Below, one piece after another: positions 1 through 64,000 of a stretch of DNA of 64,000 bases (position 1 is the stretch's first letter; the number at the start of each line of letters is the position of its first letter). Source of the DNA: Planctomycetia bacterium (lineage in GTDB: Bacteria; Planctomycetota; Phycisphaerae; UBA1845; UTPLA1); assembly GCA_015200345.1 (NCBI GenBank), contig CP054187.1:3208470-3272469 (forward strand). The letters run 5' to 3'. Position numbers and translations under genes: made by a program. The notes under the pieces were generated by a model. The model made no database searches and was not told the origin of the DNA. It was given only the letters and a program-made list of their open reading frames with translations.

Positions 1-357
1 TACCGTCAACCTTGCCGCGAAAACGCTTACGCCAAGGATCGAAAAGATGCCTGCCTCGACCATCGCGTAGCCCGGCGGATAGTAGACGATGATGCCGAGG
101 ATCGGATGGCGCAGGTAGAACTGCTCGGCCCATTGCCGCGCCGCCTCCAGGGGCTGCGCGCGAAGAAACTCCAGCAGGAACACGCCGTCGAAGAGGTGGT
201 TCGGCGCGTCGGACCAGCCCAACCCGCCCTGCGCGATGCGCGGCAGGCCGATGGCGAGCGTCGCGAGGAATACGATCGCCTTGCAGGCGCGATCGATGCG
301 CCGCGCGGCGCTCGTCACGCCGCCGGTCAGGTCTTCGATGGAATGTTCGTTCGCCAA
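1..357 (-). CDS. Membrane glycosyltransferase of the GT39/ArnT-like (GT-C) type, N-terminal fragment
   Basis: The 119 N-terminal residues are visible; the gene runs off the left edge. A TTG start at 357 is preceded by GGAGG about five bases upstream, and an in-frame stop lies further upstream at 384-382. The reading frame gives a cytosolic N-terminus, a first hydrophobic segment (IVFLATLAIGLPRIA), then an APNHLFDGVF stretch, a conserved YYPPGYAM loop and a second hydrophobic stretch. An acidic/aromatic first periplasmic loop followed by a short PPG-type loop is typical of lipid-linked-sugar glycosyltransferases of the PMT/ArnT/GT39 type. The family would transfer a sugar from a polyprenyl-phosphate donor at the outer face of the inner membrane. 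The acceptor cannot be told. The gene is divergent from the small membrane protein at 433. Confidence 0.6.
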   Translation of the reverse strand, partial: MANEHSIEDLTGGVTSAARRIDRACKAIVFLATLAIGLPRIAQGGLGWSDAPNHLFDGVFLLEFLRAQPLEAARQWAEQFYLRHPILGIIVYYPPGYAMVEAGIFSILGVSVFAARLTV

Positions 358-432
358 ACCAACCTCCGGCACGAGTCGTGCCTAATAGAGTATCGGCTCG
401 ACGATCCTCGCGATTCGTCCGACAATGGACGT

Positions 433-795
433 GTGCTTGCTCTGCTTTCAGTCTGGATCGCGCTGGGTTGTTTGATCACGGCCGTCGTGTTGTGCTTCTG
501 GCGCGGGCCTGATCTGGAAGCCGTGCTGACGATCATGCCGTACACGGTCGCCTTGAGCGTGACGCTGGCGTCGGCGGTGTTGTGGGGCCTGCGGAAGGAT
601 CGCAGCAATGACGCGGCCGTCGCGGGCCGGCGGCTTCAGGCGGTCGCCGCCATCCTGCTGAACAGCCTGACGTTCGCGATCCTGCTGGTGCTGCTTCACG
701 GCGTGGTCGATGCGGCCATCGGGATCGTGGTGGAGTTCGCGTTTCTCGCGTTCGTATACTGGTTCTACACGCGCGTGCTGGTGCGGGAGACGTGA
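433..795 (+). CDS. Small four-helix membrane protein of unknown function
   Basis: The frame is open well upstream of 433, but that part overlaps the divergent glycosyltransferase gene in antisense, so the real start should lie after about 385; the GTG at 433 sits right before the first hydrophobic segment and is my best guess. The product of about 120 residues is nearly all membrane: four hydrophobic stretches (VLALLSVWIALGCLITAVVL, a PYTVALSVTLASAVLWGL helix, an AVAAILLNSLTFAILLVLL helix, and a final IGIVVEFAFLAFVYWFY helix) with an Arg/Lys/Asp-rich loop between helices 2 and 3. No family is recognised. The start is uncertain because no clear ribosome-binding site precedes it. Confidence 0.5.
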   Translation: MLALLSVWIALGCLITAVVLCFWRGPDLEAVLTIMPYTVALSVTLASAVLWGLRKDRSNDAAVAGRRLQAVAAILLNSLTFAILLVLLHGVVDAAIGIVVEFAFLAFVYWFYTRVLVRET

Positions 796-805
796 GCGGT
801 CCAAG

Positions 806-829
806 GAGCCGATGGCGCAAGCCATCGAA
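806..829 (+). repeat. Intergenic hairpin repeat, copy C
   Basis: A 24-base element begins 11 bases after the stop codon of the upstream membrane protein. It starts GAGCCGAT and ends ATCGAA, and its core GATGGC / GCCATC forms a six-base-pair stem closed by a GCAA tetraloop. It shares sequence and fold with the copies at 35614-35637, 35661-35684 and 40797-40820. Confidence 0.6.
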
Positions 830-875
830 CTCGGTTGTGCCTGGAGGGTCGGATCTGAACGTGTCCGGTGCACCG

Positions 876-904
876 TCGGATCGAACGGGGTTCTCGGCTA
901 CAAT
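876..904 (+). promoter_or_regulatory. Possible promoter of thiS-thiG
   Basis: TACAAT at 899-904 is a good -10 hexamer lying 55 bases before the thiS start; the matching -35 position (TCGGAT at 876-881, 17-base spacer) is poor. I looked for a thiamine pyrophosphate riboswitch here and saw none of its conserved boxes. Confidence 0.3.
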
Positions 905-959
905 CCCGCGTCGTACGACTTAGACGGCGAGCCTGCTCGCGGGCGATCGCGGCAACGAT

Positions 960-1172
960 ATGATCAAAACCACCATTCAAATCACCGTGAACGGCGAATC
1001 GGTCGCGCTCGACGCGCCGGCCACCGTGGCGACCTTGATCGCGAAGCGTCAGCCGCGCCCGCCGTTCGCCGTGGAGGTGAACAAGAAACTCGTCCGCCGC
1101 GCGTCGTATGAGGCGACCCCTCTCGCGAACGGCGACACGGTGGAAATCGTAACCCTGGTCGGCGGCGGGTAA
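960..1172 (+). CDS. thiS: Sulfur carrier protein ThiS
   Basis: ThiS is the small ubiquitin-like protein that carries sulfur as a C-terminal thiocarboxylate to ThiG for assembly of the thiazole moiety of thiamine in the cytoplasm. The 70-residue product has the family length, an [10 protein letters not shown] first strand, and ends in the glycine tail VGGG, which ThiF-type enzymes adenylate and sulfurate. It lies 29 bases upstream of thiG on the same strand, which is the usual pairing. No other thiamine gene (thiF, thiC, thiE) is in the window. Confidence 0.92.
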
Positions 1173-1201
1173 CCGCTCACTCGGGAAAGAGGCCTGACGC
1201 C

Positions 1202-2014
1202 ATGGATCCGCAATCGTTGAAAATCGGCGACTTGTCTTTTCGCTCGCGCTTGTTCGTCGGCACGGGCAAGTACGCGACGTATGAGCTGATGCGCGAGTGC
1301 CTCGCCGCCAGCGGCTGCGAAGTCGTCACCGTCGCCGTGCGGCGCGAGCGCCTGTTCGACGCGCAGAACCGCAGCCTGCTTGATTTCATCGACACGAAGA
1401 GATACACGATCCTGCCGAACACGGCCGGTTGTTTCACCGCTGACGATGCCATACGTGTGGCACGACTGGGGCGCGAGCTGCTCGAACAGATCAACAACCC
1501 CGGCGCGAACTGGGTCAAAGTCGAGGTGCTGCACGACAAGAAGACGCTCCTCCCTGATCCGCTCGGCACGCTCGAGGCGACGCGCGAACTGCTCAAGGAC
1601 GGCTTCAAGGTGATGGTCTACACCAGCGACGACGTCGCCGCTGCGTGTCGACTCAAGGAGGCCGGCGCGACCAGCGTCATGCCCGCCGGCAGCCCGATCG
1701 GCAGCGGCCAGGGCATTCTCAACCCCAACAACATCCGCATCATTCTGGAGATGCTCAAGGAGGGAGACCCGGATTACCCCGTCATCGTCGATGCCGGCGT
1801 CGGAACAGCCAGTGACGTGACCCGCGCCATGGAACTGGGCGCCGACGGCGTCCTGCTCAACACCGGTATCGCCTCGGCGAATGACCCGGTCGCCATGGCC
1901 GTCGCCATGAAACACGCACTGACCGCCGGCTACTTCGCCGCCCGCGCCGGCCGCATCCCGCGAAAGCTTTACGCCAGCGCGAGCTCGCCCGTCGAGGGGA
2001 CGATTGTTTATTAG
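1202..2014 (+). CDS. thiG: Thiazole synthase ThiG
   Basis: ThiG condenses 1-deoxy-D-xylulose 5-phosphate, dehydroglycine and ThiS-thiocarboxylate sulfur to form the thiazole phosphate precursor of thiamine. The 270-residue product is close to normal family length and reads as a continuous TIM barrel: FVGTGKY near residue 20, LPNTAGC around residue 70, WVKVEVL with the Schiff-base lysine candidate near residue 103, [10 protein letters not shown] around 160, and [10 protein letters not shown] for the phosphate-binding end of the barrel near 200. The ATG at 1202 gives the N-terminus expected for the family. thiS lies just upstream. Confidence 0.95.
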
Positions 2015-2125
2015 CAGTGGTCAGTGGATAGTAGCAGACGGTTGGCATGGCTCTGCGGCCATCAATGGGCACGCTTGTAGAAGAGCTCGGTCCGGCGTGG
2101 CACCGGCGGAAATGATTGGGGCACT

Positions 2126-2815
2126 ATGCTCAAGTCCATTCGATGGTTCCGATATCTGCTGGGGATGGCGGTCCTCGGCGTTGGCATCGGCTACGGCGTG
2201 AATCAGTTCGGCGCGGCCGAGTTGAAGCGTCTGTCGGCGCAGGTCGAGCAGGAGCGGCGCGAGAAGGAGAAACTCGCCGCCTTCGCGCGGCGGCTTAGCG
2301 CGTCGCGTCGCGCCGCGCAGATCGACGTGATCGACCAGCGCAAGGACTCGACCGGCCGGATCGTTACGACGCTTCGCTGGCAGGAGATCGCGCCCGATGG
2401 GCGACTCGCTTCGCCACAGGTGGTCGAGGTCGTCGGCCAGCTTGTCTATTTCGAGGGGTTGGTCATCAAGTTCGAACCGGAGCTGGTCGGCGGCGACGAC
2501 GCAGCCCGCGGCGAGAGCCTTGTGATGTTCCGCCGGGTCTTTGGCGAGGCGCAGCCGCCCGGAATGGGCTATGAACTCGGCGGCGGCCGAGCGCCCGAAT
2601 CGATCGCCGGCGATTCCGAGGAAGCGAAGCTGTGGCGGCGTTTCTGGCAATTGGTCGATGACCCGCGCATGGCGGCGCAGCATGGCGTGCGCGTGGCGCA
2701 GGTCGAGGCGCCAGCCGTTCCGGTGAAAAAGGGCGAGACGTGGGAGGCACGAATCGACGCGGCGGGGGGTATCAACTTGCGAAAGCTTCATGCGGCGATT
2801 CGCGCTCCGGGTTGA
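2126..2815 (+). CDS. Membrane-anchored protein of unknown function with a short coiled coil
   Basis: The 229-residue product begins with a single hydrophobic segment (residues 8-24, YLLGMAVLGVGIGYGV) followed by a charged Arg/Glu/Lys stretch (residues 30-60) that can form a coiled coil. The rest is a soluble domain with no cysteine pairs or recognisable catalytic motif. It reads as a signal-anchored periplasmic protein. It ends 106 bases before the rpmF promoter, so it belongs to the thi side of the region or stands alone. I do not recognise the family. Confidence 0.6.
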   Translation: MLKSIRWFRYLLGMAVLGVGIGYGVNQFGAAELKRLSAQVEQERREKEKLAAFARRLSASRRAAQIDVIDQRKDSTGRIVTTLRWQEIAPDGRLASPQVVEVVGQLVYFEGLVIKFEPELVGGDDAARGESLVMFRRVFGEAQPPGMGYELGGGRAPESIAGDSEEAKLWRRFWQLVDDPRMAAQHGVRVAQVEAPAVPVKKGETWEARIDAAGGINLRKLHAAIRAPG

Positions 2816-2920
2816 TTCAGAAGACGCGAGATCGTTGCAGCGTAAGGCGCGTTTCATGTTTGGCCGGGCAAAACGGGCCTAAGTTTCTGGCTGAAAACAG
2901 CTTGCGTGCGAAATCGGCGC

Positions 2921-2949
2921 TTGACAACGCTGCGATTCGGTCCTAAATT
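2921..2949 (+). promoter_or_regulatory. Sigma70-type promoter of the rpmF-plsX-fab operon
   Basis: A consensus TTGACA at 2921-2926 is separated by 17 bases from TAAATT at 2944-2949. Transcription would begin near 2956, about 35 bases before the rpmF start. This is the best -35/-10 pair in the window and fits a housekeeping operon. Confidence 0.7.
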
Positions 2950-2990
2950 GCGAGATTCGACCAAGAGGCAAAAGACTCACAGGTGACAGA

Positions 2991-3176
2991 ATGGTTCCAG
3001 CCAGACGTAGCTCCAAGTCCATGACCCGCAAGCGCCGAGCGCATCACGCGCTGAAGGCGGCGAATCTGCCGGCCTGCCCGAAATGCGGCGCGGCGAAGCG
3101 CCCCCACCGGGCCTGTTCGAACTGCGGATACGTGAACAACAAGATTGCGCTCAAGATCAAGACCGAAGAGGAGTAG
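2991..3176 (+). CDS. rpmF: 50S ribosomal protein L32
   Basis: L32 is a small zinc-ribbon protein of the large ribosomal subunit. The 61-residue product starts MVPARRSSKSMTRKRRAHHA, has two CxxC pairs (CPKC and CSNC, residues 27-30 and 41-44) for one zinc ion, and ends in a short Lys/Glu tail. rpmF directly followed by plsX and fab genes is a classic bacterial arrangement linking ribosome and membrane-lipid synthesis; the gap to plsX is only nine bases. Confidence 0.95.
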   Translation: MVPARRSSKSMTRKRRAHHALKAANLPACPKCGAAKRPHRACSNCGYVNNKIALKIKTEEE

Positions 3177-3185
3177 CACCGGCCC

Positions 3186-4187
3186 ATGCGGATCGCCATT
3201 GATGCGATGGGGGGCGACCATGCTCCGGCCGAGATTGTTCGCGGCGCGGTGGAGGGCCTTTCTTACTTAGGCCCTGGTGACGAGCTTATCCTGCTGGGCA
3301 AGGAAGACCTCGTCCGCGCTCACCTCGGCAACGACGCCTCCAACAAGCAAATCGCCATTCAACACTGCCCCGAAGTCATCGAGATGGACGACTCGCCGGT
3401 CGAGGCGCTTCGCCAGAAAAAGAACTCCTCGATCATGATCATGGCGAAGCTCGCCTCCGAGCGCGCGGTTGATGCCGTCATCAGCGCCGGCAACACCGGC
3501 GCTTGTGCTGCGGCCTGCCAGCTCAAGATGCGCACGCTCGCCGGCTTGCAGCGCCCGGGCATCGCCGTCGTGCTGCCCTCGTTTCACGGGCCGCTGACGG
3601 TGTGCGATGTCGGGGCCAACGTCGCGCCGAAGCCGCACCATTTGTTGCAATACGCCCAGATGGCGTCGGCCTACGCCGAGGCGGTGTTGAAGATCAAAGG
3701 CCCGCGCGTCGGCCTGCTCTCAATCGGCAGCGAGGAGGTCAAGGGCAGCCCCCTGGTGAAGCAGACGCACGAACTGCTCAAGCAGGATCCGTCGGTTAAT
3801 TTCGTCGGCAACATCGAAGGGCGCGAGCTGTTCAACGGCGCGTGCGAAGTGGCCGTGTGCGACGGGTTCGTGGGCAACGTCGTGTTGAAGCTGGTGGAGG
3901 GGCTAAGCCACGGCATTTTTGAAACGATCAAGCATGAGATCGAGCAGGAAGACGCCGAATTGGCTCATCGTTTCGAGCCGGTCGTCAAGAAAATCTGGGC
4001 GCGCCACGACTACAGCGAATACGGCGGCGCGCCGCTGCTGGGGGTCGATGGCGTCTGCATCATCTGCCACGGCAGCAGCGATCGTCGCGCGATCAAGAAC
4101 GCCGTCCGCGTCAGCGTGGATTACGTCAAATCCGGCGTCAACGAGATGATTCTAAGCCGGCTCACGGAGGAAGTGGCGAATGCCTAG
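3186..4187 (+). CDS. plsX: Phosphate acyltransferase PlsX
   Basis: PlsX converts acyl-ACP and phosphate to acyl-phosphate, the acyl donor for PlsY in the first step of phospholipid synthesis; it is a peripheral protein at the cytoplasmic membrane. The 333-residue product has normal length and the family N-terminus IAIDAMGGDHAP, a conserved SAGNTGA loop near residue 100, VCDVGANV around residue 140, and GNIEGRE and CDGFVGNVVLK in the C-terminal half. The stop overlaps the fabH start by eight bases, so the two are translationally coupled. Confidence 0.96.
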   Translation: MRIAIDAMGGDHAPAEIVRGAVEGLSYLGPGDELILLGKEDLVRAHLGNDASNKQIAIQHCPEVIEMDDSPVEALRQKKNSSIMIMAKLASERAVDAVISAGNTGACAAACQLKMRTLAGLQRPGIAVVLPSFHGPLTVCDVGANVAPKPHHLLQYAQMASAYAEAVLKIKGPRVGLLSIGSEEVKGSPLVKQTHELLKQDPSVNFVGNIEGRELFNGACEVAVCDGFVGNVVLKLVEGLSHGIFETIKHEIEQEDAELAHRFEPVVKKIWARHDYSEYGGAPLLGVDGVCIICHGSSDRRAIKNAVRVSVDYVKSGVNEMILSRLTEEVANA

Positions 4188-5175
4188 ACCGCTCGGCGTC
4201 AAGATCAGCGGATCGGGCTGCGCGGTTCCCGAGCGCGTCCTGCCGAATCAATACTTCGTCGAACGGCTCGATACGACCGACGAGTGGATTCGCGAACGGA
4301 CCGGCATCCTCGAACGCCGCATCTGCTCCGAGAAGGAAAGCACCGCCACCTTGGCGACGGCCGCCGCGCGCGATGCCCTGGCCGACGCCGGGATGACGCC
4401 CGAGGACATCGACCTGATCATCGTCAGCACGATCACGCCGGAATGCCCGTTTCCGTCGACGGCCTGTTTTGTGCAGGAGGCGTTGACCAAGCGGACGATT
4501 CCCGCGTTTGATCTTGCTGCCGCGTGCAGCGGGTTCATTTACGGTTTCATCACCGCGACGAGCCTGCTTCAGACCGGCACGTTTCGGAACATCCTCGTGA
4601 TCGGTGCCGAGACGATGTCACGCATCACCGACTACGAAGATCGTGCGACGTGCATCCTCTTCGGCGATGGCGCCGGCGCCGTGGTGCTGTCGGCCGTGCC
4701 CGATGCGTCCGGTCCGGCCCTGTTGCATCACAAGATGCACGCCGAGGGCAATGGTTTCTCCATGCTGTGCGTGCCGGGCGGCGGATCGCGAACCCCCGCC
4801 TCGCAAATGACGATCAATGAGCGGCTGCACTACATCAAGATGCAGGGCCGTGAAGTCTACAAACTGGCGGTTAAGCGAAACCTGGAACTGGTCGAGTCGA
4901 CGCTCAAAGAAGTCGGCGTCAAGCCGGACGAGCTGGCCATTGTCATACCGCACCAGTCGAACCTTCGGATCATCGAAAGCGTCCGGGAGCGACTCGGCCT
5001 GCCGCCGGAGCGCATGTTTTGCAATATCCAGAAGTATGGAAACACGTCCGCCGCGTCGGTGCCGCTGGGGCTGAACGAGTGCCGCAAGACCGGCCGCGTC
5101 AAATCCGGCGATCTCGTGCTGATGGTCGCGTTCGGTGCCGGTTTGACCTGGGGGTCGGTGCTGATTCGCGTTTGA
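4180..5175 (+). CDS. fabH: 3-oxoacyl-ACP synthase III FabH
   Basis: FabH starts fatty-acid synthesis by condensing acetyl-CoA (or a branched acyl-CoA) with malonyl-ACP. The 331-residue product carries the thiolase-fold catalytic set: cysteine in AAACSGF (near residue 114), histidine in IPHQSN (near 255) and asparagine in YGNTSAAS (near 286). The N-terminal substrate loop TDEWIRERTGI is intact. It overlaps plsX upstream and lies 80 bases before fabD. Confidence 0.96.
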   Translation: MPRPLGVKISGSGCAVPERVLPNQYFVERLDTTDEWIRERTGILERRICSEKESTATLATAAARDALADAGMTPEDIDLIIVSTITPECPFPSTACFVQEALTKRTIPAFDLAAACSGFIYGFITATSLLQTGTFRNILVIGAETMSRITDYEDRATCILFGDGAGAVVLSAVPDASGPALLHHKMHAEGNGFSMLCVPGGGSRTPASQMTINERLHYIKMQGREVYKLAVKRNLELVESTLKEVGVKPDELAIVIPHQSNLRIIESVRERLGLPPERMFCNIQKYGNTSAASVPLGLNECRKTGRVKSGDLVLMVAFGAGLTWGSVLIRV

Positions 5176-5255
5176 GTGTAACAACTTTCGGGTGGATGCG
5201 CCCGCCGGGCGCGAGCGATTCGCAACCCGCGACTCGGGCATGGTGAGGTTCAACC

Positions 5256-6194
5256 TTGAGTAAGACAGCGATCATTTTCCCCGGACAGGGCGCCCAGCAG
5301 GTGGGCATGGGCAAGGATATCGCCGAGGCCTCGAGCGAGGCCCGCGCGGTCTTCGAACAGGCCGACGACCTCCTGAAGCTCCCGCTGTCGCGCCTGTGCT
5401 TCGACGGTCCGGCCGACCGGCTGAATGCCACAGATATGTCACAGCCCGCGATCTTTGTCACCTCCGTCGCCATCTGGCGCGCGATGCTGGCCAACGGCCT
5501 GGCCGACGAATTCGCGCCGCAAGCCATGGCCGGCCTCTCCCTCGGTGAGTACACGGCCCTGCACCTGGCAGGCTGGATCGGCTTCGAAGAAGGCCTGAAA
5601 CTGGTTGCCAGGCGTGGCCGGCTGATGCAGGATGCAGCCGAGGCGTCCCAGGGAGGCATGGTCTCGGTCCTGGGTCTTGACGAGGCGCGGACAGCCGAGC
5701 TTTGCAAAGAGGCTGCACAAGGGGAAGTCCTTGTGCCAGCGAACTTTAACTGCCCTGGTCAGATTGTGATTTCCGGTGCGGCGACGGCGTGTGCGCGTGC
5801 GGTTGCCTTGGCCGAGAAGTACGGCGCACGGATGGTTCCGCTGGCGGTGGCGGGGGCATTTCACTCGTCGCTGATGGAACCGGCCGCTGCGGGGCTGGAA
5901 TCCGCCTTGCGGGCCGTCCCGATCGTGAAAGGGCCGCTGGGAGTGGTATCAAATGTCTCGGCGGACTATCATGCGACCCCTGATACGGTTCGGACCCTGC
6001 TGCGGGACCAGGTGGCGCAGCCGATTCGTTGGCAGGCCTCGATGGAGCGTCTGATCGCCGACGGGTTCGAGCGATTCGTGGAAGTCGGCCCCGGCCGAGT
6101 GCTGACGGGTCTGATGAAAAAGATCAACCGCAAGGTGACGGCGCTGAATTTTTCAACGGCGGCGTCGCTGGTGCGAGATTCGGCATCGGTGTGA
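5256..6194 (+). CDS. fabD: Malonyl-CoA:ACP transacylase FabD
   Basis: FabD moves malonyl groups from CoA to ACP to supply the elongation cycle. The 312-residue product has the family N-terminus FPGQGAQ, the nucleophile elbow GLSLGEY with the catalytic serine near residue 92, and the catalytic histidine in AGAFHSSLM near residue 205. I use the TTG at 5256: it has a GAGGT Shine-Dalgarno at a fitting distance, gives a protein that starts just before the conserved first strand, and there is no upstream ATG that fits. Confidence 0.95.
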   Translation: MSKTAIIFPGQGAQQVGMGKDIAEASSEARAVFEQADDLLKLPLSRLCFDGPADRLNATDMSQPAIFVTSVAIWRAMLANGLADEFAPQAMAGLSLGEYTALHLAGWIGFEEGLKLVARRGRLMQDAAEASQGGMVSVLGLDEARTAELCKEAAQGEVLVPANFNCPGQIVISGAATACARAVALAEKYGARMVPLAVAGAFHSSLMEPAAAGLESALRAVPIVKGPLGVVSNVSADYHATPDTVRTLLRDQVAQPIRWQASMERLIADGFERFVEVGPGRVLTGLMKKINRKVTALNFSTAASLVRDSASV

Positions 6195-6251
6195 GGCGAG
6201 TCGGCCTGACCCCCAACGAGCGGGCCAGGCCCGTAAGAAAGTGTGTTGTCC

Positions 6252-7001
6252 ATGGCGGACTTGATCGACCGAGTGGCAATTGTGACGGGCGGATCGCGCG
6301 GCATCGGCCGTGCGACGAGCCTGGCGCTGGCGAAGGCGGGCGCGACGGTGGTGGCCTGTGCCCGCAACACGGAGCGGCTCGGTTCGCTCTCGGCGGAGGC
6401 GGCGGACGCGCGCTGCATCGGCAAGATCGTGTCCCGCGCCTTGGACGTGACCGACGCGGTCAAGGTTGAAAAGTGGATCGACGACGTCGCCACCGATCTG
6501 GGGCGCATCGACATCCTCGTCAACAACGCCGGCATCACGCGCGACGGGCTGCTCATGAACATGACCGACGAGCAGTTTGACGAAGTGCTGAACACCAATC
6601 TGCGCAGCGTGTTCCTCATGACCCGGGCGGCCAGCAAGTACATGGTCCGGGCGCGGTGGGGTCGCATCATCAACATTACGAGCATCAGCGGTGTGATGGG
6701 CAATGCCGGGCAGGCGAACTACGCGGCCAGCAAGGCTGGCGTGATCGGTCTGACCAAGAGCGTGGCCAAGGAACTGGCCCGCCGCGGCGTCACGTGCAAC
6801 GCGATCGCACCGGGTTTCATCAACACCGACATGACGAGCGTCTTGTCTGAAAAGGTCAAGGAGCAGGTCCGCCCGCTGATTCCGCTCCAACGGTTCGGTG
6901 AGCCGGAGGAAGTGGCCGCCGCCGTGGCGTTTCTGGCGTCGCCAGCCGCGGGCTACATCAACGGGCAGATTCTGGCCGTTGACGGTGGATTACGGATGTA
7001 A
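6252..7001 (+). CDS. fabG: 3-oxoacyl-ACP reductase FabG
   Basis: FabG is the NADPH-dependent short-chain reductase of the elongation cycle. The 249-residue product shows the nucleotide loop TGGSRGIGRA near residue 12, NNAGITRD near residue 90, catalytic serine in NITSISG near 141, the YAASKAG tyrosine/lysine pair near 154-158, and ends in the family signature AVDGGLRM. The ATG at 6252 places the first strand at residue 7; a GTG at 6243 would add three residues and cannot be excluded. Confidence 0.95.
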   Translation: MADLIDRVAIVTGGSRGIGRATSLALAKAGATVVACARNTERLGSLSAEAADARCIGKIVSRALDVTDAVKVEKWIDDVATDLGRIDILVNNAGITRDGLLMNMTDEQFDEVLNTNLRSVFLMTRAASKYMVRARWGRIINITSISGVMGNAGQANYAASKAGVIGLTKSVAKELARRGVTCNAIAPGFINTDMTSVLSEKVKEQVRPLIPLQRFGEPEEVAAAVAFLASPAAGYINGQILAVDGGLRM

Positions 7002-7088
7002 GGGCGTGCGGTCGGGTCGGCGCGGGGTCGACCCCGCCGGGCGGATAGGCCGCTCGCCGGAATCAGTGGCCAAAGAAGGGAGATCACA

Positions 7089-7346
7089 GTGGCAGTGGCT
7101 ACACAGGAAGAGATCAAGGAAAAGGTCGTCAAAATCGTCGCCGAGCAGATGGGCGTTAAGGAGAGCGAGATCAACATGGAGACCTCGTTCGTCAACGACT
7201 TGAACGCCGACTCGCTCGACACGGTGGAGTTGGTCATGGAGTTCGAGGACGAGTTCGAGATCAGCATTCCCGACGAGGAGGCCGAGAAGATCCAGACGGT
7301 CGGTCACGCGGTGGAGTACATCGCCAAGCACCAGAAGAAGGAATGA
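7089..7346 (+). CDS. acpP: Acyl carrier protein
   Basis: ACP carries growing acyl chains on a phosphopantetheine arm. The 85-residue acidic product contains the attachment site [11 protein letters not shown] (serine near residue 43) and the helices around it at normal family spacing; a Lys-Lys-Glu tail closes the protein. The GTG start at 7089 has GGGAG seven bases upstream, which supports it over internal starts. It sits between fabG and fabF, the usual order. Confidence 0.95.
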
Positions 7347-7436
7347 CCCGCGTCGCCGATCGTTGCGGAAGGCGTGGTTTGGCGCTGCCGCGCCGGGGTG
7401 GCGGAGTGTACTTTCTGATAGAGGGATTGTTCGGGA

Positions 7437-8684
7437 ATGGCTGAACGTCGTCGAGTTGTCATCACGGGAATGGGGCTGATCAGCCCGCTCGGGAACACGC
7501 CGGATGTGTTCTGGGAGCGGCTGCTGGCCGGCGAGAGCGGCATCGGTCCGGTCACGCGCATCGACGTCAGCAAGTTCGACGTGCGCTTCGGCGGCGAGTG
7601 CCGCGAGTTCAACCCCGAAAACTACCTCGAGAAGAAAGAGATCAAGCGACTGGACCGCTTCGCGCAGATGGCCATGGCTGCCGCGCGGAGCGCGTTCGAT
7701 TCCAGCGGCCTGGATCGCAACAGGATCGACCCGACGCGTTTCGGCGTCATCATCGGTTCGGGCATCGGCGGCTTGCAGGAGCTGGAAGAGCAGAACCTCC
7801 GCTGCCATGAGAAAGGCCCCGACAAAGTCTCGGCCTTCACCATCCCCAAATTGATGGTCAATGCCGCCAGCGGCAACATCTCCATCATGCTCGGCGCCAA
7901 GGGGCCGAACACCGCGGTGGCGACGGCCTGTGCCTCGGCCACCAACGCCATGGGCGATGCGATTCACGCCATCCGCCGCAACGACGCCGACGTCATGATC
8001 ACCGGCGGCTCCGAAGCGGCGCTCACGCGACTTGGCCTGGCCGGTTTCGCCGCGATGAAGGCGCTCTCTTCGCGAAACGACGATCCCAAGCGGGCCTCCC
8101 GCCCGTTCGATCGCGATCGCGACGGTTTTGTCATGGCCGAGGGCGCCGGCATTTTTGTGTTTGAAGAACTGGAGCACGCCAAGCGGCGCGGCGCCAGGAT
8201 CTATTGCGAAGTGCTCGGCTACGGCATGAGCGGCGACGCCAACCACATCACCCAGCCCGATGAACAGGGCAGCGGCGGCGCGGCCGCCATGCGCTACGCC
8301 CTGAAAGACGCCGGTCTCAATCCAGACGCCGTCGATTACATCAACGCCCACGGAACGAGCACCCCGCTGGGCGACATTGCCGAGACCATCGCCATCAAGG
8401 GCGTGTTCGGCGCCCATGCCTACAAGCTCCGCGTCAGCAGCACCAAGAGCAGCATCGGCCACCTGCTCGGCGCCTCCGGCGGCGTCGAACTCGTCGCCAC
8501 CGTGATGGCCATCGAGCACGGCGTCATTTCGCCGACCATCAACCTCGAAAACCCCGGCGAAGGCTGCGACCTGAACTACACCCCCCTCAAGCCGCAGGAC
8601 GCACGCGTCAACGTCGCCATCAGCAACTCCTTCGGCTTCGGCGGCCACAACGCCTGCATCGCCGTCGGCCGGTTCAGCAAGTAA
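7437..8684 (+). CDS. fabF: 3-oxoacyl-ACP synthase II FabF
   Basis: FabF is the elongating condensing enzyme of type II fatty-acid synthesis. The 415-residue product has the catalytic cysteine in TACASATNAMGDA near residue 165, the first histidine in NAHGTSTPLGD near 305 and the second in SSIGHLLGASG near 342, with the Phe-rich C-terminal SNSFGFGGHNA. It ends the rpmF-fab operon. fabZ and fabI are not in the window and must be elsewhere. Confidence 0.96.
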   Translation: MAERRRVVITGMGLISPLGNTPDVFWERLLAGESGIGPVTRIDVSKFDVRFGGECREFNPENYLEKKEIKRLDRFAQMAMAAARSAFDSSGLDRNRIDPTRFGVIIGSGIGGLQELEEQNLRCHEKGPDKVSAFTIPKLMVNAASGNISIMLGAKGPNTAVATACASATNAMGDAIHAIRRNDADVMITGGSEAALTRLGLAGFAAMKALSSRNDDPKRASRPFDRDRDGFVMAEGAGIFVFEELEHAKRRGARIYCEVLGYGMSGDANHITQPDEQGSGGAAAMRYALKDAGLNPDAVDYINAHGTSTPLGDIAETIAIKGVFGAHAYKLRVSSTKSSIGHLLGASGGVELVATVMAIEHGVISPTINLENPGEGCDLNYTPLKPQDARVNVAISNSFGFGGHNACIAVGRFSK

Positions 8685-8970
8685 GCGATTCGTCGCACGC
8701 GATTTGTGGCAGTGCACCGATTGTCCAACTCGCCAGGCGGGCTGGGCTTACGTTGTCCTTGCACCGGTTCGTGACGAGACTGACCCACTACTACGATCAG
8801 TCGTAAGCTCCGCTCCGCGCTATCCTTAAGCAGGAATTCACAGGTCTGGGCGAGACGAGCCTGAATGGAACTTCGTGGCCGATCGGCTGCGACAAAACGG
8901 GCTGCTGCGCGTACAAGACGCAGGGGCCTTCGGTCGGCCTTTTACTCGATATACGAGCTTGGGTTACGCG
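8685..8970. other. Intergenic gap between the fab operon and the secretion operon
   Basis: About 286 bases without a supported gene. The frame of the next gene remains open back to a GTG at 8875, so part of this stretch could be its N-terminus. A short dyad CTCG-atata-CGAG lies near 8945-8957, close before the chosen start. I see neither a convincing promoter nor a terminator. Confidence 0.4.
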
Positions 8971-9864
8971 ATGGCGGAGCGATCGAAATCCATTGCGAGC
9001 GGGCGGGATGCATCGTGGGAGCTGTGCGCGCCGGTGGGTCGCGTACGCGCTCGGCGCGGAGCGGCGCTGCTGGAAGTCGTCCTGTCGGTGTCGATCCTGG
9101 TGATCGCGATGGGGATCATCGGATTCGCGTTTCGCAACGGGCAGCTCGACATCGACCGGGCCGAGCTGCGCACCCGTGCGATGATGGCGACCGAGCAGGT
9201 ATTGACAAACATCGACTTGGCGACGCTGCCGATCATCCAGCAGGCCGAGACGTCGAGCGGCGGACAGTTAACCGATCTTAGTGGCGCGATGGACCTCGAC
9301 GCGCCGCCGGGCATGAGCTATCGCGTGACGGCCGGCATGGATCCGATGATCCCCGGGGCCGCGCGGGTGCAGGTGGACATTTTCAACGGCGATCCGACTG
9401 ACGAGAACAGCCCGCTGATACTATCGACGATGGTGCTTCGCGCGCCGCCGCGGCCGATCAACCTCGGTCGGGACTTCGGGCTGTCGGATGAGCAGTTGCA
9501 GCAGTTGACGGACGCGATCCCGGGCGGTGCGGCGGTGCTGGATCCGACGGCGGTCGATCCGAAGGAGCTGGCGTCGCTGGATTTAGACATGCTGGCGCAA
9601 ATCCTCCCGATGCTGATGCAGGCCTTCGGCGGGCAGCTTGGCGAGGCCCAGATGCAGCAGATCATGGAGGCGATCCAGAGCGGCGATCAGAATCAGATCG
9701 AGCAGTTGCAGCAGCAGTTGGGCGGCGCCGGGGGGATTCCCGGCGGTCAAGGTGCACAGGGCGGCCAGGGGGGTCGAGGCGGTCAGGGTGGTGCAGGTCA
9801 GCCGGGCGGCGGAAATAACGGGATGATGCCGGGGACGCCGCGTCGCGGACAGCGCGGCGGTTGA
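8971..9864 (+). CDS. Type II secretion/type IV pilus-like minor pseudopilin (GspI-like)
   Basis: The 297-residue product contains a prepilin-type signal: RRG followed by AALLEVVLSVSILVIAMGI, with glutamate at +5 of the predicted mature protein, so it would be processed by a prepilin peptidase and assembled into a pseudopilus tip. The basic leader before cleavage is long (about 30 residues from the ATG at 8971; longer from GTG 8875). The C-terminal third is low-complexity, rich in Gln and then GGQGGRGG-type glycine repeats, which resembles the linkers of the giant secretin downstream. The position before GspJ- and GspK-like genes suggests the I role; sequence alone does not prove it. Confidence 0.75.
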   Translation: MAERSKSIASGRDASWELCAPVGRVRARRGAALLEVVLSVSILVIAMGIIGFAFRNGQLDIDRAELRTRAMMATEQVLTNIDLATLPIIQQAETSSGGQLTDLSGAMDLDAPPGMSYRVTAGMDPMIPGAARVQVDIFNGDPTDENSPLILSTMVLRAPPRPINLGRDFGLSDEQLQQLTDAIPGGAAVLDPTAVDPKELASLDLDMLAQILPMLMQAFGGQLGEAQMQQIMEAIQSGDQNQIEQLQQQLGGAGGIPGGQGAQGGQGGRGGQGGAGQPGGGNNGMMPGTPRRGQRGG

Positions 9865-9885
9865 GCGCAAGCGTGAGGTTGAGGG

Positions 9886-10728
9886 ATGGCGGTGCGAACG
9901 CGACGGGCGATGACGGTGCTGGAGCTGCTGCTGGCGATCAGCCTGATTGCGCTCGTGATGATGGTCATGTTCGCGTTTTATGACATTACGTTGTCCGAGC
10001 GCGACCGCAGCACGCGGATGATCACGGAGGGGTCGCTGGCGCGAAGGACGGCGTTGAAGATCGCCGATGAGATTCGCTCGTCGAGCGGGTTCCTGGGAAA
10101 CGGGGATCCCGGCGTGTGGGGGACGGAGCGGTTCCTTTCAATTCAGACGGTTGTATTGCCATCGAAGGAGCAGTTCATCCCGCGAGGGATCGGCGACAAC
10201 CCGATCGCCGCTCGGTGCGACATCCGCCAGGTGCAGTATTACCTGGCGTACGACTACGACGCGTCGCACGACTACCCGGACGGCACGCAAGGCCCCAAGC
10301 CGTTGGGCCTGGCGCGGCGGGAGATCAAGACGCTGAACCAGACGGTGTTGAACGAGGCGCGGCCGGATTCGATCGAGCTGGACCTGCTCGCGCCGGAGCT
10401 GAAATACCTGCGGATTCGCTATTTCGACGGTATCGATTGGATCGACAAGTGGGATCTGCGCGGGGGGTTCGGCGGGATGGGCAACTCGTTGCCGCAGGCG
10501 GTCGAGGTGACGGTGGGCTACGACGAACTGCCGCCGCCGGATGATCAGGAAATGGATCTTCAGGATTCGGAATTGCAGCCGGCGTTGCCCGAGCCGTTCT
10601 CGCGGAAGACGTTCACGGTGCAGGTGAAGCTGCCGCAGGCGGATGTCTTTTTCGGGTCGCGCATGATGCGGGCGCAGCAGCGTGCGTCGCAACTGAACCA
10701 GTCTTCGGGCGGGGGGGCGACGCCATGA
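9886..10728 (+). CDS. Minor pseudopilin (GspJ-like)
   Basis: The 280-residue product has a short basic leader RTRRA and then MTVLELLLAISLIALVMMV, a standard prepilin helix with glutamate at +5. A long globular domain follows, as in GspJ, which is larger than other pseudopilins and sits at the pseudopilus tip with GspI and GspK. The gene starts 21 bases after the previous gene and overlaps the next by four bases (ATGA), showing tight coupling. Confidence 0.78.
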   Translation: MAVRTRRAMTVLELLLAISLIALVMMVMFAFYDITLSERDRSTRMITEGSLARRTALKIADEIRSSSGFLGNGDPGVWGTERFLSIQTVVLPSKEQFIPRGIGDNPIAARCDIRQVQYYLAYDYDASHDYPDGTQGPKPLGLARREIKTLNQTVLNEARPDSIELDLLAPELKYLRIRYFDGIDWIDKWDLRGGFGGMGNSLPQAVEVTVGYDELPPPDDQEMDLQDSELQPALPEPFSRKTFTVQVKLPQADVFFGSRMMRAQQRASQLNQSSGGGATP

Positions 10729-12353
10729 GACGCCGTCGCGGGCTGATTCTGGTCGTTGTGCTGGTGATGATCGCCCTGCTGTCGCTGCTGGCCGCGAGTT
10801 ACTCCTTCATGGTGCGCTCGTACACCGACGAGGTGAACTCGCAGCAGGCATCGTTCTACGCGCGCATGGCGGCCGAGAGCGGCATTCAACACGCCATCGT
10901 CGTGTTGCGGGCCTACCGAAACGATCCGACGGTGTGGTACGACAATCCCGCGGTATTTCGTGCCGTTCCGGTGACACCGACGCCCCGGCAGGCCGTGCAG
11001 AGTAACGAAGCCGTGAACAACAGTTACGATCCGAACGCGCCGCCCGTCTGGCGATTCAACCTCGTCGCGCCGAATCCGTATGAGCCGGCGACGGTGCGGT
11101 ACGGCGTGACGGATGAAACGTCTCGCCTGGACCTGAATCTCGCCAAGGAGGAACAGCTTCGTCGGCTGTTCGAGTACGCCATCCCGCAGGAGACGACGTC
11201 GCCGGTCGATGTGAACGTGCTGGTGGATTCGCTCCTGGACTGGCGGGAGAAGGGCGCCGTGCCGCGGCCCAACGGCGCGAAGGACGAATACTACGCCAAG
11301 CTGGAGCCGGGTTATCGCGTGAAGGGGGCGCGCTTCTCGACCATTGAGGAATTGCTGCTCGTCCGCGGGTTTAACGGCTGGGTTCTGTATGGCGAGGACT
11401 ACAACCAGAACGGCCTGCTCGACCCCAACGAGGATGACGGAGCGAACTCGTTTCCGCCGGACAACGGCGACGGCGTCCTGTACCCCGGCGTGGCGCCTTA
11501 TCTGACAATCTGGTCGTACGAAGCAAACCTCTCGCGCGACGGTCGGCCGCGCATCAACCTGAACATGAAGGACACGCAGAAATTGCAGGAAGCGCTGGAG
11601 GCGGAAATCCCGCCCCACCTTACCAGTTATATCATGGCGGTCCGCACCGGGGGGAAGGCCTTTAACAGTGTTATGAACCTGATCCCGGCACCCGAGCCGG
11701 ACGAGCTTCCGGAAGAAGAGGCCGCACAACCTGAAGACCCCGCGACAACACAGCCACAGGGGGATCCCGCCTCCTCCCAGCCGGGCGAAGAAAACCCGGC
11801 GAGCCAACCGAGTGAAAGTACCGATCAGGGTAGGTCCGAAAAGCAGGCAGCCGGTGCGCCGCCGGTGTTCAAGGATCTGACGCCGGAGCCGCCTCCGGGG
11901 ACGTATGAGGATCTCCCGTTGATCCTCGACCGGCTGACGACGGATGCGACGCCTGCGATGGCCGGGCGTATCAACGTGAGCACGGCGCCGTTGCCGGTGC
12001 TGGCTTCGATCGTGGAACTGACGGACGAGGAGGTTCAGGCGATTTTCGCGGCGCGGCAGCAACTGGATGCGGAGCAGTTGAGTACGCCGGCGTTTCTGGT
12101 GACGACGGGGTTGGTGAGTCCGTACAAGTTCCGGCGGATTCTCCCGAAGATCACCTCGTCCTCGGCGGTGTTCACGGTGGACGCGGTGGGTTATGGAGAT
12201 CACACAGGCGTGACGCAGCGAATCAAAGCGGTGTTGGAGATGCGCGGGCCAGTGGCCCAGGTGCGTTATTACCGCAATTTGAGCAGCTTGGGGACGGCGT
12301 ATCTGCCGCACGTGGTTGAGCAGCGCGCGCTGACCGGTCGAGGGGGGCGGTGA
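10725..12353 (+). CDS. gspK: GspK-like pseudopilus tip protein
   Basis: The 542-residue product starts RRRRGLILVVVLVMIALL, a prepilin-like helix without the +5 glutamate, which is a hallmark of GspK. The following SFYARMAAESGIQHAI helix, the DETSRLDLNLA segment near residue 130 and the GRINVSTAPLPVL segment near residue 415 match the GspK body. An EF-hand-like DYNQNGLLDPNEDDG near residue 225 may bind calcium, in line with the calcium site known in GspK. A low-complexity Pro/Gln/Glu/Ser insert (about residues 322-383) is unusual. It overlaps gspJ-like by four bases. Confidence 0.85.
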   Translation: MRRRRGLILVVVLVMIALLSLLAASYSFMVRSYTDEVNSQQASFYARMAAESGIQHAIVVLRAYRNDPTVWYDNPAVFRAVPVTPTPRQAVQSNEAVNNSYDPNAPPVWRFNLVAPNPYEPATVRYGVTDETSRLDLNLAKEEQLRRLFEYAIPQETTSPVDVNVLVDSLLDWREKGAVPRPNGAKDEYYAKLEPGYRVKGARFSTIEELLLVRGFNGWVLYGEDYNQNGLLDPNEDDGANSFPPDNGDGVLYPGVAPYLTIWSYEANLSRDGRPRINLNMKDTQKLQEALEAEIPPHLTSYIMAVRTGGKAFNSVMNLIPAPEPDELPEEEAAQPEDPATTQPQGDPASSQPGEENPASQPSESTDQGRSEKQAAGAPPVFKDLTPEPPPGTYEDLPLILDRLTTDATPAMAGRINVSTAPLPVLASIVELTDEEVQAIFAARQQLDAEQLSTPAFLVTTGLVSPYKFRRILPKITSSSAVFTVDAVGYGDHTGVTQRIKAVLEMRGPVAQVRYYRNLSSLGTAYLPHVVEQRALTGRGGR

Positions 12354-12355
12354 GG

Positions 12356-14203
12356 ATGGCGATCGGGCTTTCGAGCAAGAAGATCCTGGCGGTGGAATGG
12401 GACCTGCGCAGCATTCGGATGGTGCTGGCGCGGCCGAAGGCCGACGGGGTGGAGCTGCTGAAGGCGGTGTCGGCGCCGATTCCGTCGACGGTTTCGGCGG
12501 AGGACGCGGCGAGTCTGGGAGCATTCATCAAGGAGTCTATATCCAGTGCGCGGATCGGTGTAACCCGGGCGATTCTTTGTATTCCGCGTGATCAGGTGGT
12601 GCTGAATACGATCAACCTTCCACCGACGCCTGGGGAGGAGATGGCGGCGCTGGTGCAGTTCCAGGTGTCGAAGGAGCTGCCGTTTGCGGCGGAGCAGGCG
12701 GTGCTGGATTTCGCGGTGGCCGGAACGCACGATCCGAAGGCGCCGTGCAGCGTGCTGGCGACGGCGATCCGCCGGGAGCTGCTGGAGTTTTATCAGAACG
12801 TGGCGTCGGCCGCGGGGCTGACGATCGAGCGCGTGGGCCTGCGGCCGCTGGCGAACCTGATCGCGTTGACGGCGTCGACCGGCGGAACGGGTCCGGAGTT
12901 GACGCTGCTGGTGGACGTGGGTCCTCATCGAACGGAGATCGATCTGATCCGGGGCGGGGTGCTGGTGTTCTCGCGCGCGGCGTCGATGAGCGTGGGGATG
13001 GAGCCTGCGACGGTCAACGAGAGCGGCGAGGCGGACGGTACGGGCTATCAAGACAGTCGCATAATTTCCGGCGGCGTCGATCGCGATCCGGTCGAGGCGA
13101 ATCCGCAGGCGGTCAGCGCGCTGCTGGTGGAAGTGATTCGCTCGTTCGAAGCGTTTCGCGCGACGGAGCCGTCTGCGAGCCTGGATCGCATCGTCGTGGC
13201 GGGTTCGAGCGGCCTGGAGCCGCAACTGGCGCAGATGCTCGGAGCGCGGTTCGCGACGCGGGCGGAGCTGTTCAGCCCGGAGAAGGCGCTGGGTCTTTCG
13301 GCGGAGCGTGCGCGCGAGCTGCGGGGTTTCTGCGCGGCGTTGGGATTGGCGATCGGGCATTCGCACGATGAGCTGGCGTTGATTGACTTCCTCCACCCGA
13401 AGCGGCCCGTGACCAAGCGTGAGCTGCGACTGAAAAAAGTGCCGTCAGCCGTCATGGCGGCGATCCTGCTGATCGGATCGATCTATCTTTTTCAGACCAA
13501 GTACGTAGTGCCCCTGCGAGACGAGATTCGCGCGCTTGAAAAGGCCCAGTCGAAGTTGAAGGTCGAGGAGAAGCTGGTTCGGGAGTTCGCGGAGAAGGTG
13601 GACGCGTTGGAGGGCTGGATCGAGTCGGAGCAGCACTGGCCATCGGTGATCGCGGCATTGACGGCGGTGTTTCCTCCGGATCGGGAGGCTTACGCGACGC
13701 GGCTGGACCTGGAGTTGGTACCGGTTCGCAAGAGCGTGAAGCGCGAAGCGACGGCCAAGATCAAGTTTCGTACGGCGTCGCTGGGAACGGTGAACGAGCT
13801 GGCGGAGAAGCTTCGGGCGGCGGGGTTTGAGAACGTGGTTCCGGGCAAGGAGACGCCGACGGGCGGGCGCGACGTTTATCGGAACGACACGGGCATTGAT
13901 GCGATCGTGCCGCAGAAGAAATGGTCGGTCGTGTCGGCGACGGACGCAACGGGTGCGGGCGCGACGCAAGAAGAGGTGGCGCCGCCGGAGGCGGCGAGCC
14001 AGACGCCCGGGGCTTCGAAGGGCGAGCCTGCACGTTCGGGGAGTGGCTCGGCGAAGGAAAGCGCTGGATCGGGGCTGGATTCGGGGGCGGACGCGGTCAA
14101 GGCGGGTGGCGCGGGGAAGGCGGACGAGGTGAGACCGGGGGCGGCGGGTCGTGCCAATCTACCGTCACCGACGCGACCGCCGTCGACGGGGGGGCGATCA
14201 TGA
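12356..14203 (+). CDS. PilM-PilN (GspL-like) fusion, inner-membrane assembly platform protein
   Basis: The N-terminal ~350 residues form an actin-like ATPase-fold domain of the PilM/GspL cytoplasmic type (ILAVEWDLRSIRMVL at the start, LLVDVGPHRTEIDLI near 185). A single membrane helix near residues 364-380 (AVMAAILLIGSIYLF) is followed by a coiled coil and a PilN-like periplasmic ferredoxin-type domain, then a low-complexity Gly/Ala/Ser tail. Separate pilM and pilN genes are thus fused, as in GspL of type II secretion. It would couple the cytoplasmic ATPase to the periplasmic ring. ATG 12356 directly follows the gspK stop and has a GGTGAGG site; GTG at 12350 is the overlapping alternative. 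Confidence 0.82.
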   Translation: MAIGLSSKKILAVEWDLRSIRMVLARPKADGVELLKAVSAPIPSTVSAEDAASLGAFIKESISSARIGVTRAILCIPRDQVVLNTINLPPTPGEEMAALVQFQVSKELPFAAEQAVLDFAVAGTHDPKAPCSVLATAIRRELLEFYQNVASAAGLTIERVGLRPLANLIALTASTGGTGPELTLLVDVGPHRTEIDLIRGGVLVFSRAASMSVGMEPATVNESGEADGTGYQDSRIISGGVDRDPVEANPQAVSALLVEVIRSFEAFRATEPSASLDRIVVAGSSGLEPQLAQMLGARFATRAELFSPEKALGLSAERARELRGFCAALGLAIGHSHDELALIDFLHPKRPVTKRELRLKKVPSAVMAAILLIGSIYLFQTKYVVPLRDEIRALEKAQSKLKVEEKLVREFAEKVDALEGWIESEQHWPSVIAALTAVFPPDREAYATRLDLELVPVRKSVKREATAKIKFRTASLGTVNELAEKLRAAGFENVVPGKETPTGGRDVYRNDTGIDAIVPQKKWSVVSATDATGAGATQEEVAPPEAASQTPGASKGEPARSGSGSAKESAGSGLDSGADAVKAGGAGKADEVRPGAAGRANLPSPTRPPSTGGRS

Positions 14204-15837
14204 ACCAGCGTGAGCGGACGCTGTTGTTGGTGATCGGCGGGGCGGTGGGGCTGTACGTCCTTTACCAGTGCGTGAACTTTCTGTTCATTTCACCGGTCAC
14301 GGATTCCCGGAAGCGCATCGCCGAGTTGCGTGAGGAGAACGACCGGCTGGAGAACGTCGTGCGGCAGCGGCGTCGGCTGGTGCGTACGTGGCTCGACGCC
14401 GCGTCGAAGACGTTTTCCTACGATCGGGCGATCACGTCGAACCAGTTCGGCAAGAGTCTCAAAGAGGTCGCGCAGCGGCACGGGTTCGAGGCGGCGTTTT
14501 TCACGCCGGCGAGCGGGACGAAGATCGGCAACAAGACGAGCATCACGACCGTGGCGTATCGGATCGTGGCGGAGGGCCCGTTTGATCAGGCGCGGGCGTT
14601 GGTCAACGAACTGTATCGCACGCCGTACCTGTCGCAGATCACGAAGTTGAGCATGTCGCCCATTCAGATGAAGGGCCGGATGCGGGATGAGGTGAAACTG
14701 GAGCTGACGATCGAGACCCCGGTGCTGCCGGAGATCGACAAAAAAAAGATGCCGGATGCGGCGTTGGCCGTCACGATGGCGGAGGCGCACAAACCGGGCG
14801 AAACGCCGCCACCCCCGGCGCGCGAGGCGCTGCCCGATGAGGCGATGCAGGCGATCCTCGCAAAGCGAAACATCTTCAAGACCTTTCTTCCGCCGCCGGA
14901 GAACGTGGTGCTGATCGACAATCAGGATCTGAAGATGGTGGCGCTGAAGGTGACGTTCTTCTGGGAGGGCCAGGCCGAGGAGCCGATCGTCGAGACCGTG
15001 GCCGGCATGAGTCAGAAGCCCGTCAAGGGGATGGGCGATTCGGTGGAAGTGATGGGGTCGTACGCCGACGGCAAGGCGTTCGGTCCGGAGCGGCTGGACT
15101 TCAACGTGAAGAAAGAGTGGACGTACGTGGTGAAGTCTCACACGCCGCCGCCTCCGCCGGTGTACGTCGATCTGGCGGTGGAGAATGCGACGAAGGATCC
15201 GGTGGAGGTCGAGGTGACGGTGACCGGCGAGGACGGCAAGACGAAGACGCTCCCGACGATGCGGATCAAGCCGGGGCGGACGGACATTGACGAGTTCAAG
15301 GCGCAGCGCGTGGCGGTGACGGCGACGTATCCCTCCGGGAAGAAGCTGCCGGCGCGGTCGTATGTGCCGGGGGCCGGTAAGCAGACGTATGTCGTTCCGG
15401 TGGAGTCCGCGGAAGTGCGTGTGGAAGCGCCGGTTGCCGTAAATGACCCGCCGCCGGACGCGACCATGAGTGTATCAGGACTGGTGACCTATCAGGGCAC
15501 GCAGGAACTGATCGCGACGGGGGGTGCGACGCGAAAGATAATCCCGGCCGGGGCGCATGGCGCGGTGGACAGCGGCACGTTGCTGGCGGTGCATCCGCGC
15601 GGCGGCGTGGTGAAGATGCCGAGCGGGAATTACTACCTGTATCCGCTGGGCCGGAAGTTTTCGGAACGGGTGAAGCTGAATGCGCGCTCGGATGGGGATC
15701 TGGCGGCCGCGATCGACGCGTGGCTGGCGAGTCCGGAAGCGCAGTCGGATGGGGCAGAAGCTGTGCAATCGGCCAGTGCGGCGCCGCCGCCGACGCCGAT
15801 GACGCCGGCGGGCAAGGGTCTCGGGAGGAAACCGTGA
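14200..15837 (+). CDS. PilO/GspM-like inner-membrane protein with a GspC/PilP-like C-terminal part
   Basis: The frame is open upstream inside the previous gene, but the ATG at 14200 overlaps that gene's stop (ATGA) and gives a proper single-span membrane protein: a TM helix at residues 6-25 (LLLVIGGAVGLYVLYQCVNF), a charged coiled coil (30-65) and a ferredoxin-like domain as in PilO/GspM. Around residue 222 an AKRNIFKTF motif begins a beta-rich region with Pro-rich linkers, reminiscent of the homology region of GspC or PilP, which contacts the secretin N0 domain. The 545-residue length is about twice that of PilO. The fusion reading is inference. Confidence 0.68.
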   Translation: MNQRERTLLLVIGGAVGLYVLYQCVNFLFISPVTDSRKRIAELREENDRLENVVRQRRRLVRTWLDAASKTFSYDRAITSNQFGKSLKEVAQRHGFEAAFFTPASGTKIGNKTSITTVAYRIVAEGPFDQARALVNELYRTPYLSQITKLSMSPIQMKGRMRDEVKLELTIETPVLPEIDKKKMPDAALAVTMAEAHKPGETPPPPAREALPDEAMQAILAKRNIFKTFLPPPENVVLIDNQDLKMVALKVTFFWEGQAEEPIVETVAGMSQKPVKGMGDSVEVMGSYADGKAFGPERLDFNVKKEWTYVVKSHTPPPPPVYVDLAVENATKDPVEVEVTVTGEDGKTKTLPTMRIKPGRTDIDEFKAQRVAVTATYPSGKKLPARSYVPGAGKQTYVVPVESAEVRVEAPVAVNDPPPDATMSVSGLVTYQGTQELIATGGATRKIIPAGAHGAVDSGTLLAVHPRGGVVKMPSGNYYLYPLGRKFSERVKLNARSDGDLAAAIDAWLASPEAQSDGAEAVQSASAAPPPTPMTPAGKGLGRKP

Positions 15838-18800
15838 TGAACTCGCACACGAGACAGATTATTCGGCGCAGGGGTCGAGCGTGGATCGGCTCGGTCACGG
15901 CGATGATGCTCTCTTCCGCGGTTGCGATGGGGCAGGCAACGACGCAGCCGTCGAACGACGACGCGCTGGAAGCCGCGCGCCGCGCGGCGTTGCAATCGAT
16001 CAACCAGCCGGCTTCAACTCAACCGGCGACGACGCAGCCCGCGCCGTCGCAGCCGGCGATGCATCGCACGCCGCCGCCGGCCTCGACGGAGACGGCGAAA
16101 CTCGCCCCGAAGCCCGGGCCGGCGCAGCCGATGAGCGCGCCGACACACGGGGTTCAACCTTCGACCTGGCCGGCGACAATGCCTTCGCCGCGCGGGGTGC
16201 CGCCGGAGAATTTCAACGGAATGAGCGAAGGGGGTCGCGGCGGCGCAGGTCGGTCGCGCGGACCGGCCGGTTCGGGTGCGGGGTCGCGCGCGGGCGCGTC
16301 GCATTCCGGCGCGCCGGCGGCGGACCTGCCGAGGCTGGCAACGGGCGGTGCGTCATCCGCGCCGTCGGAGGAGGATGACGGGAACGCTCCGAAGACGATG
16401 ATGACGTTCACGGTGGCGCCGGTCGATCCGACGTCGCGATCGTACCGGTTTGATTACGTGAATACGCCGTGGAGCGACGTCCTGGGGGACTTCGCGCGAA
16501 TGAGCGGGTTGTCGTTCCTGAACCAGCCCGACCCGCCGATCTCGGACAACCTGACGTTTCACAGTCCGAAGACGTTTACCTATTCCGAAGCGATGGATCA
16601 GTTGAACGAGCTGCTGCTGGCGCGGCCGTTGAACAAGTACCTGATTCAGCGTGAGGGGAATTTCCTGACGATCAAGCGGCTGCCGGACCTGATGCGCGAG
16701 ATTCCGGCGGACAAGATGTTCGATTCGTTCGAGGCGATGGATCGCGCGAAGCCGGGCGAGTTCGAGATCGTGCTGGTGCAGTTCGACGTGCCGCAGGGTT
16801 GGAATCCGTACGAGATCATCGAGCGGTATCGGCCGTGGTTTTCGGATACGTACGGCACGCAGGTGAACGGCAACCGGATCGAGTTGACGGGTCTGGTGCG
16901 TGAGCATCGGCGGTTTCGGGATGTGGTGTCGACGATCACGACGATGCAGGAGCCGCCGCAGTTTGATCCGCGTCCGAGTCGGTTCATCAAGCTGGAACGG
17001 TCGAAGGCGTCGGACCTTCAGACGTTGTTGAGACAGGTGTATCCGGTGACCGCGCCGGCCATGCCTGGGCGGACGGGTCCGGGCGTGGACCAGACGGCCG
17101 AGACGGCGAAAAAGATCGACATCATCGCGGACCTTCGCAACAACGCGCTGCTGATCAAGGCGCCGCAGCGGATGCTGGACGAGATTGGTGAGTTGGTGGC
17201 GCGGCTGGACGCGGGCATTGGCCCGCAGACGCCCGAGATGAAGGTCATCAAGCTGCAATACGCGGACTCGAACGCGCTGACGACGAGCCTGAAGCAGATC
17301 TTCGCGAAGGAGCAGCAGGCGTTGTCGCGCGATCCGACGCTGTACGTCTCGCCGGAGCAACGCGCGGCGATGGATCGCGACATCTTCGCCGACCCAACCA
17401 CGAATTCGGTGATTCTTGTCGGCGGGGCCGAGGGCATCGCCGCGGCCGAGCGGACGGTGAAAGAGTGGGATGTGCCGTCGGAGAACCAGGTCAGCGAGGT
17501 GATCGAGCTGGCGCACGCCGAGGCTGCCCCGATTGCGGCACAACTGATGCAGATGTTCCCGCCGGTGGTGAAGCCGGGTCAGCCGGCGGATCGCGTGGTG
17601 GTACGGACGGCGAACTCGCTGCTGGTGATGGCGAGCCGTCAGAATTTGGATCGGATGAAGGAAGCGATCGAGAAGCTGGACGTGGCGGGGGATGAAGTGC
17701 AGGAACACGTGGTGAAGCTCAAAGCCGCGACGCCGAGCGTGGTGGCGACGGTCGTGCAGCAATCGATGATCGCGGTGCAGCAGGCGCGGGTGATTCAGGG
17801 CGCGGGTCGCGCGCCGGGTCAGCCCGGCCAGCCGGGCCAGCCGCCGCCGCCGACAGCGGGCGGGAGCGGACCGCGAATCATTCCGGATGATACGACGGGC
17901 ATGCTGGTGGTGTATTGCACGGAGAAGGAGTGGAAGCAGGTTGAGCCGCTGATTGATCGGCTGGATGAGCAGGCGGCGGCGGGGGAGGCCCGTCTGGAGC
18001 GGTTCGCGCTGGCGAAGGCGGACGCGGACGACGTGGCGGCGTTATTGAGACAAATGTATCCTTCTGCGCCGTCGCAGCCGGGTCGGGCGATGGGCGGTCC
18101 GTTCTTCTTTGCTGACGGGGTTCACAACACGGTGCAGGTGTATGGCGGCGCGGAACTGATCGAAAAAGTCAAACCGCTGATCGCGGCGCTGGATATCGAA
18201 TCCGACGCCGAGTTGACGATCATCCGCTTGAGCCATGCGCGGGCCGAGTCGATCGCGCCGATCCTGTTGCAGGCCGTGGGCGCGAAGGCAGGACCGGCGA
18301 TGGCGCCGGCGCAAGCGGGTCAGCCGCCGCGACCTGCCGGGGCCGCGCCGGGCGGGCAGGTACGGATTGTGGCGGAACCGATCACGAACGCGCTGCTGGT
18401 GCGCGCGCCGGTGAAGGAGCTGGAGCAGATCCGGAAGCTGGCGGCGGACATGGACTCCGAGGAGGAGGCGCGCACGGCGCGGGTCATCCTCGAAGCGAAG
18501 CATCGCGGCGCGGAGGAACTGGCGTCGGCGCTTCGCAACATGGTCGGCAGCGGGGCCGCGCGTCCGGCGGCGGCGCCGGGCCAGCCCGCGGCGCCGGCGG
18601 CTTCGAGCGGTCGCACGACGACGATTGTCACGTCCGGCCGGCAGATCGTGATCGACGGTCCGCGCGAGGAAGTGGCGAAGCTGATTCAGTTGCACGAACA
18701 GCTTGACGTGCCGTATGAGCAGCCGTTCTTCCGCAAGTACCTGGTCATGGATGCGGAGGAGGATGAGAAGAAGCTGCGCGCCATGCTGGCGATGACGCCG

Positions 18801-21800
18801 ACCGCATCGGCGAAGACGACGCCGGCGGCGGGGGGCGGCGGTGCGCCGGCGAAGCCGGCCGCGGCCGTGAGCCTGGCGGCGCCGGACGCGGTGACGATCT
18901 ATGCGGACACGTACGAGAATGCGTTGCTGATCGGCGTGAAGGTGGAGAGCGATTTCGACACGATCGAGCGGCTGCTGGGTCTGGTGTTCGCCGACGCGCG
19001 GAAGATCGAGGGCGGTCCGGAGGACAGCACCGGCGGCAAGTCGTATTTCACGATCGAATTGAAGCATCGCAAGGCGTTCGACATCGCGTTCGATATTGAA
19101 GATTTGCTGAATCCGGATCGCAAGAGCAGCGGGATCAGCCTGTCGGAAGGACCGAGCGAGCGGACGCTGCTGGTGCAGAACTGCAAGCCGGCGCAGCGCG
19201 AGCAGGTCGAAGAGATGGTGAAGATGTGGGATGTGCCCAAGCGTGGTCAGAGCGGGAAGATCCGCATCATCGACTCAAAGATTCCGCCGGCGGCGATGGC
19301 GAAGCTGCTGGAGCGGAACCGGCCCGAGGGCATGAAGCTGACGATTCAAGGCGCGCTGGACACGAGCGCGGTTCAGTTGATCGACATTCACGCGGACGAG
19401 CCGGAGGAGGAAGCCGCGCCGGCGCCGGCAGCGACCGAGCGGCGCAGCGAGGGCGGGGGGCTGTCGCCGTGTGTGCTGCCGGCGAGTTTGTTGAATGCGA
19501 TCGGCGCGGCGGCGGCGGGGCAGGTCGTGGCGAACCGGCCGCTGTACATCTCGCATCCGAAGGATTGTTCGTTGTGCCGTCAACATGCGTGCGCGTTGCC
19601 GGGGGCGTTGGCGAATTCGCTGACGCAGGTGATTTATACATCGTTCGATGATCCACTCTACGACGACGTGGATGCGCAGCAGGATTCGTCCGCAATGCAG
19701 CCGGAGCAGGAGGCGCCGCAGCACAATCACGCGAAGCCGGCGGAGAAGCCCGCGGAACCGGTCGCCACGCCGCCGTCGCGCGCCGTCGGCCGCCGCGAGA
19801 TTGCGCAACCGGCCGTGCAGACGCCGGAGCAGGTGATCGGCAAGGCGATGGAGGAGCAGGGCGTCACGATCACGGTCGATCCCGACACGAACAAGCTGAT
19901 TCTCCAGGGGCCGGAGGAGATGTTGGACGAGCTGGAGGATTTAATCGAGGAACTGCTCGAAGGCGACACGACGCCGGTGATCCGAGTGTTCCCGCTGAAG
20001 TATGCGGATGTCACAACAGCGGCACAACTGCTGGAGCAGGTGTTCAACCAGGGCCAGGCGGCGCTGACGAAGGGCAAGGGCAAGGCGGCGCAGCCCCAAG
20101 CCGTGCCGATGCCGCAGCCGCAGCCCGGGCAGCCGGGTCAACCGGGTCAGCCTGGCCAGCCGGGTCAGGTCGGCAAACAGCCACCGCAGCAGATGATGGT
20201 GCAGCAGGCGCCGGCTCGGATCAAGGTGGTGCCGGATACGCGGACGCGAAGCCTGATGGTGATTTCGCCGCCGCAGGACGTACCGCTGATCGTGGACGTG
20301 TTGAAGAAGATCGACAAGCGTGTACCTCCGGCCGAGGGCACGCTTAAGATTTTTGCGCTGGTGAATCTCGACGCGACGCAGATGGCGGAGAACCTGCGAG
20401 AGATATTCAGCCTGCCGTCGGCGCGTGGCGGTCGGGGCGGCGGTCGCGGCGGTCAGCCGGGTCAGCCGCAGACGCCGGAGCAGGTGCAGCAACAGATCAT
20501 TCAGATGCAGGGCGGTCAGCCGGGTCAACCGGGCCAGCCGGGTCAGGCCATGGGCGCGACGCTCTCCTCGACGGACAACCTGAAGATCAGTGCGGATGCG
20601 CAGACGAACAGCATCATTGCGCAAGGTCCGCCGGACGTTCTGGAGATGATGGAGGGGATCATCAAGGACCTGGAAGAGAAAACCAACACGACCAAGCCGG
20701 AGATGCGTCGCGTGGCGTTGAAGAATGCGCGGGCGACGGAGATCGCGACGATCGCGAAAGAAGTCTCCGCGGCAACGGCCAATCAAGGCGGCGGGCAGGG
20801 TGGCCGGGGCGGCGGACGCGGCGGCCAGGTATCGGTGACGGCCGATGCGCGGACGAACAGCGTGATCGTCGCGGGGCAGACGAAGGACGTAGACCGCGTC
20901 GAGAAGATCGTGATGGACCTGGATGTCACGTCGGCCGGCAGCGCGATCCGTCAGTTTTCGGTGAAAGGGGACGCGGCGGCGATCGCGAACCAACTCAAGG
21001 CGGTTTTCATCTCCAGCGGCGCGCAACAGGACATCGTGATCAACGGCGATCCTGGCAGCGGCATGGTGATCGTGAAGGCGGCCGAGCCGCAGATGAAGGA
21101 GATCGAGGAACAGATCAAACTGCTGGAAGAACGGATCGGCATCACGGCGGAGTTTCGCACGATCAAGGTGAACGTGGCCGACGCGGAGGCGATTGCCCCG
21201 AGGATTCAGGAGATTTTCCGGGAAGTTCGCACGACGCGCGGCGGCAAGGCGAATGTGAAGATCAACGGCAGCAAGAGCGCGGGGATGCTGTACGTGCTCG
21301 GCGCGGATCAGGATGTGTTCGATCAGATCAAGAAGGTGGCGGCCGACATGGACGTGGCGCCGACGGGGATGGAAGTCCGGCGGTTTGATTTGAAACACGC
21401 CAACGCCGTGGACATCAACAACAAGCTGACGGAGATGATGATGAAAGCGGCGGCGACGGGCGCGATGGGCAACGTGAAGCTCGATCTCGTCGGCGTCGTA
21501 CCGGATGCGCGAACGAATTCGCTGATCGTAACGGGCGGACCGATCACGTTCGGCCTGATCGGCAAAGTGCTGGGCGAGATCGACGTGGCGAGTGACAGCG
21601 GGATGAAGAATCACTTGTACGCGGTGCAGCACGCGCGGGCGAGCGATCTGGCGAACGTGCTGAACAATCAGCTTCGCAATACGAAGGTACCCGTTCCTGG
21701 GCAACCGTTTCCGGTGATGATCTCGCCGGACGACGCGAGCAACACGCTGGTGGTGACGGCGTCGGATTCGGATTACACGGAAGTGGAAAGCCTGATCAAG

Positions 21801-24800
21801 TCGCTCGACGTGAAGGGGCTGTCGGAGGGGGCGCGTGAGCGCAAGACGTTCAAGCTAAATTACGCCGATCCGTGGAGCGTGGCCAACGCGGTGCGCGTGT
21901 CGTTTCAGACGGTCAATCGCAATCCGACGGTCCGCGAGCAGGTGTCGGTCGCGGAGGACGGCACGACGAACAGCGTGATCGTGACGGCGTCAAAGGAGAA
22001 CATGGAACAGATAGCGACGCTGATCGCTGAACTGGATAAATCCAGCGACGCACGGGCGGAGTACGTGATCGACATCGCCAACACGAACCCACAGGACGTG
22101 GCGCAGACGCTGCAACAGATTTTTGACGCGCAGAACGCCGGGCGGCGACAGCGGTCCAGCGCGACGATCCGAGCGGTTGCGGGCAGCGCGAAGATCGTGT
22201 GCTTCGCCAATGAGACGGAGTACAAGCAGATTACCAACCTGGTGAAGATGATCGACAACGTGGAGGGCGGGCGAAGCGTTCACACGGTGACGATGCCGGA
22301 GCTGGTGCCGGCCAAGACGGTGGCGGAGAACATCAACAAACTGTTCGGCACGGCGGCGGGCGGCGGGCGCGACGGCGTGAAGGCCGAGTATCACGAGCCG
22401 ACGAACACGCTGCTGGTGTTCGCATCGGACGCGGAGTTCGAGAAAGTCAACAAGCAGGTGATCGAGGTCGTATCGAAGACGCCGACGGTGGGAGCGCTGA
22501 AGTTCTTCAAGATACCGCTGAAGTTCGCCGTGGCCGACGAGGTGGCCAAGACGTTGCAGGAGTTCTTCGACAAGAAGAGCGGGATCAACCGGGGCCGTGC
22601 GAACCTGCCACCGTGGATGGGCGGAGGGTCAACGGCCCAGCAGATGGACAACCAGGTGACGATCACGGCGGAGACGACCGGCAACATGCTGTTGGTGTAT
22701 TGCACCGAGACGACGAAGGAGTTGATCGACGGGATCATTGCGGACATCGACACCGACGCGCCACAGGGCGGGCGCACGATGGAGATGGTGGCCCTGAAGT
22801 ACATGGATGCCGCCGAGATGATCGGGATTCTGACGGAGTATCTGAAGGTCTCGAAACGCTCGTCGCCCGACGAAGGCCAGCGGTTCATTCCGTGGTGGAT
22901 GGACGGCCGCGAGGAGAAGAAGGACGACAAGGCGGTGCTGGCGGGCGACCTGCGGCTCAAGGCGGTGGAGAGCCTGAACGCGGTGATCGTGGCAGGCCGG
23001 CCCGAGGGGGTCGAGGACGCGGTGAAGAAGATCAGGGAACTGGACGTGGAGCGGCCGGACGATTCGAGCGCGCCGCAGACGATCAAGCTGGCGCACGGCA
23101 ACGCGAGCGAAATCGCTAACACGCTGAACAACGTGTTCAACGATCCGAAGCGGCAGCAGGATAAGTCGCGCGGCGGGTCGTATTCCAAGCCGCCGACGAT
23201 TGTCGCGGACAACGCGACGAATAGCGTGATCGTTTGGGCGAAGGCGAACGATCTGTCGCAGATTCGCAAGATGATCGACAACATCGACAGCCAGATGGAA
23301 GGCGCGACGGGTGAGGTGCGGATTCTCCAGGTGCCGGCGGGTCAGAACGTGGACAATCTGGCACGGCTGGTCGAGCGGCAGTTGAACGACGCCGAGCGCA
23401 ATCGCCAGCAGGTGCAGAAGGATTACAAGCCGGACCTCGTGAGCATCGGGGCCGAGCCGTGGGCCAGCGCGCTGCTGATCTCCGGATCGAAGGGCAAGTA
23501 CGAGGAAGCCGAGCGGATCGTGAAGACGCTCGTCGCGATGGGGCCTGCCGGCGGGACGTCGCGGAAGCTGATCAAATTGAGTGGTCAACTGACGCCGCAG
23601 CAGGCGAAGCAGATCATCGATAGCGTGCAGGGCGGCCAGTCGAATCAGGGCGGCCGGAGCATGGGCGGCAATCGCGGCGGGCGCGGCGATGGCGGCGGGC
23701 GTCGGCGAGATGGCGGGGGCGATCGCGGTCCGCGTGGCGATGCGACGTGGACGCAGCAACGGCGCTACGAGAAGAGCCTGGGCTTGCCCGCGCGGCGAAG
23801 TTCCATTGTCGCGGCGACGGTGCAGGGAATTCTGTTGAACCTGTCGGTGGCGGCGGCGATGGGACAGTTGCCGCCGGGCTACGAGTCGATGCCGACGGTG
23901 CGGCCTTCGGCGGATCTTCTGGCGCAGGCCGACTCCGAAGAGGACGGATCCGAACAGGCGTCGGCGGGTCGCAGTGGTTCAACCGGTGCAGCGAATCAAT
24001 CAGCGACGACGCAGGCGACGCAGCCCGTGGTGGGTCGCGTTCGCCCGCGTGCTGCGGCGACGCAGCCCGCGGAGAAGAAACCGGCGACGGCGGTGCGACC
24101 CGTGGCCCGGCCCGTGCCGACGACGCAGCCTGCACAAGGCTTGACGGCCAAGCAGATGATCCAGTCCGCTGCGCAGCAAGGCGTCGATATGTCGCAGATG
24201 ACCGAAGCGGCGCAGGAGGCATTCAGTCGCAAGTTGAGCGGCGCGCCGATCACGGCGGTGGAGGCGGGCGAGGAAGGCATCTTCATCGAGGGATCGGATG
24301 AAGACATCGAAGTGATCGAAGCGTTGTTGCAGATGCTGGATCGGTCGATCCCCGGCAAGGAGATCGAATACGTCCCGTTGAAGAACTCGCAGGCGAAGAG
24401 CCTCGCGGAGACGCTCAAGAAAGTATTTGAACCTTTGCAGCAACGAGGCACCCGGCCGGTGAAGCCGGAAGACAAGGTCGATGTCATCGCCGATCCGAAC
24501 ACGAACGGGCTGTATATCGCGGCGACGGCGGAGAAGATGGCGCAGGTGCTGCGGCTGATCGAGCAGAACGAAGAAGCCGCGAAGGTGACGGTGCGCAACG
24601 TCAAGACGTATCAATTCCGCAATCGCCGCGTGCTGGAAGTCGGCGAGGTGCTCGGGAAGATCATTGACAAGTATCTGTCCCAGCGCGGGCTGGACAAGAA
24701 CGTGATTCAGATCGAGACCGATCCGCAGACGAACTCGATCAGCATCATCGCGGGTGAGACCGATCTGAAGTTCGTCGAGGGCATCATCAAGGGACTGGAC

Positions 24801-27800
24801 GCCGAGCCGGAGCCGGTGGACAAGGACGGCCGCCTGTCGGTGGGCGAGGCCGACGTGATGATCATCCCGCTTCGCGTGGCGAAGGCGGATGCCCTGGGCA
24901 CGCTGCTGAATGAGATTCTCAAGAAGGCGGCGACGGGCGACACGCCGATGAAGGATTTCATCCGGCGGTTCAACCTGCTGGACGAGAACGGGAATCGGCT
25001 GCAACAGGTGAATCTGGACCGCCCGGTGGTGATCTTCGGCGACAAGGACAGCAACTCGCTGGTCGTGGCCAGTACGAAAGAAAACTGTCTGATTATGAAG
25101 CAGGTGGCGGCGGCGTTCGACGTGGAGCCGGCGCGGGCCGAAGTCATCAGCCAGGTCGTGACGCTGAAGTTCGCCGATGCGTCGGAAGTGGCCGAGCAGG
25201 TCACGAAATTGCTGACGGACAGCCAGAACCTGACGGCGCGGCCGGGCCAAAGTGAAAAGAGCGGCGCACCGGACGGCGAGGCGGGCGCGTTGGTGTACAA
25301 CGCGGTGGTCATGGCGGACATGCGGTCGAACCAGTTGGTGGTGGTGGGTCGACCGTCGTCGGTGAAGATTCTGACGGGGCTGGTGGAGCGTCTGGACGTG
25401 AAGGGGCTGGACGTGATGCCCTTTCAGATCGTGGCGCTGGAGTACGCGAACGCCGGGTCGCTGGAGACGGCGCTGACGGCGCTGATGAAGGAACGTGCCG
25501 AAGCGTTGCCGACGGGCAAGAGCGAGAACGCGAAAAAGGCGGAGACGGTGATCATCAAGGGCGATCCGCGGTCGCGGTCGCTGATCATCGCGGCGAAGGC
25601 GGCGCGGATGGAGGAGCTTCGCGCGTTGATTCGGCAGTTGGACAAGCCGGCGACGGCGCTGGTGGAGGACATCCGCACGATCACGCTGAAGCATGGCAGC
25701 GCGGGCGATTTGGCGACGAAGCTGACGGATTTGTGGAAGGAGCGCGCCGCGCAGCAGGAAGAGGGCGGGAAGGGACTGAAGCTGGAGACGCCGGCGATCG
25801 TGGCGGACGAGCGGAGCAATTCGCTGATCGTGGCGGCGAGCAAGGGCGATTTCGACGCGATCAAGGCGGTGGTGGACAAGATCGAAGCGCTCGAGCTGAA
25901 CCCGATGGCGAAGATTCAGATCATCACGCTCAAGCACGCCTCGGCGACGACGCTGAAGACGGCGTTCACATCGCTGTTTGAAAAGCGCGCGGAGATGCGA
26001 ACGGTGGACGGCAAGAGCCGGCCGGAGGACAAGGTCGCGATCGAAGTGGACGACGTGAGCAACTCGCTTCTGTTCGCGGGGTCGCAGGAGAATTTTGACC
26101 TGTTGAAGCAGAAGACGGCCGAGCTGGACGTGGAGATGGTCGCGCCGGGGGTGGTGGAGTATTTCGTTTGTGAGAACGTCGGCGCGCAGCGGGTGAAGGA
26201 GACGATCGACGAACTATTCAAAGAGGGGGTGTATCGGCCGGGGGGAGCGCGGGAGACCGAGGCGCTGAAGGCGCGCGAGAAGGTGGTGGTGACGATCGAC
26301 ACGCGGGCGAACATCCTGATCGTGTCGGCGGCGCCGGAGAACATGGAAGTCATTCGCGAGATTCACAAGCGGATGAACAGCGTGACGACGCCGTGGGACG
26401 TGGCGATCACGCGATTGATTGACATTCAGCACGGCGATTCGGTGAAGATCGCGGCGCAGGTGAATGATTATTTCGACAAATTGAAGGAAGTTCGCAGCGA
26501 GGGCGAAGGCGGCGACAAGAAAGCCGGTGGATTCGGCATCACGATCTTCGCCGACGAGCGCAGCAATCGCGTGGTGATCGGTGGGACGAAGGACGGCATC
26601 GACAGCGCCGTCGAGCTGGTGAAGAAGCTCGATGTCCCCCCGGGAACGCCGGGTCAGGTGATGGAGGTGTATCGCCTCACGGACGCCTCGGCGACGCGAA
26701 TCGGTGAGATGATCAAGAATGTCTTCGAGCAGCGCAACAAGCCGCGCGAGGGGGATACGGGCACAAAGGTGGCGAGCGTGCCGGTGACGATTGAAGCGAA
26801 CACGACGACAAACAGCCTGCTGGTGAACGCTTCGCGCGAGGATCACATCCTGATCAAGGATCTCGTGGAGCGGCTGGACCGGCCGTCGACGGTGGCGGAG
26901 ATGACGCGGGTGGTTCCGCTGGAGAAGGCGCCGGCGGCGAGGGTGAAGGAGATTCTCGAGGAGTTGTACAAGGGCGGCACAGGCGGCGGCGAAGGCAGCA
27001 GCGGCGGCGGTGGGCAGTCGATTGCGGTTGTTGAAGACAAGCGTACGAATTCCGTCGTGGTGACGGCTCCGCCGGGAGAGCTGGACAACATCACGAAGCT
27101 GGTGCAGCGGCTGGACGAGACCGAGGTGAAGGGCCAGGTCGAGGTTGGGGTGATCGCGGTTGAGAACGAAGACGCCAAGAAGATGGCGGAGCTGCTGAAT
27201 GCGGTCATCACGGGCAAGGGCGGGCCCGAAGGCAGCACCGAGGCGGCCGGCGGCGACGATGCGGCGACGCGGGATATTTCGTCCACGTTGATTACGTTTG
27301 GCGACAAGGACTTCCGCGGTCGGGAGATTCTGATCCGCACGATGCGCGAGAACGTGCAGATCACGTACAACGAGCGGACGAACAGCATCGTGGCGGTGGC
27401 GCCGCCGCAGGCGCTGCGACTGATTGAGTCCCTGGTTCGCAAACTGGATCGGATTCAAAAGCGAGCGGTGCTGGTGAAGGTCTTCCCGTTGAGCTATGCC
27501 GATGCGACGAAGATGGTGGACTTGTTGAATGACATGTTCGCCCAGGAAGAAGGCGCCGAGGATCAGCGTGCGTTTCAGGAAGGCCGATCCATCAGCGTCG
27601 AAGGAGGTTCGAGCAGCACGGCGGGCGTGCCGACGGCCGGTTCGCAGACGGGCGGCACGACGAAGGGCACGTTCGGCCGGCCGAAGACGACGTTCGTTCC
27701 GGATGAGCGGACGAACAGCGTGATCGTCGCAGGCTGGCCCGAGGACATCGACGTTGTGGCGGATGTGATCGACCAGCTCGACAGCCTGCCGATCAACGAG

Positions 27801-29120
27801 CGTGAGAATTTTGTCTATTCATTGAACAACGCGACGGCGGAGGACGTGCAGTCTGCGATGGAGGCGTTCTTCAGTGCGGAGAGCCAGCGGCTGGACACGC
27901 TGGGCGATTCGGTCTCGCCGCAGCGACGGATGGAGCAGGAAGTGTCGGTCGTGGCGCACCCGGAGTCGAATCAGCTCATCGTATCGGTCAGCCCGCGCTA
28001 CAAGGACAAAGTCATGACGGTGATGGAGCAACTGGATCGGCCGCCGCCGCAGGTGATGATCCAGGTGATGATCGCCGAAGTGTCGCTGGATGATCGCTTT
28101 GAGATGGGACTGGAGTTCGCGCTGCAGGAATTGAAGTTCAGCGAGACGGCCGTTCCCGGCGGCAACGGCGTGCTGCAAAGCAGCCACTTCGACGTGGTCG
28201 GCGGCACGGACCTCGGCGCGGCCGGCAGCGGGCTGGGCGGGTTCTCGTTCACGATTACGGGTGAGGATTTCAATTTCCTCGTGCGCGCGCTTCAGGCCGA
28301 CAGCCGGCTGGAAGTGATTCAGCGGCCGATGATCATGTGCCAGGACAATCAGCAGGCGCAGATTCTGATCGGCCAGCAGGTGCCGATCCCGCAGGGGACG
28401 TCGAGCTTCGCGGGTCAGGTGAACACGGCGGTGAGCTATCAGGAAGTCGGCGTGATTCTGCGGGTCGAACCGCACATCAACCCGGATGGATTTGTCTATA
28501 TGCTCGTCGAGCCGGAGATCTCGTCGCTGACGGACTCGACGATTCAGATCGCTCCGGGTTCCTTCGCGCCGATCATCAACACGCGCAACGCATCGACGAG
28601 CGTGGCGGTGAAGGACGGTGAGACGGTCGTGATCGGCGGGTTGATCACCACGACGGAGAATCAGGCCGAGAGCAAGGTTCCGGTGCTGGGAGACATTCCC
28701 GGTTTGGGCATGCTGTTCCGCACGACGACGCGGCGAAAGAACAAGACGGAGTTGCTGATCGCGATGACGCCGCGCGTGGTGCGCACGGTGGAGGATGCGC
28801 GACGGATCAGCATCGAGGCGCGGGATATCTCCGGTTTGATCACGCCCGAGATGAAGCAAAGCCCGCTGATGGACAAGTTGCAGGTCAAGCCGGAGACGCC
28901 GTTCGAGGTGGAGGACATCGATCTCGCGCCGGATCTGGAGCCGGGCATCGAGCCGGTGCGTTTCGAGGGGCCGAGCGGCGAGCCGGAGGATCGGAAACCG
29001 TCGCAACCGAAGCCGCGCTACGGTCCGCAGGTGCCGCGGTACGGCCCGATGGTGCCCAGTGGCGAGGAGATTGTCGCGCGGCGAACGGCCGATCGCGCGG
29101 CAGCGGGGGTGAGCGAATGA
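15837..29120 (+). CDS. Giant secretin (GspD/PilQ superfamily), about 4,427 residues with about 39 N-type repeats
   Basis: Outer-membrane secretin of the secretion operon. ATG 15837 overlaps the previous stop (TGATG), has GGGAGGA upstream, and gives a signal peptide ending AVAMGQ. Layout: N0/STN-like domain (about 189-300); first block of N1/NolW-type repeats (about 382-1190); linker with cysteines (about 1200-1290); second block (about 1379-2600); linker with a second signal-like segment (about 2639-2678); third block (about 2842-4065); secretin pore domain (about 4066-4322) with SRLEVIQRP, GQQVPIPQG, VAVKDGETVVIGGLI and VPVLGDIPGLGMLFR; and a short tail. Each repeat has a beta strand, an ADA/ASD-type helix and a closing DxRTNSLIV(T/A)-type strand before a helix ending in LD. 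Usual secretins have one to four such domains. No frameshift or stop breaks the 13.3 kb frame. Confidence 0.93.
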   Translation: MNSHTRQIIRRRGRAWIGSVTAMMLSSAVAMGQATTQPSNDDALEAARRAALQSINQPASTQPATTQPAPSQPAMHRTPPPASTETAKLAPKPGPAQPMSAPTHGVQPSTWPATMPSPRGVPPENFNGMSEGGRGGAGRSRGPAGSGAGSRAGASHSGAPAADLPRLATGGASSAPSEEDDGNAPKTMMTFTVAPVDPTSRSYRFDYVNTPWSDVLGDFARMSGLSFLNQPDPPISDNLTFHSPKTFTYSEAMDQLNELLLARPLNKYLIQREGNFLTIKRLPDLMREIPADKMFDSFEAMDRAKPGEFEIVLVQFDVPQGWNPYEIIERYRPWFSDTYGTQVNGNRIELTGLVREHRRFRDVVSTITTMQEPPQFDPRPSRFIKLERSKASDLQTLLRQVYPVTAPAMPGRTGPGVDQTAETAKKIDIIADLRNNALLIKAPQRMLDEIGELVARLDAGIGPQTPEMKVIKLQYADSNALTTSLKQIFAKEQQALSRDPTLYVSPEQRAAMDRDIFADPTTNSVILVGGAEGIAAAERTVKEWDVPSENQVSEVIELAHAEAAPIAAQLMQMFPPVVKPGQPADRVVVRTANSLLVMASRQNLDRMKEAIEKLDVAGDEVQEHVVKLKAATPSVVATVVQQSMIAVQQARVIQGAGRAPGQPGQPGQPPPPTAGGSGPRIIPDDTTGMLVVYCTEKEWKQVEPLIDRLDEQAAAGEARLERFALAKADADDVAALLRQMYPSAPSQPGRAMGGPFFFADGVHNTVQVYGGAELIEKVKPLIAALDIESDAELTIIRLSHARAESIAPILLQAVGAKAGPAMAPAQAGQPPRPAGAAPGGQVRIVAEPITNALLVRAPVKELEQIRKLAADMDSEEEARTARVILEAKHRGAEELASALRNMVGSGAARPAAAPGQPAAPAASSGRTTTIVTSGRQIVIDGPREEVAKLIQLHEQLDVPYEQPFFRKYLVMDAEEDEKKLRAMLAMTPTASAKTTPAAGGGGAPAKPAAAVSLAAPDAVTIYADTYENALLIGVKVESDFDTIERLLGLVFADARKIEGGPEDSTGGKSYFTIELKHRKAFDIAFDIEDLLNPDRKSSGISLSEGPSERTLLVQNCKPAQREQVEEMVKMWDVPKRGQSGKIRIIDSKIPPAAMAKLLERNRPEGMKLTIQGALDTSAVQLIDIHADEPEEEAAPAPAATERRSEGGGLSPCVLPASLLNAIGAAAAGQVVANRPLYISHPKDCSLCRQHACALPGALANSLTQVIYTSFDDPLYDDVDAQQDSSAMQPEQEAPQHNHAKPAEKPAEPVATPPSRAVGRREIAQPAVQTPEQVIGKAMEEQGVTITVDPDTNKLILQGPEEMLDELEDLIEELLEGDTTPVIRVFPLKYADVTTAAQLLEQVFNQGQAALTKGKGKAAQPQAVPMPQPQPGQPGQPGQPGQPGQVGKQPPQQMMVQQAPARIKVVPDTRTRSLMVISPPQDVPLIVDVLKKIDKRVPPAEGTLKIFALVNLDATQMAENLREIFSLPSARGGRGGGRGGQPGQPQTPEQVQQQIIQMQGGQPGQPGQPGQAMGATLSSTDNLKISADAQTNSIIAQGPPDVLEMMEGIIKDLEEKTNTTKPEMRRVALKNARATEIATIAKEVSAATANQGGGQGGRGGGRGGQVSVTADARTNSVIVAGQTKDVDRVEKIVMDLDVTSAGSAIRQFSVKGDAAAIANQLKAVFISSGAQQDIVINGDPGSGMVIVKAAEPQMKEIEEQIKLLEERIGITAEFRTIKVNVADAEAIAPRIQEIFREVRTTRGGKANVKINGSKSAGMLYVLGADQDVFDQIKKVAADMDVAPTGMEVRRFDLKHANAVDINNKLTEMMMKAAATGAMGNVKLDLVGVVPDARTNSLIVTGGPITFGLIGKVLGEIDVASDSGMKNHLYAVQHARASDLANVLNNQLRNTKVPVPGQPFPVMISPDDASNTLVVTASDSDYTEVESLIKSLDVKGLSEGARERKTFKLNYADPWSVANAVRVSFQTVNRNPTVREQVSVAEDGTTNSVIVTASKENMEQIATLIAELDKSSDARAEYVIDIANTNPQDVAQTLQQIFDAQNAGRRQRSSATIRAVAGSAKIVCFANETEYKQITNLVKMIDNVEGGRSVHTVTMPELVPAKTVAENINKLFGTAAGGGRDGVKAEYHEPTNTLLVFASDAEFEKVNKQVIEVVSKTPTVGALKFFKIPLKFAVADEVAKTLQEFFDKKSGINRGRANLPPWMGGGSTAQQMDNQVTITAETTGNMLLVYCTETTKELIDGIIADIDTDAPQGGRTMEMVALKYMDAAEMIGILTEYLKVSKRSSPDEGQRFIPWWMDGREEKKDDKAVLAGDLRLKAVESLNAVIVAGRPEGVEDAVKKIRELDVERPDDSSAPQTIKLAHGNASEIANTLNNVFNDPKRQQDKSRGGSYSKPPTIVADNATNSVIVWAKANDLSQIRKMIDNIDSQMEGATGEVRILQVPAGQNVDNLARLVERQLNDAERNRQQVQKDYKPDLVSIGAEPWASALLISGSKGKYEEAERIVKTLVAMGPAGGTSRKLIKLSGQLTPQQAKQIIDSVQGGQSNQGGRSMGGNRGGRGDGGGRRRDGGGDRGPRGDATWTQQRRYEKSLGLPARRSSIVAATVQGILLNLSVAAAMGQLPPGYESMPTVRPSADLLAQADSEEDGSEQASAGRSGSTGAANQSATTQATQPVVGRVRPRAAATQPAEKKPATAVRPVARPVPTTQPAQGLTAKQMIQSAAQQGVDMSQMTEAAQEAFSRKLSGAPITAVEAGEEGIFIEGSDEDIEVIEALLQMLDRSIPGKEIEYVPLKNSQAKSLAETLKKVFEPLQQRGTRPVKPEDKVDVIADPNTNGLYIAATAEKMAQVLRLIEQNEEAAKVTVRNVKTYQFRNRRVLEVGEVLGKIIDKYLSQRGLDKNVIQIETDPQTNSISIIAGETDLKFVEGIIKGLDAEPEPVDKDGRLSVGEADVMIIPLRVAKADALGTLLNEILKKAATGDTPMKDFIRRFNLLDENGNRLQQVNLDRPVVIFGDKDSNSLVVASTKENCLIMKQVAAAFDVEPARAEVISQVVTLKFADASEVAEQVTKLLTDSQNLTARPGQSEKSGAPDGEAGALVYNAVVMADMRSNQLVVVGRPSSVKILTGLVERLDVKGLDVMPFQIVALEYANAGSLETALTALMKERAEALPTGKSENAKKAETVIIKGDPRSRSLIIAAKAARMEELRALIRQLDKPATALVEDIRTITLKHGSAGDLATKLTDLWKERAAQQEEGGKGLKLETPAIVADERSNSLIVAASKGDFDAIKAVVDKIEALELNPMAKIQIITLKHASATTLKTAFTSLFEKRAEMRTVDGKSRPEDKVAIEVDDVSNSLLFAGSQENFDLLKQKTAELDVEMVAPGVVEYFVCENVGAQRVKETIDELFKEGVYRPGGARETEALKAREKVVVTIDTRANILIVSAAPENMEVIREIHKRMNSVTTPWDVAITRLIDIQHGDSVKIAAQVNDYFDKLKEVRSEGEGGDKKAGGFGITIFADERSNRVVIGGTKDGIDSAVELVKKLDVPPGTPGQVMEVYRLTDASATRIGEMIKNVFEQRNKPREGDTGTKVASVPVTIEANTTTNSLLVNASREDHILIKDLVERLDRPSTVAEMTRVVPLEKAPAARVKEILEELYKGGTGGGEGSSGGGGQSIAVVEDKRTNSVVVTAPPGELDNITKLVQRLDETEVKGQVEVGVIAVENEDAKKMAELLNAVITGKGGPEGSTEAAGGDDAATRDISSTLITFGDKDFRGREILIRTMRENVQITYNERTNSIVAVAPPQALRLIESLVRKLDRIQKRAVLVKVFPLSYADATKMVDLLNDMFAQEEGAEDQRAFQEGRSISVEGGSSSTAGVPTAGSQTGGTTKGTFGRPKTTFVPDERTNSVIVAGWPEDIDVVADVIDQLDSLPINERENFVYSLNNATAEDVQSAMEAFFSAESQRLDTLGDSVSPQRRMEQEVSVVAHPESNQLIVSVSPRYKDKVMTVMEQLDRPPPQVMIQVMIAEVSLDDRFEMGLEFALQELKFSETAVPGGNGVLQSSHFDVVGGTDLGAAGSGLGGFSFTITGEDFNFLVRALQADSRLEVIQRPMIMCQDNQQAQILIGQQVPIPQGTSSFAGQVNTAVSYQEVGVILRVEPHINPDGFVYMLVEPEISSLTDSTIQIAPGSFAPIINTRNASTSVAVKDGETVVIGGLITTTENQAESKVPVLGDIPGLGMLFRTTTRRKNKTELLIAMTPRVVRTVEDARRISIEARDISGLITPEMKQSPLMDKLQVKPETPFEVEDIDLAPDLEPGIEPVRFEGPSGEPEDRKPSQPKPRYGPQVPRYGPMVPSGEEIVARRTADRAAAGVSE

Positions 29121-29794
29121 AACGCCGAAACGTCGAACCGAAATCAAGCCGAAATGCCGGTTCTTCAGGAAGTCGAAACTGCGTATCGAAAGCTTTATTG
29201 ATCCGCGGAACACCAATCGCCTGCGCGTTGGCGTGTCTGATTGGATCGCTGCCGGGGTGCATGCAACCGGTGGAGCCGGGGGTGACGACGTCGTTCAGCG
29301 CCGCGACGTCGAAAGGGGACGATCGCGAGCCACCGGTGGAGTCGAACATAGTCCGCGTGACGAAGTTTTTCAGCGCCGAGCCGTGGCTGTCGTTCTCGAA
29401 TGATGGGACGAGCCGCGTGAACGGATTCAAGTGTTCGGTGTTTCTGGAAGGGCCTGGCAAGCCGCGCGGCGTGTTTGGTTCGGGAACGATCATCGTGTGC
29501 CTGTATCGCGTGGATCGCGATGGCGCCGGTCACGAGGTGGCGGTGCCGCTCCAGGAGTGGGAACTGCCGCCGGACCAGGCGTATCCGTGGCGCTGCAAGG
29601 AGCGCACGCTGCTGGGCTGGGGCTACGGTCTGCGACTGCAATGGCGCGATGATCTCGACTTGGAAGGCAAACAGATCGCGGTCGTGGTGAAGTACATCCG
29701 CGACGACGGCAAGACGCTTAGTTCGACGCGGCAGATGTTGAAAGTGCCGCGACGTGGCACGCAGATGCTGACGGTGCAACCGCAGAAGACGTAA
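29117..29794 (+). CDS. Lipoprotein encoded at the end of the secretin operon
   Basis: The 225-residue product has an unusually long basic leader, a hydrophobic helix (ALLIRGTPIACALACLIGS) and a lipobox-like LPGC near residue 50, so it should be lipidated and anchored in a membrane. The mature part is a beta-rich domain without cysteine motifs. It overlaps the giant secretin by four bases (ATGA), so it is made with it. A secretin pilotin or a periplasmic accessory would fit that position, but I see no sequence similarity to known pilotins. Confidence 0.7.
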   Translation: MKRRNVEPKSSRNAGSSGSRNCVSKALLIRGTPIACALACLIGSLPGCMQPVEPGVTTSFSAATSKGDDREPPVESNIVRVTKFFSAEPWLSFSNDGTSRVNGFKCSVFLEGPGKPRGVFGSGTIIVCLYRVDRDGAGHEVAVPLQEWELPPDQAYPWRCKERTLLGWGYGLRLQWRDDLDLEGKQIAVVVKYIRDDGKTLSSTRQMLKVPRRGTQMLTVQPQKT

Positions 29795-29835
29795 GGCCCG
29801 GGGCTTGGAACCCGGGGTTGACGATTTGGCAGGGT

Positions 29836-29870
29836 GGGCATCGCCTGCCGGGCCTTTCGAGGCGATACCC
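29836..29870 (+). terminator. Hairpin between the secretion operon and the VKOR gene
   Basis: GGG-c-ATCGCCT (29836-29846) pairs with AGGCGAT-a-CCC (29860-29870), a ten-pair stem with one mismatch and a 13-base loop, starting 41 bases after the last operon gene. No T-run follows, so it could be a factor-dependent terminator, an RNA-stability hairpin or just an intergenic dyad. Confidence 0.35.
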
Positions 29871-29933
29871 GGTCTGCCCATTGCCCGGGTCGCGTGAGCG
29901 CTGCCCACGAATCTCCCATTTCATGGAGCCACG

Positions 29934-31253
29934 GTGTTGGATGAACAGCGGGCCGATGTAATCGACGGGCGGCCGCATGACGTGGTTCGGCGCGGTGCGG
30001 GCAGACGGGGTCTTCTTCATTTCCTTCTCATCTTTTGCGCGATCGGTGGGGCGGTGATCTGCGCCGTGCTGCTGGCGATGACGCTGCCGAGCGGGGGTGA
30101 TTCGAATTCGGCCACGTTCGGTTCGCGGCTTTGCGCCCCCACGGCGCGGGTCAATTGCGATTATGTCCTCGCAAGCCGTTGGTCGAAGTTCCGCGGCATT
30201 TCCACGTCGCTGATCGGCTTTGCTTATTTCTGTGCCGCGGGTGTCTGGTTCGCTGCGATCGGTGTGCCGACGCATCGCGCGCGGCCGTGGCATCTTGTGC
30301 CCATGGCGCTGGTGCTGGTGGGTGCGGTGGTGTCGGCGTGGCTTGTGTACGTGATGGCGACGCGGCTGCCGGTGTGGTGCTCGTGGTGCCTGGCGGCGCA
30401 CGGGGTGAACGGGCTGATGCTGGTGTTGACGGTGGTTGCGTGGCCGGGTCGTGCGGATGGCAAGCCGGCGCATCCGTTGACGGGGCGCGCGATCGGCGTG
30501 CTGGCGGGCTGCTTCGCGGCGGCGCTGGCGGCGGCGGTCGGGGCGTGGTCGGTGCAGTTGCAGGCGGCGGCGCGGCAGTATCAGCGGGAGTACCTGGCCG
30601 CGACGAACAACGCGGCGTACATCGCGTGGCGGTTGTCGCGCGAGCCGGTGCGGGAGATCGCCGTCGGGACGGATGCGCTCGCGCTCGGCGCGGCCGATGC
30701 GAAACATACGATTATCGTATTCAGTGATTTTGAGTGCGCGAAGTGCCGGCTGTTTGACCAGTATGCCCGGCGGCTGACGACGATTTATCCCGGTGCGGTT
30801 CGCATCGTGCTGAAGCATTATCCGATGTCGCCGCAGTGCAATGCGCAGGTGACGAGCGCGTTTCACTATTTCGCGTGCGACGCGGCGCGGGCGGCCGAGG
30901 CGGCGCGGCTGGCGGGCGACGCGGCCAAGGGGCTGGCGTATCACGACAAGCTGTACGACGTGGCCGGTTCGTTGGACGAAAAGCCGTACACGGCGCTCGC
31001 GAAGCATCTGGGAATCGACGCGGCAGCGTTTGAGCGGGCGATGGCATCGGACGACGTGATGCGCCGGATTGAGTCGGATGTCGCGCTGGCGGCCTCGCTG
31101 GGGGTCGAGGGCACGCCGGCGATTTTCCTCGACGGCCGACAACTGCGTACGAACTGGCACATCTTGACCGAGGGAGTGCAGCCGCAGGTGGATTTGAAGG
31201 CGACGGATGCGCTGTGGGCCGAATTGCTGGGCGTGTCCACGGCGGGCAGGTGA
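29934..31253 (+). CDS. VKOR-DsbA-like fusion, disulfide-bond-forming protein
   Basis: Bacterial VKOR re-oxidises a thioredoxin-like partner using quinone and so drives disulfide formation in exported proteins. The N-terminal ~230 residues hold four or five membrane helices, a loop cysteine pair (RLCAPTARVNC, about residues 65-75) and the quinone-side active site CSWC (about 150-153). The C-terminal ~190 residues form a DsbA-type thioredoxin domain beginning IIVFSDFECAKCRLF, with CxxC near 265 and a cis-proline loop GVEGTPAIFL. The two partners are therefore joined in one chain. The GTG at 29934 gives a short basic N-terminus. It may serve the adjacent secretion system, but that is inference. 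Confidence 0.9.
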   Translation: MLDEQRADVIDGRPHDVVRRGAGRRGLLHFLLIFCAIGGAVICAVLLAMTLPSGGDSNSATFGSRLCAPTARVNCDYVLASRWSKFRGISTSLIGFAYFCAAGVWFAAIGVPTHRARPWHLVPMALVLVGAVVSAWLVYVMATRLPVWCSWCLAAHGVNGLMLVLTVVAWPGRADGKPAHPLTGRAIGVLAGCFAAALAAAVGAWSVQLQAAARQYQREYLAATNNAAYIAWRLSREPVREIAVGTDALALGAADAKHTIIVFSDFECAKCRLFDQYARRLTTIYPGAVRIVLKHYPMSPQCNAQVTSAFHYFACDAARAAEAARLAGDAAKGLAYHDKLYDVAGSLDEKPYTALAKHLGIDAAAFERAMASDDVMRRIESDVALAASLGVEGTPAIFLDGRQLRTNWHILTEGVQPQVDLKATDALWAELLGVSTAGR

Positions 31254-31305
31254 ATGCTCCGCGGAGGCCGGCCCTCCGGCTAACAGTCAAATTGGGCAGC
31301 GCGCC

Positions 31306-32427
31306 CTATTGATTACCCGAGCTTGGTGAGGCGTTCGCAGAAGTTTCGGTCGGAGTCTCGCTCGCCGGTTCGGTCGCGGGTGCGGGCAATTCTTCATCGG
31401 GTTCGATAGCGCCGATGGCGATCAATCGCGCGTGGGCCTGGGCACCCCAGGTCGTGTCGGGATAGTTGCGATCGACGGTGCGGTAGTAATAGGCCGCGGC
31501 ATTGATCTGGCGGATGCGTTCGTACCACTGGGCGACGCGGAAGTCCTTCTCGGCGCGGCTGTCACGGATGCGCGCCAGGGCCTGCGGCACGATGCTTTCC
31601 TCGGCGTCCTTTGGGTACTTGGCGCGGAAATCCTGCAAATAAACTTCCGCCTCCAGAAGATCGGCGTCGTCGAATTCCACGCCTGGGAAGCGCGCATAGG
31701 CAGATTCGCCGCATCGCAGCAGCGAAATCTTCGCGTAGCGCCCGCGGGCGAAATCGCGCAGCAGCCTGGCGTATGCCTCCTCGGCTTCTTCAAACTCGCC
31801 GGCCTGATAGTGATAGTCGGCCTTGAGCCGCAGGGCCTGCTCGGCGATCGGCGTTTCGCGGGCGTAGTCGTCGATGACGCGATCGAGCATTTGCAGCGCC
31901 TCTTCTCGGGCCGAGAGGTGCAGCGTGCCCTTCCAGATCTTCTGCTTGCGATCCTTGAAAAGCAGCATCTCGGCGATGATGAGGTGCTTGCGCAGCGCGC
32001 GGTCGGCTGATTCCGTGCCGGGCCAGCCTTCGACGATCTCCTTGAGCCATTCGTAGGCCCGGATGAGGTCGCCCGCCTTGGGCTTTTCATCTTCGGCGGA
32101 GATTTCGGTCTCGGCAGCGTAGAGCAGCGCCTCGGGCCATTTGGGCGATTCGGGATAGGCCTTCATCCATGCGGCGAAGGCTTTTCGCGCTTTCGCGTAC
32201 TTGTTGCGCGCGAGCAGGAACCGGGCCAGCGCGAGATCGCCGTCCTCGGTACCGGGGATCGGCGGGGCGATGGCAATCCATTTGCCGGTGGCCGGGTCGT
32301 ATTCGAGGCGGTCCTGGTAGAGGCCTTCGTCGTCGGGGTCGAGTGTCTGGGCGAAGGAGGGAGCATGCGTGGCGGCGACGACTGCGAACAAGGCGAGACA
32401 GGTTGCGGTGAGGGCTCTAGGCGACAT
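31306..32427 (-). CDS. Exported TPR protein resembling BamD/YfiO
   Basis: The 373-residue product begins with a signal peptide ending SFAQ and consists mainly of helical repeats (ARFLLARNKYAKARKAF, LLYAAETEISAE, LKADYHYQAGEFEEAEEAY, INAAAYYYRTVDRNYPDT) of the BamD/tol-pal TPR kind; planctomycete members are often called outer-membrane assembly lipoproteins. There is no lipobox cysteine here. A Pro/Glu/Thr-rich tail ends the protein. I use ATG 32427 because GGAG lies seven bases upstream, unlike the ATG at 32442. It could help outer-membrane protein assembly, but BAM membership is not shown by sequence alone. Confidence 0.65.
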   Translation of the reverse strand: MSPRALTATCLALFAVVAATHAPSFAQTLDPDDEGLYQDRLEYDPATGKWIAIAPPIPGTEDGDLALARFLLARNKYAKARKAFAAWMKAYPESPKWPEALLYAAETEISAEDEKPKAGDLIRAYEWLKEIVEGWPGTESADRALRKHLIIAEMLLFKDRKQKIWKGTLHLSAREEALQMLDRVIDDYARETPIAEQALRLKADYHYQAGEFEEAEEAYARLLRDFARGRYAKISLLRCGESAYARFPGVEFDDADLLEAEVYLQDFRAKYPKDAEESIVPQALARIRDSRAEKDFRVAQWYERIRQINAAAYYYRTVDRNYPDTTWGAQAHARLIAIGAIEPDEELPAPATEPASETPTETSANASPSSGNQ

Positions 32428-32442
32428 CTGGCGGCTCCGCAT

Positions 32443-32872
32443 TAACTTGCAATTCGGTTAACAGCAGGATTCTGCAAGAAGGGAATGGGAATGGCAAGTG
32501 TCAGCCGCCGGTGTACAAGCGCTCGCAGAATGTGTCTCGACAGGACGAGTAGGCGCGGCTCGAAAAAGGTCGAGCGTCGCGCGCGAGGGGCATGAGGCCT
32601 CGCAGATGACAGGGTGAGGGTCGCGACGCTCGTGATGAAGCCCACCCAAAGGTAAGTGTGCCACAGGCTCGCGGCGAGTCAATGGGATTGTGAATGAGAA
32701 AATCGGCGCAGGGGCGTGGCAAATGCACCGCGTTGAACGTGAGCGACGACTCGCGCGCTCGTTCGGCTGCGAAGGCGGTTCGCGTTGCAGGCTCGAGCGA
32801 TCGATGCGACAATGGTATTGCGCGGGATCGCGCGAGTCATCGCCGAATCGCGCAGAGATTGAGGGCGTTCTC
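32443..32872. other. Intergenic region between divergent exported-protein genes
   Basis: About 430 bases with no supported gene on either strand; short open frames here have no start signal or recognisable product. It carries the promoter candidate at 32785-32813 for the downstream gene. I see no RNA gene or repeat. Confidence 0.45.
32785..32813 (+). promoter_or_regulatory. Possible promoter of the exported protein at 32873
   Basis: TTGCAG (32785-32790), a 17-base spacer and GACAAT (32808-32813) give a reasonable sigma70-type pair about 60 bases before the start codon. Confidence 0.4.
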
Positions 32873-33499
32873 ATGAGACGAATCCGTTACAAGCACCTGA
32901 CGGTGTTGCTGGCGGCGTGCGTGGCCGCCGGCGGGATGTGGTTCCCCGGCGAGCCGCCGCCGAAAGGCGAATCCGCCTCGAAGCCCGCGGCGGCGCGGGG
33001 CAGTCGCGGTCGTACATCGCGTTTGACGCCGCGCGAGGAGGCGTTCAAGGCGGCGCTGGAGCACAGCGTGCTGGCGGGTTCGTGGCAGATGACGAAGCTG
33101 GGCGAGGCGGCAGTCGCGGGTGGGGCGGCGCGGCCGGCGGGATTGAGCGAGCCGCGCGAGGATAAATATACGATTGACGAAGTGAGCAAGTCGGTGGGGG
33201 ACAACTGGGTGATTTCGGCGCGCGTGCAGTACGCCGACAAGGACGTGACCATTCCCGTTCCGGTGCAGGTGAAGTGGGCGGGCGATACGCCGGTCATCAC
33301 GCTGGACAAGTCGCCGCTGCCGGGGCTGGGGACGTATTCGGCGCGCGTCGTGATCGACAACGGCTTTTACGCGGGGACGTGGTGCGGCGCGAACTACGGC
33401 GGCGTCATGAGCGGCCGCATCAACAAGCAGGACGCGGGCGAATCAGCCGGCGCGAAGCCAGCGACCTCCGCTCCGGTCTCCGGCAGCGCGCATCGCTGA
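32873..33499 (+). CDS. Small exported protein of unknown function
   Basis: The frame is open further upstream, but ATG 32873 has GAGGG at a fitting distance and gives a clear signal peptide (MRRIRYKHLTVLLAACVAAG). The 208-residue product has a Ser/Ala/Arg-rich linker, then a domain of about 130 residues with a hydrophobic ISARVQYADKDVTIPVPV stretch and a WCGANYGGVMSG motif near the C-terminus. The VLAGSWQMTK and YAGTWCGANYGG pieces suggest a beta-sandwich of the kind that reports a difference between two weighted states, but I recognise no family. It lies 28 bases upstream of lysA. Confidence 0.6.
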   Translation: MRRIRYKHLTVLLAACVAAGGMWFPGEPPPKGESASKPAAARGSRGRTSRLTPREEAFKAALEHSVLAGSWQMTKLGEAAVAGGAARPAGLSEPREDKYTIDEVSKSVGDNWVISARVQYADKDVTIPVPVQVKWAGDTPVITLDKSPLPGLGTYSARVVIDNGFYAGTWCGANYGGVMSGRINKQDAGESAGAKPATSAPVSGSAHR

Positions 33500-33527
33500 C
33501 CGAATCAAATCTTCTGCGGGATACTCT

Positions 33528-34832
33528 GTGGATCATTTTCAATATCGGGATGGGGCGTTGTGGTGCGAGCAGACGCCCGTGGTCCGGATCGCCGAGTCCA
33601 TCGGCACGCCGGCGTTCATTTATTCGGCGGCCACGCTGCGTGACCACTATCGCCGGCTGGCAGAGGGCTTCGCGCCGCTGCGGCCGATCATCTGCTACTC
33701 GATCAAGAGCTGTGCGAACCTTCACGTGTGCCGATTGCTGCGCGAGCTGGGCGCGGGGTTCGATGTCGTCTCGGGCGGCGAGTTGGCGCGGGCGCTGGAG
33801 GCCGGCGGGGACCCGGCGAAGATCGTATTCGCCGGGGTCGGCAAGACGGATGACGAGATTCGCGCCGGGATCGAATCCGGCATCGGCTGGTTCAACATCG
33901 AGAGTGAGGCGGAGCTGGAGAACCTGTCGGCGATCAGCGCGAAGCTGGGCCGCCCGGTTCGCGCGGCGCTGCGTGTGAATCCCGATGTGGACCCGAAGAC
34001 GCACCGCTACACCAGCACGGGCAAGAAGGAGACGAAGTTCGGCGTTGATCTGGAACGCGCCCGGCGGGTCTTCGAGACCTTCGGTCGCGGTGCACAGGTG
34101 CAACTGACCGGCATCCACCTGCATATCGGCTCGCCGGTGAATGATGTTTCGTCGTACGTCTCGGCCGTGACGAAGGCCACCCGGCTGATTGACGAGCTTC
34201 GCGCGGCGGGATTCGCGCTCGACATGCTGGACATCGGCGGCGGGTTCGGCGCGCACTACCGCGGAAGCGAAGCGCCCGATGCGCAGGCGTACGCAAAGGC
34301 CATCGTGCCGCTGGTCGAGCCGTACGTGGCGCAGGGCGGATTGCAGGTGGTGATCGAGCCGGGTCGATCGATCTCCGGCAACGCGGGGATCCTGCTTTCG
34401 CGCGTGCTGTATCGTAAACGGGGCGGCGAGCGGGAATTTCTCATCATCGACGCGGGCATGACGGAATTGATCCGCCCCGCGTTGTATGAGGCGTATCACT
34501 TCATGTGGCCGGTCGCGCCGGCGGCAGGCTTCGTGCCCGAACCGCGCGGCGAATCGGCGCGAGCCGATGGGATGGTGCTGTACGATGTCGTCGGGCCGAT
34601 TTGCGAGAGCGGCGATTTTCTCGCGAAGGAGCGCCGCCTGCCGCCCATGGAACGCGGCGATCTGCTGGCCGTCTTCACGGCCGGCGCGTACGGCATGGTC
34701 ATGGCAAGCAATTACAACTCGCGCGGGCGCCCGCCGGAGGTGCTGGTGGAAGGCGATTCGTGGCGGGTGATCCGCCGGCGCGAATCGTACGATGATCTGG
34801 TCGGGCTGGAGCGATCGACTCCGAACGGCTAA
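33528..34832 (+). CDS. lysA: Diaminopimelate decarboxylase LysA
   Basis: LysA decarboxylates meso-diaminopimelate to L-lysine with PLP. The 434-residue product is a fold-type III enzyme: PLP lysine 60 in ICYSIKSCANLHV, the HIGSPV loop near residue 203, the glycine-rich phosphate loop IGGGFG near 241, EPGRSI near 281, and the second active-site cysteine in GPICESGDF near 360. The length is normal. The start is GTG 33528. Its last four bases overlap the convergent lipoprotein gene at 34829. Confidence 0.95.
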   Translation: MDHFQYRDGALWCEQTPVVRIAESIGTPAFIYSAATLRDHYRRLAEGFAPLRPIICYSIKSCANLHVCRLLRELGAGFDVVSGGELARALEAGGDPAKIVFAGVGKTDDEIRAGIESGIGWFNIESEAELENLSAISAKLGRPVRAALRVNPDVDPKTHRYTSTGKKETKFGVDLERARRVFETFGRGAQVQLTGIHLHIGSPVNDVSSYVSAVTKATRLIDELRAAGFALDMLDIGGGFGAHYRGSEAPDAQAYAKAIVPLVEPYVAQGGLQVVIEPGRSISGNAGILLSRVLYRKRGGEREFLIIDAGMTELIRPALYEAYHFMWPVAPAAGFVPEPRGESARADGMVLYDVVGPICESGDFLAKERRLPPMERGDLLAVFTAGAYGMVMASNYNSRGRPPEVLVEGDSWRVIRRRESYDDLVGLERSTPNG

Positions 34833-35458
34833 TCGCCGTCATCATCGGACTTTTCTTCTTCCTCGGATTCGTCATTCGACGCTTCACCGTCATCTGAACC
34901 GTCCTCGGATTCATCCTCGTCCGATGATGCTTTGTCGTCGGAATCGTCGCTTTCCGAGTCGTCTTCGCCGGCGGCCTCCTCGGTGGCAGCCGGTGGCTGG
35001 GTCGCGCCGGCCGGCGGCGGGCCGCCCATCGCGCCGGCGAGTGTCTTCATTCCGACACGCTGCCAGAACCCGCCCCCCGCGCCCGGGGGCATTTGCCGCG
35101 GTGCGGCGGGGCGAGCGCCGGCCGAGGCGGGTCGTGCGGCGGCTGGCCTGGGCTTCGCCGGCGTTACGTCCGCGTCGGCACCGGATTCGTTCGCGGCTCC
35201 CTCGGGCCTGGCTGCGGTCGCGCCGGACTTCTTGCGGAAGGACTCGAACGGTTCGTAGGAGACTTTTCGCGCCGGCGCGGTTTTCACCTGTGCCTGATCG
35301 ATGACATAGCCTTCGTCGTAGCCGGGTTGACCGGCGGGCATCAGTCCCGCGACGGCCGTCTGGGCCGTGCGCCGGGGTTCGGGTTTGTTCTCACAGCCGG
35401 CGAGCGCGACCGCGATCAGCGCGGCGGCGAGGGCGAATGGAGGGCGAGGCGGGCGCAT
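34829..35458 (-). CDS. Lipoprotein with a very acidic Ser/Asp/Glu tail
   Basis: The 209-residue product starts with a signal ending in the lipobox VALAGC (cysteine near residue 22). The mature part is low-complexity: Pro/Ala/Arg-rich middle and then about 50 residues almost wholly Asp, Glu and Ser. Such tails can bind divalent ions or act as charged spacers. ATG 35458 is preferred over 35488 because AGGAA precedes it and the signal peptide is then compact. No family is recognised. The 3' end overlaps lysA tail to tail. Confidence 0.65.
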   Translation of the reverse strand: MRPPRPPFALAAALIAVALAGCENKPEPRRTAQTAVAGLMPAGQPGYDEGYVIDQAQVKTAPARKVSYEPFESFRKKSGATAARPEGAANESGADADVTPAKPRPAAARPASAGARPAAPRQMPPGAGGGFWQRVGMKTLAGAMGGPPPAGATQPPAATEEAAGEDDSESDDSDDKASSDEDESEDGSDDGEASNDESEEEEKSDDDGD

Positions 35459-35613
35459 GGCGGCAGTTCCTGTTCGCAACAAGTTCAATCGTATCCCCCG
35501 GCTTGCAGTCCTTTAGAGTCTAAGGCGGCAGCGGGCAGGTCGTCAATCATGGAGGGCGCTTATCGGGCGTGGGGAACCAAACGCCAAAACGCTGAATGTT
35601 AACAGGAGATTCA

Positions 35614-35637
35614 GGAGCCGATCGCGCGAGCGATCGA
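35614..35637 (+). repeat. Intergenic hairpin repeat, copy A (left arm of an inverted pair)
   Basis: This 24-base copy begins GAGCCGAT and ends ATCGAA, with stem GATCGC / GCGATC and a GCGA tetraloop. It matches copy B, lying 23 bases away in the opposite orientation, at 21 of 24 positions. Confidence 0.65.
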
Positions 35638-35660
35638 ATGGCGGACCAGACAGGATGCCG

Positions 35661-35684
35661 GTTCGATTGTTCGCGCAATCGGCT
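35661..35684 (-). repeat. Intergenic hairpin repeat, copy B (right arm of an inverted pair)
   Basis: Read on the minus strand it starts GAGCCGAT and ends ATCGAA, and it begins 11 bases after the stop codon of the minus-strand gene that ends at 35696. Two of its three differences from copy A are the two partners of one stem pair (C-G changed to T-A), so that pair is kept. With copy A it forms a REPIN-like inverted pair. Confidence 0.65.
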
Positions 35685-35695
35685 CGTTGGTGCGG

Positions 35696-37795
35696 TTACG
35701 GGCGAATGCTTTCGGCACCCTGCAACAGGAGGCCGATCAGTTCTGACGCTCGCGGCTCGGCGATGAATTCGACGTGGCCGTCGATGAAGAGAAAACAGGC
35801 GCCGCCTTCTTGAGGTGTTCGCTCCGCGAGGATGATTTCGCGCGGGTCGCTCTTCGATGTCAGCCCCGGGCGATACACCACATAGGCCGAGCGATCGAGG
35901 TCGGATGGTTCCTGGGGTTTCTCGCCCGTGTAGGGGTTTTGGAATTGATCGAGTGAGATCACGCCTTCGCGCAACAGCGTACTCAAATCAGGCGGGAATG
36001 CGTCCTTGTGACGTTGCGCATACGAATGAATACCCATGCCGATGCCGCGCAGATTAGCCATACTCGCGGCCTTCTGGGCCTCGATTCGTGCTGCGCTGAC
36101 GGATGACACGAGCGTGGAAATCAACATCGCCGCCGCTTCGCCGCCGTCCACGGGCGCCTCGCCGCCGTCGGCCAGCGTATTGGCGTTGGTATCCTCGGCG
36201 TCGCGGTCGCGTCCTGGTCGATCCGTGCCGCCGGGCAGGTCCCATCGGAAGTTAATCCGCGCCAAGTTGTCTTGATTCGTGAGGCTGACGCCGACCGCTC
36301 CCCCGGCGAGCAGGCGCGTCAAGGCGGGCGGCACGGCCATGAGCGCCATCGGGGCCTTCTGCCGAAGCACTCCAAGGTCCACCATGAACGCCATCTGGTT
36401 GGCCTCGCCGAGCGCCTGGTAGAGCCGCTGGAGGTTTTTTGACACGGGGCGTTCGCCGCCGCGGGCCGCGGCCAATTGCGCGACGGTGCGCGGGCTGTCG
36501 CCGATGATCCATCGGTTCGCGGCGGTAGTCATGACGAATGGGGGCGCGGTGCACTGACGCAAGTTGAAGTTGTCGCGCCGGATTGTTTTGAGAGGCAATT
36601 CGAAGTGCGCGGTGAGACGGTCGCACGCCGCGTTGAACGTCGCTTCGTCGGCGAGCGGGCAGACGACGGCCCAGCCGATGGGCGGCATCTGCGTGAAATC
36701 GACGCGGACGCCGAAAGTGATCTCACCAGCAATGTTCGCCGCGATGTCGTTCTTCCAATCAACTCCGGTCTCGGTCTGAAACGTCGCCAGGTCCTCGCGA
36801 TATTCCTCGCCGATGGTCGGATCGAAGCGATCGGTGATCGCGTAGATGCCGTCGGCCAGCGCGGAGAAACTCGGAATCGCGATGCGCCCAACGGCGACGA
36901 AGTCATCGGGGAACGAGCCGATGGCCGCCGATGGCGTCGCCGGCTGCTGCAACACGCGGGCGATGCCTTCACACCGATCAACGAGTGCGAGCGTCACCTG
37001 CGCCGAGAGGGCGCTGCGCGTCCAGTGCAACTCCATCACCGCAGATAGCAGATCGTCGGGGTTGAGGATGGTGTGCAGCACGGCCTCGCCGGTGTTGGGC
37101 TTTGGCTTGTCGAATTGCTGCCGGAGCCAATTCGGGTTGAAGATGACCCGCGCGGTGAAATCCTTCTCCAGCCTGGCGATGGTGCGGCGCGAGCCGGGGA
37201 GCTGCACCCATTTCTTCGCCGGGAACTCGCCGCGCAGCCAATGCTGCACGCGTTGCGGTCGCGTGCTGCCGAAGGCGATGCGATCGCGCACGGAATACGC
37301 AAAGACGGTTTCGTCGCGCCGGGCGTCGGTGATGCGGCGAATCGTGGCCGACGCCTCCAGTTTGATGCGCCCCGGTTCGTTTCCGATGGCTTCGATCGCG
37401 GGGATCAGCGATTTCTCCACCCACTCATCGAACGCGCCGGCATCGCCGCCCAGTTCGAATGCGACATCCGTAATCATTTCCTTCTGCTTTTCCGTCTGCG
37501 GCGTCAGCGCGAGCGCGACGCGGCCGGGGAACTTGCGAATGGCGGCCTCGATTTTATTGGCCGCTGCGGGTATTTCCGTGATGCCCTTCAGAATGCCCTC
37601 GAGCTGCTTCGGCGGAAAGACGCGGTCCAGCCGCTCCAGTTGCACCGCGATGGCAACGTCATCGGCGATGGTTTCCAGCAGCGGGTCGGCCGCGCGGGCC
37701 GGCGCGACGGCGTAAAGCATGAGCAACGAGCCGAACGCGCAAGCGATCAAAAGCCCGCTGATACCGCTGCGAGTTTGAAGTCGTCGCGTCGTCAT
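35696..37795 (-). CDS. Large exported protein of unknown function with a pseudopilin-type C-terminal segment
   Basis: The 699-residue product has a signal peptide ending ARAAD. Residues 30-560 form a long domain of the kind found in planctomycete DUF3352-like exported proteins: alternating helices and strands, no catalytic motif seen. After an Asp/Ala/Gly-rich linker, the last ~150 residues begin with ARIEAQKAASMANLRGIGM and end with FLFIDGHVEFI, which look like the body and the DG(H)-type end of planctomycete pseudopilin-like (DUF1559-related) proteins but without their N-terminal methylation helix. It overlaps the upstream gene by four bases, so the two are coupled. Confidence 0.62.
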   Translation of the reverse strand: MTTRRLQTRSGISGLLIACAFGSLLMLYAVAPARAADPLLETIADDVAIAVQLERLDRVFPPKQLEGILKGITEIPAAANKIEAAIRKFPGRVALALTPQTEKQKEMITDVAFELGGDAGAFDEWVEKSLIPAIEAIGNEPGRIKLEASATIRRITDARRDETVFAYSVRDRIAFGSTRPQRVQHWLRGEFPAKKWVQLPGSRRTIARLEKDFTARVIFNPNWLRQQFDKPKPNTGEAVLHTILNPDDLLSAVMELHWTRSALSAQVTLALVDRCEGIARVLQQPATPSAAIGSFPDDFVAVGRIAIPSFSALADGIYAITDRFDPTIGEEYREDLATFQTETGVDWKNDIAANIAGEITFGVRVDFTQMPPIGWAVVCPLADEATFNAACDRLTAHFELPLKTIRRDNFNLRQCTAPPFVMTTAANRWIIGDSPRTVAQLAAARGGERPVSKNLQRLYQALGEANQMAFMVDLGVLRQKAPMALMAVPPALTRLLAGGAVGVSLTNQDNLARINFRWDLPGGTDRPGRDRDAEDTNANTLADGGEAPVDGGEAAAMLISTLVSSVSAARIEAQKAASMANLRGIGMGIHSYAQRHKDAFPPDLSTLLREGVISLDQFQNPYTGEKPQEPSDLDRSAYVVYRPGLTSKSDPREIILAERTPQEGGACFLFIDGHVEFIAEPRASELIGLLLQGAESIRP

Positions 37796-39531
37796 GGGCG
37801 TTGCTCCTTCGCGGCGGCTCGCTGTTTGGCCGTGGGGATGGCGTCGAGGCGCTTCTTGAGTTCGGCGAACAAGTCTTCGAGCGGTTTGAGTTCTTTCGCC
37901 AACGCGGCGTCGTTGCCCGCAGCGCGTAATCGCTGAATCGACTCGCCCCGCGCGGCTTCGAAGGACACGGCCTGCGATTCCAGCGAGCGAAGCACGCCCT
38001 CCGCGGCGTTGCGCTGGCCCTCGTCGAGCGCGTGCGCGGCGGCGAATGCATCGACGTATTTTCGCCAGTCGCTCGCGCGGCGGTTGACGATCACCGGCAC
38101 CTTGCGCTTGGCACGGATCTGTTCGTCGTTCTTGCTGTTTACCGGCTCGAGACCGGTATAACCCGCGCCGCCTGGCCCGATGGAGTACTCCAGCTCCAGG
38201 CCGGTCATCGGGTCGATGGGAACGGCGGGCAGTTGGGCCGGCACGAGGGCCGAGAGCGTCGGCGGGAGCTGCCCATGTTCGAGCTTGTACGCCTGCGCTG
38301 CGAGGGCGACCCGGGTGCGCAGCGCATTGCTCTGGTGGCGCAGTGATATTTCATAGACGCGCGTCAGCGATGGCACCATCACCCGCGCGGGCACGCTCCA
38401 CGGGGGAATCTGCGCGAGCGCCTGCTCTTCGTTGATTGTGGGAATTCCGCCGCCTGCGGTCGCGCGGCTCTGTTCGAGGATGTTGTCGTAGAACCCGCGG
38501 ACGTGCCGACGGACGGCGCGATCCGGGAAATGGACCTTCTTGAGTGCGAGGGCAAGTCGACCAAATCCCGTCTCCTTGGAGGAATCGGATGTCGGGTCGA
38601 AGAGTGCGCCGTCGCTGAAGAGCGCCAGCGGGCCGGCTTGCCGCATCAGATCGTCTACCATTGACTCGCTCACGGCGCGCTCGCGGACCAGAAGGTCTTC
38701 CGACGTGGCGAAACGCTCGGCAACGGCCTGCATCTCGGCGTTGAGCCGCGCGAGTTGCTCCGGCGTGAACTTGCCCGTTTCGGCGGCCTTGCGAATGCGG
38801 TTGGTGGATAGTTCGCGCACGGCGATTCCGACCATTCCCTCGATCAGCGTAATGCCATCGGCGAACTGGGCGCTCATCCTTTGAACATTGGCGAAGTCAT
38901 TCACCGCGCCGTCCCCGTCGCCGGTGTTCAGTTTCCGTTCTGCTTCGGCACAGAGCAACTTTGCGATCAGCCGATAGTCGGAGAGTTGGGGCAAAAGCGT
39001 TGCATAGAGTGATGCATTGGTTTCTCCAAAGAGCGGCATGGAATAAGCGGGCATCTGGGCGGCCGATCGCGCCAGGTCCAGGGCGGCCTTGTTCTGCTCG
39101 AACCACTGTGAAAGGCGATCACCGGTCGGGCCTTGAGGCCACTTGCCCATTTGAGCGTCGTTCCACGCCTTGCCGAACTCCTCGTCCTGCGGCATGGGGA
39201 CCATCGCATTGATAGCGTCGATATAGACATACGCCGCGTTCTGGTCGCGTGGAACGTCCTTCACGGTGATCCCCCGCGCGCGAAGCTGCTCCGCCGGATA
39301 CACTTTGTACGTCTGGCCCTTGATGACGATCGTTTCCTGCTCGGCGACCGCCGGCGGGGGCGCTTGTGCGGGCTGAATCGCCAGAGTGGTTCGAGGTCCA
39401 ATGACACCGGCGAGGATCGCGCACACGCGAGCGCTGTACCACCGAGCAGGTCGCAAGCGGCTTCGGTGAACAAAAAGAATCGGCCCTTGGGGTCGTTTTA
39501 CGGCACTTCGTTTCTGGGCGAACAAGCTCAT
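37792..39531 (-). CDS. Exported protein of unknown function, coupled to the 699-residue protein
   Basis: The 579-residue product has a long N-terminus with a hydrophobic segment around residues 33-52 (SARVCAILAGVIGPRTTLAIQ) that could be a signal peptide. The rest is largely helical, with a TYKVYPAEQLRARG piece near residue 73, a YVYIDAINAM segment near 100 and a LAAQAYKLEHGQLPPTL motif near 435; that last motif is common in planctomycete proteins with a pseudopilin-like fold that process small peptides or chains. A charged coiled coil closes the protein. ATG 39531 has a GGAG upstream. The function is unknown; the ATGA overlap argues that it works with the following gene. Confidence 0.6.
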   Translation of the reverse strand: MSLFAQKRSAVKRPQGPILFVHRSRLRPARWYSARVCAILAGVIGPRTTLAIQPAQAPPPAVAEQETIVIKGQTYKVYPAEQLRARGITVKDVPRDQNAAYVYIDAINAMVPMPQDEEFGKAWNDAQMGKWPQGPTGDRLSQWFEQNKAALDLARSAAQMPAYSMPLFGETNASLYATLLPQLSDYRLIAKLLCAEAERKLNTGDGDGAVNDFANVQRMSAQFADGITLIEGMVGIAVRELSTNRIRKAAETGKFTPEQLARLNAEMQAVAERFATSEDLLVRERAVSESMVDDLMRQAGPLALFSDGALFDPTSDSSKETGFGRLALALKKVHFPDRAVRRHVRGFYDNILEQSRATAGGGIPTINEEQALAQIPPWSVPARVMVPSLTRVYEISLRHQSNALRTRVALAAQAYKLEHGQLPPTLSALVPAQLPAVPIDPMTGLELEYSIGPGGAGYTGLEPVNSKNDEQIRAKRKVPVIVNRRASDWRKYVDAFAAAHALDEGQRNAAEGVLRSLESQAVSFEAARGESIQRLRAAGNDAALAKELKPLEDLFAELKKRLDAIPTAKQRAAAKEQRP

Positions 39532-39698
39532 GGCAGGAGATCTCCGCTGTGCGGCGACGCCGCCTCCTCCAGGCTATTCTCTCCCCCCCCAATCGGCCCC
39601 CCGGTTGGTTGTGAACGTCCAGATATGATGCAACATGTTGAGGACGATATCAATGGCAAGGGGCCTTTTGCGGGTCGGCGGGCCGAGCATTCGTTGAC

Positions 39699-39707
39699 AT
39701 GCTATAC
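39699..39707 (+). promoter_or_regulatory. Extended -10 promoter of the CAP-domain lipoprotein
   Basis: TG-c-TATACT at 39699-39707 is an extended -10 element. Transcription would start near 39714, which rules out the ATG at 39699 as a start and supports one of the later ATGs (39738 or 39786). Confidence 0.5.
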
Positions 39708-39785
39708 TTGCCGAAACGAGGAGCCGGCTGGGCGGCAATGTCTCAAAAAACCGCGCGGGACGTCGAGACAAAGGCTGACAATTTC

Positions 39786-40766
39786 ATGCACGGGGTTCGA
39801 TTTAATTGGCTGGGTCGCGCCGCACTGACCCTGTTCATCGCGACCTTGGTCGGTTGCGACACGATGAGCGGCAGTTTGCCCGGCGGGAACGACCCGGCGC
39901 AGAACGGCGGCCTCGTCAGCAGCGAAACGCCTCCGCCCGGCTCGACACCCTCCGTCGCGGCCTCGCTGCTTGAGCAGCTTACGCTGGAGCGGATCAATCG
40001 CGCGCGGCTCCGACCCGGCCCGGAGGCGGCGCGATACGGCATCGCCATCGACGAGGGAATTCCCGGTCAATTGAGTACGACCCCTAAGCCGGCCGTGGCG
40101 CTGAATGCCGCCTTGAGCACGGCCGCGCGTCTGCACGCGCAGGACATGCTGGCGAACGATTACTTCGGGCACAACAATTTGAGCGGAAAGACGCCGTTTG
40201 ATCGGATCAATGCGGCGGGGTACGCGTTCACGACGGCCGGGGAGAATCTCGCGTGGCGGGGGACGACGGGCAATCTCGACCCGGTAGGCGGCACGGAGCA
40301 GCAGCATCAGGATTTGTTTGTTGATACGGGGATCGACGGGCGCGGGCACCGCGTGACGATGCTGAACCGCAATTTCCGCGAGATCGGGCTGGCGATTGTG
40401 CGTGGGAACTTCACGCGCGAGGGAATCACGTACGACTCGCTGATGCAGGCGCAGGAATACGCGACGTCGCTCGACGACGCGGTTTTCGTGCTGGGTGTGG
40501 TGTATAACGACGCGAATCAAAATGCACAGTACGACCACGGTGAGGGCATCGCCAATTCATCGGTTCGGCTCGGTGACGTGGTGAAGGCGACCAACATCGC
40601 GGGCGGCTATTCGTTCGCCGTGACCAGTCCGGGGACGTACACGCTGCGCTTTGCCAGCAATGCCAGCGTGACCGTGCGGATTGACTTCGGCGGCCACAAC
40701 ATCAAGGTCGATCACGTCGGCGCGAATACGATCATCGTGAATCACGGTCTCGGTCCGTTGAATTAG
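39786..40766 (+). CDS. Lipoprotein with a CAP (SCP/PR1) domain and a C-terminal SdrD-B-like domain
   Basis: ATG 39786 gives a compact lipoprotein signal (HGVRFNWLGRAALTLFIATLVGC, lipobox LVGC near residue 24); ATG 39738 would add 16 residues. Residues 60-230 form a CAP domain: ERINRAR, LSTAARLHAQDML, YFGHNN, GENLAWRG and HRVTMLNRNFREIGLAI. The following ~90 residues start with VVYNDANQNAQYDHGEG, a calcium-type loop, and run to a GTYTLRF end, which is the pattern of SdrD-B/Cna-B-like repeats on surface proteins. CAP domains in bacteria are often linked to cell-surface or extracellular roles; a substrate is not known. Four of the CAP residues I can check (two His, two Glu) look present. Confidence 0.82.
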   Translation: MHGVRFNWLGRAALTLFIATLVGCDTMSGSLPGGNDPAQNGGLVSSETPPPGSTPSVAASLLEQLTLERINRARLRPGPEAARYGIAIDEGIPGQLSTTPKPAVALNAALSTAARLHAQDMLANDYFGHNNLSGKTPFDRINAAGYAFTTAGENLAWRGTTGNLDPVGGTEQQHQDLFVDTGIDGRGHRVTMLNRNFREIGLAIVRGNFTREGITYDSLMQAQEYATSLDDAVFVLGVVYNDANQNAQYDHGEGIANSSVRLGDVVKATNIAGGYSFAVTSPGTYTLRFASNASVTVRIDFGGHNIKVDHVGANTIIVNHGLGPLN

Positions 40767-40796
40767 CCCGCTCGCATTCTTCACCTGAAATCCAGG

Positions 40797-40820
40797 GATC
40801 CGATCGCGCGAGCGATCGGG
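40797..40820 (+). repeat. Intergenic hairpin repeat, copy D
   Basis: This copy starts 31 bases after the stop of the CAP-domain gene. Its core CGATCGC / GCGATCG with a GCGA loop is identical to copy A, and 21 of 24 positions match; the flanks GGGATC and GGATTCCC add a weaker outer dyad. Confidence 0.55.
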
Positions 40821-40867
40821 ATTCCCGGGCTGCGACAGGCCGTCGCAGGCCGAATAGAATGCTTTGC

Positions 40868-41458
40868 ATGGCCGGACACGGGTCAAGAACGGTACACGTT
40901 CACAGCGTCGCCGAGGCGTACTTGTACCTTCAGATCACCCCGTGCGGACGATGCGGGCGCGGGCCGGTTCGCACGCAGGGTGAGCTAACGCGTCGCGGCG
41001 AGCGAGCAGGAGCGTACGAGGTAATCGTCCGTTGCGAGGCCTGCCAGGCCTCCGATGTGAAGGCATTTGTAATTTCTCCGCCGCCGACGCGCGAGAGCGG
41101 CGAGCGCAACATCATCAACGACACGTCAGAGCGATCGTCGGCGGTTGATCTGCTCGGCTGGCTGACGTTGTTTCGGTCGATTCTTGAGGCGTCGGAGAAG
41201 GCGGCCGACAAGGCGACGGCGCGTGCGCTGGCGTGGGAGGCGGCCCAGTGCCTCGACGAGGCACTGAAGTTCTACGACGCGGACAACGAGATGCCGCCGG
41301 CGGATGCGTTCTTCAGCGAGGCATCACGGCAGCGGTTCCGCGAGCATCCGCAGCATTTCGCGCGAAGCAAGTGGATGGAGCGGCGGCTCAAGCTTCCCAA
41401 CGCGACGGTGCGTACCACGAGCGCGCCGCGGCGCAAGTGGTGGCAGTTCTGGAAATGA
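40868..41458 (+). CDS. Zinc-ribbon-containing protein of unknown function
   Basis: The product of about 196 residues has two CxxC pairs (CGRC near residue 25 and CEAC near 54) that should bind zinc, followed by a helical domain with the segment DLLGWLTLFRSILEASEKA and a basic, Trp-rich tail (RRKWWQFWK). The zinc ribbon sits at the N-terminus, the helical part after it. I recognise no named family. ATG 40859 is three codons upstream and equally possible. The gene ends six bases before the convergent end of top6B. Confidence 0.6.
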   Translation: MAGHGSRTVHVHSVAEAYLYLQITPCGRCGRGPVRTQGELTRRGERAGAYEVIVRCEACQASDVKAFVISPPPTRESGERNIINDTSERSSAVDLLGWLTLFRSILEASEKAADKATARALAWEAAQCLDEALKFYDADNEMPPADAFFSEASRQRFREHPQHFARSKWMERRLKLPNATVRTTSAPRRKWWQFWK

Positions 41459-41464
41459 TTTGTT

Positions 41465-43504
41465 TTACTTGAACAACGGGCCGGGCGCCTGGGCCGCGCG
41501 ATCCACGACAATCGTATTCTCGCCGTATTCCGACGAGACGGCATCGCTTTCAGTCGCCTTGCCGCCGCGGCCTGACTTCTTGCCGGCCTTTCCAGGGGTT
41601 TTCCCGCCGCGCGCGGGGTTCGTTCTTTCGCCGCCGATCAGCTCGACCTCTTCGTCCGCCCGCGCGGTGACTTTCTTCGCGATGGCGAGCAGTTGATCGG
41701 TCAGTTCCTGCTTGTTGATCCGCTTGATCGCGGCGACGGAGTTGACCAGTTCGCCGATGTAGCGCTGAAAGATGCTTCGCCGGTCCGACTCGTACTTCTG
41801 CTTCTTGCGGCGGTTGAGATAGGCCTGCAACTTTCGCCCGCAGTCCTGCACCGCCAGTTTGATCTCCTTGCGAATCTCGTCGTAATCCGCAACGGCTTCC
41901 TTGCCCTCGCTGGTGAACGGCACCCAGACCGACGCCATGTGCACGAAAATCGCCAGCGGCCCCTGCGGCAGCGCGCCCCCCGGTTGCGACAAGCCATAGC
42001 GACGCCAGTCTGTTTCCGTCACCGCCTTGGTGATGCAGCACCCGCCCGGCTGAAACAGAAGCGGCACACGGTTGGCGAAGCGCAGCAGTTTCGCCGTCGA
42101 CGGGGCCTTCGACTCGGTGACGACCTTGCCGCGGCGCACGACGGCTTCGTTCGTCTGTTTCGCCTGCTCCTCTTCGGCCGACGGATCGGGGCCGAGTTCC
42201 CCGCCGTAGGCCAGCCCCACTTCGATCTGAAACGGATTGCCGCGATAGACGGCCGGGGGGCGTGTGGTCGCGGTGAAGAACTCGGCCCGGACGCCCTTGA
42301 GCAGCCCGGCCAACACCTGTTTCTCGCCGATCGGCGAGAGGCAGTTCGTCGCCGGGGCGCGGATCGGCGTCTCCTGCATGGCTTTGTAGAGGGTCTCCGC
42401 TTCGTGCGTGCCGATGCGGTGCGGGTTGGACCGGGCGCTGACGCCCGCCTTCTCACAAATGGTCGACGCCGTGCCGACGCTGACGCGCGAGAACTCGTGC
42501 GAAAGGAACTGCGACATCGTCTTGGCACGCGTGTCCTTGAGCATCTTGATCAGCACGCCCAGCTCGATGCCGTAGGGGTGCGGCTTGATCTCCACGGCCG
42601 GCGCGGGAGCGACGTCCGTCCCGCGCGGCAGCTCGATCACCGCGCCTTCGGGATCGACGAACTCGAACCGCGCGTGCGGATTGGCAATGGCCGTCAGCTC
42701 CAGGTACTCGTCGACCGACGCACGGCCCTTTTGATACGTCGCGACCAGCTCGATCGTCACTTCCGTTCCGTGGTCCCAATCCACGTTGATCGTCTTCTCC
42801 TTGACGATCTGCGGGTCGTTCGTCTTGGTGTTGATCTGAAGCTCGTAATAATGCGCGTCGGCCCGCTTGCCCGTGCGCGACGTGATCCGCACGCTCTTGC
42901 CGGTCGTCAGCAGGCCGTACATGCCCGCGGCCGAAATGCCGATGCCCTGCTGCCCACGCGACATTTTCAATCGGTGGAACTTCGAGCCGTACAGCAGCTT
43001 GCCGAACACGTTCGGGATTTGCTGCTTCACGATGCCGGGCCCGTTGTCGCGCACCGTCACGGCGTAACGCTCGGCGTCGGTCTGTGAAATGCGCACGTGG
43101 ATGTCGGGAAGAATCCCCGCTTCTTCGCACGCGTCGAGACTGTTGTCCACCGCTTCCTTGACCGTTGTCAGCAGCGCCTTGCGCTTGTTGTCAAAGCCCA
43201 GCAGGTGGCGATTCTTCGCGAAGAACTCGGAAACGGAAATTTCCCGCTGCGATTTCGACATCGACTCGGCCGTGGCGAAGCCGGACTTCGCCCCGCGACG
43301 CTTGTCCGTGCCCGATTCCTCGCGTGCGCGAACGGCCTTCGACGGCTTGTCGGACTTGGCATGGTGATCTTTTGACTTGGTGCCGGACGTGGCGGGCATG
43401 GGGGACTCCGCAGGCGTTGCGGCTGATTCGTCCTGGCCGAACGGCAATTGCAGTTGGTCTTTGGCTTTGGGTCGGGGTCGGTTCAGGGTGGCGGAGCCGG
43501 CCAT
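41465..43504 (-). CDS. top6B: Type II DNA topoisomerase VI, subunit B
   Basis: Top6B is the ATPase subunit of the archaeal-type topoisomerase VI, which passes one duplex through a double-strand break made by Top6A. The 679-residue product carries the GHKL ATP-binding set: N-box [15 protein letters not shown] near residue 130, DNGPGI near 167 and [15 protein letters not shown] near 200, followed by the H2TH-type region and the transducer domain ([10 protein letters not shown] near 315, [10 protein letters not shown] near 485). A disordered basic N-terminus (~80 residues) and a Gly/Lys-rich tail are added to the usual length of about 530. The start MAGSATLNR has GGAGG upstream. No top6A is adjacent, which is unusual. 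Confidence 0.95.
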
Positions 43505-43574
43505 CCGTGGCCTCCGTGGTTACTGGATCAATCGTGTTCGTCAGCGGGCGGGATTGACCCGCAACGCGATCGAT

Positions 43575-43604
43575 AGTGTATCGGCCGTCGTGTGTGGCGG
43601 GCAA
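43575..43604 (-). promoter_or_regulatory. Possible promoter of top6B
   Basis: On the minus strand TTGCCC (43604-43599) is followed after 18 bases by TACACT (43580-43575), about 70 bases before the top6B start. Confidence 0.4.
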
Positions 43605-43771
43605 GCGTGACGGGCGTTTGCAGGCTTGTTCGTGAAAGGAACTTAGGGCTGCTCGAGGGCGGATCGGGGGACCACGCGCCGAAGGTCATGCTGCGTCGGA
43701 CAGCGGACGATAGGGAGATGATTGCCGGCATGGGCACGGAGGCCGGGTTTTCGGACGAAGGGAGTTCAGCA

Positions 43772-45031
43772 ATGAATCGACGTCATGGCGATGCGAAGAA
43801 TCGCACGGCGGCGGCGCGATACCAGGCGGGCCTCGCGGCTTACGAGCGCGCCGACTATGCCGCGGCGATTGAGCAATTGGCCCCGCTGGAGACCGAGCGC
43901 GGGCTGCCGGCAACGCTGGCGAAATTTTATCTTGCGCAATCGCACATTCACGTCGGCATCACGGCGTTGCGCGCGCAAGACCATACGACCGCCGCGCGTC
44001 ATTTCCTTGCGGCGCGGCGAATCAACCCGGATGCGAAAGGTTTGCCGGAGTACCTCGCGGCCTGCCACGCGGTCGGCGGCCGGTTCGATCTGGCGGCGGC
44101 CGAGATGGAACGCGGCCTCGACGCCGGCTCACGCGAGCGGACGTTGCCGATCCGCCTGGCGCACGCGTTTGTGAAGGACGGGCAGGTGGATCGCGCGGTC
44201 GAGACGCTGACCGAGGCGATTCGCACGCAGCCGCATCGCGCGGACCTGCCGTACCAACTGGGTGTCATCCTTGCGGGATTCGATCGACACGCGGAGGCCG
44301 AGACGGCGTTGCGCGCGGCGGCGAGGCTCGCCCCGACCGACGCGGCCATTCGATTGCAATGGGGGCTTGTGCTGGCGAGCATCGGCGACGTGGTCGGAAG
44401 CCTGCGCGAGTTGTCCGCGGCGCAGAAGCTGCGACCGCGCGATGCCTACGCAGGCTGGCTGCTGACGCTGGCGTCGCAGGCGGCGCGGGTGGCGGTCGAG
44501 CCGGCGGCGTTGTCGCGCCAGGAACTGGACGACAACGGACTGGATGCGCTGGGCGAAGTCGCGGCGGCCGATCCGGAATTTGTGGAGGCGTTCCTTCTGC
44601 TGCCGGCGTCGGACGTGGATGGTTCGGTGTTCGGCATGCTGGCGGCAACGCTCGAGCGGGCGCTGGCGCGGCATCCGGAGTACGCCGATCTGCACTATCA
44701 CTGCTCGCGCGTGTACGCGCGGCTGGGGCGCACCGACGATGCGATCACCTCGGCGCAGCGCGCGACGGCGATCAATCCGCGCTACGTTCAAGCGCTGATT
44801 CAGTTGGGCCGACTGTACGCGCAGACGCATCGCTCCGTGGCGGCGATCGAGCGGCTTCAGGCGGCCATAGCCAGCGGCGGCGACTACCCCGACGTGCATT
44901 ACCTGATGGGCGAGTTGTATCGGCAGCGCGGGCAGCGCGTGGAAGCGCGCGAACGTTACGAACGTGCACTGGAATTGAATGCGAACTTCGGCGCAGCGCG
45001 CAAGGCGCTGGCGCTGGTGGGCATGGATTGA
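43772..45031 (+). CDS. TPR-repeat protein
   Basis: The 419-residue product, from ATG 43772 with GGGAG upstream, is built of tetratricopeptide repeats (YQAGLAAYERADYAAAIEQL, FYLAQSHIHVGITALRA, LGVILAGFDRHAEAETALRA, HCSRVYARLGRTDDAITSA, LMGELYRQRGQRVEARERYE). There is no signal peptide or catalytic motif, so it is a cytoplasmic scaffold of unknown partner. A second TPR gene follows 14 bases later on the same strand. Confidence 0.75.
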   Translation: MNRRHGDAKNRTAAARYQAGLAAYERADYAAAIEQLAPLETERGLPATLAKFYLAQSHIHVGITALRAQDHTTAARHFLAARRINPDAKGLPEYLAACHAVGGRFDLAAAEMERGLDAGSRERTLPIRLAHAFVKDGQVDRAVETLTEAIRTQPHRADLPYQLGVILAGFDRHAEAETALRAAARLAPTDAAIRLQWGLVLASIGDVVGSLRELSAAQKLRPRDAYAGWLLTLASQAARVAVEPAALSRQELDDNGLDALGEVAAADPEFVEAFLLLPASDVDGSVFGMLAATLERALARHPEYADLHYHCSRVYARLGRTDDAITSAQRATAINPRYVQALIQLGRLYAQTHRSVAAIERLQAAIASGGDYPDVHYLMGELYRQRGQRVEARERYERALELNANFGAARKALALVGMD

Positions 45032-45045
45032 CAGGGGGAAGACCG

Positions 45046-46743
45046 ATGTCTCATATTCTCGAAGCGCTGGGAAGGGGCCTGATCGCTCATCTACACGGTG
45101 CGTTCGGTGCGATCCTCGGTGGCGATGAACCCGTGGACTCGATCGGCGCGCTGGAAGCGGCCTGGAGGGCCGATCCGGCCGATCCGCGACTGGGGATTCG
45201 CCTTGGCGGGCGATACCTTCGGCGGGACAATCCCACCGCGGCGCGAGCGGTGTTTGAGCAGATCCTCGCGCGCGATCCCGCACACCTCGCCGCGCGACTG
45301 GGACTGGCCTGTGCCTTGGACGAGTTGAACCAGATCGAGCAGGCCATGGAGCATCTGCGTGCCGCCCAGCGAACCGAGCCGGTCAACCCGGCCGTGTTGT
45401 TCTGCATGGGATACTGTTACGAGCGCTTGGGCAGCCGTGACGAAGCGGCGTCGTATTACCGTGATTCGATTTCGATCTGCCCGACGCTGCGCAATGCGTA
45501 CGAGCGACTGGCGGCCATTGCGATTTCGCAGGGGCGGATCGGTGACGCGATCGAACAATATTCGAAACTGGCGGAGCTGGACCCCGAGCAGACCGACGTT
45601 CACCTGACGCTAGCGAACCTGTTGTTGAAGTCGGGCGACGCAAACGGCGCGATCGCGCGCTACGAGTACGCCTTGGCGCTCGCGCCCGAGAACTGGACCG
45701 CCTACAACGACGCGGCGAAGGCCTACGAGGAAGCCGGCCTGTTTCGTGAAGCCATCGAGCATCTGCACAAGACGCTGGAACTGGAACCGGAGCAGGCCGA
45801 GACGCGGCTGCGACTGGGTGATCTCTACGCGCGAATCGGAAATGACTCGGCGGCGACGGCGCAGTATGAACAGGCGGCCCAACTCTCGCCGGAGTGCCTG
45901 GAGGCCAACGTCAAGCTCGGGACGCAGCATCTCCGCGCCGGGCGTTTCGAGGAAGCGGCCAAGTGGTTCACGCAGGGCATCGAGATCAACGATCGCCTGC
46001 TGGGCGCGTACGTCGGAATCGGCATGGCGCAACACGCGCTCGGCCGCACGGAACAAGCCATGAGCTCGCTTGAGATGGCTCGAAACATCGAGCCGAACAG
46101 CACGCTGCTCTTTTCCGAAGTGGCGCGCATGCACCTGAAGGCGGCCGTGGGGCGGGAGGCCAATCGCTGCTTCGGCAGCGTCGATGCACGCACCGAGCCG
46201 GAGGCGTCCGCCGACGGGGCGAGCGATCTTGTCTCCGAACAGATCGAGCGGCTGCGCGAAGCGATCAAGATCAGCCCGAATCACGCGGACATGCACTATC
46301 GGCTGGGCCTGTTGTTCAAGAATCGCGGTCAGCTGGAGGACGCGGTCGAGCAGTTCCGCGAGGCGACGACGATCAACCCGACCTACATGAAGGCGCTGGT
46401 CAAACTCGGTCTGACGCTGGCGGACCTGGACCGCACCGACGAAGCGATCGACGTACTCCGCCGCGCGATGGATGTGCACCCCGACTACCTCGACCTGCAC
46501 TATCAGCTCGGGCTGCTCTTTGCCCAGCGGCATCAGTTCGAAATCGCCGTCGAGCACTTCGAGAAGGCGGTGGCCGCGCGGCCGCAGAACGTGGATTTCC
46601 AGGCGAATCTCGCGCTGGCGCTTCAGAACATGGGGCTGATCGATCGTGCGACGGCGAGCTGGCAGATCGTCCACGATCTCGCGCCGGACTCGGAGTATGC
46701 GAGCAAGGCGCGCCTGGCGCTGGCCAAGGCCAAGCAGGTGTGA
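45046..46743 (+). CDS. Large TPR-repeat protein
   Basis: The 565-residue product starts at ATG 45046 with AGGGGGAA upstream. It has at least a dozen TPR units, for example MGYCYERLGSRDEAASYYRD, LANLLLKSGDANGAIARYEY, LGDLYARIGNDSAATAQYEQ, LGLLFKNRGQLEDAVEQFRE and LGLLFAQRHQFEIAVEHFEK. The N-terminal 45 residues contain a hydrophobic, amphipathic segment (LGRGLIAHLHGAFGAILG) that could touch a membrane. It is probably co-transcribed with the TPR gene before it; the pair may be paralogous. The function cannot be told from sequence. Confidence 0.75.
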   Translation: MSHILEALGRGLIAHLHGAFGAILGGDEPVDSIGALEAAWRADPADPRLGIRLGGRYLRRDNPTAARAVFEQILARDPAHLAARLGLACALDELNQIEQAMEHLRAAQRTEPVNPAVLFCMGYCYERLGSRDEAASYYRDSISICPTLRNAYERLAAIAISQGRIGDAIEQYSKLAELDPEQTDVHLTLANLLLKSGDANGAIARYEYALALAPENWTAYNDAAKAYEEAGLFREAIEHLHKTLELEPEQAETRLRLGDLYARIGNDSAATAQYEQAAQLSPECLEANVKLGTQHLRAGRFEEAAKWFTQGIEINDRLLGAYVGIGMAQHALGRTEQAMSSLEMARNIEPNSTLLFSEVARMHLKAAVGREANRCFGSVDARTEPEASADGASDLVSEQIERLREAIKISPNHADMHYRLGLLFKNRGQLEDAVEQFREATTINPTYMKALVKLGLTLADLDRTDEAIDVLRRAMDVHPDYLDLHYQLGLLFAQRHQFEIAVEHFEKAVAARPQNVDFQANLALALQNMGLIDRATASWQIVHDLAPDSEYASKARLALAKAKQV

Positions 46744-46818
46744 GGCGACACTCGAGATTCGCAGGCGACGTGGATCAACCGCTGGTCGCCGTTGCCCGAT
46801 CCCGCTAAGCTGGCGGGC

Positions 46819-47622
46819 ATGTTGCCGGCGTTTCTTGCACAATTCGCGGCGGGTTGTTTTCTCATCGTCTCCGTTTCCGCCCTGGGCTTGTCAGGCTGGA
46901 AGTATGTCCGACTGATGGCGGCTGTGTGTCTGGCAATGGTCTTTCTGGCCGGTGCGATGCTGCTGCGCGAGGCCGGCTGGCCGCGCGGTGACGCGATGCA
47001 AATGACGGCGGTGGGGGGATTGGCGGCCGCGGCCGTTGCCAGCGCTGTATGGCTGTTCCTGAATGCAGCGCAGACGGATCGCATCGGCGTGTCGCAGCGC
47101 TGGGCGGCGGCGCTGGGTGGGGCGGGAGCGATGAGCGCGGCCGTGGCGCTGGCGCTGCATCGAGACGTATTGCTTCTTTCGACGCGCGCCGCGCCGAGCT
47201 GGGCGCTGGTCGTGTCGACCGTGCTGGGCGCGATGCTGCTGGGCACCGTGACCAGCGCGATGCTGCTGGGCCATCGTTACCTGACGGATACGGACATGCC
47301 CATCGCGCCGCTTCGGCTGCTGGCGCGGCTGCACCTGGCGGCGGTGGGGGCGCGGTCGATCTGGGTCGTGGCGATGCTCGTGCCCGTGGTGGCCGGTTCG
47401 CAGCGCCCGGCGGGTGACGTGATCTGGTTCTGGCTGATGATCTGCGTGCGCGGCGGGCTGGGCGTCATCGGCGTGGCCGTGTTCGCGTGGATGGCGTGGG
47501 ACTGCGTGAAGCATCGCGCAACGCAATCGGCGACGGCGCTCTTCTACCTCTCGATGGTGCTGGTCTTTCTCGGCGAGCTCGCGGGGCAATACCTCTCGCG
47601 CGTGGCGGCGCTGGCGGTGTAG
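46819..47622 (+). CDS. Eight-helix integral membrane protein of unknown function
   Basis: The product of about 267 residues, from ATG 46819, has eight hydrophobic helices (for example PAFLAQFAAGCFLIVSVSAL, TVLGAMLLGTVTSAMLLGHR, VIWFWLMICVRGGLGVIGV and YLSMVLVFLGELAGQYLSR). A conserved-looking HRYLTDTDMPIAPLRLL loop lies between helices 5 and 6. A TTG start at 46792 would add nine residues. The His and Arg in the loop and helices suggest a cofactor- or ion-linked protein, for example of the cytochrome or quinone type, but nothing proves it. Confidence 0.6.
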   Translation: MLPAFLAQFAAGCFLIVSVSALGLSGWKYVRLMAAVCLAMVFLAGAMLLREAGWPRGDAMQMTAVGGLAAAAVASAVWLFLNAAQTDRIGVSQRWAAALGGAGAMSAAVALALHRDVLLLSTRAAPSWALVVSTVLGAMLLGTVTSAMLLGHRYLTDTDMPIAPLRLLARLHLAAVGARSIWVVAMLVPVVAGSQRPAGDVIWFWLMICVRGGLGVIGVAVFAWMAWDCVKHRATQSATALFYLSMVLVFLGELAGQYLSRVAALAV

Positions 47623-47715
47623 ATTCACCTCTGGCGTCTGCGTCAAACGGGGTAGGTCGAGCCTGACAAGCAGGCGGAAAGCGGGGGCAGGCTCCGTTGA
47701 CTGAATCAAACCCGT

Positions 47716-48381
47716 TCATCCTCGCCGTTTCACCATTGCGTTGATCCAGATCGGCGCGTAGGGCGGCGTGCAGCCCTTCGAAACCGGCCAGTCTTTATAC
47801 AGGCCGATCTTCTCGCCGATGGCGAGGGCGCGCTTGCGGTGTTTGGGATGGTGAATGCCGATCTCCGCCAGCGTGGTGTTCATCGTCCATTGCACCAGGG
47901 GGTCGGCCTTCGCCATTTCCGATTCGATGCGATCCAGCAGCGCCGGGAGGTCCAGACCGTCGGGATCCTTCACCACGCGCCCGGCGGTCAGTCCCCAGCC
48001 GAATCGCGCGGCCATGGGGTGGTTGGTCGTCATCCATTTCTGGCGGAGCGTCTCCTTTTCGGGGTGGACCTTCACGACGTAGGAGTGCAGCCAGTCCGCC
48101 ACATGGGCGAAAGCGGCGGATTTCACCAGCTTCTCCAGATCCCGCGCCGAGAGGGATTTCGGTTGAAGAATCAGGACCGCCAGGAGCTGGGCGTCGACGT
48201 TGCCGGTCTTCCAAAGCTCCAGCCCCAGCTCGTGGTTGATCTTGATCTTCCTGGCGAGCTTTCGAATATCGCCGTGCAGGACGCCGAACTGATTCTTGCC
48301 GGCGCCGTACCTGGTGTTGTGCGCGCGCACTTTTTCATTGCCGAGCGCTTTGAGTTGCTTGATCACTTCCTGGGCAGTCAT
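47716..48381 (-). CDS. DNA alkylation repair protein (AlkD-like)
   Basis: AlkD-type glycosylases remove alkylated bases such as 3-methyl- and 7-methylguanine without flipping them fully. The 221-residue product has the HEAT-like ALK repeat pattern of the family (MTAQEVIKQLKALGNEKV at the start, VDAQLLAVLILQP near 62, FAHVADWLHSYVVK near 93, WTMNTTLAEIGIHHP near 160, and a final KDWPVSKGCTPPYAPIW). The length fits AlkD. ATG 48381 is used; 48399 would add six residues. It is a single gene, convergent with the membrane protein before it. Confidence 0.88.
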   Translation of the reverse strand: MTAQEVIKQLKALGNEKVRAHNTRYGAGKNQFGVLHGDIRKLARKIKINHELGLELWKTGNVDAQLLAVLILQPKSLSARDLEKLVKSAAFAHVADWLHSYVVKVHPEKETLRQKWMTTNHPMAARFGWGLTAGRVVKDPDGLDLPALLDRIESEMAKADPLVQWTMNTTLAEIGIHHPKHRKRALAIGEKIGLYKDWPVSKGCTPPYAPIWINAMVKRRG

Positions 48382-48506
48382 GCGGGGTTCCTTTCGCATC
48401 GGGACACGAGCCGGTTCGATGGACGACGCCCCCCACGGCGGAACGGCTTGGCGTCGTGATGGCGCGAGCCGGCCGGCCTGGGAAACGCTGGGATTCGACG
48501 GGGTGG

Positions 48507-49445
48507 TTACATGTCCGGCGGGCCGGCGAAATTGGGCTGCCAGATCGTGCCGTCCATGCCATAAATAATACGAGTGTCAAAATATCCGTGCTGGGCGTGG
48601 CCATCGGCGAAGCCGGCGCTCCAGGTGGAGAACTTGCGATGCCAGCCGAAGCGCGGCGTGCCGGCCTGGCTCTGGGCATGCGTGGGGGCCGCCGAGTGCA
48701 GCGAGGCGTACATGCCCTGTTCCATCCAGAAGATGAATCGCGCCGCGCCGCCTCCGACCATGTGCTTGGCGATGCGGGCATTGGCCGCGTCGCGACGATC
48801 GGCGTTGTTCAACGGGCCGTTGAAGTTGTTGCCGAAATAACCCTGATAGAAACGCGTATTCAGCGTAAAGCTGCTGCCGTTGGACTGCCACGAACTGACC
48901 GATTGCTCCGGGTCCAGATCGACCGGATCACCGGCAATCGAAACCGTCATCGCGGAACGATCCCCCGGGCAGATGAAAGACTTGATGAGATCTCGCCCGC
49001 GCACCGAGAGATTCAGCAGATCCGCAGTCGCCGTGCGATCGATGAATTTGTTCAATGGGCGAATCTGCGCCGGATAGGCATTGGAATCGCGATTCTGCCA
49101 GTTCCCGTCAGTGGTATCCGGCGCCGGCGCACGAAAGCCGCCAAAGACCCAGGGCGTGACAAAGTTGATGTTGTTGAACTGTTCGTGGACCGGCATCTGA
49201 TACCACGGTACCAGGCCGTGATTGCCGCTGTCGTCAAAATACATCTGGCTGCCCTTGAGAATCTCACGCAGATTGTTGATGCAGGCAGCCTTGGTGCCCT
49301 CGTTTTTGGCCTTGTTCAGCGCGGGGATCAGGATCGAAATCATCAGGGCGATGATTGCGATGGCGACCAGCAATTCGATCAAAGTGAACGCACCTCGCGC
49401 GTCAACACCCTCCCGTTGGCGGCCAAGCCGTGTATGGAACTCCAT
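48507..49445 (-). CDS. Pseudopilin-like exported protein with prepilin signal
   Basis: The 312-residue product has a prepilin leader RGAFTLIELLVAIAIIALM, so it is cleaved before Phe and exported on the type II secretion/type IV pilus path. The body has the ACINNLREILKGSQMYFDD helix common to planctomycete DUF1559-like proteins and ends in GFADGHAQHGYFD and GTIWQP. CPGDRSAM near residue 155 holds a cysteine. A GGAGGGTG site precedes ATG 49445. It is a close paralogue of the protein at 50130 (both share FIxWMEQG, GWHR(K/R)FS and GTIWQP), in the same orientation, with the zinc-ribbon gene between them. Confidence 0.82.
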   Translation of the reverse strand: MEFHTRLGRQREGVDARGAFTLIELLVAIAIIALMISILIPALNKAKNEGTKAACINNLREILKGSQMYFDDSGNHGLVPWYQMPVHEQFNNINFVTPWVFGGFRAPAPDTTDGNWQNRDSNAYPAQIRPLNKFIDRTATADLLNLSVRGRDLIKSFICPGDRSAMTVSIAGDPVDLDPEQSVSSWQSNGSSFTLNTRFYQGYFGNNFNGPLNNADRRDAANARIAKHMVGGGAARFIFWMEQGMYASLHSAAPTHAQSQAGTPRFGWHRKFSTWSAGFADGHAQHGYFDTRIIYGMDGTIWQPNFAGPPDM

Positions 49446-49565
49446 CGTTTCACCCTCCAGGCTGTGTCAAGTATAACCCAGCGCGGGCCGAAACCTCCCG
49501 AATTCAGCGGTCTCCGGGATGATCGACCGCGCAGAGAATGAACGCGGCATGACCGGAATCGGTCG

Positions 49566-50000
49566 TCAGATCGCGCGGCGAACCCGCTGGGTGCCTTCTT
49601 CGCGGACGCCTTCTTCGACCCCTTGTTCCTCTTCCTGAACGTCTTCGGGGGCCTTGGGTTTGGCGTCCGGATGGCACTTCGGGCATACGCCGGTCGAATT
49701 GGGCACTTCGGCACCAAAGTAAGCCGTGCCGCACTCTTCGCAGATATTCGCACGCCAAGCTTCACGCGCTTTGCACTGTGGGCAGAGCAGCGGCGGCAGA
49801 TTGTTCGGGACTTTCTGCGCGGCCTCGAACTCTTCCTTGCTGTTCAACTCGAACTGGTGGTTGCACGCGGCACACAGCCAGGGAGACTTGGGATCATCCG
49901 CCGCCACCTCGATCGGCTCCTGATCCTTGTTGCACATGAATGTAATAATGCCCGCCAGGGCGATCGCCCCGACAATGATTCCAATCTTGACCTTCTGCAT
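49566..50000 (-). CDS. Membrane-anchored protein with zinc-ribbon cysteine pairs
   Basis: The 144-residue product has an N-terminal membrane anchor (KIGIIVGAIALAGIITFMC) and then four CxxC pairs: CAAC, CPQC, CEEC and CPKC, arranged as two probable zinc ribbons. A charged Glu-rich tail ends the protein. It lies between two paralogous pseudopilin-like genes on the same strand, so it may help their assembly or be co-regulated; that is inference. A promoter candidate lies upstream. Confidence 0.65.
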   Translation of the reverse strand: MQKVKIGIIVGAIALAGIITFMCNKDQEPIEVAADDPKSPWLCAACNHQFELNSKEEFEAAQKVPNNLPPLLCPQCKAREAWRANICEECGTAYFGAEVPNSTGVCPKCHPDAKPKAPEDVQEEEQGVEEGVREEGTQRVRRAI

Positions 50001-50044
50001 CGCGGTTCACTCCCGGCAGTTGTTGTAAAACGATTGCCGCAAAG

Positions 50045-50074
50045 AGTATAAGGGCCGAACAAAAACCCTGTCCA
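50045..50074 (-). promoter_or_regulatory. Promoter of the zinc-ribbon protein gene
   Basis: On the minus strand TGGACA (50074-50069), an 18-base spacer and TATACT (50050-50045) form a good sigma70-type pair, placing the start of transcription about 37 bases before the ATG at 50000. Confidence 0.52.
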
Positions 50075-50129
50075 CACAGGTGCGCCGCCTTGTTGCGCTC
50101 CCGTGGCGACCGGCCTGTTCGGCGGGCGT

Positions 50130-51035
50130 TCAGGGCTGCCAAATGGTCCCGCCCAGCCCGAATACCAGCCGCGTATCGTAATAGCCGTAGTCCGCGCGAC
50201 CATCGGCGAATCCCGCTGCCCAGGCCGAAAATCGACGGTGCCAGCCCTCGCGCTGGGGAGCCGCGCCGTTGGGAAGCGTCGGCTCGGCGCGATAGGCCGC
50301 GCTGTAAAACCCCTGCTCCATCCAGAGAATGAATCGCGACGCTTTGCCACCGACAAAGGCGCCCGATTCCGCGAGGCGAAGCGAATATGCCGGCGAATCC
50401 TCGATCAAAAAGGTCCCGTTCCCTCCGGCGTAGCCCTGCATGAAACGCGAATTGAGACAATAACTGCTTCCGTTGGCTTCGTGCGAGGCAAGCGGCTCAT
50501 CGAGCACGTCCACCGGCTCCGCGCCGATGACGGACGTCGAATACGTTCGGTCTCCGGGGCATTGATAAAGCTTGATCACGTCACGGCCGCGGTCGGCCGG
50601 CGCGAGCGACGCCGAGGCCGTCGGATCGACGAAGGCGTTGAGGGGGCGAAGCTGGGCAGGATAAAGACTCGCGTCGATGACAAGCCCATCGGGCGAAGGT
50701 CGGGTCGAGCGATAGCCGCCAAACACGAGCGGGGTATAAAGCTCCACCTGGCCCGCGTATGCGGCGTGCGGTGGAATCTGGTAGAACGGCAGCACGGCGC
50801 GTTTCTCGCTCTCGATGTACATCAACGTGGCCTGTGCGATCCCGCGCAGGTTGGCGAGGCAGCGCACGACCTTGCCCTGCTCCCGCGCGCTGCGAAGCGC
50901 CGGCAGCAAGAGCGCCAGCAGCACGGCGATCAGCGAAATCACCACGAGCATTTCGATCAGGGTGAACGCCGACTGACGCGGTATCCAGGCCCGCGGCCCG
51001 AAACGTCGCACGGGATGACTCGGCGCGTGGATCAT
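50130..51035 (-). CDS. Pseudopilin-like exported protein, paralogue of the 48507 product
   Basis: The 301-residue product has a long basic leader ending in A, then FTLIEMLVVISLIAVLLAL with glutamate at +5. The following RCLANLRGIAQATLMYIES helix and the C-terminal GWHRRFSAWAAGFADGR, YYDTRLVFG and GTIWQP segments match the neighbour gene at 48507. Position +1 is Phe. It would be processed by a prepilin peptidase and could use the secretion system encoded at 8971-29120, but the substrate relationship is inference. Confidence 0.82.
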   Translation of the reverse strand: MIHAPSHPVRRFGPRAWIPRQSAFTLIEMLVVISLIAVLLALLLPALRSAREQGKVVRCLANLRGIAQATLMYIESEKRAVLPFYQIPPHAAYAGQVELYTPLVFGGYRSTRPSPDGLVIDASLYPAQLRPLNAFVDPTASASLAPADRGRDVIKLYQCPGDRTYSTSVIGAEPVDVLDEPLASHEANGSSYCLNSRFMQGYAGGNGTFLIEDSPAYSLRLAESGAFVGGKASRFILWMEQGFYSAAYRAEPTLPNGAAPQREGWHRRFSAWAAGFADGRADYGYYDTRLVFGLGGTIWQP

Positions 51036-51073
51036 GATCCCGAAAGGCCCCGGCCTGATGGTCCCCCGTGACG

Positions 51074-51079
51074 ATTATA
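51074..51079 (-). promoter_or_regulatory. Perfect -10 element facing the pseudopilin-like gene
   Basis: TATAAT on the minus strand (51079-51074), about 40 bases before the ATG at 51035. The -35 region is weak. It is divergent from the extended -10 at 51094-51102. Confidence 0.4.
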
Positions 51080-51093
51080 TGCTGCCGGGCTTG

Positions 51094-51102
51094 TGCTATG
51101 AT
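51094..51102 (+). promoter_or_regulatory. Extended -10 promoter of the amidohydrolase pair
   Basis: TG-c-TATGAT at 51094-51102 is an extended -10 element, about 48 bases before the ATG at 51150. Together with the minus-strand TATAAT next to it, this makes a compact divergent promoter. Confidence 0.45.
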
Positions 51103-51149
51103 TCGCCGCGTGGAGGAGCCGACGAGCGTTTCGGCCGGGAGGTGTTGGA

Positions 51150-52460
51150 ATGAGATTCGTGTTCGTGGGGGTGTGGTGCGTGTTGGGATGGTGTGCGGCG
51201 GCGGGCGCGCAAGAAAAGCCGCTGGCGATCACCGGTGCAAGAATCATCCCGATCGATGGGCCGGCGATCCTTTCCGGCACCCTTCTCGTGCAAGGGGGGA
51301 AGATCACCGCGATCGGCCCGGCCAATTCGACCGTGATTCCGCCTGACGCCGAGCGAATCGACGCGACCGGCAGGTTCATCATGCCCGGGCTGGTTGACAC
51401 GCATAGTCACATCGGCGGCGGCTGGGGCGGCGACGGCAGCGCGCCGATCCAGCCGAGCGTGCGCGTGCTGGACTCGGTCAACGTGCGCGACCCCGGTTTC
51501 ATCCGCGCTCGCGCCGGCGGCATCACCACAATGAACGTGATGCCGGGTTCAGGACACCTGTTGAGCGGCCAGACGATTTACCTCAAGACACGCAAGTCCG
51601 GCACCATCGAAGAGATGGCCATTCACGACGAGTCGGGGGCGATTCTCGGCGGCATGAAGATGGCCAACGGGACCAACTCGCAGCGCGAGGCGCCCTTCCC
51701 CGGCACGCGTTCAAAATCGGCCGCGCTGGTGCGCGAGAAGTTCATCAAAGCGCAGGACTATCGCCGCAAGCTCGAACAGGGCAAGGACGATCCGGAGAAA
51801 CGCCCGGATCGCGACCTGGAACTGGAAGGCTTGCTCGAGGTGCTCGACGGCAAGCGCATCGTCCATCACCACACCCATCGGGCCGACGACATCCTGACGG
51901 TGCTTCGACTCGCGGAAGAGTTCAAGTTCCGCGTCGTGCTGCACCACGTCAGCGAGGCGTGGAAGGTCCCGAACGAAATCGCGCGGGCGGGCGTGCCGTG
52001 CTCGATTATTCTGGTGGACAGCCCCGGCGGGAAAATCGAAGCGATGGACATGCGCATGGAGACCGGCGCCGTGCTGGAGCGAGCCGGCGTGCTGACGGCC
52101 TTTCACACCGACGACTGGATCAACGATTCCCGCCATTTTTTTCGTTCGGCGGCCCTGGGGGTCCGCGCCGGGATGTCGCGTGAGAAGGCTCTGTATGCCC
52201 TGACGATGGCGGGCGCGAAAATGCTGGACCTGGGCCATCGCGTCGGCTCGCTGACGATCGGCAAGGACGCCGATTTCATCGTGCTGTCGGGCGACCCCTT
52301 CAGCGTTTATACAAAAGTATTGGAAACGTACGTCGAGGGCGTGAAGGTGTTTGACCGAAGCGATCCGAAAGACCTGCTCTACGCCGTCGGCGGCTACGGC
52401 GCCGGCAAAGAGCAGGAAATGCACCTGTGCTGCTTTGAAGGCCGGGAGGAGCACCGCTGA
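51150..52460 (+). CDS. Exported amidohydrolase with intact metal site
   Basis: The 436-residue product has a signal peptide ending AGAQ and the amidohydrolase fold of the imidazolonepropionase-related group. Metal ligands appear present: HxH in DTHSHIG (H85, H87), the HHHTHRADD segment near 238, LHHVSEAW near 262, and FHTDD near 317. It should hydrolyse an amide-like or cyclic nitrogen substrate outside the cytoplasm, but the substrate is unknown. It overlaps the next gene by one base (TGATG), so the two are coupled. Its divergent neighbour is the pseudopilin-like gene. Confidence 0.88.
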   Translation: MRFVFVGVWCVLGWCAAAGAQEKPLAITGARIIPIDGPAILSGTLLVQGGKITAIGPANSTVIPPDAERIDATGRFIMPGLVDTHSHIGGGWGGDGSAPIQPSVRVLDSVNVRDPGFIRARAGGITTMNVMPGSGHLLSGQTIYLKTRKSGTIEEMAIHDESGAILGGMKMANGTNSQREAPFPGTRSKSAALVREKFIKAQDYRRKLEQGKDDPEKRPDRDLELEGLLEVLDGKRIVHHHTHRADDILTVLRLAEEFKFRVVLHHVSEAWKVPNEIARAGVPCSIILVDSPGGKIEAMDMRMETGAVLERAGVLTAFHTDDWINDSRHFFRSAALGVRAGMSREKALYALTMAGAKMLDLGHRVGSLTIGKDADFIVLSGDPFSVYTKVLETYVEGVKVFDRSDPKDLLYAVGGYGAGKEQEMHLCCFEGREEHR

Positions 52461-53716
52461 TGACGCGTCGACTGCACAAACCGTATGCGTGGCTTGTTCT
52501 CCTGGCCTCCTGGAGCGTTTCGAGCGTCACCCCGCTCCCCGCCGCCGCACAGCTCGCCATCCGGGGGGAGACCGTTTACACGATGGCCGGACCGCCCATC
52601 AAGGATGGCGTCGTGCTGACGGAAGGAAACCGCATCACGCGCGTCGGGCCGGCGTCGGCCGTTCAAATCCCGGCGGGGCTGCGCACGATCTCCGCCAAAG
52701 TCGTGACGCCCGGCCTGATCGACGCGCACAGCGTCGTCGGTCTGACCGGCTACCTGAACCAGGACCAGGATCAGGATCAGCTTGATGTGAGCGAACCGAT
52801 TCAGCCCGAGCTGCGCGCCTTGGACTCCTACAACCCGCGCGAGCGGCTGATCGAATGGGTCCGCGGCTTCGGCATCACAACCCTTCACACCGGTCATGCA
52901 CCCGGTGCGGTGATCTCCGGCCAGACGCTGATCGTCAAGACGGCCGGCAACACGGTGGAAGACGCACTCGTGCGGCCGACCGCGATGCTGGCCTGCACGC
53001 TCGGCGAGGACGCGCGCGCGAAGGGCCGCGATGCGGAGAAGAAGGTGCCGGGGACTCGCTCGAAAGCCGTGGCGATCCTGCGCGAGCAGCTTGTGCGCGC
53101 CGGTGATTATCGCCGCAAGCTGAAAGTGGAGGACGAGAAGAAGCGGCCCGACCGCGATCTGCGAATGGAGGCAATGGTCCGCGTGCTGGATGGCGAATGG
53201 CCGCTGCTGGTGACGGCGCACCGCGCGACGGATATCGTCTCGGCGCTGCGCGTCGCGAGCGAGTTCAAGATCAAAATTGTGCTGGACGGAGCCGCCGAAT
53301 CCTATCTGGTCATGGATGAGATCAAGAAGGCCGGTGTGCCCGTGATTCTGCATCCGACCATGACGCGCAGCGGGCCGGGCGAGACGGAGAACTTGAGCAT
53401 GGAGACCGCCGCAAGGTTGATCAAGGCCGGCATCCCCGTCGCGCTGCAAAGCGGATTTGAAAGCTACGTCCCCAAGACCCGTGTCGCGTTATTCGAGGCG
53501 GCCATCGCAGCGGCGAACGGCCTCACGTTTGAGCAAGCCCTCGGTACAGTGACCATCGAGGCGGCGAAGATTCTGGGGATCTCCGACCGGGTCGGTTCCC
53601 TGGAGTTGGGGAAGGAAGCCGACCTCGCCCTGTATGACGGGGATCCGTTTGAATACACGACTCATTGCATCGGCGTCATCGTGAATGGGGTCGAAGTAGC
53701 GATGGAGCCGCGGTAG
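52460..53716 (+). CDS. Exported amidohydrolase homologue with substituted metal ligands
   Basis: The 418-residue product aligns along its length with the neighbour before it (shared SGQT, PGTRSK, RRKL and KRPDRDL pieces) and also starts with a signal peptide (ending PAAAQ). The metal site is changed: DTHSH becomes DAHSV (H90, V92), HHHTHR becomes VTAHR, LHHVSE becomes LDGAAE, and FHTDD becomes LQSGF. It therefore probably binds no binuclear metal and is a pseudoenzyme or a subunit of its partner. The coupling to an intact homologue points to a heteromer; this is inference. Confidence 0.85.
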   Translation: MTRRLHKPYAWLVLLASWSVSSVTPLPAAAQLAIRGETVYTMAGPPIKDGVVLTEGNRITRVGPASAVQIPAGLRTISAKVVTPGLIDAHSVVGLTGYLNQDQDQDQLDVSEPIQPELRALDSYNPRERLIEWVRGFGITTLHTGHAPGAVISGQTLIVKTAGNTVEDALVRPTAMLACTLGEDARAKGRDAEKKVPGTRSKAVAILREQLVRAGDYRRKLKVEDEKKRPDRDLRMEAMVRVLDGEWPLLVTAHRATDIVSALRVASEFKIKIVLDGAAESYLVMDEIKKAGVPVILHPTMTRSGPGETENLSMETAARLIKAGIPVALQSGFESYVPKTRVALFEAAIAAANGLTFEQALGTVTIEAAKILGISDRVGSLELGKEADLALYDGDPFEYTTHCIGVIVNGVEVAMEPR

Positions 53717-54093
53717 CAGCTGGGATGGCAGGAGCAGGGAAATCTCGTCGATCCGGTCTTAACCCTATATTGTTCAGTGTTTTATGGTTGATTCGTGTTA
53801 GAATGCCGGACTGCTGGCCTGTGCGTGATTTTTCGCAACTTATTGAGGCATCATGGTTTATGGAGGTTAGGAATATCTCGAAAAAATCTTAACAACCCCC
53901 CAAAAAGCTTGAATTGTTTGTCCGGTTCTGATACCGTGTGTAATAGTACAGAAGATTCGGTCAGCGGACGACGTGTCTCTTGATAGACCAGTGTCTTGAT
54001 GGCCGGTTGTCTGGCGAATTGTCGCGGCTATCCACGATGGAGTGGGTGCAGCGGAGGAATTGGGAAGTGGTTTTTTTAAGAAGGAGGAGAACA
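53717..54093. other. Leader region of the PEP-CTERM gene, lower GC than its surroundings
   Basis: About 377 bases without a supported gene, with several A/T-rich stretches. A weak promoter (TTGTCC 53918-53923, 17-base spacer, TAATAG 53941-53946) would give a 5' leader of roughly 140 bases before the GTG at 54094. I see no clear riboswitch. Confidence 0.4.
53918..53946 (+). promoter_or_regulatory. Possible promoter of the PEP-CTERM protein gene
   Basis: TTGTCC and TAATAG separated by 17 bases. Both hexamers are imperfect. Confidence 0.3.
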
Positions 54094-54744
54094 GTGAAAC
54101 GAGTGCTAGTTGCTGCGTTGGCCATTATGGCCACGGCCAGCGTCGCCTCTGCTCAATTGCTGACGCAGATGGGACCGATGCAGGCGAACAAGGCTGATGC
54201 TCCTGCCGGCCAGGATTACAGCCAGTTGGACAACCCGGAGGCCGGCTTGATCTGCAACTTCAACGTCGCGGGCATCCAGAGCTGGGATGCCTATCAGGAT
54301 CCGGACAACACGATCGTCATTCTGGACGTTGCCGCGTGCGTCGGTCTTGCGTCGGGTACCCCCATTGCCATGAACGGCATTGGCTGGGACGTCACGCTGA
54401 CGGCTCTCGGCGGCAGCTGGCAGAGCGAACTGCGCGTCTATTTTGATGACAACATCAATCCGGACGGCTCGGGTCTCTTCCTGCGACCCGGTGCGGGCAC
54501 AAACACGCCCGGCACCGGCACGTTCTCGAACCCGGTCATCAAGCTGCCGGACGTCCAGATTCCGATCATTCCGTTGCCCAACGGAATGCTCCGCCTGGAC
54601 TTCCACGAGAGCTTCGACGACGTGAACAACCAGGTTGACGGCACGTGGGACAGCGGCTTCCTGCGGATCCAGGTCACGCCGGAACCCTCGACGCTCGCTC
54701 TGCTCGGTCTGGGCGCTCTCGGCCTCATTCGCCGCCGACGCTAA
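54094..54744 (+). CDS. PEP-CTERM sorting-signal protein
   Basis: The 216-residue product starts at GTG 54094, which has AAGGAGGA seven bases upstream. It has a signal peptide (KRVLVAALAIMATASVASAQ) and ends in a textbook PEP-CTERM tail: PEPSTLALLGLGALGL followed by RRRR. Such proteins are cleaved at the PEP motif by an exosortase and moved to the surface or to extracellular polysaccharide. The middle part is a beta-rich domain with Asp/Asn-rich loops (DNINPDGSG). The exosortase itself is not in this window. A strong terminator follows. Confidence 0.9.
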   Translation: MKRVLVAALAIMATASVASAQLLTQMGPMQANKADAPAGQDYSQLDNPEAGLICNFNVAGIQSWDAYQDPDNTIVILDVAACVGLASGTPIAMNGIGWDVTLTALGGSWQSELRVYFDDNINPDGSGLFLRPGAGTNTPGTGTFSNPVIKLPDVQIPIIPLPNGMLRLDFHESFDDVNNQVDGTWDSGFLRIQVTPEPSTLALLGLGALGLIRRRR

Positions 54745-54807
54745 GACCTCTACCCGTCGTCGGCCGATCGTCGGCAGGCGACATCAAAGTGTAAACTAGG
54801 ACCTCCA

Positions 54808-54846
54808 ACAGCCGCCGGTCGCCCTTCGACCGGCGGCTGTCTTTTT
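54808..54846 (+). terminator. Rho-independent terminator of the PEP-CTERM gene
   Basis: A perfect 14-base-pair stem (ACAGCCGCCGGTCG, 54808-54821; CGACCGGCGGCTGT, 54827-54840), a five-base loop, then CTTTTT. It lies 64 bases after the PEP-CTERM stop. Confidence 0.9.
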
Positions 54847-55008
54847 ACCTCTTCGATTCTGCCTGCTTGGGCAAGGTGTAGCGGCGGGCGTCCTTCGCCC
54901 AGCCGCTGCGCGCGAAGCGACGTATCAGATCGCTGTTACGACGAATGGAGTGTCCTCGAGAGTGCGTTCTTGATTTCGCCGAGCGTCGAAGTCCCGGACT
55001 CCACGAAT

Positions 55009-55779
55009 TCACCAGAACCGCCAATCGCCCGACTGCACCACATAGACATACAACACAAGATTCGTGATCGCGTGCGTGAGAATCAGGCACATCAGGCTGC
55101 GCCGCCAGATGAACACGGCGTTGAAGAGCATCCAGCAGGCGACGCTCACGCCCCAGTTGTTCGGATGTTGCAGGATCGACAGCACCGAGCTGCCGAGGAA
55201 CGAGAACCAGGTGAACGTCCCCAGCGGCACCTCGTCAAACCGCTCCCACTTCACGAACGCGCGCAGGATGAACCCGCGCCAGAATAGCTCCTCCACGATC
55301 GGCACCGCCGTGCAGGCGCGCGTGATCTTCAACACGACGTGCGCCCAGAACGCCGCCCCGTCGCCGTAATCGGCGTGCGGGTTGGCCGGCTCGCCGCCCG
55401 AGGGAAACAGAAAGGTCATCTTGTTGAACAGCGGGAACTGACCGCCGAGATTCATTCCCCCGACCGTGACGCCGTCGAGCCAGTGCTGCCCCGCCACCCA
55501 AAGCCACGCGGCGCCGACCCCCACGACCAGCGACGTCAGCATGTGCGGTCGCCCCAGCGACGGGAGATGCCGGCGAAACAACCACGCGACGTACAGGGCC
55601 GCGAGTGTGTGCAGAACGATGGCAACATGCCCGAGCTGTTTCGGGAACAGGTCGGTGAGCATGAAGAAGAACAGGTAGGCGAGGTACGGCACCATCCACG
55701 GAGCGCGCGGCTCGACGCGGACCAGGCGATCCACCCAGTGACGTTGCTCCGACCCGTTCGCGTTGGCGGTTGAACTCAT
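55009..55779 (-). CDS. CPBP-family intramembrane metalloprotease, possibly PEP-CTERM/exosortase-associated
   Basis: The 256-residue product has about eight membrane helices and the CPBP (ABI/CAAX protease) motifs: EELFWRGF with the glutamate pair near residue 165, LQHPNNW with histidine near 203, and THAITNLVL near 236. CPBP proteases cleave or mature membrane proteins. A subgroup of this family (TIGR03008) occurs with exosortase systems; the PEP-CTERM gene is convergent with it and 264 bases away. Whether it belongs to that subgroup needs a profile search. The ATG at 55779 starts a short hydrophilic N-terminus. Confidence 0.82.
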   Translation of the reverse strand: MSSTANANGSEQRHWVDRLVRVEPRAPWMVPYLAYLFFFMLTDLFPKQLGHVAIVLHTLAALYVAWLFRRHLPSLGRPHMLTSLVVGVGAAWLWVAGQHWLDGVTVGGMNLGGQFPLFNKMTFLFPSGGEPANPHADYGDGAAFWAHVVLKITRACTAVPIVEELFWRGFILRAFVKWERFDEVPLGTFTWFSFLGSSVLSILQHPNNWGVSVACWMLFNAVFIWRRSLMCLILTHAITNLVLYVYVVQSGDWRFW

Positions 55780-55870
55780 GCAGGCGAATCAGTATCGGCC
55801 GGATTCGAGCATTGGGCAAATCGGGTGGCGGGGGTCAATCGTATCGGTGCTGTCGATCTGCGGGCGCAAG

Positions 55871-55904
55871 AAAAACGCCCGGCGGAAGATCATTCCGACG
55901 GGCG
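55871..55904 (-). terminator. Rho-independent terminator of the sigma factor gene
   Basis: On the minus strand CGCCCG-t-CGGAA pairs with TTCCG-c-CGGGCG around a five-base loop, followed by TTTTT (forward AAAAA at 55871-55875). It starts 37 bases after the sigma factor stop and separates it from the protease gene. Confidence 0.85.
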
Positions 55905-55940
55905 AGTCAGTGTGCAACAAGAGATTGTCGAAGCCCGGCC

Positions 55941-56780
55941 TTATTGCAGGACCATGTCTTCGGCGATGGCCTTGCGGAGCTTGGCGATGGCGCCGAGCTG
56001 AATCTGTCGGACGCGCTCCTTGCTGACGCGCATTTGCCGACCGATGTCTTCGAGCGTCTGGCGCTGCCGGCCCTGCTCCATGGGGAAGCGCCGTGCGAGC
56101 ACGGTCTTCTCGATGTCGGTCAGCTCGGCGTTGTCCAGGCGCAGAATGCGTTGGAGCCGCTCGCTGAAGAGCGCACGCTGATCGGCCTTGCGGGCTTCGG
56201 GCAGATCACTCTCTTCAAAGTCGGGGTCCCACGGACCGGCGACCTTGCTGCGACGCTTGGTATCCTGCAGCGCGGCCCGCGAGAAAGCTCGCAGAATCGC
56301 GTTGCAGGCGTAGGTGCTGAAGCGGAAACCGCGCCACGGGTCGAACGTATCGACCGCGCGGAGCAATGCCATCATCCCTTCGCTGGTCAGTTCCTCGCGA
56401 TCGAGATTTTCAAATCGCGTGCGACCGATCAAATCGTACACGAGGCCGAGGTTCCCCTCGGTCAGGCGCGATCGGATTTGATGGTAGCGATGCAGCCAGA
56501 GCGCGTAGCGCTTGCGCAGCGACGGCTTCGGATCTCGGTGTGCAGCGCGATAGATCTTGCTCAATGCGTAGCCGCAGTAGTGCAGCTGCTTAAAGAGCAG
56601 GGTCTCCTCCTCGGGCGTGACGCGACCGCTGCCCTCGGCCGGTCCAGGCCAGTTGGCGAAGAGCCGCTGCTCAACCTGTCGGCCGCGCAACTCCTCGTTG
56701 GCCACATAGGGCGGGGGAATCATCCAGCCTGCCAACGCTCGGCGATCCGAAGGCTTCGTTGTGACTCTCATCATGGCCAT
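55941..56780 (-). CDS. RNA polymerase sigma-70 family sigma factor
   Basis: The product of about 279 residues has the region 2 core (LTEGNLGLVYDLIGR, then DTFDPWRGFRFSTYACNAI with the aromatic/basic -10-melting surface) and a region 4 helix-turn-helix (TLEDIGRQMRVSKERVRQIQ). Region 1.1 of primary sigma factors is absent, so it is an alternative (group 2 or 3) factor. The N-terminal 110 residues are helical and lineage-specific. ATG 56780 is chosen; a TTG at 56792 is the alternative. It has its own promoter and terminator, so it is monocistronic. Its regulon is unknown. Confidence 0.88.
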   Translation of the reverse strand: MAMMRVTTKPSDRRALAGWMIPPPYVANEELRGRQVEQRLFANWPGPAEGSGRVTPEEETLLFKQLHYCGYALSKIYRAAHRDPKPSLRKRYALWLHRYHQIRSRLTEGNLGLVYDLIGRTRFENLDREELTSEGMMALLRAVDTFDPWRGFRFSTYACNAILRAFSRAALQDTKRRSKVAGPWDPDFEESDLPEARKADQRALFSERLQRILRLDNAELTDIEKTVLARRFPMEQGRQRQTLEDIGRQMRVSKERVRQIQLGAIAKLRKAIAEDMVLQ

Positions 56781-56846
56781 TTCGCTACCCAACTTTCAGC
56801 CGGATCCTTTAGTCCGGGCACGTCAATCCACAAAGGTGTATACCAA

Positions 56847-56868
56847 CGAGAACGAAAAAATGTTCTCG
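56847..56868 (-). promoter_or_regulatory. Hairpin in the 5' leader of the sigma factor gene
   Basis: CGAGAAC (56847-56853) and GTTCTCG (56862-56868) make a seven-pair stem around an A-rich loop of eight. It lies between the promoter and the start codon and could affect translation or be a protein site. Confidence 0.35.
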
Positions 56869-56890
56869 GCTGTACGGGATTTCTGCCATG

Positions 56891-56919
56891 ATTTTACCCT
56901 ATTACCTGATAAAAATCAA
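56891..56919 (-). promoter_or_regulatory. Promoter of the sigma factor gene
   Basis: On the minus strand TTGATT (56919-56914), a 17-base spacer and TAAAAT (56896-56891). Transcription would begin near 56884, giving a leader of about 105 bases. The stretch upstream to about 57060 is strikingly AT-rich for this genome. Confidence 0.55.
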
Positions 56920-57073
56920 TCAAATCGTTCATGAAAATACAACCAAATTTCTACGACTCATGATTGTAATATAATATACTGCTAATAAACAGCTTACATA
57001 TTAGAATTGAGCGGCTTTTTATTGGTCTAGTGAAATCGTTAAAAACATTCAGTTCAAATTTAGTGCTATTTTG

Positions 57074-57349
57074 TTACCCGCCGGACGAGGATGTTCGCGG
57101 TTGGATTATGCCGCCGATTCCCTCCCAGAACGCCGCCCATGCAACCCGGAGACCCTCGTCGGGGTTTTGTGGGTTGACCGCCGACTGCGTTGCGCCTTCG
57201 ACAAAGCCCGGTCCGGCCCCCTCCCGAAACCGTTTGAACAGCTCGGAATCCCATTCGCAGCCGCCGAGCAGGGCCATGCTCATCGTGATTAACGCGACGT
57301 TCAGGGACCGGTTGCGCACTGAACCGAAGAAGCGAATCGGGCGGCTCAT
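57074..57349 (-). CDS. Small lipoprotein of unknown function
   Basis: The 91-residue product has a basic N-terminus, a hydrophobic helix (LNVALITMSMALLGGC) with lipobox LGGC at about residue 31, and a 60-residue mature part with an Ala/Trp-rich helix (LRVAWAAFWEGIGGIIQP). Many planctomycete genomes carry such short lipoproteins; the role is unknown. It is divergent from the large gene at 57567. Confidence 0.68.
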   Translation of the reverse strand: MSRPIRFFGSVRNRSLNVALITMSMALLGGCEWDSELFKRFREGAGPGFVEGATQSAVNPQNPDEGLRVAWAAFWEGIGGIIQPRTSSSGG

Positions 57350-57391
57350 TTAGTCGGACTCCGTTGCGGTTTGCAGGACTGGCACCAGATT

Positions 57392-57408
57392 GTTTATCGG
57401 TGATAAAC
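57392..57408. promoter_or_regulatory. Perfect dyad, possible operator
   Basis: GTTTATC-ggt-GATAAAC is a perfect seven-base inverted repeat with a three-base centre, placed between two divergent genes (57349 and 57567). That is a typical size and place for a dimeric repressor site. The regulator is unknown. Confidence 0.4.
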
Positions 57409-57566
57409 CCAGGCCGAGGCCAGCGCAACACGATGGGGGTTCGATAATTGCGCATTCTGGACCGGACGATCCCCTCTGGTTCGAGTCTGAAGGCTTGTGG
57501 AGCGCTCCCCGATATGAGATGCGGATCGGCGGGAAAGGATGAGTCGTTCGATCAACTGGGGGTCGC

Positions 57567-60434
57567 TTGCGCAGAGACAAGTTTCTCATTCTGGCGGGCT
57601 TGGTCGCGGCGTGGGCAGAGAGCGGCCCCGCGCGCGCATACGACGGGAGCGGACCGCATGAGCGAGTTCCGGATGCGACGGTCTCGCATCGTGCGTCCCA
57701 GCGGATTATAAAGACATTTGACTTTGATGAGGCGAAGCTTGGCAACTACGAGGCCATGCCCATCGGCTGGCGCCGCGTGGAAAGACCCGGCTATCCCCGG
57801 TTCGCGGCCATGCAGATTGATCCGAATGCGGGTCCGACGGGGCCGGCGTTTCGATTAAATCTGGCCGGCGGAGCGACCGCGGCGGAGTACCTCACGCGGG
57901 CCATCGACGTGCATCCGAGCTGCGACTACGAAATCAGCGCGTCGATTCGGACTGACCGGCTCTCATTTGCCGGTGCAACGCTCGAGGCCTTCTACCTTGA
58001 TCACGCCCTGCGGGAGATTCCCGGGAGCCGGCGATCCGGTCGGGCGGTGCGTGGTTCCGAGGGGTCGGATTCGACGTGGTCGCGTGTGACGGTTCGGCTT
58101 TCCGGCGGGGTTGATGGAGCGCGGTGGATGGGGCTGGCGTGCGCCGTTCGTTCGGACGCGGCGCCGGCCGATGCGGACCAGCGGCTTTGTCCCGTGATTC
58201 GACAGGGGGTGCAGGGGGGCGCGTGGTTCGATGACATAATTGTGACACGCGTGCCACGGGTCACGCTCGAACCGGCGACCCCGTCGAGCGTGTTTGTCGG
58301 GCGTACGGCGCGCCTGCGCGTGGGCGTCGCCGAAATCGACGCGGCGGACCTCGCCGCGACGTTGACGATCACCGATGCGTTCGGTCGCGCGACCCTTGAC
58401 CGGCGGATTCCCGTCGTCTCACCTGCCTCGCCCATCGAAGAAACGGAGCTGCCCGTGCCCTGCCCCGGGCGCTACACGGCGCGCGTGGAGGTGACGAGCG
58501 AGGGGAAGATGCTGGCTTCGAAGTCGTTGCCGTTCGTATGCGTCGGGGGCGACGCGTCTTGTGCGTCTTGTCAGACCGGGTTGAGCACGCCGAGTCCTGC
58601 GGCGAATGCAAAGGACGCGATCGTGCGTGAGAGCTCCGCGGACACCGCGCGGGGCATCGGCCTGATCCTGGAACCGCCGTCGCCGGAGCGCCTGGCGGAG
58701 GTTCTGTCGCTGATGGACGTGCTGAAACCGGCCGCCGTGAAATTGCCCCTGTGGCGAGCGGACCTTTCGGACGGCGCGGTGGTCACGGGCGATGCCGTAA
58801 CAGCGGCACTCGTTGAGGGCCTGCATCGGCGCGGTATCCTTGTCATCGGTGTCCTTCGAGAGGTTCCTTCGGGCCTGGCTGCGCAATATGACTCGCCACG
58901 GGTGGGGCTGCTGGATGTGTTGCGCGGACCGGCGGCGATCTGGCGGCCCTACCTGGCGCTGACGGTGACGCGATTCGGATCGCACGTCGGGCTATGGCAA
59001 ATCGGCGGTGACGAGGATGCGGCGACGCTTGAACCGGCCGCGATCGAATCGGCCGCAACGGCCGTTCAACATGAATTGGATTCTCTGATTGGCGCCGGGC
59101 GATTGGTCGCGCCGCGGATGCTGGGCGATGCGCGGGCGCCGGTTGGAATAAACAAGGTGCTTAGCAGTTATCAGGCTCGGCCGCTGGTGTCGGCTCGGAA
59201 CCAGTTGGCGCTGAACGCGGCGAAGGCGGACTGGCTGACCGTCTGCCCGATGGAGCTTATTCCAGGCGGGGCCGAGGCCGGTCTGGCGGAGTTCGCCCAG
59301 CGCGTATTGCTCGGTCGCTGTCAGAGCGCGCGAATCGTATTTGTGAAACAACCGTGGCACTCACGCGATGCGGAAGAGGGAGGCCGACTGGAGCCGACGG
59401 AGGAGTTTCCCATCCTGGCGGCGCTGGGCGGCATCCTGCGCGGGCGCGATGCGGTGGAGCCGCTGTCCCCCGGCGAAGGCGTTCGCGGCTTTGTGTTGCG
59501 CGGAGCATCGGACGGATCGTGCAGCGTGGTGCTTTGGCGGGACGGGCCGAGCGGATCGGGCGAGGCGCTGACATGGGACATCGGCGATGAATGCCAATAC
59601 TTCGATGTGACAGGAAGGCCGCTGCCGCTGGGCCGCGCGACGGGCGGGCGGACGCTGGCGGTCGGGTTGCTTCCCAGCATCTTGACAGGTGTATCAGAAA
59701 GCCGAATGCGTGCGCTGGCACGTTTCCAGGTGGAACCTGCGGTCATCAGTCCAGGTCCACATCCGCAATCGGTGCGGCTGAAGTTCATCAATCCGCACAC
59801 GACGCCGCTATACGGTCTGATCCGCCTGACCGCGCCGGAAGGCTGGGGGGTCTCGCCGGCCGTTGTGCGTGTCAGTCTCGGCGCCGCCGGAGCGCAGGAG
59901 ACGCCATTAACCGTTCGCGTGCCAAGCAATCAATCGTCGGGACGGGTGGAGGTACTCGGTCGATTGGAGGCGGCGGGCGACGAACTGGATGGGATGGTCT
60001 TGCGAGCCGCGGTGGACGTGGGGAGCGCGGCGCTGGATGTCAACGTGCTGACCCGTGCGGAGGGGACGGCGCTGCGCGTGTACCATCGCGTGACGAATCG
60101 ATCCGAGTCGGTGCTGAATCTTCGCTGCGTGCTGCTCGCGCCGGGTCGCGCGGAGGAACAGCAGATGATCCGGGCGTTGGGACCGGGGCAGTCGGCGGTG
60201 CGCGCGTTCGTGCTGCCCGATGCTGCGGCCTTGCAGGATCGCGCGGCGCGCGTGACGGTGGAGCAGCTCGACGGGCCGATTCGAGACAATCGTCTTATCG
60301 TGGTGAACCCGTCCGGGGAGGGCATCGCGCCCAGGCCGCCCGCGCCGTCGCTGGTGCGATCTCACGCGGGGCGCGCCGGCGAACCGGATGTGCAAGCGAT
60401 GGTTTCCGGCTCCGGCGGTCTGCCGAGCCGATAG
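57567..60434 (+). CDS. Large exported protein of unknown function with beta domains and a TIM-barrel-like middle
   Basis: The 955-residue product starts at TTG 57567, with a signal peptide (KFLILAGLVAAWAESGPARA). Residues 40-230 look like a carbohydrate-binding/jelly-roll domain (TFDFDEAKLGNYEAMPIGW; WFDDIIVTRV). The middle (330-620) has strand-helix units with VGLWQIGGDED near 475 and DWLTVCPMELI near 553, like a glycoside-hydrolase-type barrel, but I cannot assign catalytic acids. The last 250 residues are Ig-like beta domains. It may act on polysaccharides. The last 73 bases overlap the convergent nitrilase gene. Confidence 0.6.
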   Translation: MRRDKFLILAGLVAAWAESGPARAYDGSGPHERVPDATVSHRASQRIIKTFDFDEAKLGNYEAMPIGWRRVERPGYPRFAAMQIDPNAGPTGPAFRLNLAGGATAAEYLTRAIDVHPSCDYEISASIRTDRLSFAGATLEAFYLDHALREIPGSRRSGRAVRGSEGSDSTWSRVTVRLSGGVDGARWMGLACAVRSDAAPADADQRLCPVIRQGVQGGAWFDDIIVTRVPRVTLEPATPSSVFVGRTARLRVGVAEIDAADLAATLTITDAFGRATLDRRIPVVSPASPIEETELPVPCPGRYTARVEVTSEGKMLASKSLPFVCVGGDASCASCQTGLSTPSPAANAKDAIVRESSADTARGIGLILEPPSPERLAEVLSLMDVLKPAAVKLPLWRADLSDGAVVTGDAVTAALVEGLHRRGILVIGVLREVPSGLAAQYDSPRVGLLDVLRGPAAIWRPYLALTVTRFGSHVGLWQIGGDEDAATLEPAAIESAATAVQHELDSLIGAGRLVAPRMLGDARAPVGINKVLSSYQARPLVSARNQLALNAAKADWLTVCPMELIPGGAEAGLAEFAQRVLLGRCQSARIVFVKQPWHSRDAEEGGRLEPTEEFPILAALGGILRGRDAVEPLSPGEGVRGFVLRGASDGSCSVVLWRDGPSGSGEALTWDIGDECQYFDVTGRPLPLGRATGGRTLAVGLLPSILTGVSESRMRALARFQVEPAVISPGPHPQSVRLKFINPHTTPLYGLIRLTAPEGWGVSPAVVRVSLGAAGAQETPLTVRVPSNQSSGRVEVLGRLEAAGDELDGMVLRAAVDVGSAALDVNVLTRAEGTALRVYHRVTNRSESVLNLRCVLLAPGRAEEQQMIRALGPGQSAVRAFVLPDAAALQDRAARVTVEQLDGPIRDNRLIVVNPSGEGIAPRPPAPSLVRSHAGRAGEPDVQAMVSGSGGLPSR

Positions 60435-61654
60435 CACGCCACGCGGCGCTGTATCCAGAGATTCGTTGACGGTGTGTAGAGCTTGACCTCGGCGTCGGCG
60501 AGATTGAGTTGCACCGGCGCGTCGGCAGTTTTCGAGTTCTCCGATGCCTCGCGCCAGGCAATGCCGCCGTCGGGCGAAACCATCAGTCGAATCCGCTCGT
60601 CGGCAGCGACGACGAAGACGCGGTTCTCCGCCGCGCGGGCACGAAGCAGCGCTTCATCAACCGGCGGACCGTCAAACCACAGAATCGACGCGCCCTGCAT
60701 GGCCTCGCACCGAGCACGCACAAATGATTCGGCATCGGCGCTTTCCAGGATCGCCATGCGGCCGCCGGCGTTCACGAGTTTGGTCATCACGGCGTCGATC
60801 GCCCCGGCGGGGTTCACTTCTACCTGCGTTCCATGGCGATCGATCGGGACCGCCGCCGGTGGCGCGAATAATCGACTCATGTCGCTTTCCGACGGGTGCG
60901 GGGGGCGCGGTCGGCCTGGCGACACGTCGGCGACAATCAGTGGATCGCCTTCCGCCGGCGCGGTCGCGAGGGTCTCGCCCCTGGCATCCACGACGCGACT
61001 TTGCCCGACGTACTCCAGCTTGTCCGCCTCGGCGCCGCTCTTGCTGCAACAGACGATCGGCACGCCGAACTCCATCGCGCGGGCGCGGACAAGAAACTCG
61101 GGATGAACGTTGCGATAGATTCCGCGCGGGCCGGCGTTGACCCAGGCCGTCGGCAGCAGCAGGATGCGCGCGCCGTCGGACACGAGCGTGGCCGCCACTT
61201 CCGGCGCGCGGCAATCGGCGCAAATCAGCACGCCCATTCGACCGAACTCGGAGTCGAAGGCCGCGATCTGCCAGCCCGGCTCAAACCAGCGGTTGTCGCA
61301 ATCCCAGAGAAAACTCTTGCGGGCGATGTGGATCAGCTCGCCGCGCCGATCGAACACGGCGGCACTGTTGTGCAGTTTGCCCTCGCGTTCTTCGACAAAG
61401 CCTGCGACCAGCCACATCGCGTGACGCCGGGCGATTTGCCCGAAGCGCGTCAGGACGGCGGCAGATCGTTCGATGTCCTCGCGCAGGTACCGCTCGACCG
61501 ATTCAAGCCAATAGGCGGGGTACGTCGTCTCGGGCAACACGAGCAAGTCCGCGCCGGCCTGATGGGCCTGTTCGGCGTGGCGCTCGACGATCGGCCAGAC
61601 CGACGCCGCATCATTGATCGTGACGGCGCGCATCTGCCCGCATGCGACTTTCAT
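60362..61654 (-). CDS. Nitrilase-superfamily carbon-nitrogen hydrolase with a degenerate second half
   Basis: The product of 430 residues starts at ATG 61654 (MKVACGQMRAV). The catalytic triad is present in the N-terminal half: Glu42 in LPETTYPAYW, Lys113 in ARKSFLWD and Cys145 in VLICADCRAPE. The half from about residue 290 repeats the fold in degenerate form (RARCEAMQGASILWF, RARAAENRVFVVAADE, VSPDGGIAWRE) without the triad. Such hydrolases act on amides or nitriles in the cytoplasm; the substrate is unknown. The 3' end overlaps the large exported gene tail to tail. Confidence 0.88.
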   Translation of the reverse strand: MKVACGQMRAVTINDAASVWPIVERHAEQAHQAGADLLVLPETTYPAYWLESVERYLREDIERSAAVLTRFGQIARRHAMWLVAGFVEEREGKLHNSAAVFDRRGELIHIARKSFLWDCDNRWFEPGWQIAAFDSEFGRMGVLICADCRAPEVAATLVSDGARILLLPTAWVNAGPRGIYRNVHPEFLVRARAMEFGVPIVCCSKSGAEADKLEYVGQSRVVDARGETLATAPAEGDPLIVADVSPGRPRPPHPSESDMSRLFAPPAAVPIDRHGTQVEVNPAGAIDAVMTKLVNAGGRMAILESADAESFVRARCEAMQGASILWFDGPPVDEALLRARAAENRVFVVAADERIRLMVSPDGGIAWREASENSKTADAPVQLNLADAEVKLYTPSTNLWIQRRVACYRLGRPPEPETIACTSGSPARPA

Positions 61655-61861
61655 GGTGTGGTCCTTCACGTGGGTCGGGGCGATTCGGCGATCGCGCCGC
61701 GTCCCCGCCACAGGAGGAAATGGTAGTCGTGTCGGGCGATGGATGCACGCCGGCGGCGCGGCGAGAACGTGTGGTTTGCGAGTCCGGTCGCCCGGCATCT
61801 ATAATCGCGGCGAAGGCGGACGGTTGATAGCCGGTCCGGACTTTCGAGCCTGCATCCATCC

Positions 61862-62830
61862 ATGTCCAAACGAGATTACTACGAGGTCCTGGGCCTTTCG
61901 CGCGGGGCGAACGAGGCGGAGATCAAGCGGGCCTATCGCAGGCTGGCCAAGCAGTACCATCCTGATCAGAACAAGCAGAGCAAGGACGCCGAAGCGCGCT
62001 TCAAGGAGGTGCAGGAGGCGTACGACGTGCTGTCCGATGCGACCAAGCGCGCGCGGTACGACCAGTTCGGCCATGGTGGCGTTGATCCGCGTGCGGGAGG
62101 AGGGAGCGTGTGGAGTACGACGGATGGGGAGCCGGTGGATTTGTCGGATTTCGCGGACATTTTTAATTTCGCTGGCCGGTCGGTCGGTGGGCGCGGGAGC
62201 GGGATCGGTTCGATCTTCGAGCAGATGTTCAGCGGGCACGATGGCGGATCGCCTTTCGAAGAGGCGGGGCCCATGGGCGGTCGCGACATCGAGCACACGG
62301 TGACCTTGAGCTTTGACCAGGCGCTGCGTGGCACAACGTTGCAACTGGAGTTGAGCGGCGGTCGGCGAAGCGAGACGATTGAGGTACGGATCCCGGCGGG
62401 CGTTCGGTCAGGTCAGCGGATTCGGGTGCGCGGGAAGGGTCAGCCTGGCTTGGGCCGTCGCGCGGCGGGGGATTTGTTCGTGCGGTGCGAGGTGTCGCCG
62501 CACCCGTATTATCGTCGTGAGGGGGACGACGTCTATCTGGAAGTTCCGGTGTCCATCGTCGAGGCGGCGCTGGGGGCGAAGGTGGATCTGCCGACGCCCG
62601 ATGGTCCGCGGACGGTGACGATTCCGCCTGGGACCAGCAGCGGGGCGAAGCTGCGGCTCGCGGGGCTGGGGATGCCGAATCCAAAGGGCGCGGGGCGGGG
62701 TGATTTTTATGCAGTTGTCAAGATTGTCGCGCCGGCGTCGCTGACGCCGCTTCAGCGTGAATCGTTGCAGGCGCTGGCGGAGAGCGGGCTGGGCAATCCG
62801 CGTTCGGGCCTGTGGGCGGGAATGCTTTGA
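61862..62830 (+). CDS. Type II DnaJ-like (CbpA-type) co-chaperone
   Basis: J-proteins stimulate DnaK's ATPase and deliver clients. The 322-residue product has an intact J domain (DYYEVLGLSRGANEAEIK; HPD in YHPDQNK near residue 35; FKEVQEAYDVLSD), a Gly-rich linker, and two C-terminal client-binding beta domains (RIPAGVRSGQRIRVRGKG near 180; VTIPPGTSSGAKLRLAGLG near 255). The zinc-finger cysteines of DnaJ are absent, which makes it a class B/CbpA type. No dnaK or grpE is adjacent. The stop overlaps the next start (TGATG). Confidence 0.93.
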   Translation: MSKRDYYEVLGLSRGANEAEIKRAYRRLAKQYHPDQNKQSKDAEARFKEVQEAYDVLSDATKRARYDQFGHGGVDPRAGGGSVWSTTDGEPVDLSDFADIFNFAGRSVGGRGSGIGSIFEQMFSGHDGGSPFEEAGPMGGRDIEHTVTLSFDQALRGTTLQLELSGGRRSETIEVRIPAGVRSGQRIRVRGKGQPGLGRRAAGDLFVRCEVSPHPYYRREGDDVYLEVPVSIVEAALGAKVDLPTPDGPRTVTIPPGTSSGAKLRLAGLGMPNPKGAGRGDFYAVVKIVAPASLTPLQRESLQALAESGLGNPRSGLWAGML

Positions 62831-63279
62831 TGACCTCGACCACCGGGAGCCGGTCGATCAGGTGGGGGCGCGGCGCGCGGCACGCGGCGATCTGGATTGG
62901 CTGGCTGGCGATGGGGGCGGTCGCGTTCGCCGACCAGCCGGGTGCGGCGGATTCGACGCGATCGCCGGGTGGAGCCGGTGGGGCCACGACCGCGGCAGCG
63001 ACCCGGAACGAGCCATCCGCGGCGACGCAAACGTCGGACGCGGAGGCGCTTCGGCGCGATCCGCGCGTTTGGCGGCTGAATCAGATCGTTCTCTGGAGCG
63101 TCGTGCTGCTGCTGGTTTTCTGCGTGGGGGCGGCGGCGGTGGTGCATTTCTCGCGACGGTATCGAACCTATCTGCTGCGCGAACGCTCCCAGCCGACGCC
63201 GGACGACGACGTATGGGCGATGCATCGGCTTCCGCCGGAGCGGCCGAGCGGCGAGGGCGAAGCGGGCGGCGGGGATTGA
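62830..63279 (+). CDS. Small membrane protein of unknown function, coupled to the J-protein
   Basis: The 149-residue product has a probable signal peptide (IWIGWLAMGAVAFADQ), an Ala/Thr/Gly/Ser-rich linker, and a single membrane helix (LNQIVLWSVVLLLVFCVGAAA) near residues 84-105 followed by a basic cytoplasmic-type tail. It starts one base inside the J-protein stop. No family is recognised; the coupling might mean a membrane partner of the chaperone. Confidence 0.62.
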   Translation: MTSTTGSRSIRWGRGARHAAIWIGWLAMGAVAFADQPGAADSTRSPGGAGGATTAAATRNEPSAATQTSDAEALRRDPRVWRLNQIVLWSVVLLLVFCVGAAAVVHFSRRYRTYLLRERSQPTPDDDVWAMHRLPPERPSGEGEAGGGD

Positions 63280-64000
63280 TTACTGCCGCGGGTGAAACTT
63301 CTGGTGGATGGATTTCAGGCGGTTTTTATCGACGTGGGTATAGATTTGAGTCGTCGCCACGTCGGCATGGCCCAGCAGCTCCTGCACGACGCGCAGATCG
63401 GCGCCGCCCTCGAGCATGTGCGTGGCGAAGCAGTGTCGCAGGGTGTGCGGGCCGACCGGCGCGGGCAGGCCGGCCGCCAGCGAGCAGCGATTCACGAGCC
63501 GCCAGATGTTCGTGCGATCCATCGGTTTGCCGGTGCGCGTGACGAAGAGCGCGCCGTCGGCATCGGTGGATTCGGTGAGGACGCTCCGCAGACCGCGCAG
63601 GTATTGGCGGACCGATTCGATGGCGTGCCCGCCGAGCGGCACGATGCGCTCGCGCCCGCCCTTGCCGAAGACGCGGACGTACCCGACGCCAAGATTCAAG
63701 TCACGGATTTTCAGGCCGGCGAGTTCCGACACCCGCATGCCCGTGGCGTACAGCACTTCGAGGATGGCGCGATCGCGCGCGAAGAACGGCTCGCCCGGCT
63801 GCGGTGCGGCCAGCAGCGCCTCGACCTGCGATCGGTGCAGCGTGTCGGGCAGCGTCTGCCATTTGCGAGGCGTCTCCAGCAGCGCGCTGAGGTCTTCTCG
63901 CAGCGTCCCGGTCATGTGCAGGTAGCGGAGGAACATTTTGACCGAGACCAGGTGCCGCGCGATGCTGGAGAGCGCCAGTTTTCGCTCGCCAAGTCGCACG
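63280..64000 (-). CDS. xerD: Xer-type tyrosine recombinase, C-terminal part
   Basis: XerC/XerD recombinases resolve chromosome dimers at dif during division. The 240 visible residues hold the end of the SAM-like core-binding domain and the whole catalytic domain: arginine in ATGMRVSELAGL, lysine in FGKGGRERIVPLGG, HTLRHCFATH, the histidine in LLGHADV and the tyrosine nucleophile in TTQIYTHV. The N-terminus lies beyond the right edge. XerD is more likely than XerC from the overall pattern but this is not certain; an integron or phage integrase is less likely given the short core length. Confidence 0.88.
   Translation of the reverse strand, partial: VRLGERKLALSSIARHLVSVKMFLRYLHMTGTLREDLSALLETPRKWQTLPDTLHRSQVEALLAAPQPGEPFFARDRAILEVLYATGMRVSELAGLKIRDLNLGVGYVRVFGKGGRERIVPLGGHAIESVRQYLRGLRSVLTESTDADGALFVTRTGKPMDRTNIWRLVNRCSLAAGLPAPVGPHTLRHCFATHMLEGGADLRVVQELLGHADVATTQIYTHVDKNRLKSIHQKFHPRQ

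Follow-up and report, generated by a model that had tools for sequence, protein, structure and literature searches.

A giant GspD-type secretin with about forty predicted ring-building domains in a type II secretion operon of Phycisphaerae

The N domains of secretins are ring-building motifs and differ in number from one machine to another; the N0 domain attaches to the platform in the inner membrane (PMC10550240). The secretins of type II secretion systems (T2SS), GspD/PulD/XcpD (PDB 5wq7, 6hcg, 5zdh, 3oss), are proteins of 600–800 aa with an N-terminal N0, three N1-type domains (N1–N3) and a double-walled pore, encoded next to gspK-L-M. Described secretins possess a few ring domains each, and the six of Thermus thermophilus PilQ were called unusual. 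The latter protein of 757 aa, engaged in type IV pilus formation and DNA uptake, has extra N domains and builds a longer stack of six rings (350 Å), said to span most of the wide periplasm (PMC5745081). DR_0774 of Deinococcus radiodurans (PDB 8co1) is a GspD/PilQ-like chain with several N domains, but it has only 740 aa and no array of the size reported here.

The window analyzed in this work (64,000 nucleotides of the planctomycete contig CP054187.1, positions 3,208,470 to 3,272,469) encodes a secretin of 4,427 aa with approximately 41 domains. Its gene is a single open frame at 15837..29120 on the plus strand, as are all features below unless stated otherwise, and runs from ATG to stop through 4,427 codons without an internal stop. 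The Pfam profile PF00263 (Secretin) matched residues 4151–4316 with 171.1 bits (cut-off 27.5) over its full length of 1–169, and the NCBIfam profile TIGR02517 (type_II_gspD) gave 1,047 bits against a cut-off of 351, a sum inflated by 18 matching stretches, the best of which covers profile positions 237–600. With a C-terminal PF00263 pore above the cut-off and PF03958 domains ahead of it, the protein belongs to the secretin superfamily. TIGR02517, an N-terminal N0 recognized by structure and the adjacent T2SS genes place it with the T2SS GspD proteins, from which it departs by having about forty ring domains in place of N1-N2-N3, an approximately thirteen-fold difference. Judged by profile matches and gene order, its gene is gspD in a type II secretion operon with the conserved order I-J-K-L-M-D-lipoprotein.

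The operon begins with two genes for putative pseudopilins, GspI/XpsI-like (8875..9864; weak NCBIfam XpsI match, E 0.001) and GspJ-like (9886..10728; PF11612, E 0.0019, under the cut-off), followed by gspK (10725..12353; PF21687 T2SSK, 42 bits, over the cut-off), a gene for a GspL/PilM-like platform protein (12350..14203; PF11104 PilM_2, 63 bits) and a gspM-like gene (14200..15837; NCBIfam GspM_XpsM, E 7e-4). The ATG of the secretin gene overlaps the gspM stop (TGATG) and the next gene begins within the secretin stop at 29117; these overlaps make the start and the operon credible, and the genes are probably translationally coupled. Genes for GspL and GspM precede the array across the class. 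GspF and additional pseudopilins are encoded elsewhere in the genome, at unlinked loci, and the E/F part thus stands apart from the secretin operon. The genes plsX, fabH, fabD, fabG and fabF of fatty-acid synthesis (3186-8684) lie directly upstream of the operon.

The GspM-like protein has an extra conserved C-terminal domain (approximately 15376-15732), possibly similar to the HR domain of GspC/GspB. Its profile matches were weak: GspC (7oio) appeared with E 0.21, ranked under unrelated carbonic anhydrases, and T2SSB was matched with E 0.004 in one of the 42 members only. This domain may be HR-like; HR is the usual partner of N0, and the GspM-like protein is accordingly a candidate N0 partner. 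Downstream of the secretin gene lies a gene for a lipoprotein of 225 aa (29117..29794) with the lipobox LPGC in a motif like VRVNKFFSQTPWLSF and no Pfam match to a known family. In both Phycisphaerae and Planctomycetia, almost all long secretin genes are immediately followed by a homologue, and next to the ordinary secretin paralogues of the present genome the search gave none; the lipoprotein is a good candidate for a pilotin or assembly factor. A further secretin paralogue (L051, G000:C1:3053378) is unusual in its length of 989 aa, and the profile detected no N domain in it. Just beyond the operon there are a gene for a VKOR-DsbA fusion (29934-31253), a disulfide-forming enzyme encoded close to a giant periplasmic protein that is poor in cysteine, and, on the opposite strand, a gene for a TPR/YfiO-like outer-membrane lipoprotein (31306-32442, minus strand).

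The protein starts with a predicted signal peptide, RRRGRAWIGSVTAMMLSSAVAMGQ (15837..15935), recognized by its positive n-region, hydrophobic core and A-x-G-Q end; homologues show a like layout. The N0 domain (residues 206-288; 16452..16700) had no match in Pfam or among PDB sequences and was revealed by structure alone: the model (pLDDT approximately 90) superposes on the N0 of GspD in the GspC–GspD crystal structure (3oss_D) with Z 10.2 and rmsd 1.7 Å over 77 residues. A profile made for N0 found one match near the N terminus in nearly all full-length homologues. Neither this domain, nor the operon of T2SS genes, nor the split homologues described below were part of the original prediction, which had counted by eye about 39 N domains in three blocks ahead of a pore at about residues 4066-4322.

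That count proved accurate. Pfam PF03958 (Secretin_N) gave 31 separate above-threshold stretches with 1,011 bits in total, and an HMM iterated on the protein itself detected exactly 39 N1/NolW-type domains and none in 20 shuffled copies; NolW domains are hence many, not few. One more domain with the beta-alpha-beta-beta-alpha pattern (approximately residues 311-370) lies ahead of the first profile match and is visible only in the predicted structure, so that the modeled total is likely N0 plus 40 N domains. The three blocks were recovered as residues 311-1145 (16767..19271; nine domains by profile and the one seen in the AF2 model), 1286-2580 (19692..23576; 15 domains) and 2770-4080 (24144..28076; 15 domains). 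Linkers of about 140 and 190 aa separate the blocks, and all remaining gaps between domains are of 11 aa at most; with a median of −1 aa over 3,146 gaps, the blocks are essentially linker-free. The pore occupies residues 4081-4330 (28077..28826), at the C-terminal end as predicted, and its model matches the GspD, XcpQ and ExeD pores with Z 13-15. Overall, the modeled folds agree with N0, N1–N3 and the pore of GspD; these are AF2 monomer models with pTM of 0.34-0.38, in which single-domain folds are readable and domain-to-domain geometry is not.

The frame is equally undivided in the congener (97% identical in the pore region), in some 20 further genomes of the order, of which several are single-contig, and in other families. 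In the comparison with the congener G001, dN/dS was 0.066 for N0, 0.092, 0.098 and 0.072 for the consecutive N blocks and 0.012 for the pore, and it was well below 1 across the junctions, which indicates that the whole frame is under purifying selection. Reciprocal-best matches between single domains were all colinear (38/38 with L017, 32/32 with the more distant L018 and 32/32 with L020). Domains at orthologous positions are approximately 30-80% identical between species compared with approximately 30% among the domains of one protein, and most are closer to their cross-species counterpart than to other domains of their own chain. Every position is therefore an old, separately maintained domain, and by these sequence comparisons the array is ordered and not turning over, differing from adhesin-type repeats that grow and shrink. 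A recent repeat expansion at the DNA level was rejected on the same identities and on TRF, which detected only short low-complexity tracts.

A search for long homologues in Planctomycetota showed that the giant is no exception. It is present in all family-mates whose contig spans the gene, at 4,261-5,207 aa and with 36-45 domains, and also in f4, another family of the order (4,144-4,916 aa where complete, single-contig genomes included), while the f3 copies are truncated. Across the class, which public records name Phycisphaerae, many families but not all have single-frame arrays of 20-61 N domains in 2,381-6,169 aa; the longest (L136 in G079) has 61 N domains, N0 and the pore in one frame of 6,169 aa. 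Nearly all complete arrays combine one N0 close to the N terminus with one C-terminal pore. In the phylum-wide sample, no frame outside Phycisphaerae exceeded 1,413 aa among the matches listed. A focused look at Planctomycetia found frames of up to 2,442 aa, seven of them (1,318-2,442 aa) with 5-9 detected domains. These medium-long secretins (Gemmataceae-/Pirellulales-like; L119, L120, L184-L190; 1,200-2,440 aa) share with the giant the pore family, the downstream lipoprotein and, in most cases, an N0 detected by profile, but have only 5-9 detected N domains. The number of N domains thus forms a graded series from three in GspD through 5-9 in Planctomycetia to 20-61 in Phycisphaerae, the counts in distant members being lower bounds as the profile was derived from the 4,427-aa protein.

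Some families of this order divide the array between adjacent genes, two in f5, f6 and f8 and three in f2. Each of the separate proteins starts with its own signal peptide, and where the arrays are complete, the first gene usually carries N0 and the last one always carries the pore. The three blocks of the giant correspond, in the same order, to such neighboring genes (borders matched by eye). Among the families, block 3 shows the highest conservation and is never separated from the pore; against the separate secretin genes L040, L041, L048 and L049 its reciprocal best matches were nearly all in order. In the pore tree, most families were recovered as clades, as fits mostly vertical descent. 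The fused f1 and f4 lie among the split families and the outgroups are fused, hence the fused or split state changed several times. Splits at other places were seen in L160 and L159 (G180, G254; f24), with 12-15 N domains encoded by the first gene and 24 N domains plus the pore by the second. Ordinary-sized secretins may also be divided, as in L125 and L126 (Kiritimatiellaeota/Pedosphaera), with an N0+N protein of 558-607 aa and a pore protein of 402-430 aa.

Both junctions of the giant retain traces of such borders. Junction 1 (residues 1146-1285; 19272..19691), taken to include the end of ancestral gene 1, is an otherwise disordered-looking linker with a conserved Cys/Leu-Pro motif (CVLPASLL...CSLC..HAC / CVLPASLL ... 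CPICHQSPC.LP), which is kept in most family-mates and has a dN/dS of 0.047; the C-terminus of the separate gene 1 of L049/L050 aligns there by eye. Junction 2 (residues 2581-2769; 23577..24143) is laid out as the Gly/Ser/Arg-rich end of ancestral gene A, a signal-peptide-like segment and a TTQP-rich linker leading to the first domain of gene B. The segment, RRSSIVAATVQGILLNLSVAAAMGQ (residues 2653-2677; 23793..23867), may be a fossil of gene fusion or a processing mark. Among the family-mates examined, junction 2 contained no conserved internal start codon or Shine-Dalgarno sequence, and a separate internal translation start is therefore unsupported.

We consider it moderately probable (about 60%) that the giant is the secretin of a type II secretion-like machine whose N rings are stacked into a long, N0-docked vestibule through a deep periplasm. 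In its periplasmic part, three N1-type ring-building domains would have expanded to about forty. After export, N0 would sit at the GspL/M platform of the inner membrane, with the HR-like tail of GspM as a candidate docking partner, and the C-terminal pore would lie in the outer membrane, probably delivered there by the adjacent lipoprotein. By analogy, about 12-15 copies would form the oligomer with one ring per N domain, the rings would stack into a continuous vestibule, and the pseudopilus would push folded exoproteins, the presumed substrates, across a periplasm of far more than usual depth. With a ring formed by every domain, the stack would measure approximately 100 nm or more and weigh several MDa; 25-40 Å per ring (our estimate, with the upper value from PilQ) multiplied by 40 gives about 100-160 nm. 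We hold at somewhat less than even odds the fuller version, in which rings are formed by all of the approximately 40 N domains (relatives have up to 61) and stack into a conduit of more than 100 nm across a deep or invaginated periplasm. The conduit would be made of one giant chain or, in sister families, of two or three proteins stacked in trans, one on the next, and its pseudopilus would be equally long.

The split families provide the strongest argument for stacking over a covalent tether: with N0 on one protein and the pore on another, the assembly of the pieces has to be non-covalent and ordered. The near absence of linkers within the blocks and the positional orthology agree with a ring stack, and T. 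thermophilus PilQ is a precedent, although it belongs to a type IV pilus and DNA uptake machine and has six rings. Counting against the stack, T2SS N-modules show flexibility in isolation, and how they are arranged in rings is a matter of debate (PMC10550240); moreover, the two junction linkers and the Gly/Gln/Pro-rich loops of the giant could be flexible as well. A greatly enlarged periplasm is documented for planctomycetes in Planctomycetia, not in Phycisphaerae (PMC5394234). A link to crateriform structures was dropped, since the described Phycisphaeraceae reportedly have none (PMC8882080).

The flexible tether or cage considered in the original prediction has lost ground. In its present form, rings would be confined to N domains near the pore, in part or all of block 3, with blocks 1 and 2 as bead-strings or a loose cage tethering N0 at a variable distance. 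The long low-complexity junctions, the conservation of block 3 together with the pore and the dynamics of isolated N-modules speak for such an arrangement, but f2, f5, f6 and f8 encode blocks 1 and 2 in genes of their own, and a covalent tether cannot consist of separate proteins. Moreover, f10, f17, f18, f24 and other families have 30-60 N domains with long linkers few or absent, and strict positional orthology and linker-free blocks are at odds with loose strings, so that we regard partial ring formation as unlikely, if the most serious of the alternatives. The chain might also be a polyprotein cut after export at one or both junctions into two or three ring proteins, present in equimolar amounts, like those of the split families. 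The hydrophobic core and A/G-x-A/G-Q end of the segment at junction 2 are preserved in every f1 giant examined while the flanking linker diverges, and junction 1 keeps xGQ/AQ ends next to its motif. Yet the junctions of the f4 giants are eroded and mostly less hydrophobic, nothing conserved would permit separate translation, and, by reasoning, access of signal peptidase I to an internal signal peptide with no preceding stop-transfer segment is not straightforward; we find such processing improbable.

Hardly more probable is a PilQ-like secretin of a type IV pilus or competence machine that builds a long surface fiber and does not secrete proteins. The GspL-like gene does score best as PilM, and pilus secretins can be long, as in T. 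thermophilus, but the pore scores higher as GspD than as PilQ (NCBIfam), and the operon holds gspK, GspI/J-like pseudopilin genes and a gspM-like gene. As for an assembly or sequencing artefact joining separate genes, which was foreseen as one of the ways to overturn the original prediction, the array really is separate genes in some relatives; the recurrence of the frame in independent and single-contig assemblies and purifying selection along its whole length, junctions included, leave this explanation practically no room. The secretin of a T2SS-like machine with stacked N rings remains our preferred reading.

In the searched literature, outside which most subscription papers and all preprints fell, no description of a giant or long secretin, or of a planctomycete T2SS of such kind, was found. 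The architecture, predicted to be new, indeed lies far beyond the solved and described secretins that we found; it is not a one-off, and recurs across the class. If the stacking model is true, the arrays of 20-61 domains would be among the longest envelope-spanning channels known, and would raise the question of how a pseudopilus piston works over 100 nm or more. The coexistence of split and fused versions is a natural experiment on the stacking of secretin N rings in trans. Together with the graded series, the array may serve as a molecular ruler relating channel length to periplasm depth in planctomycetes. The envelope of these bacteria is unusual and has long been debated, and the array would make both this question and the ring-stacking model directly testable.
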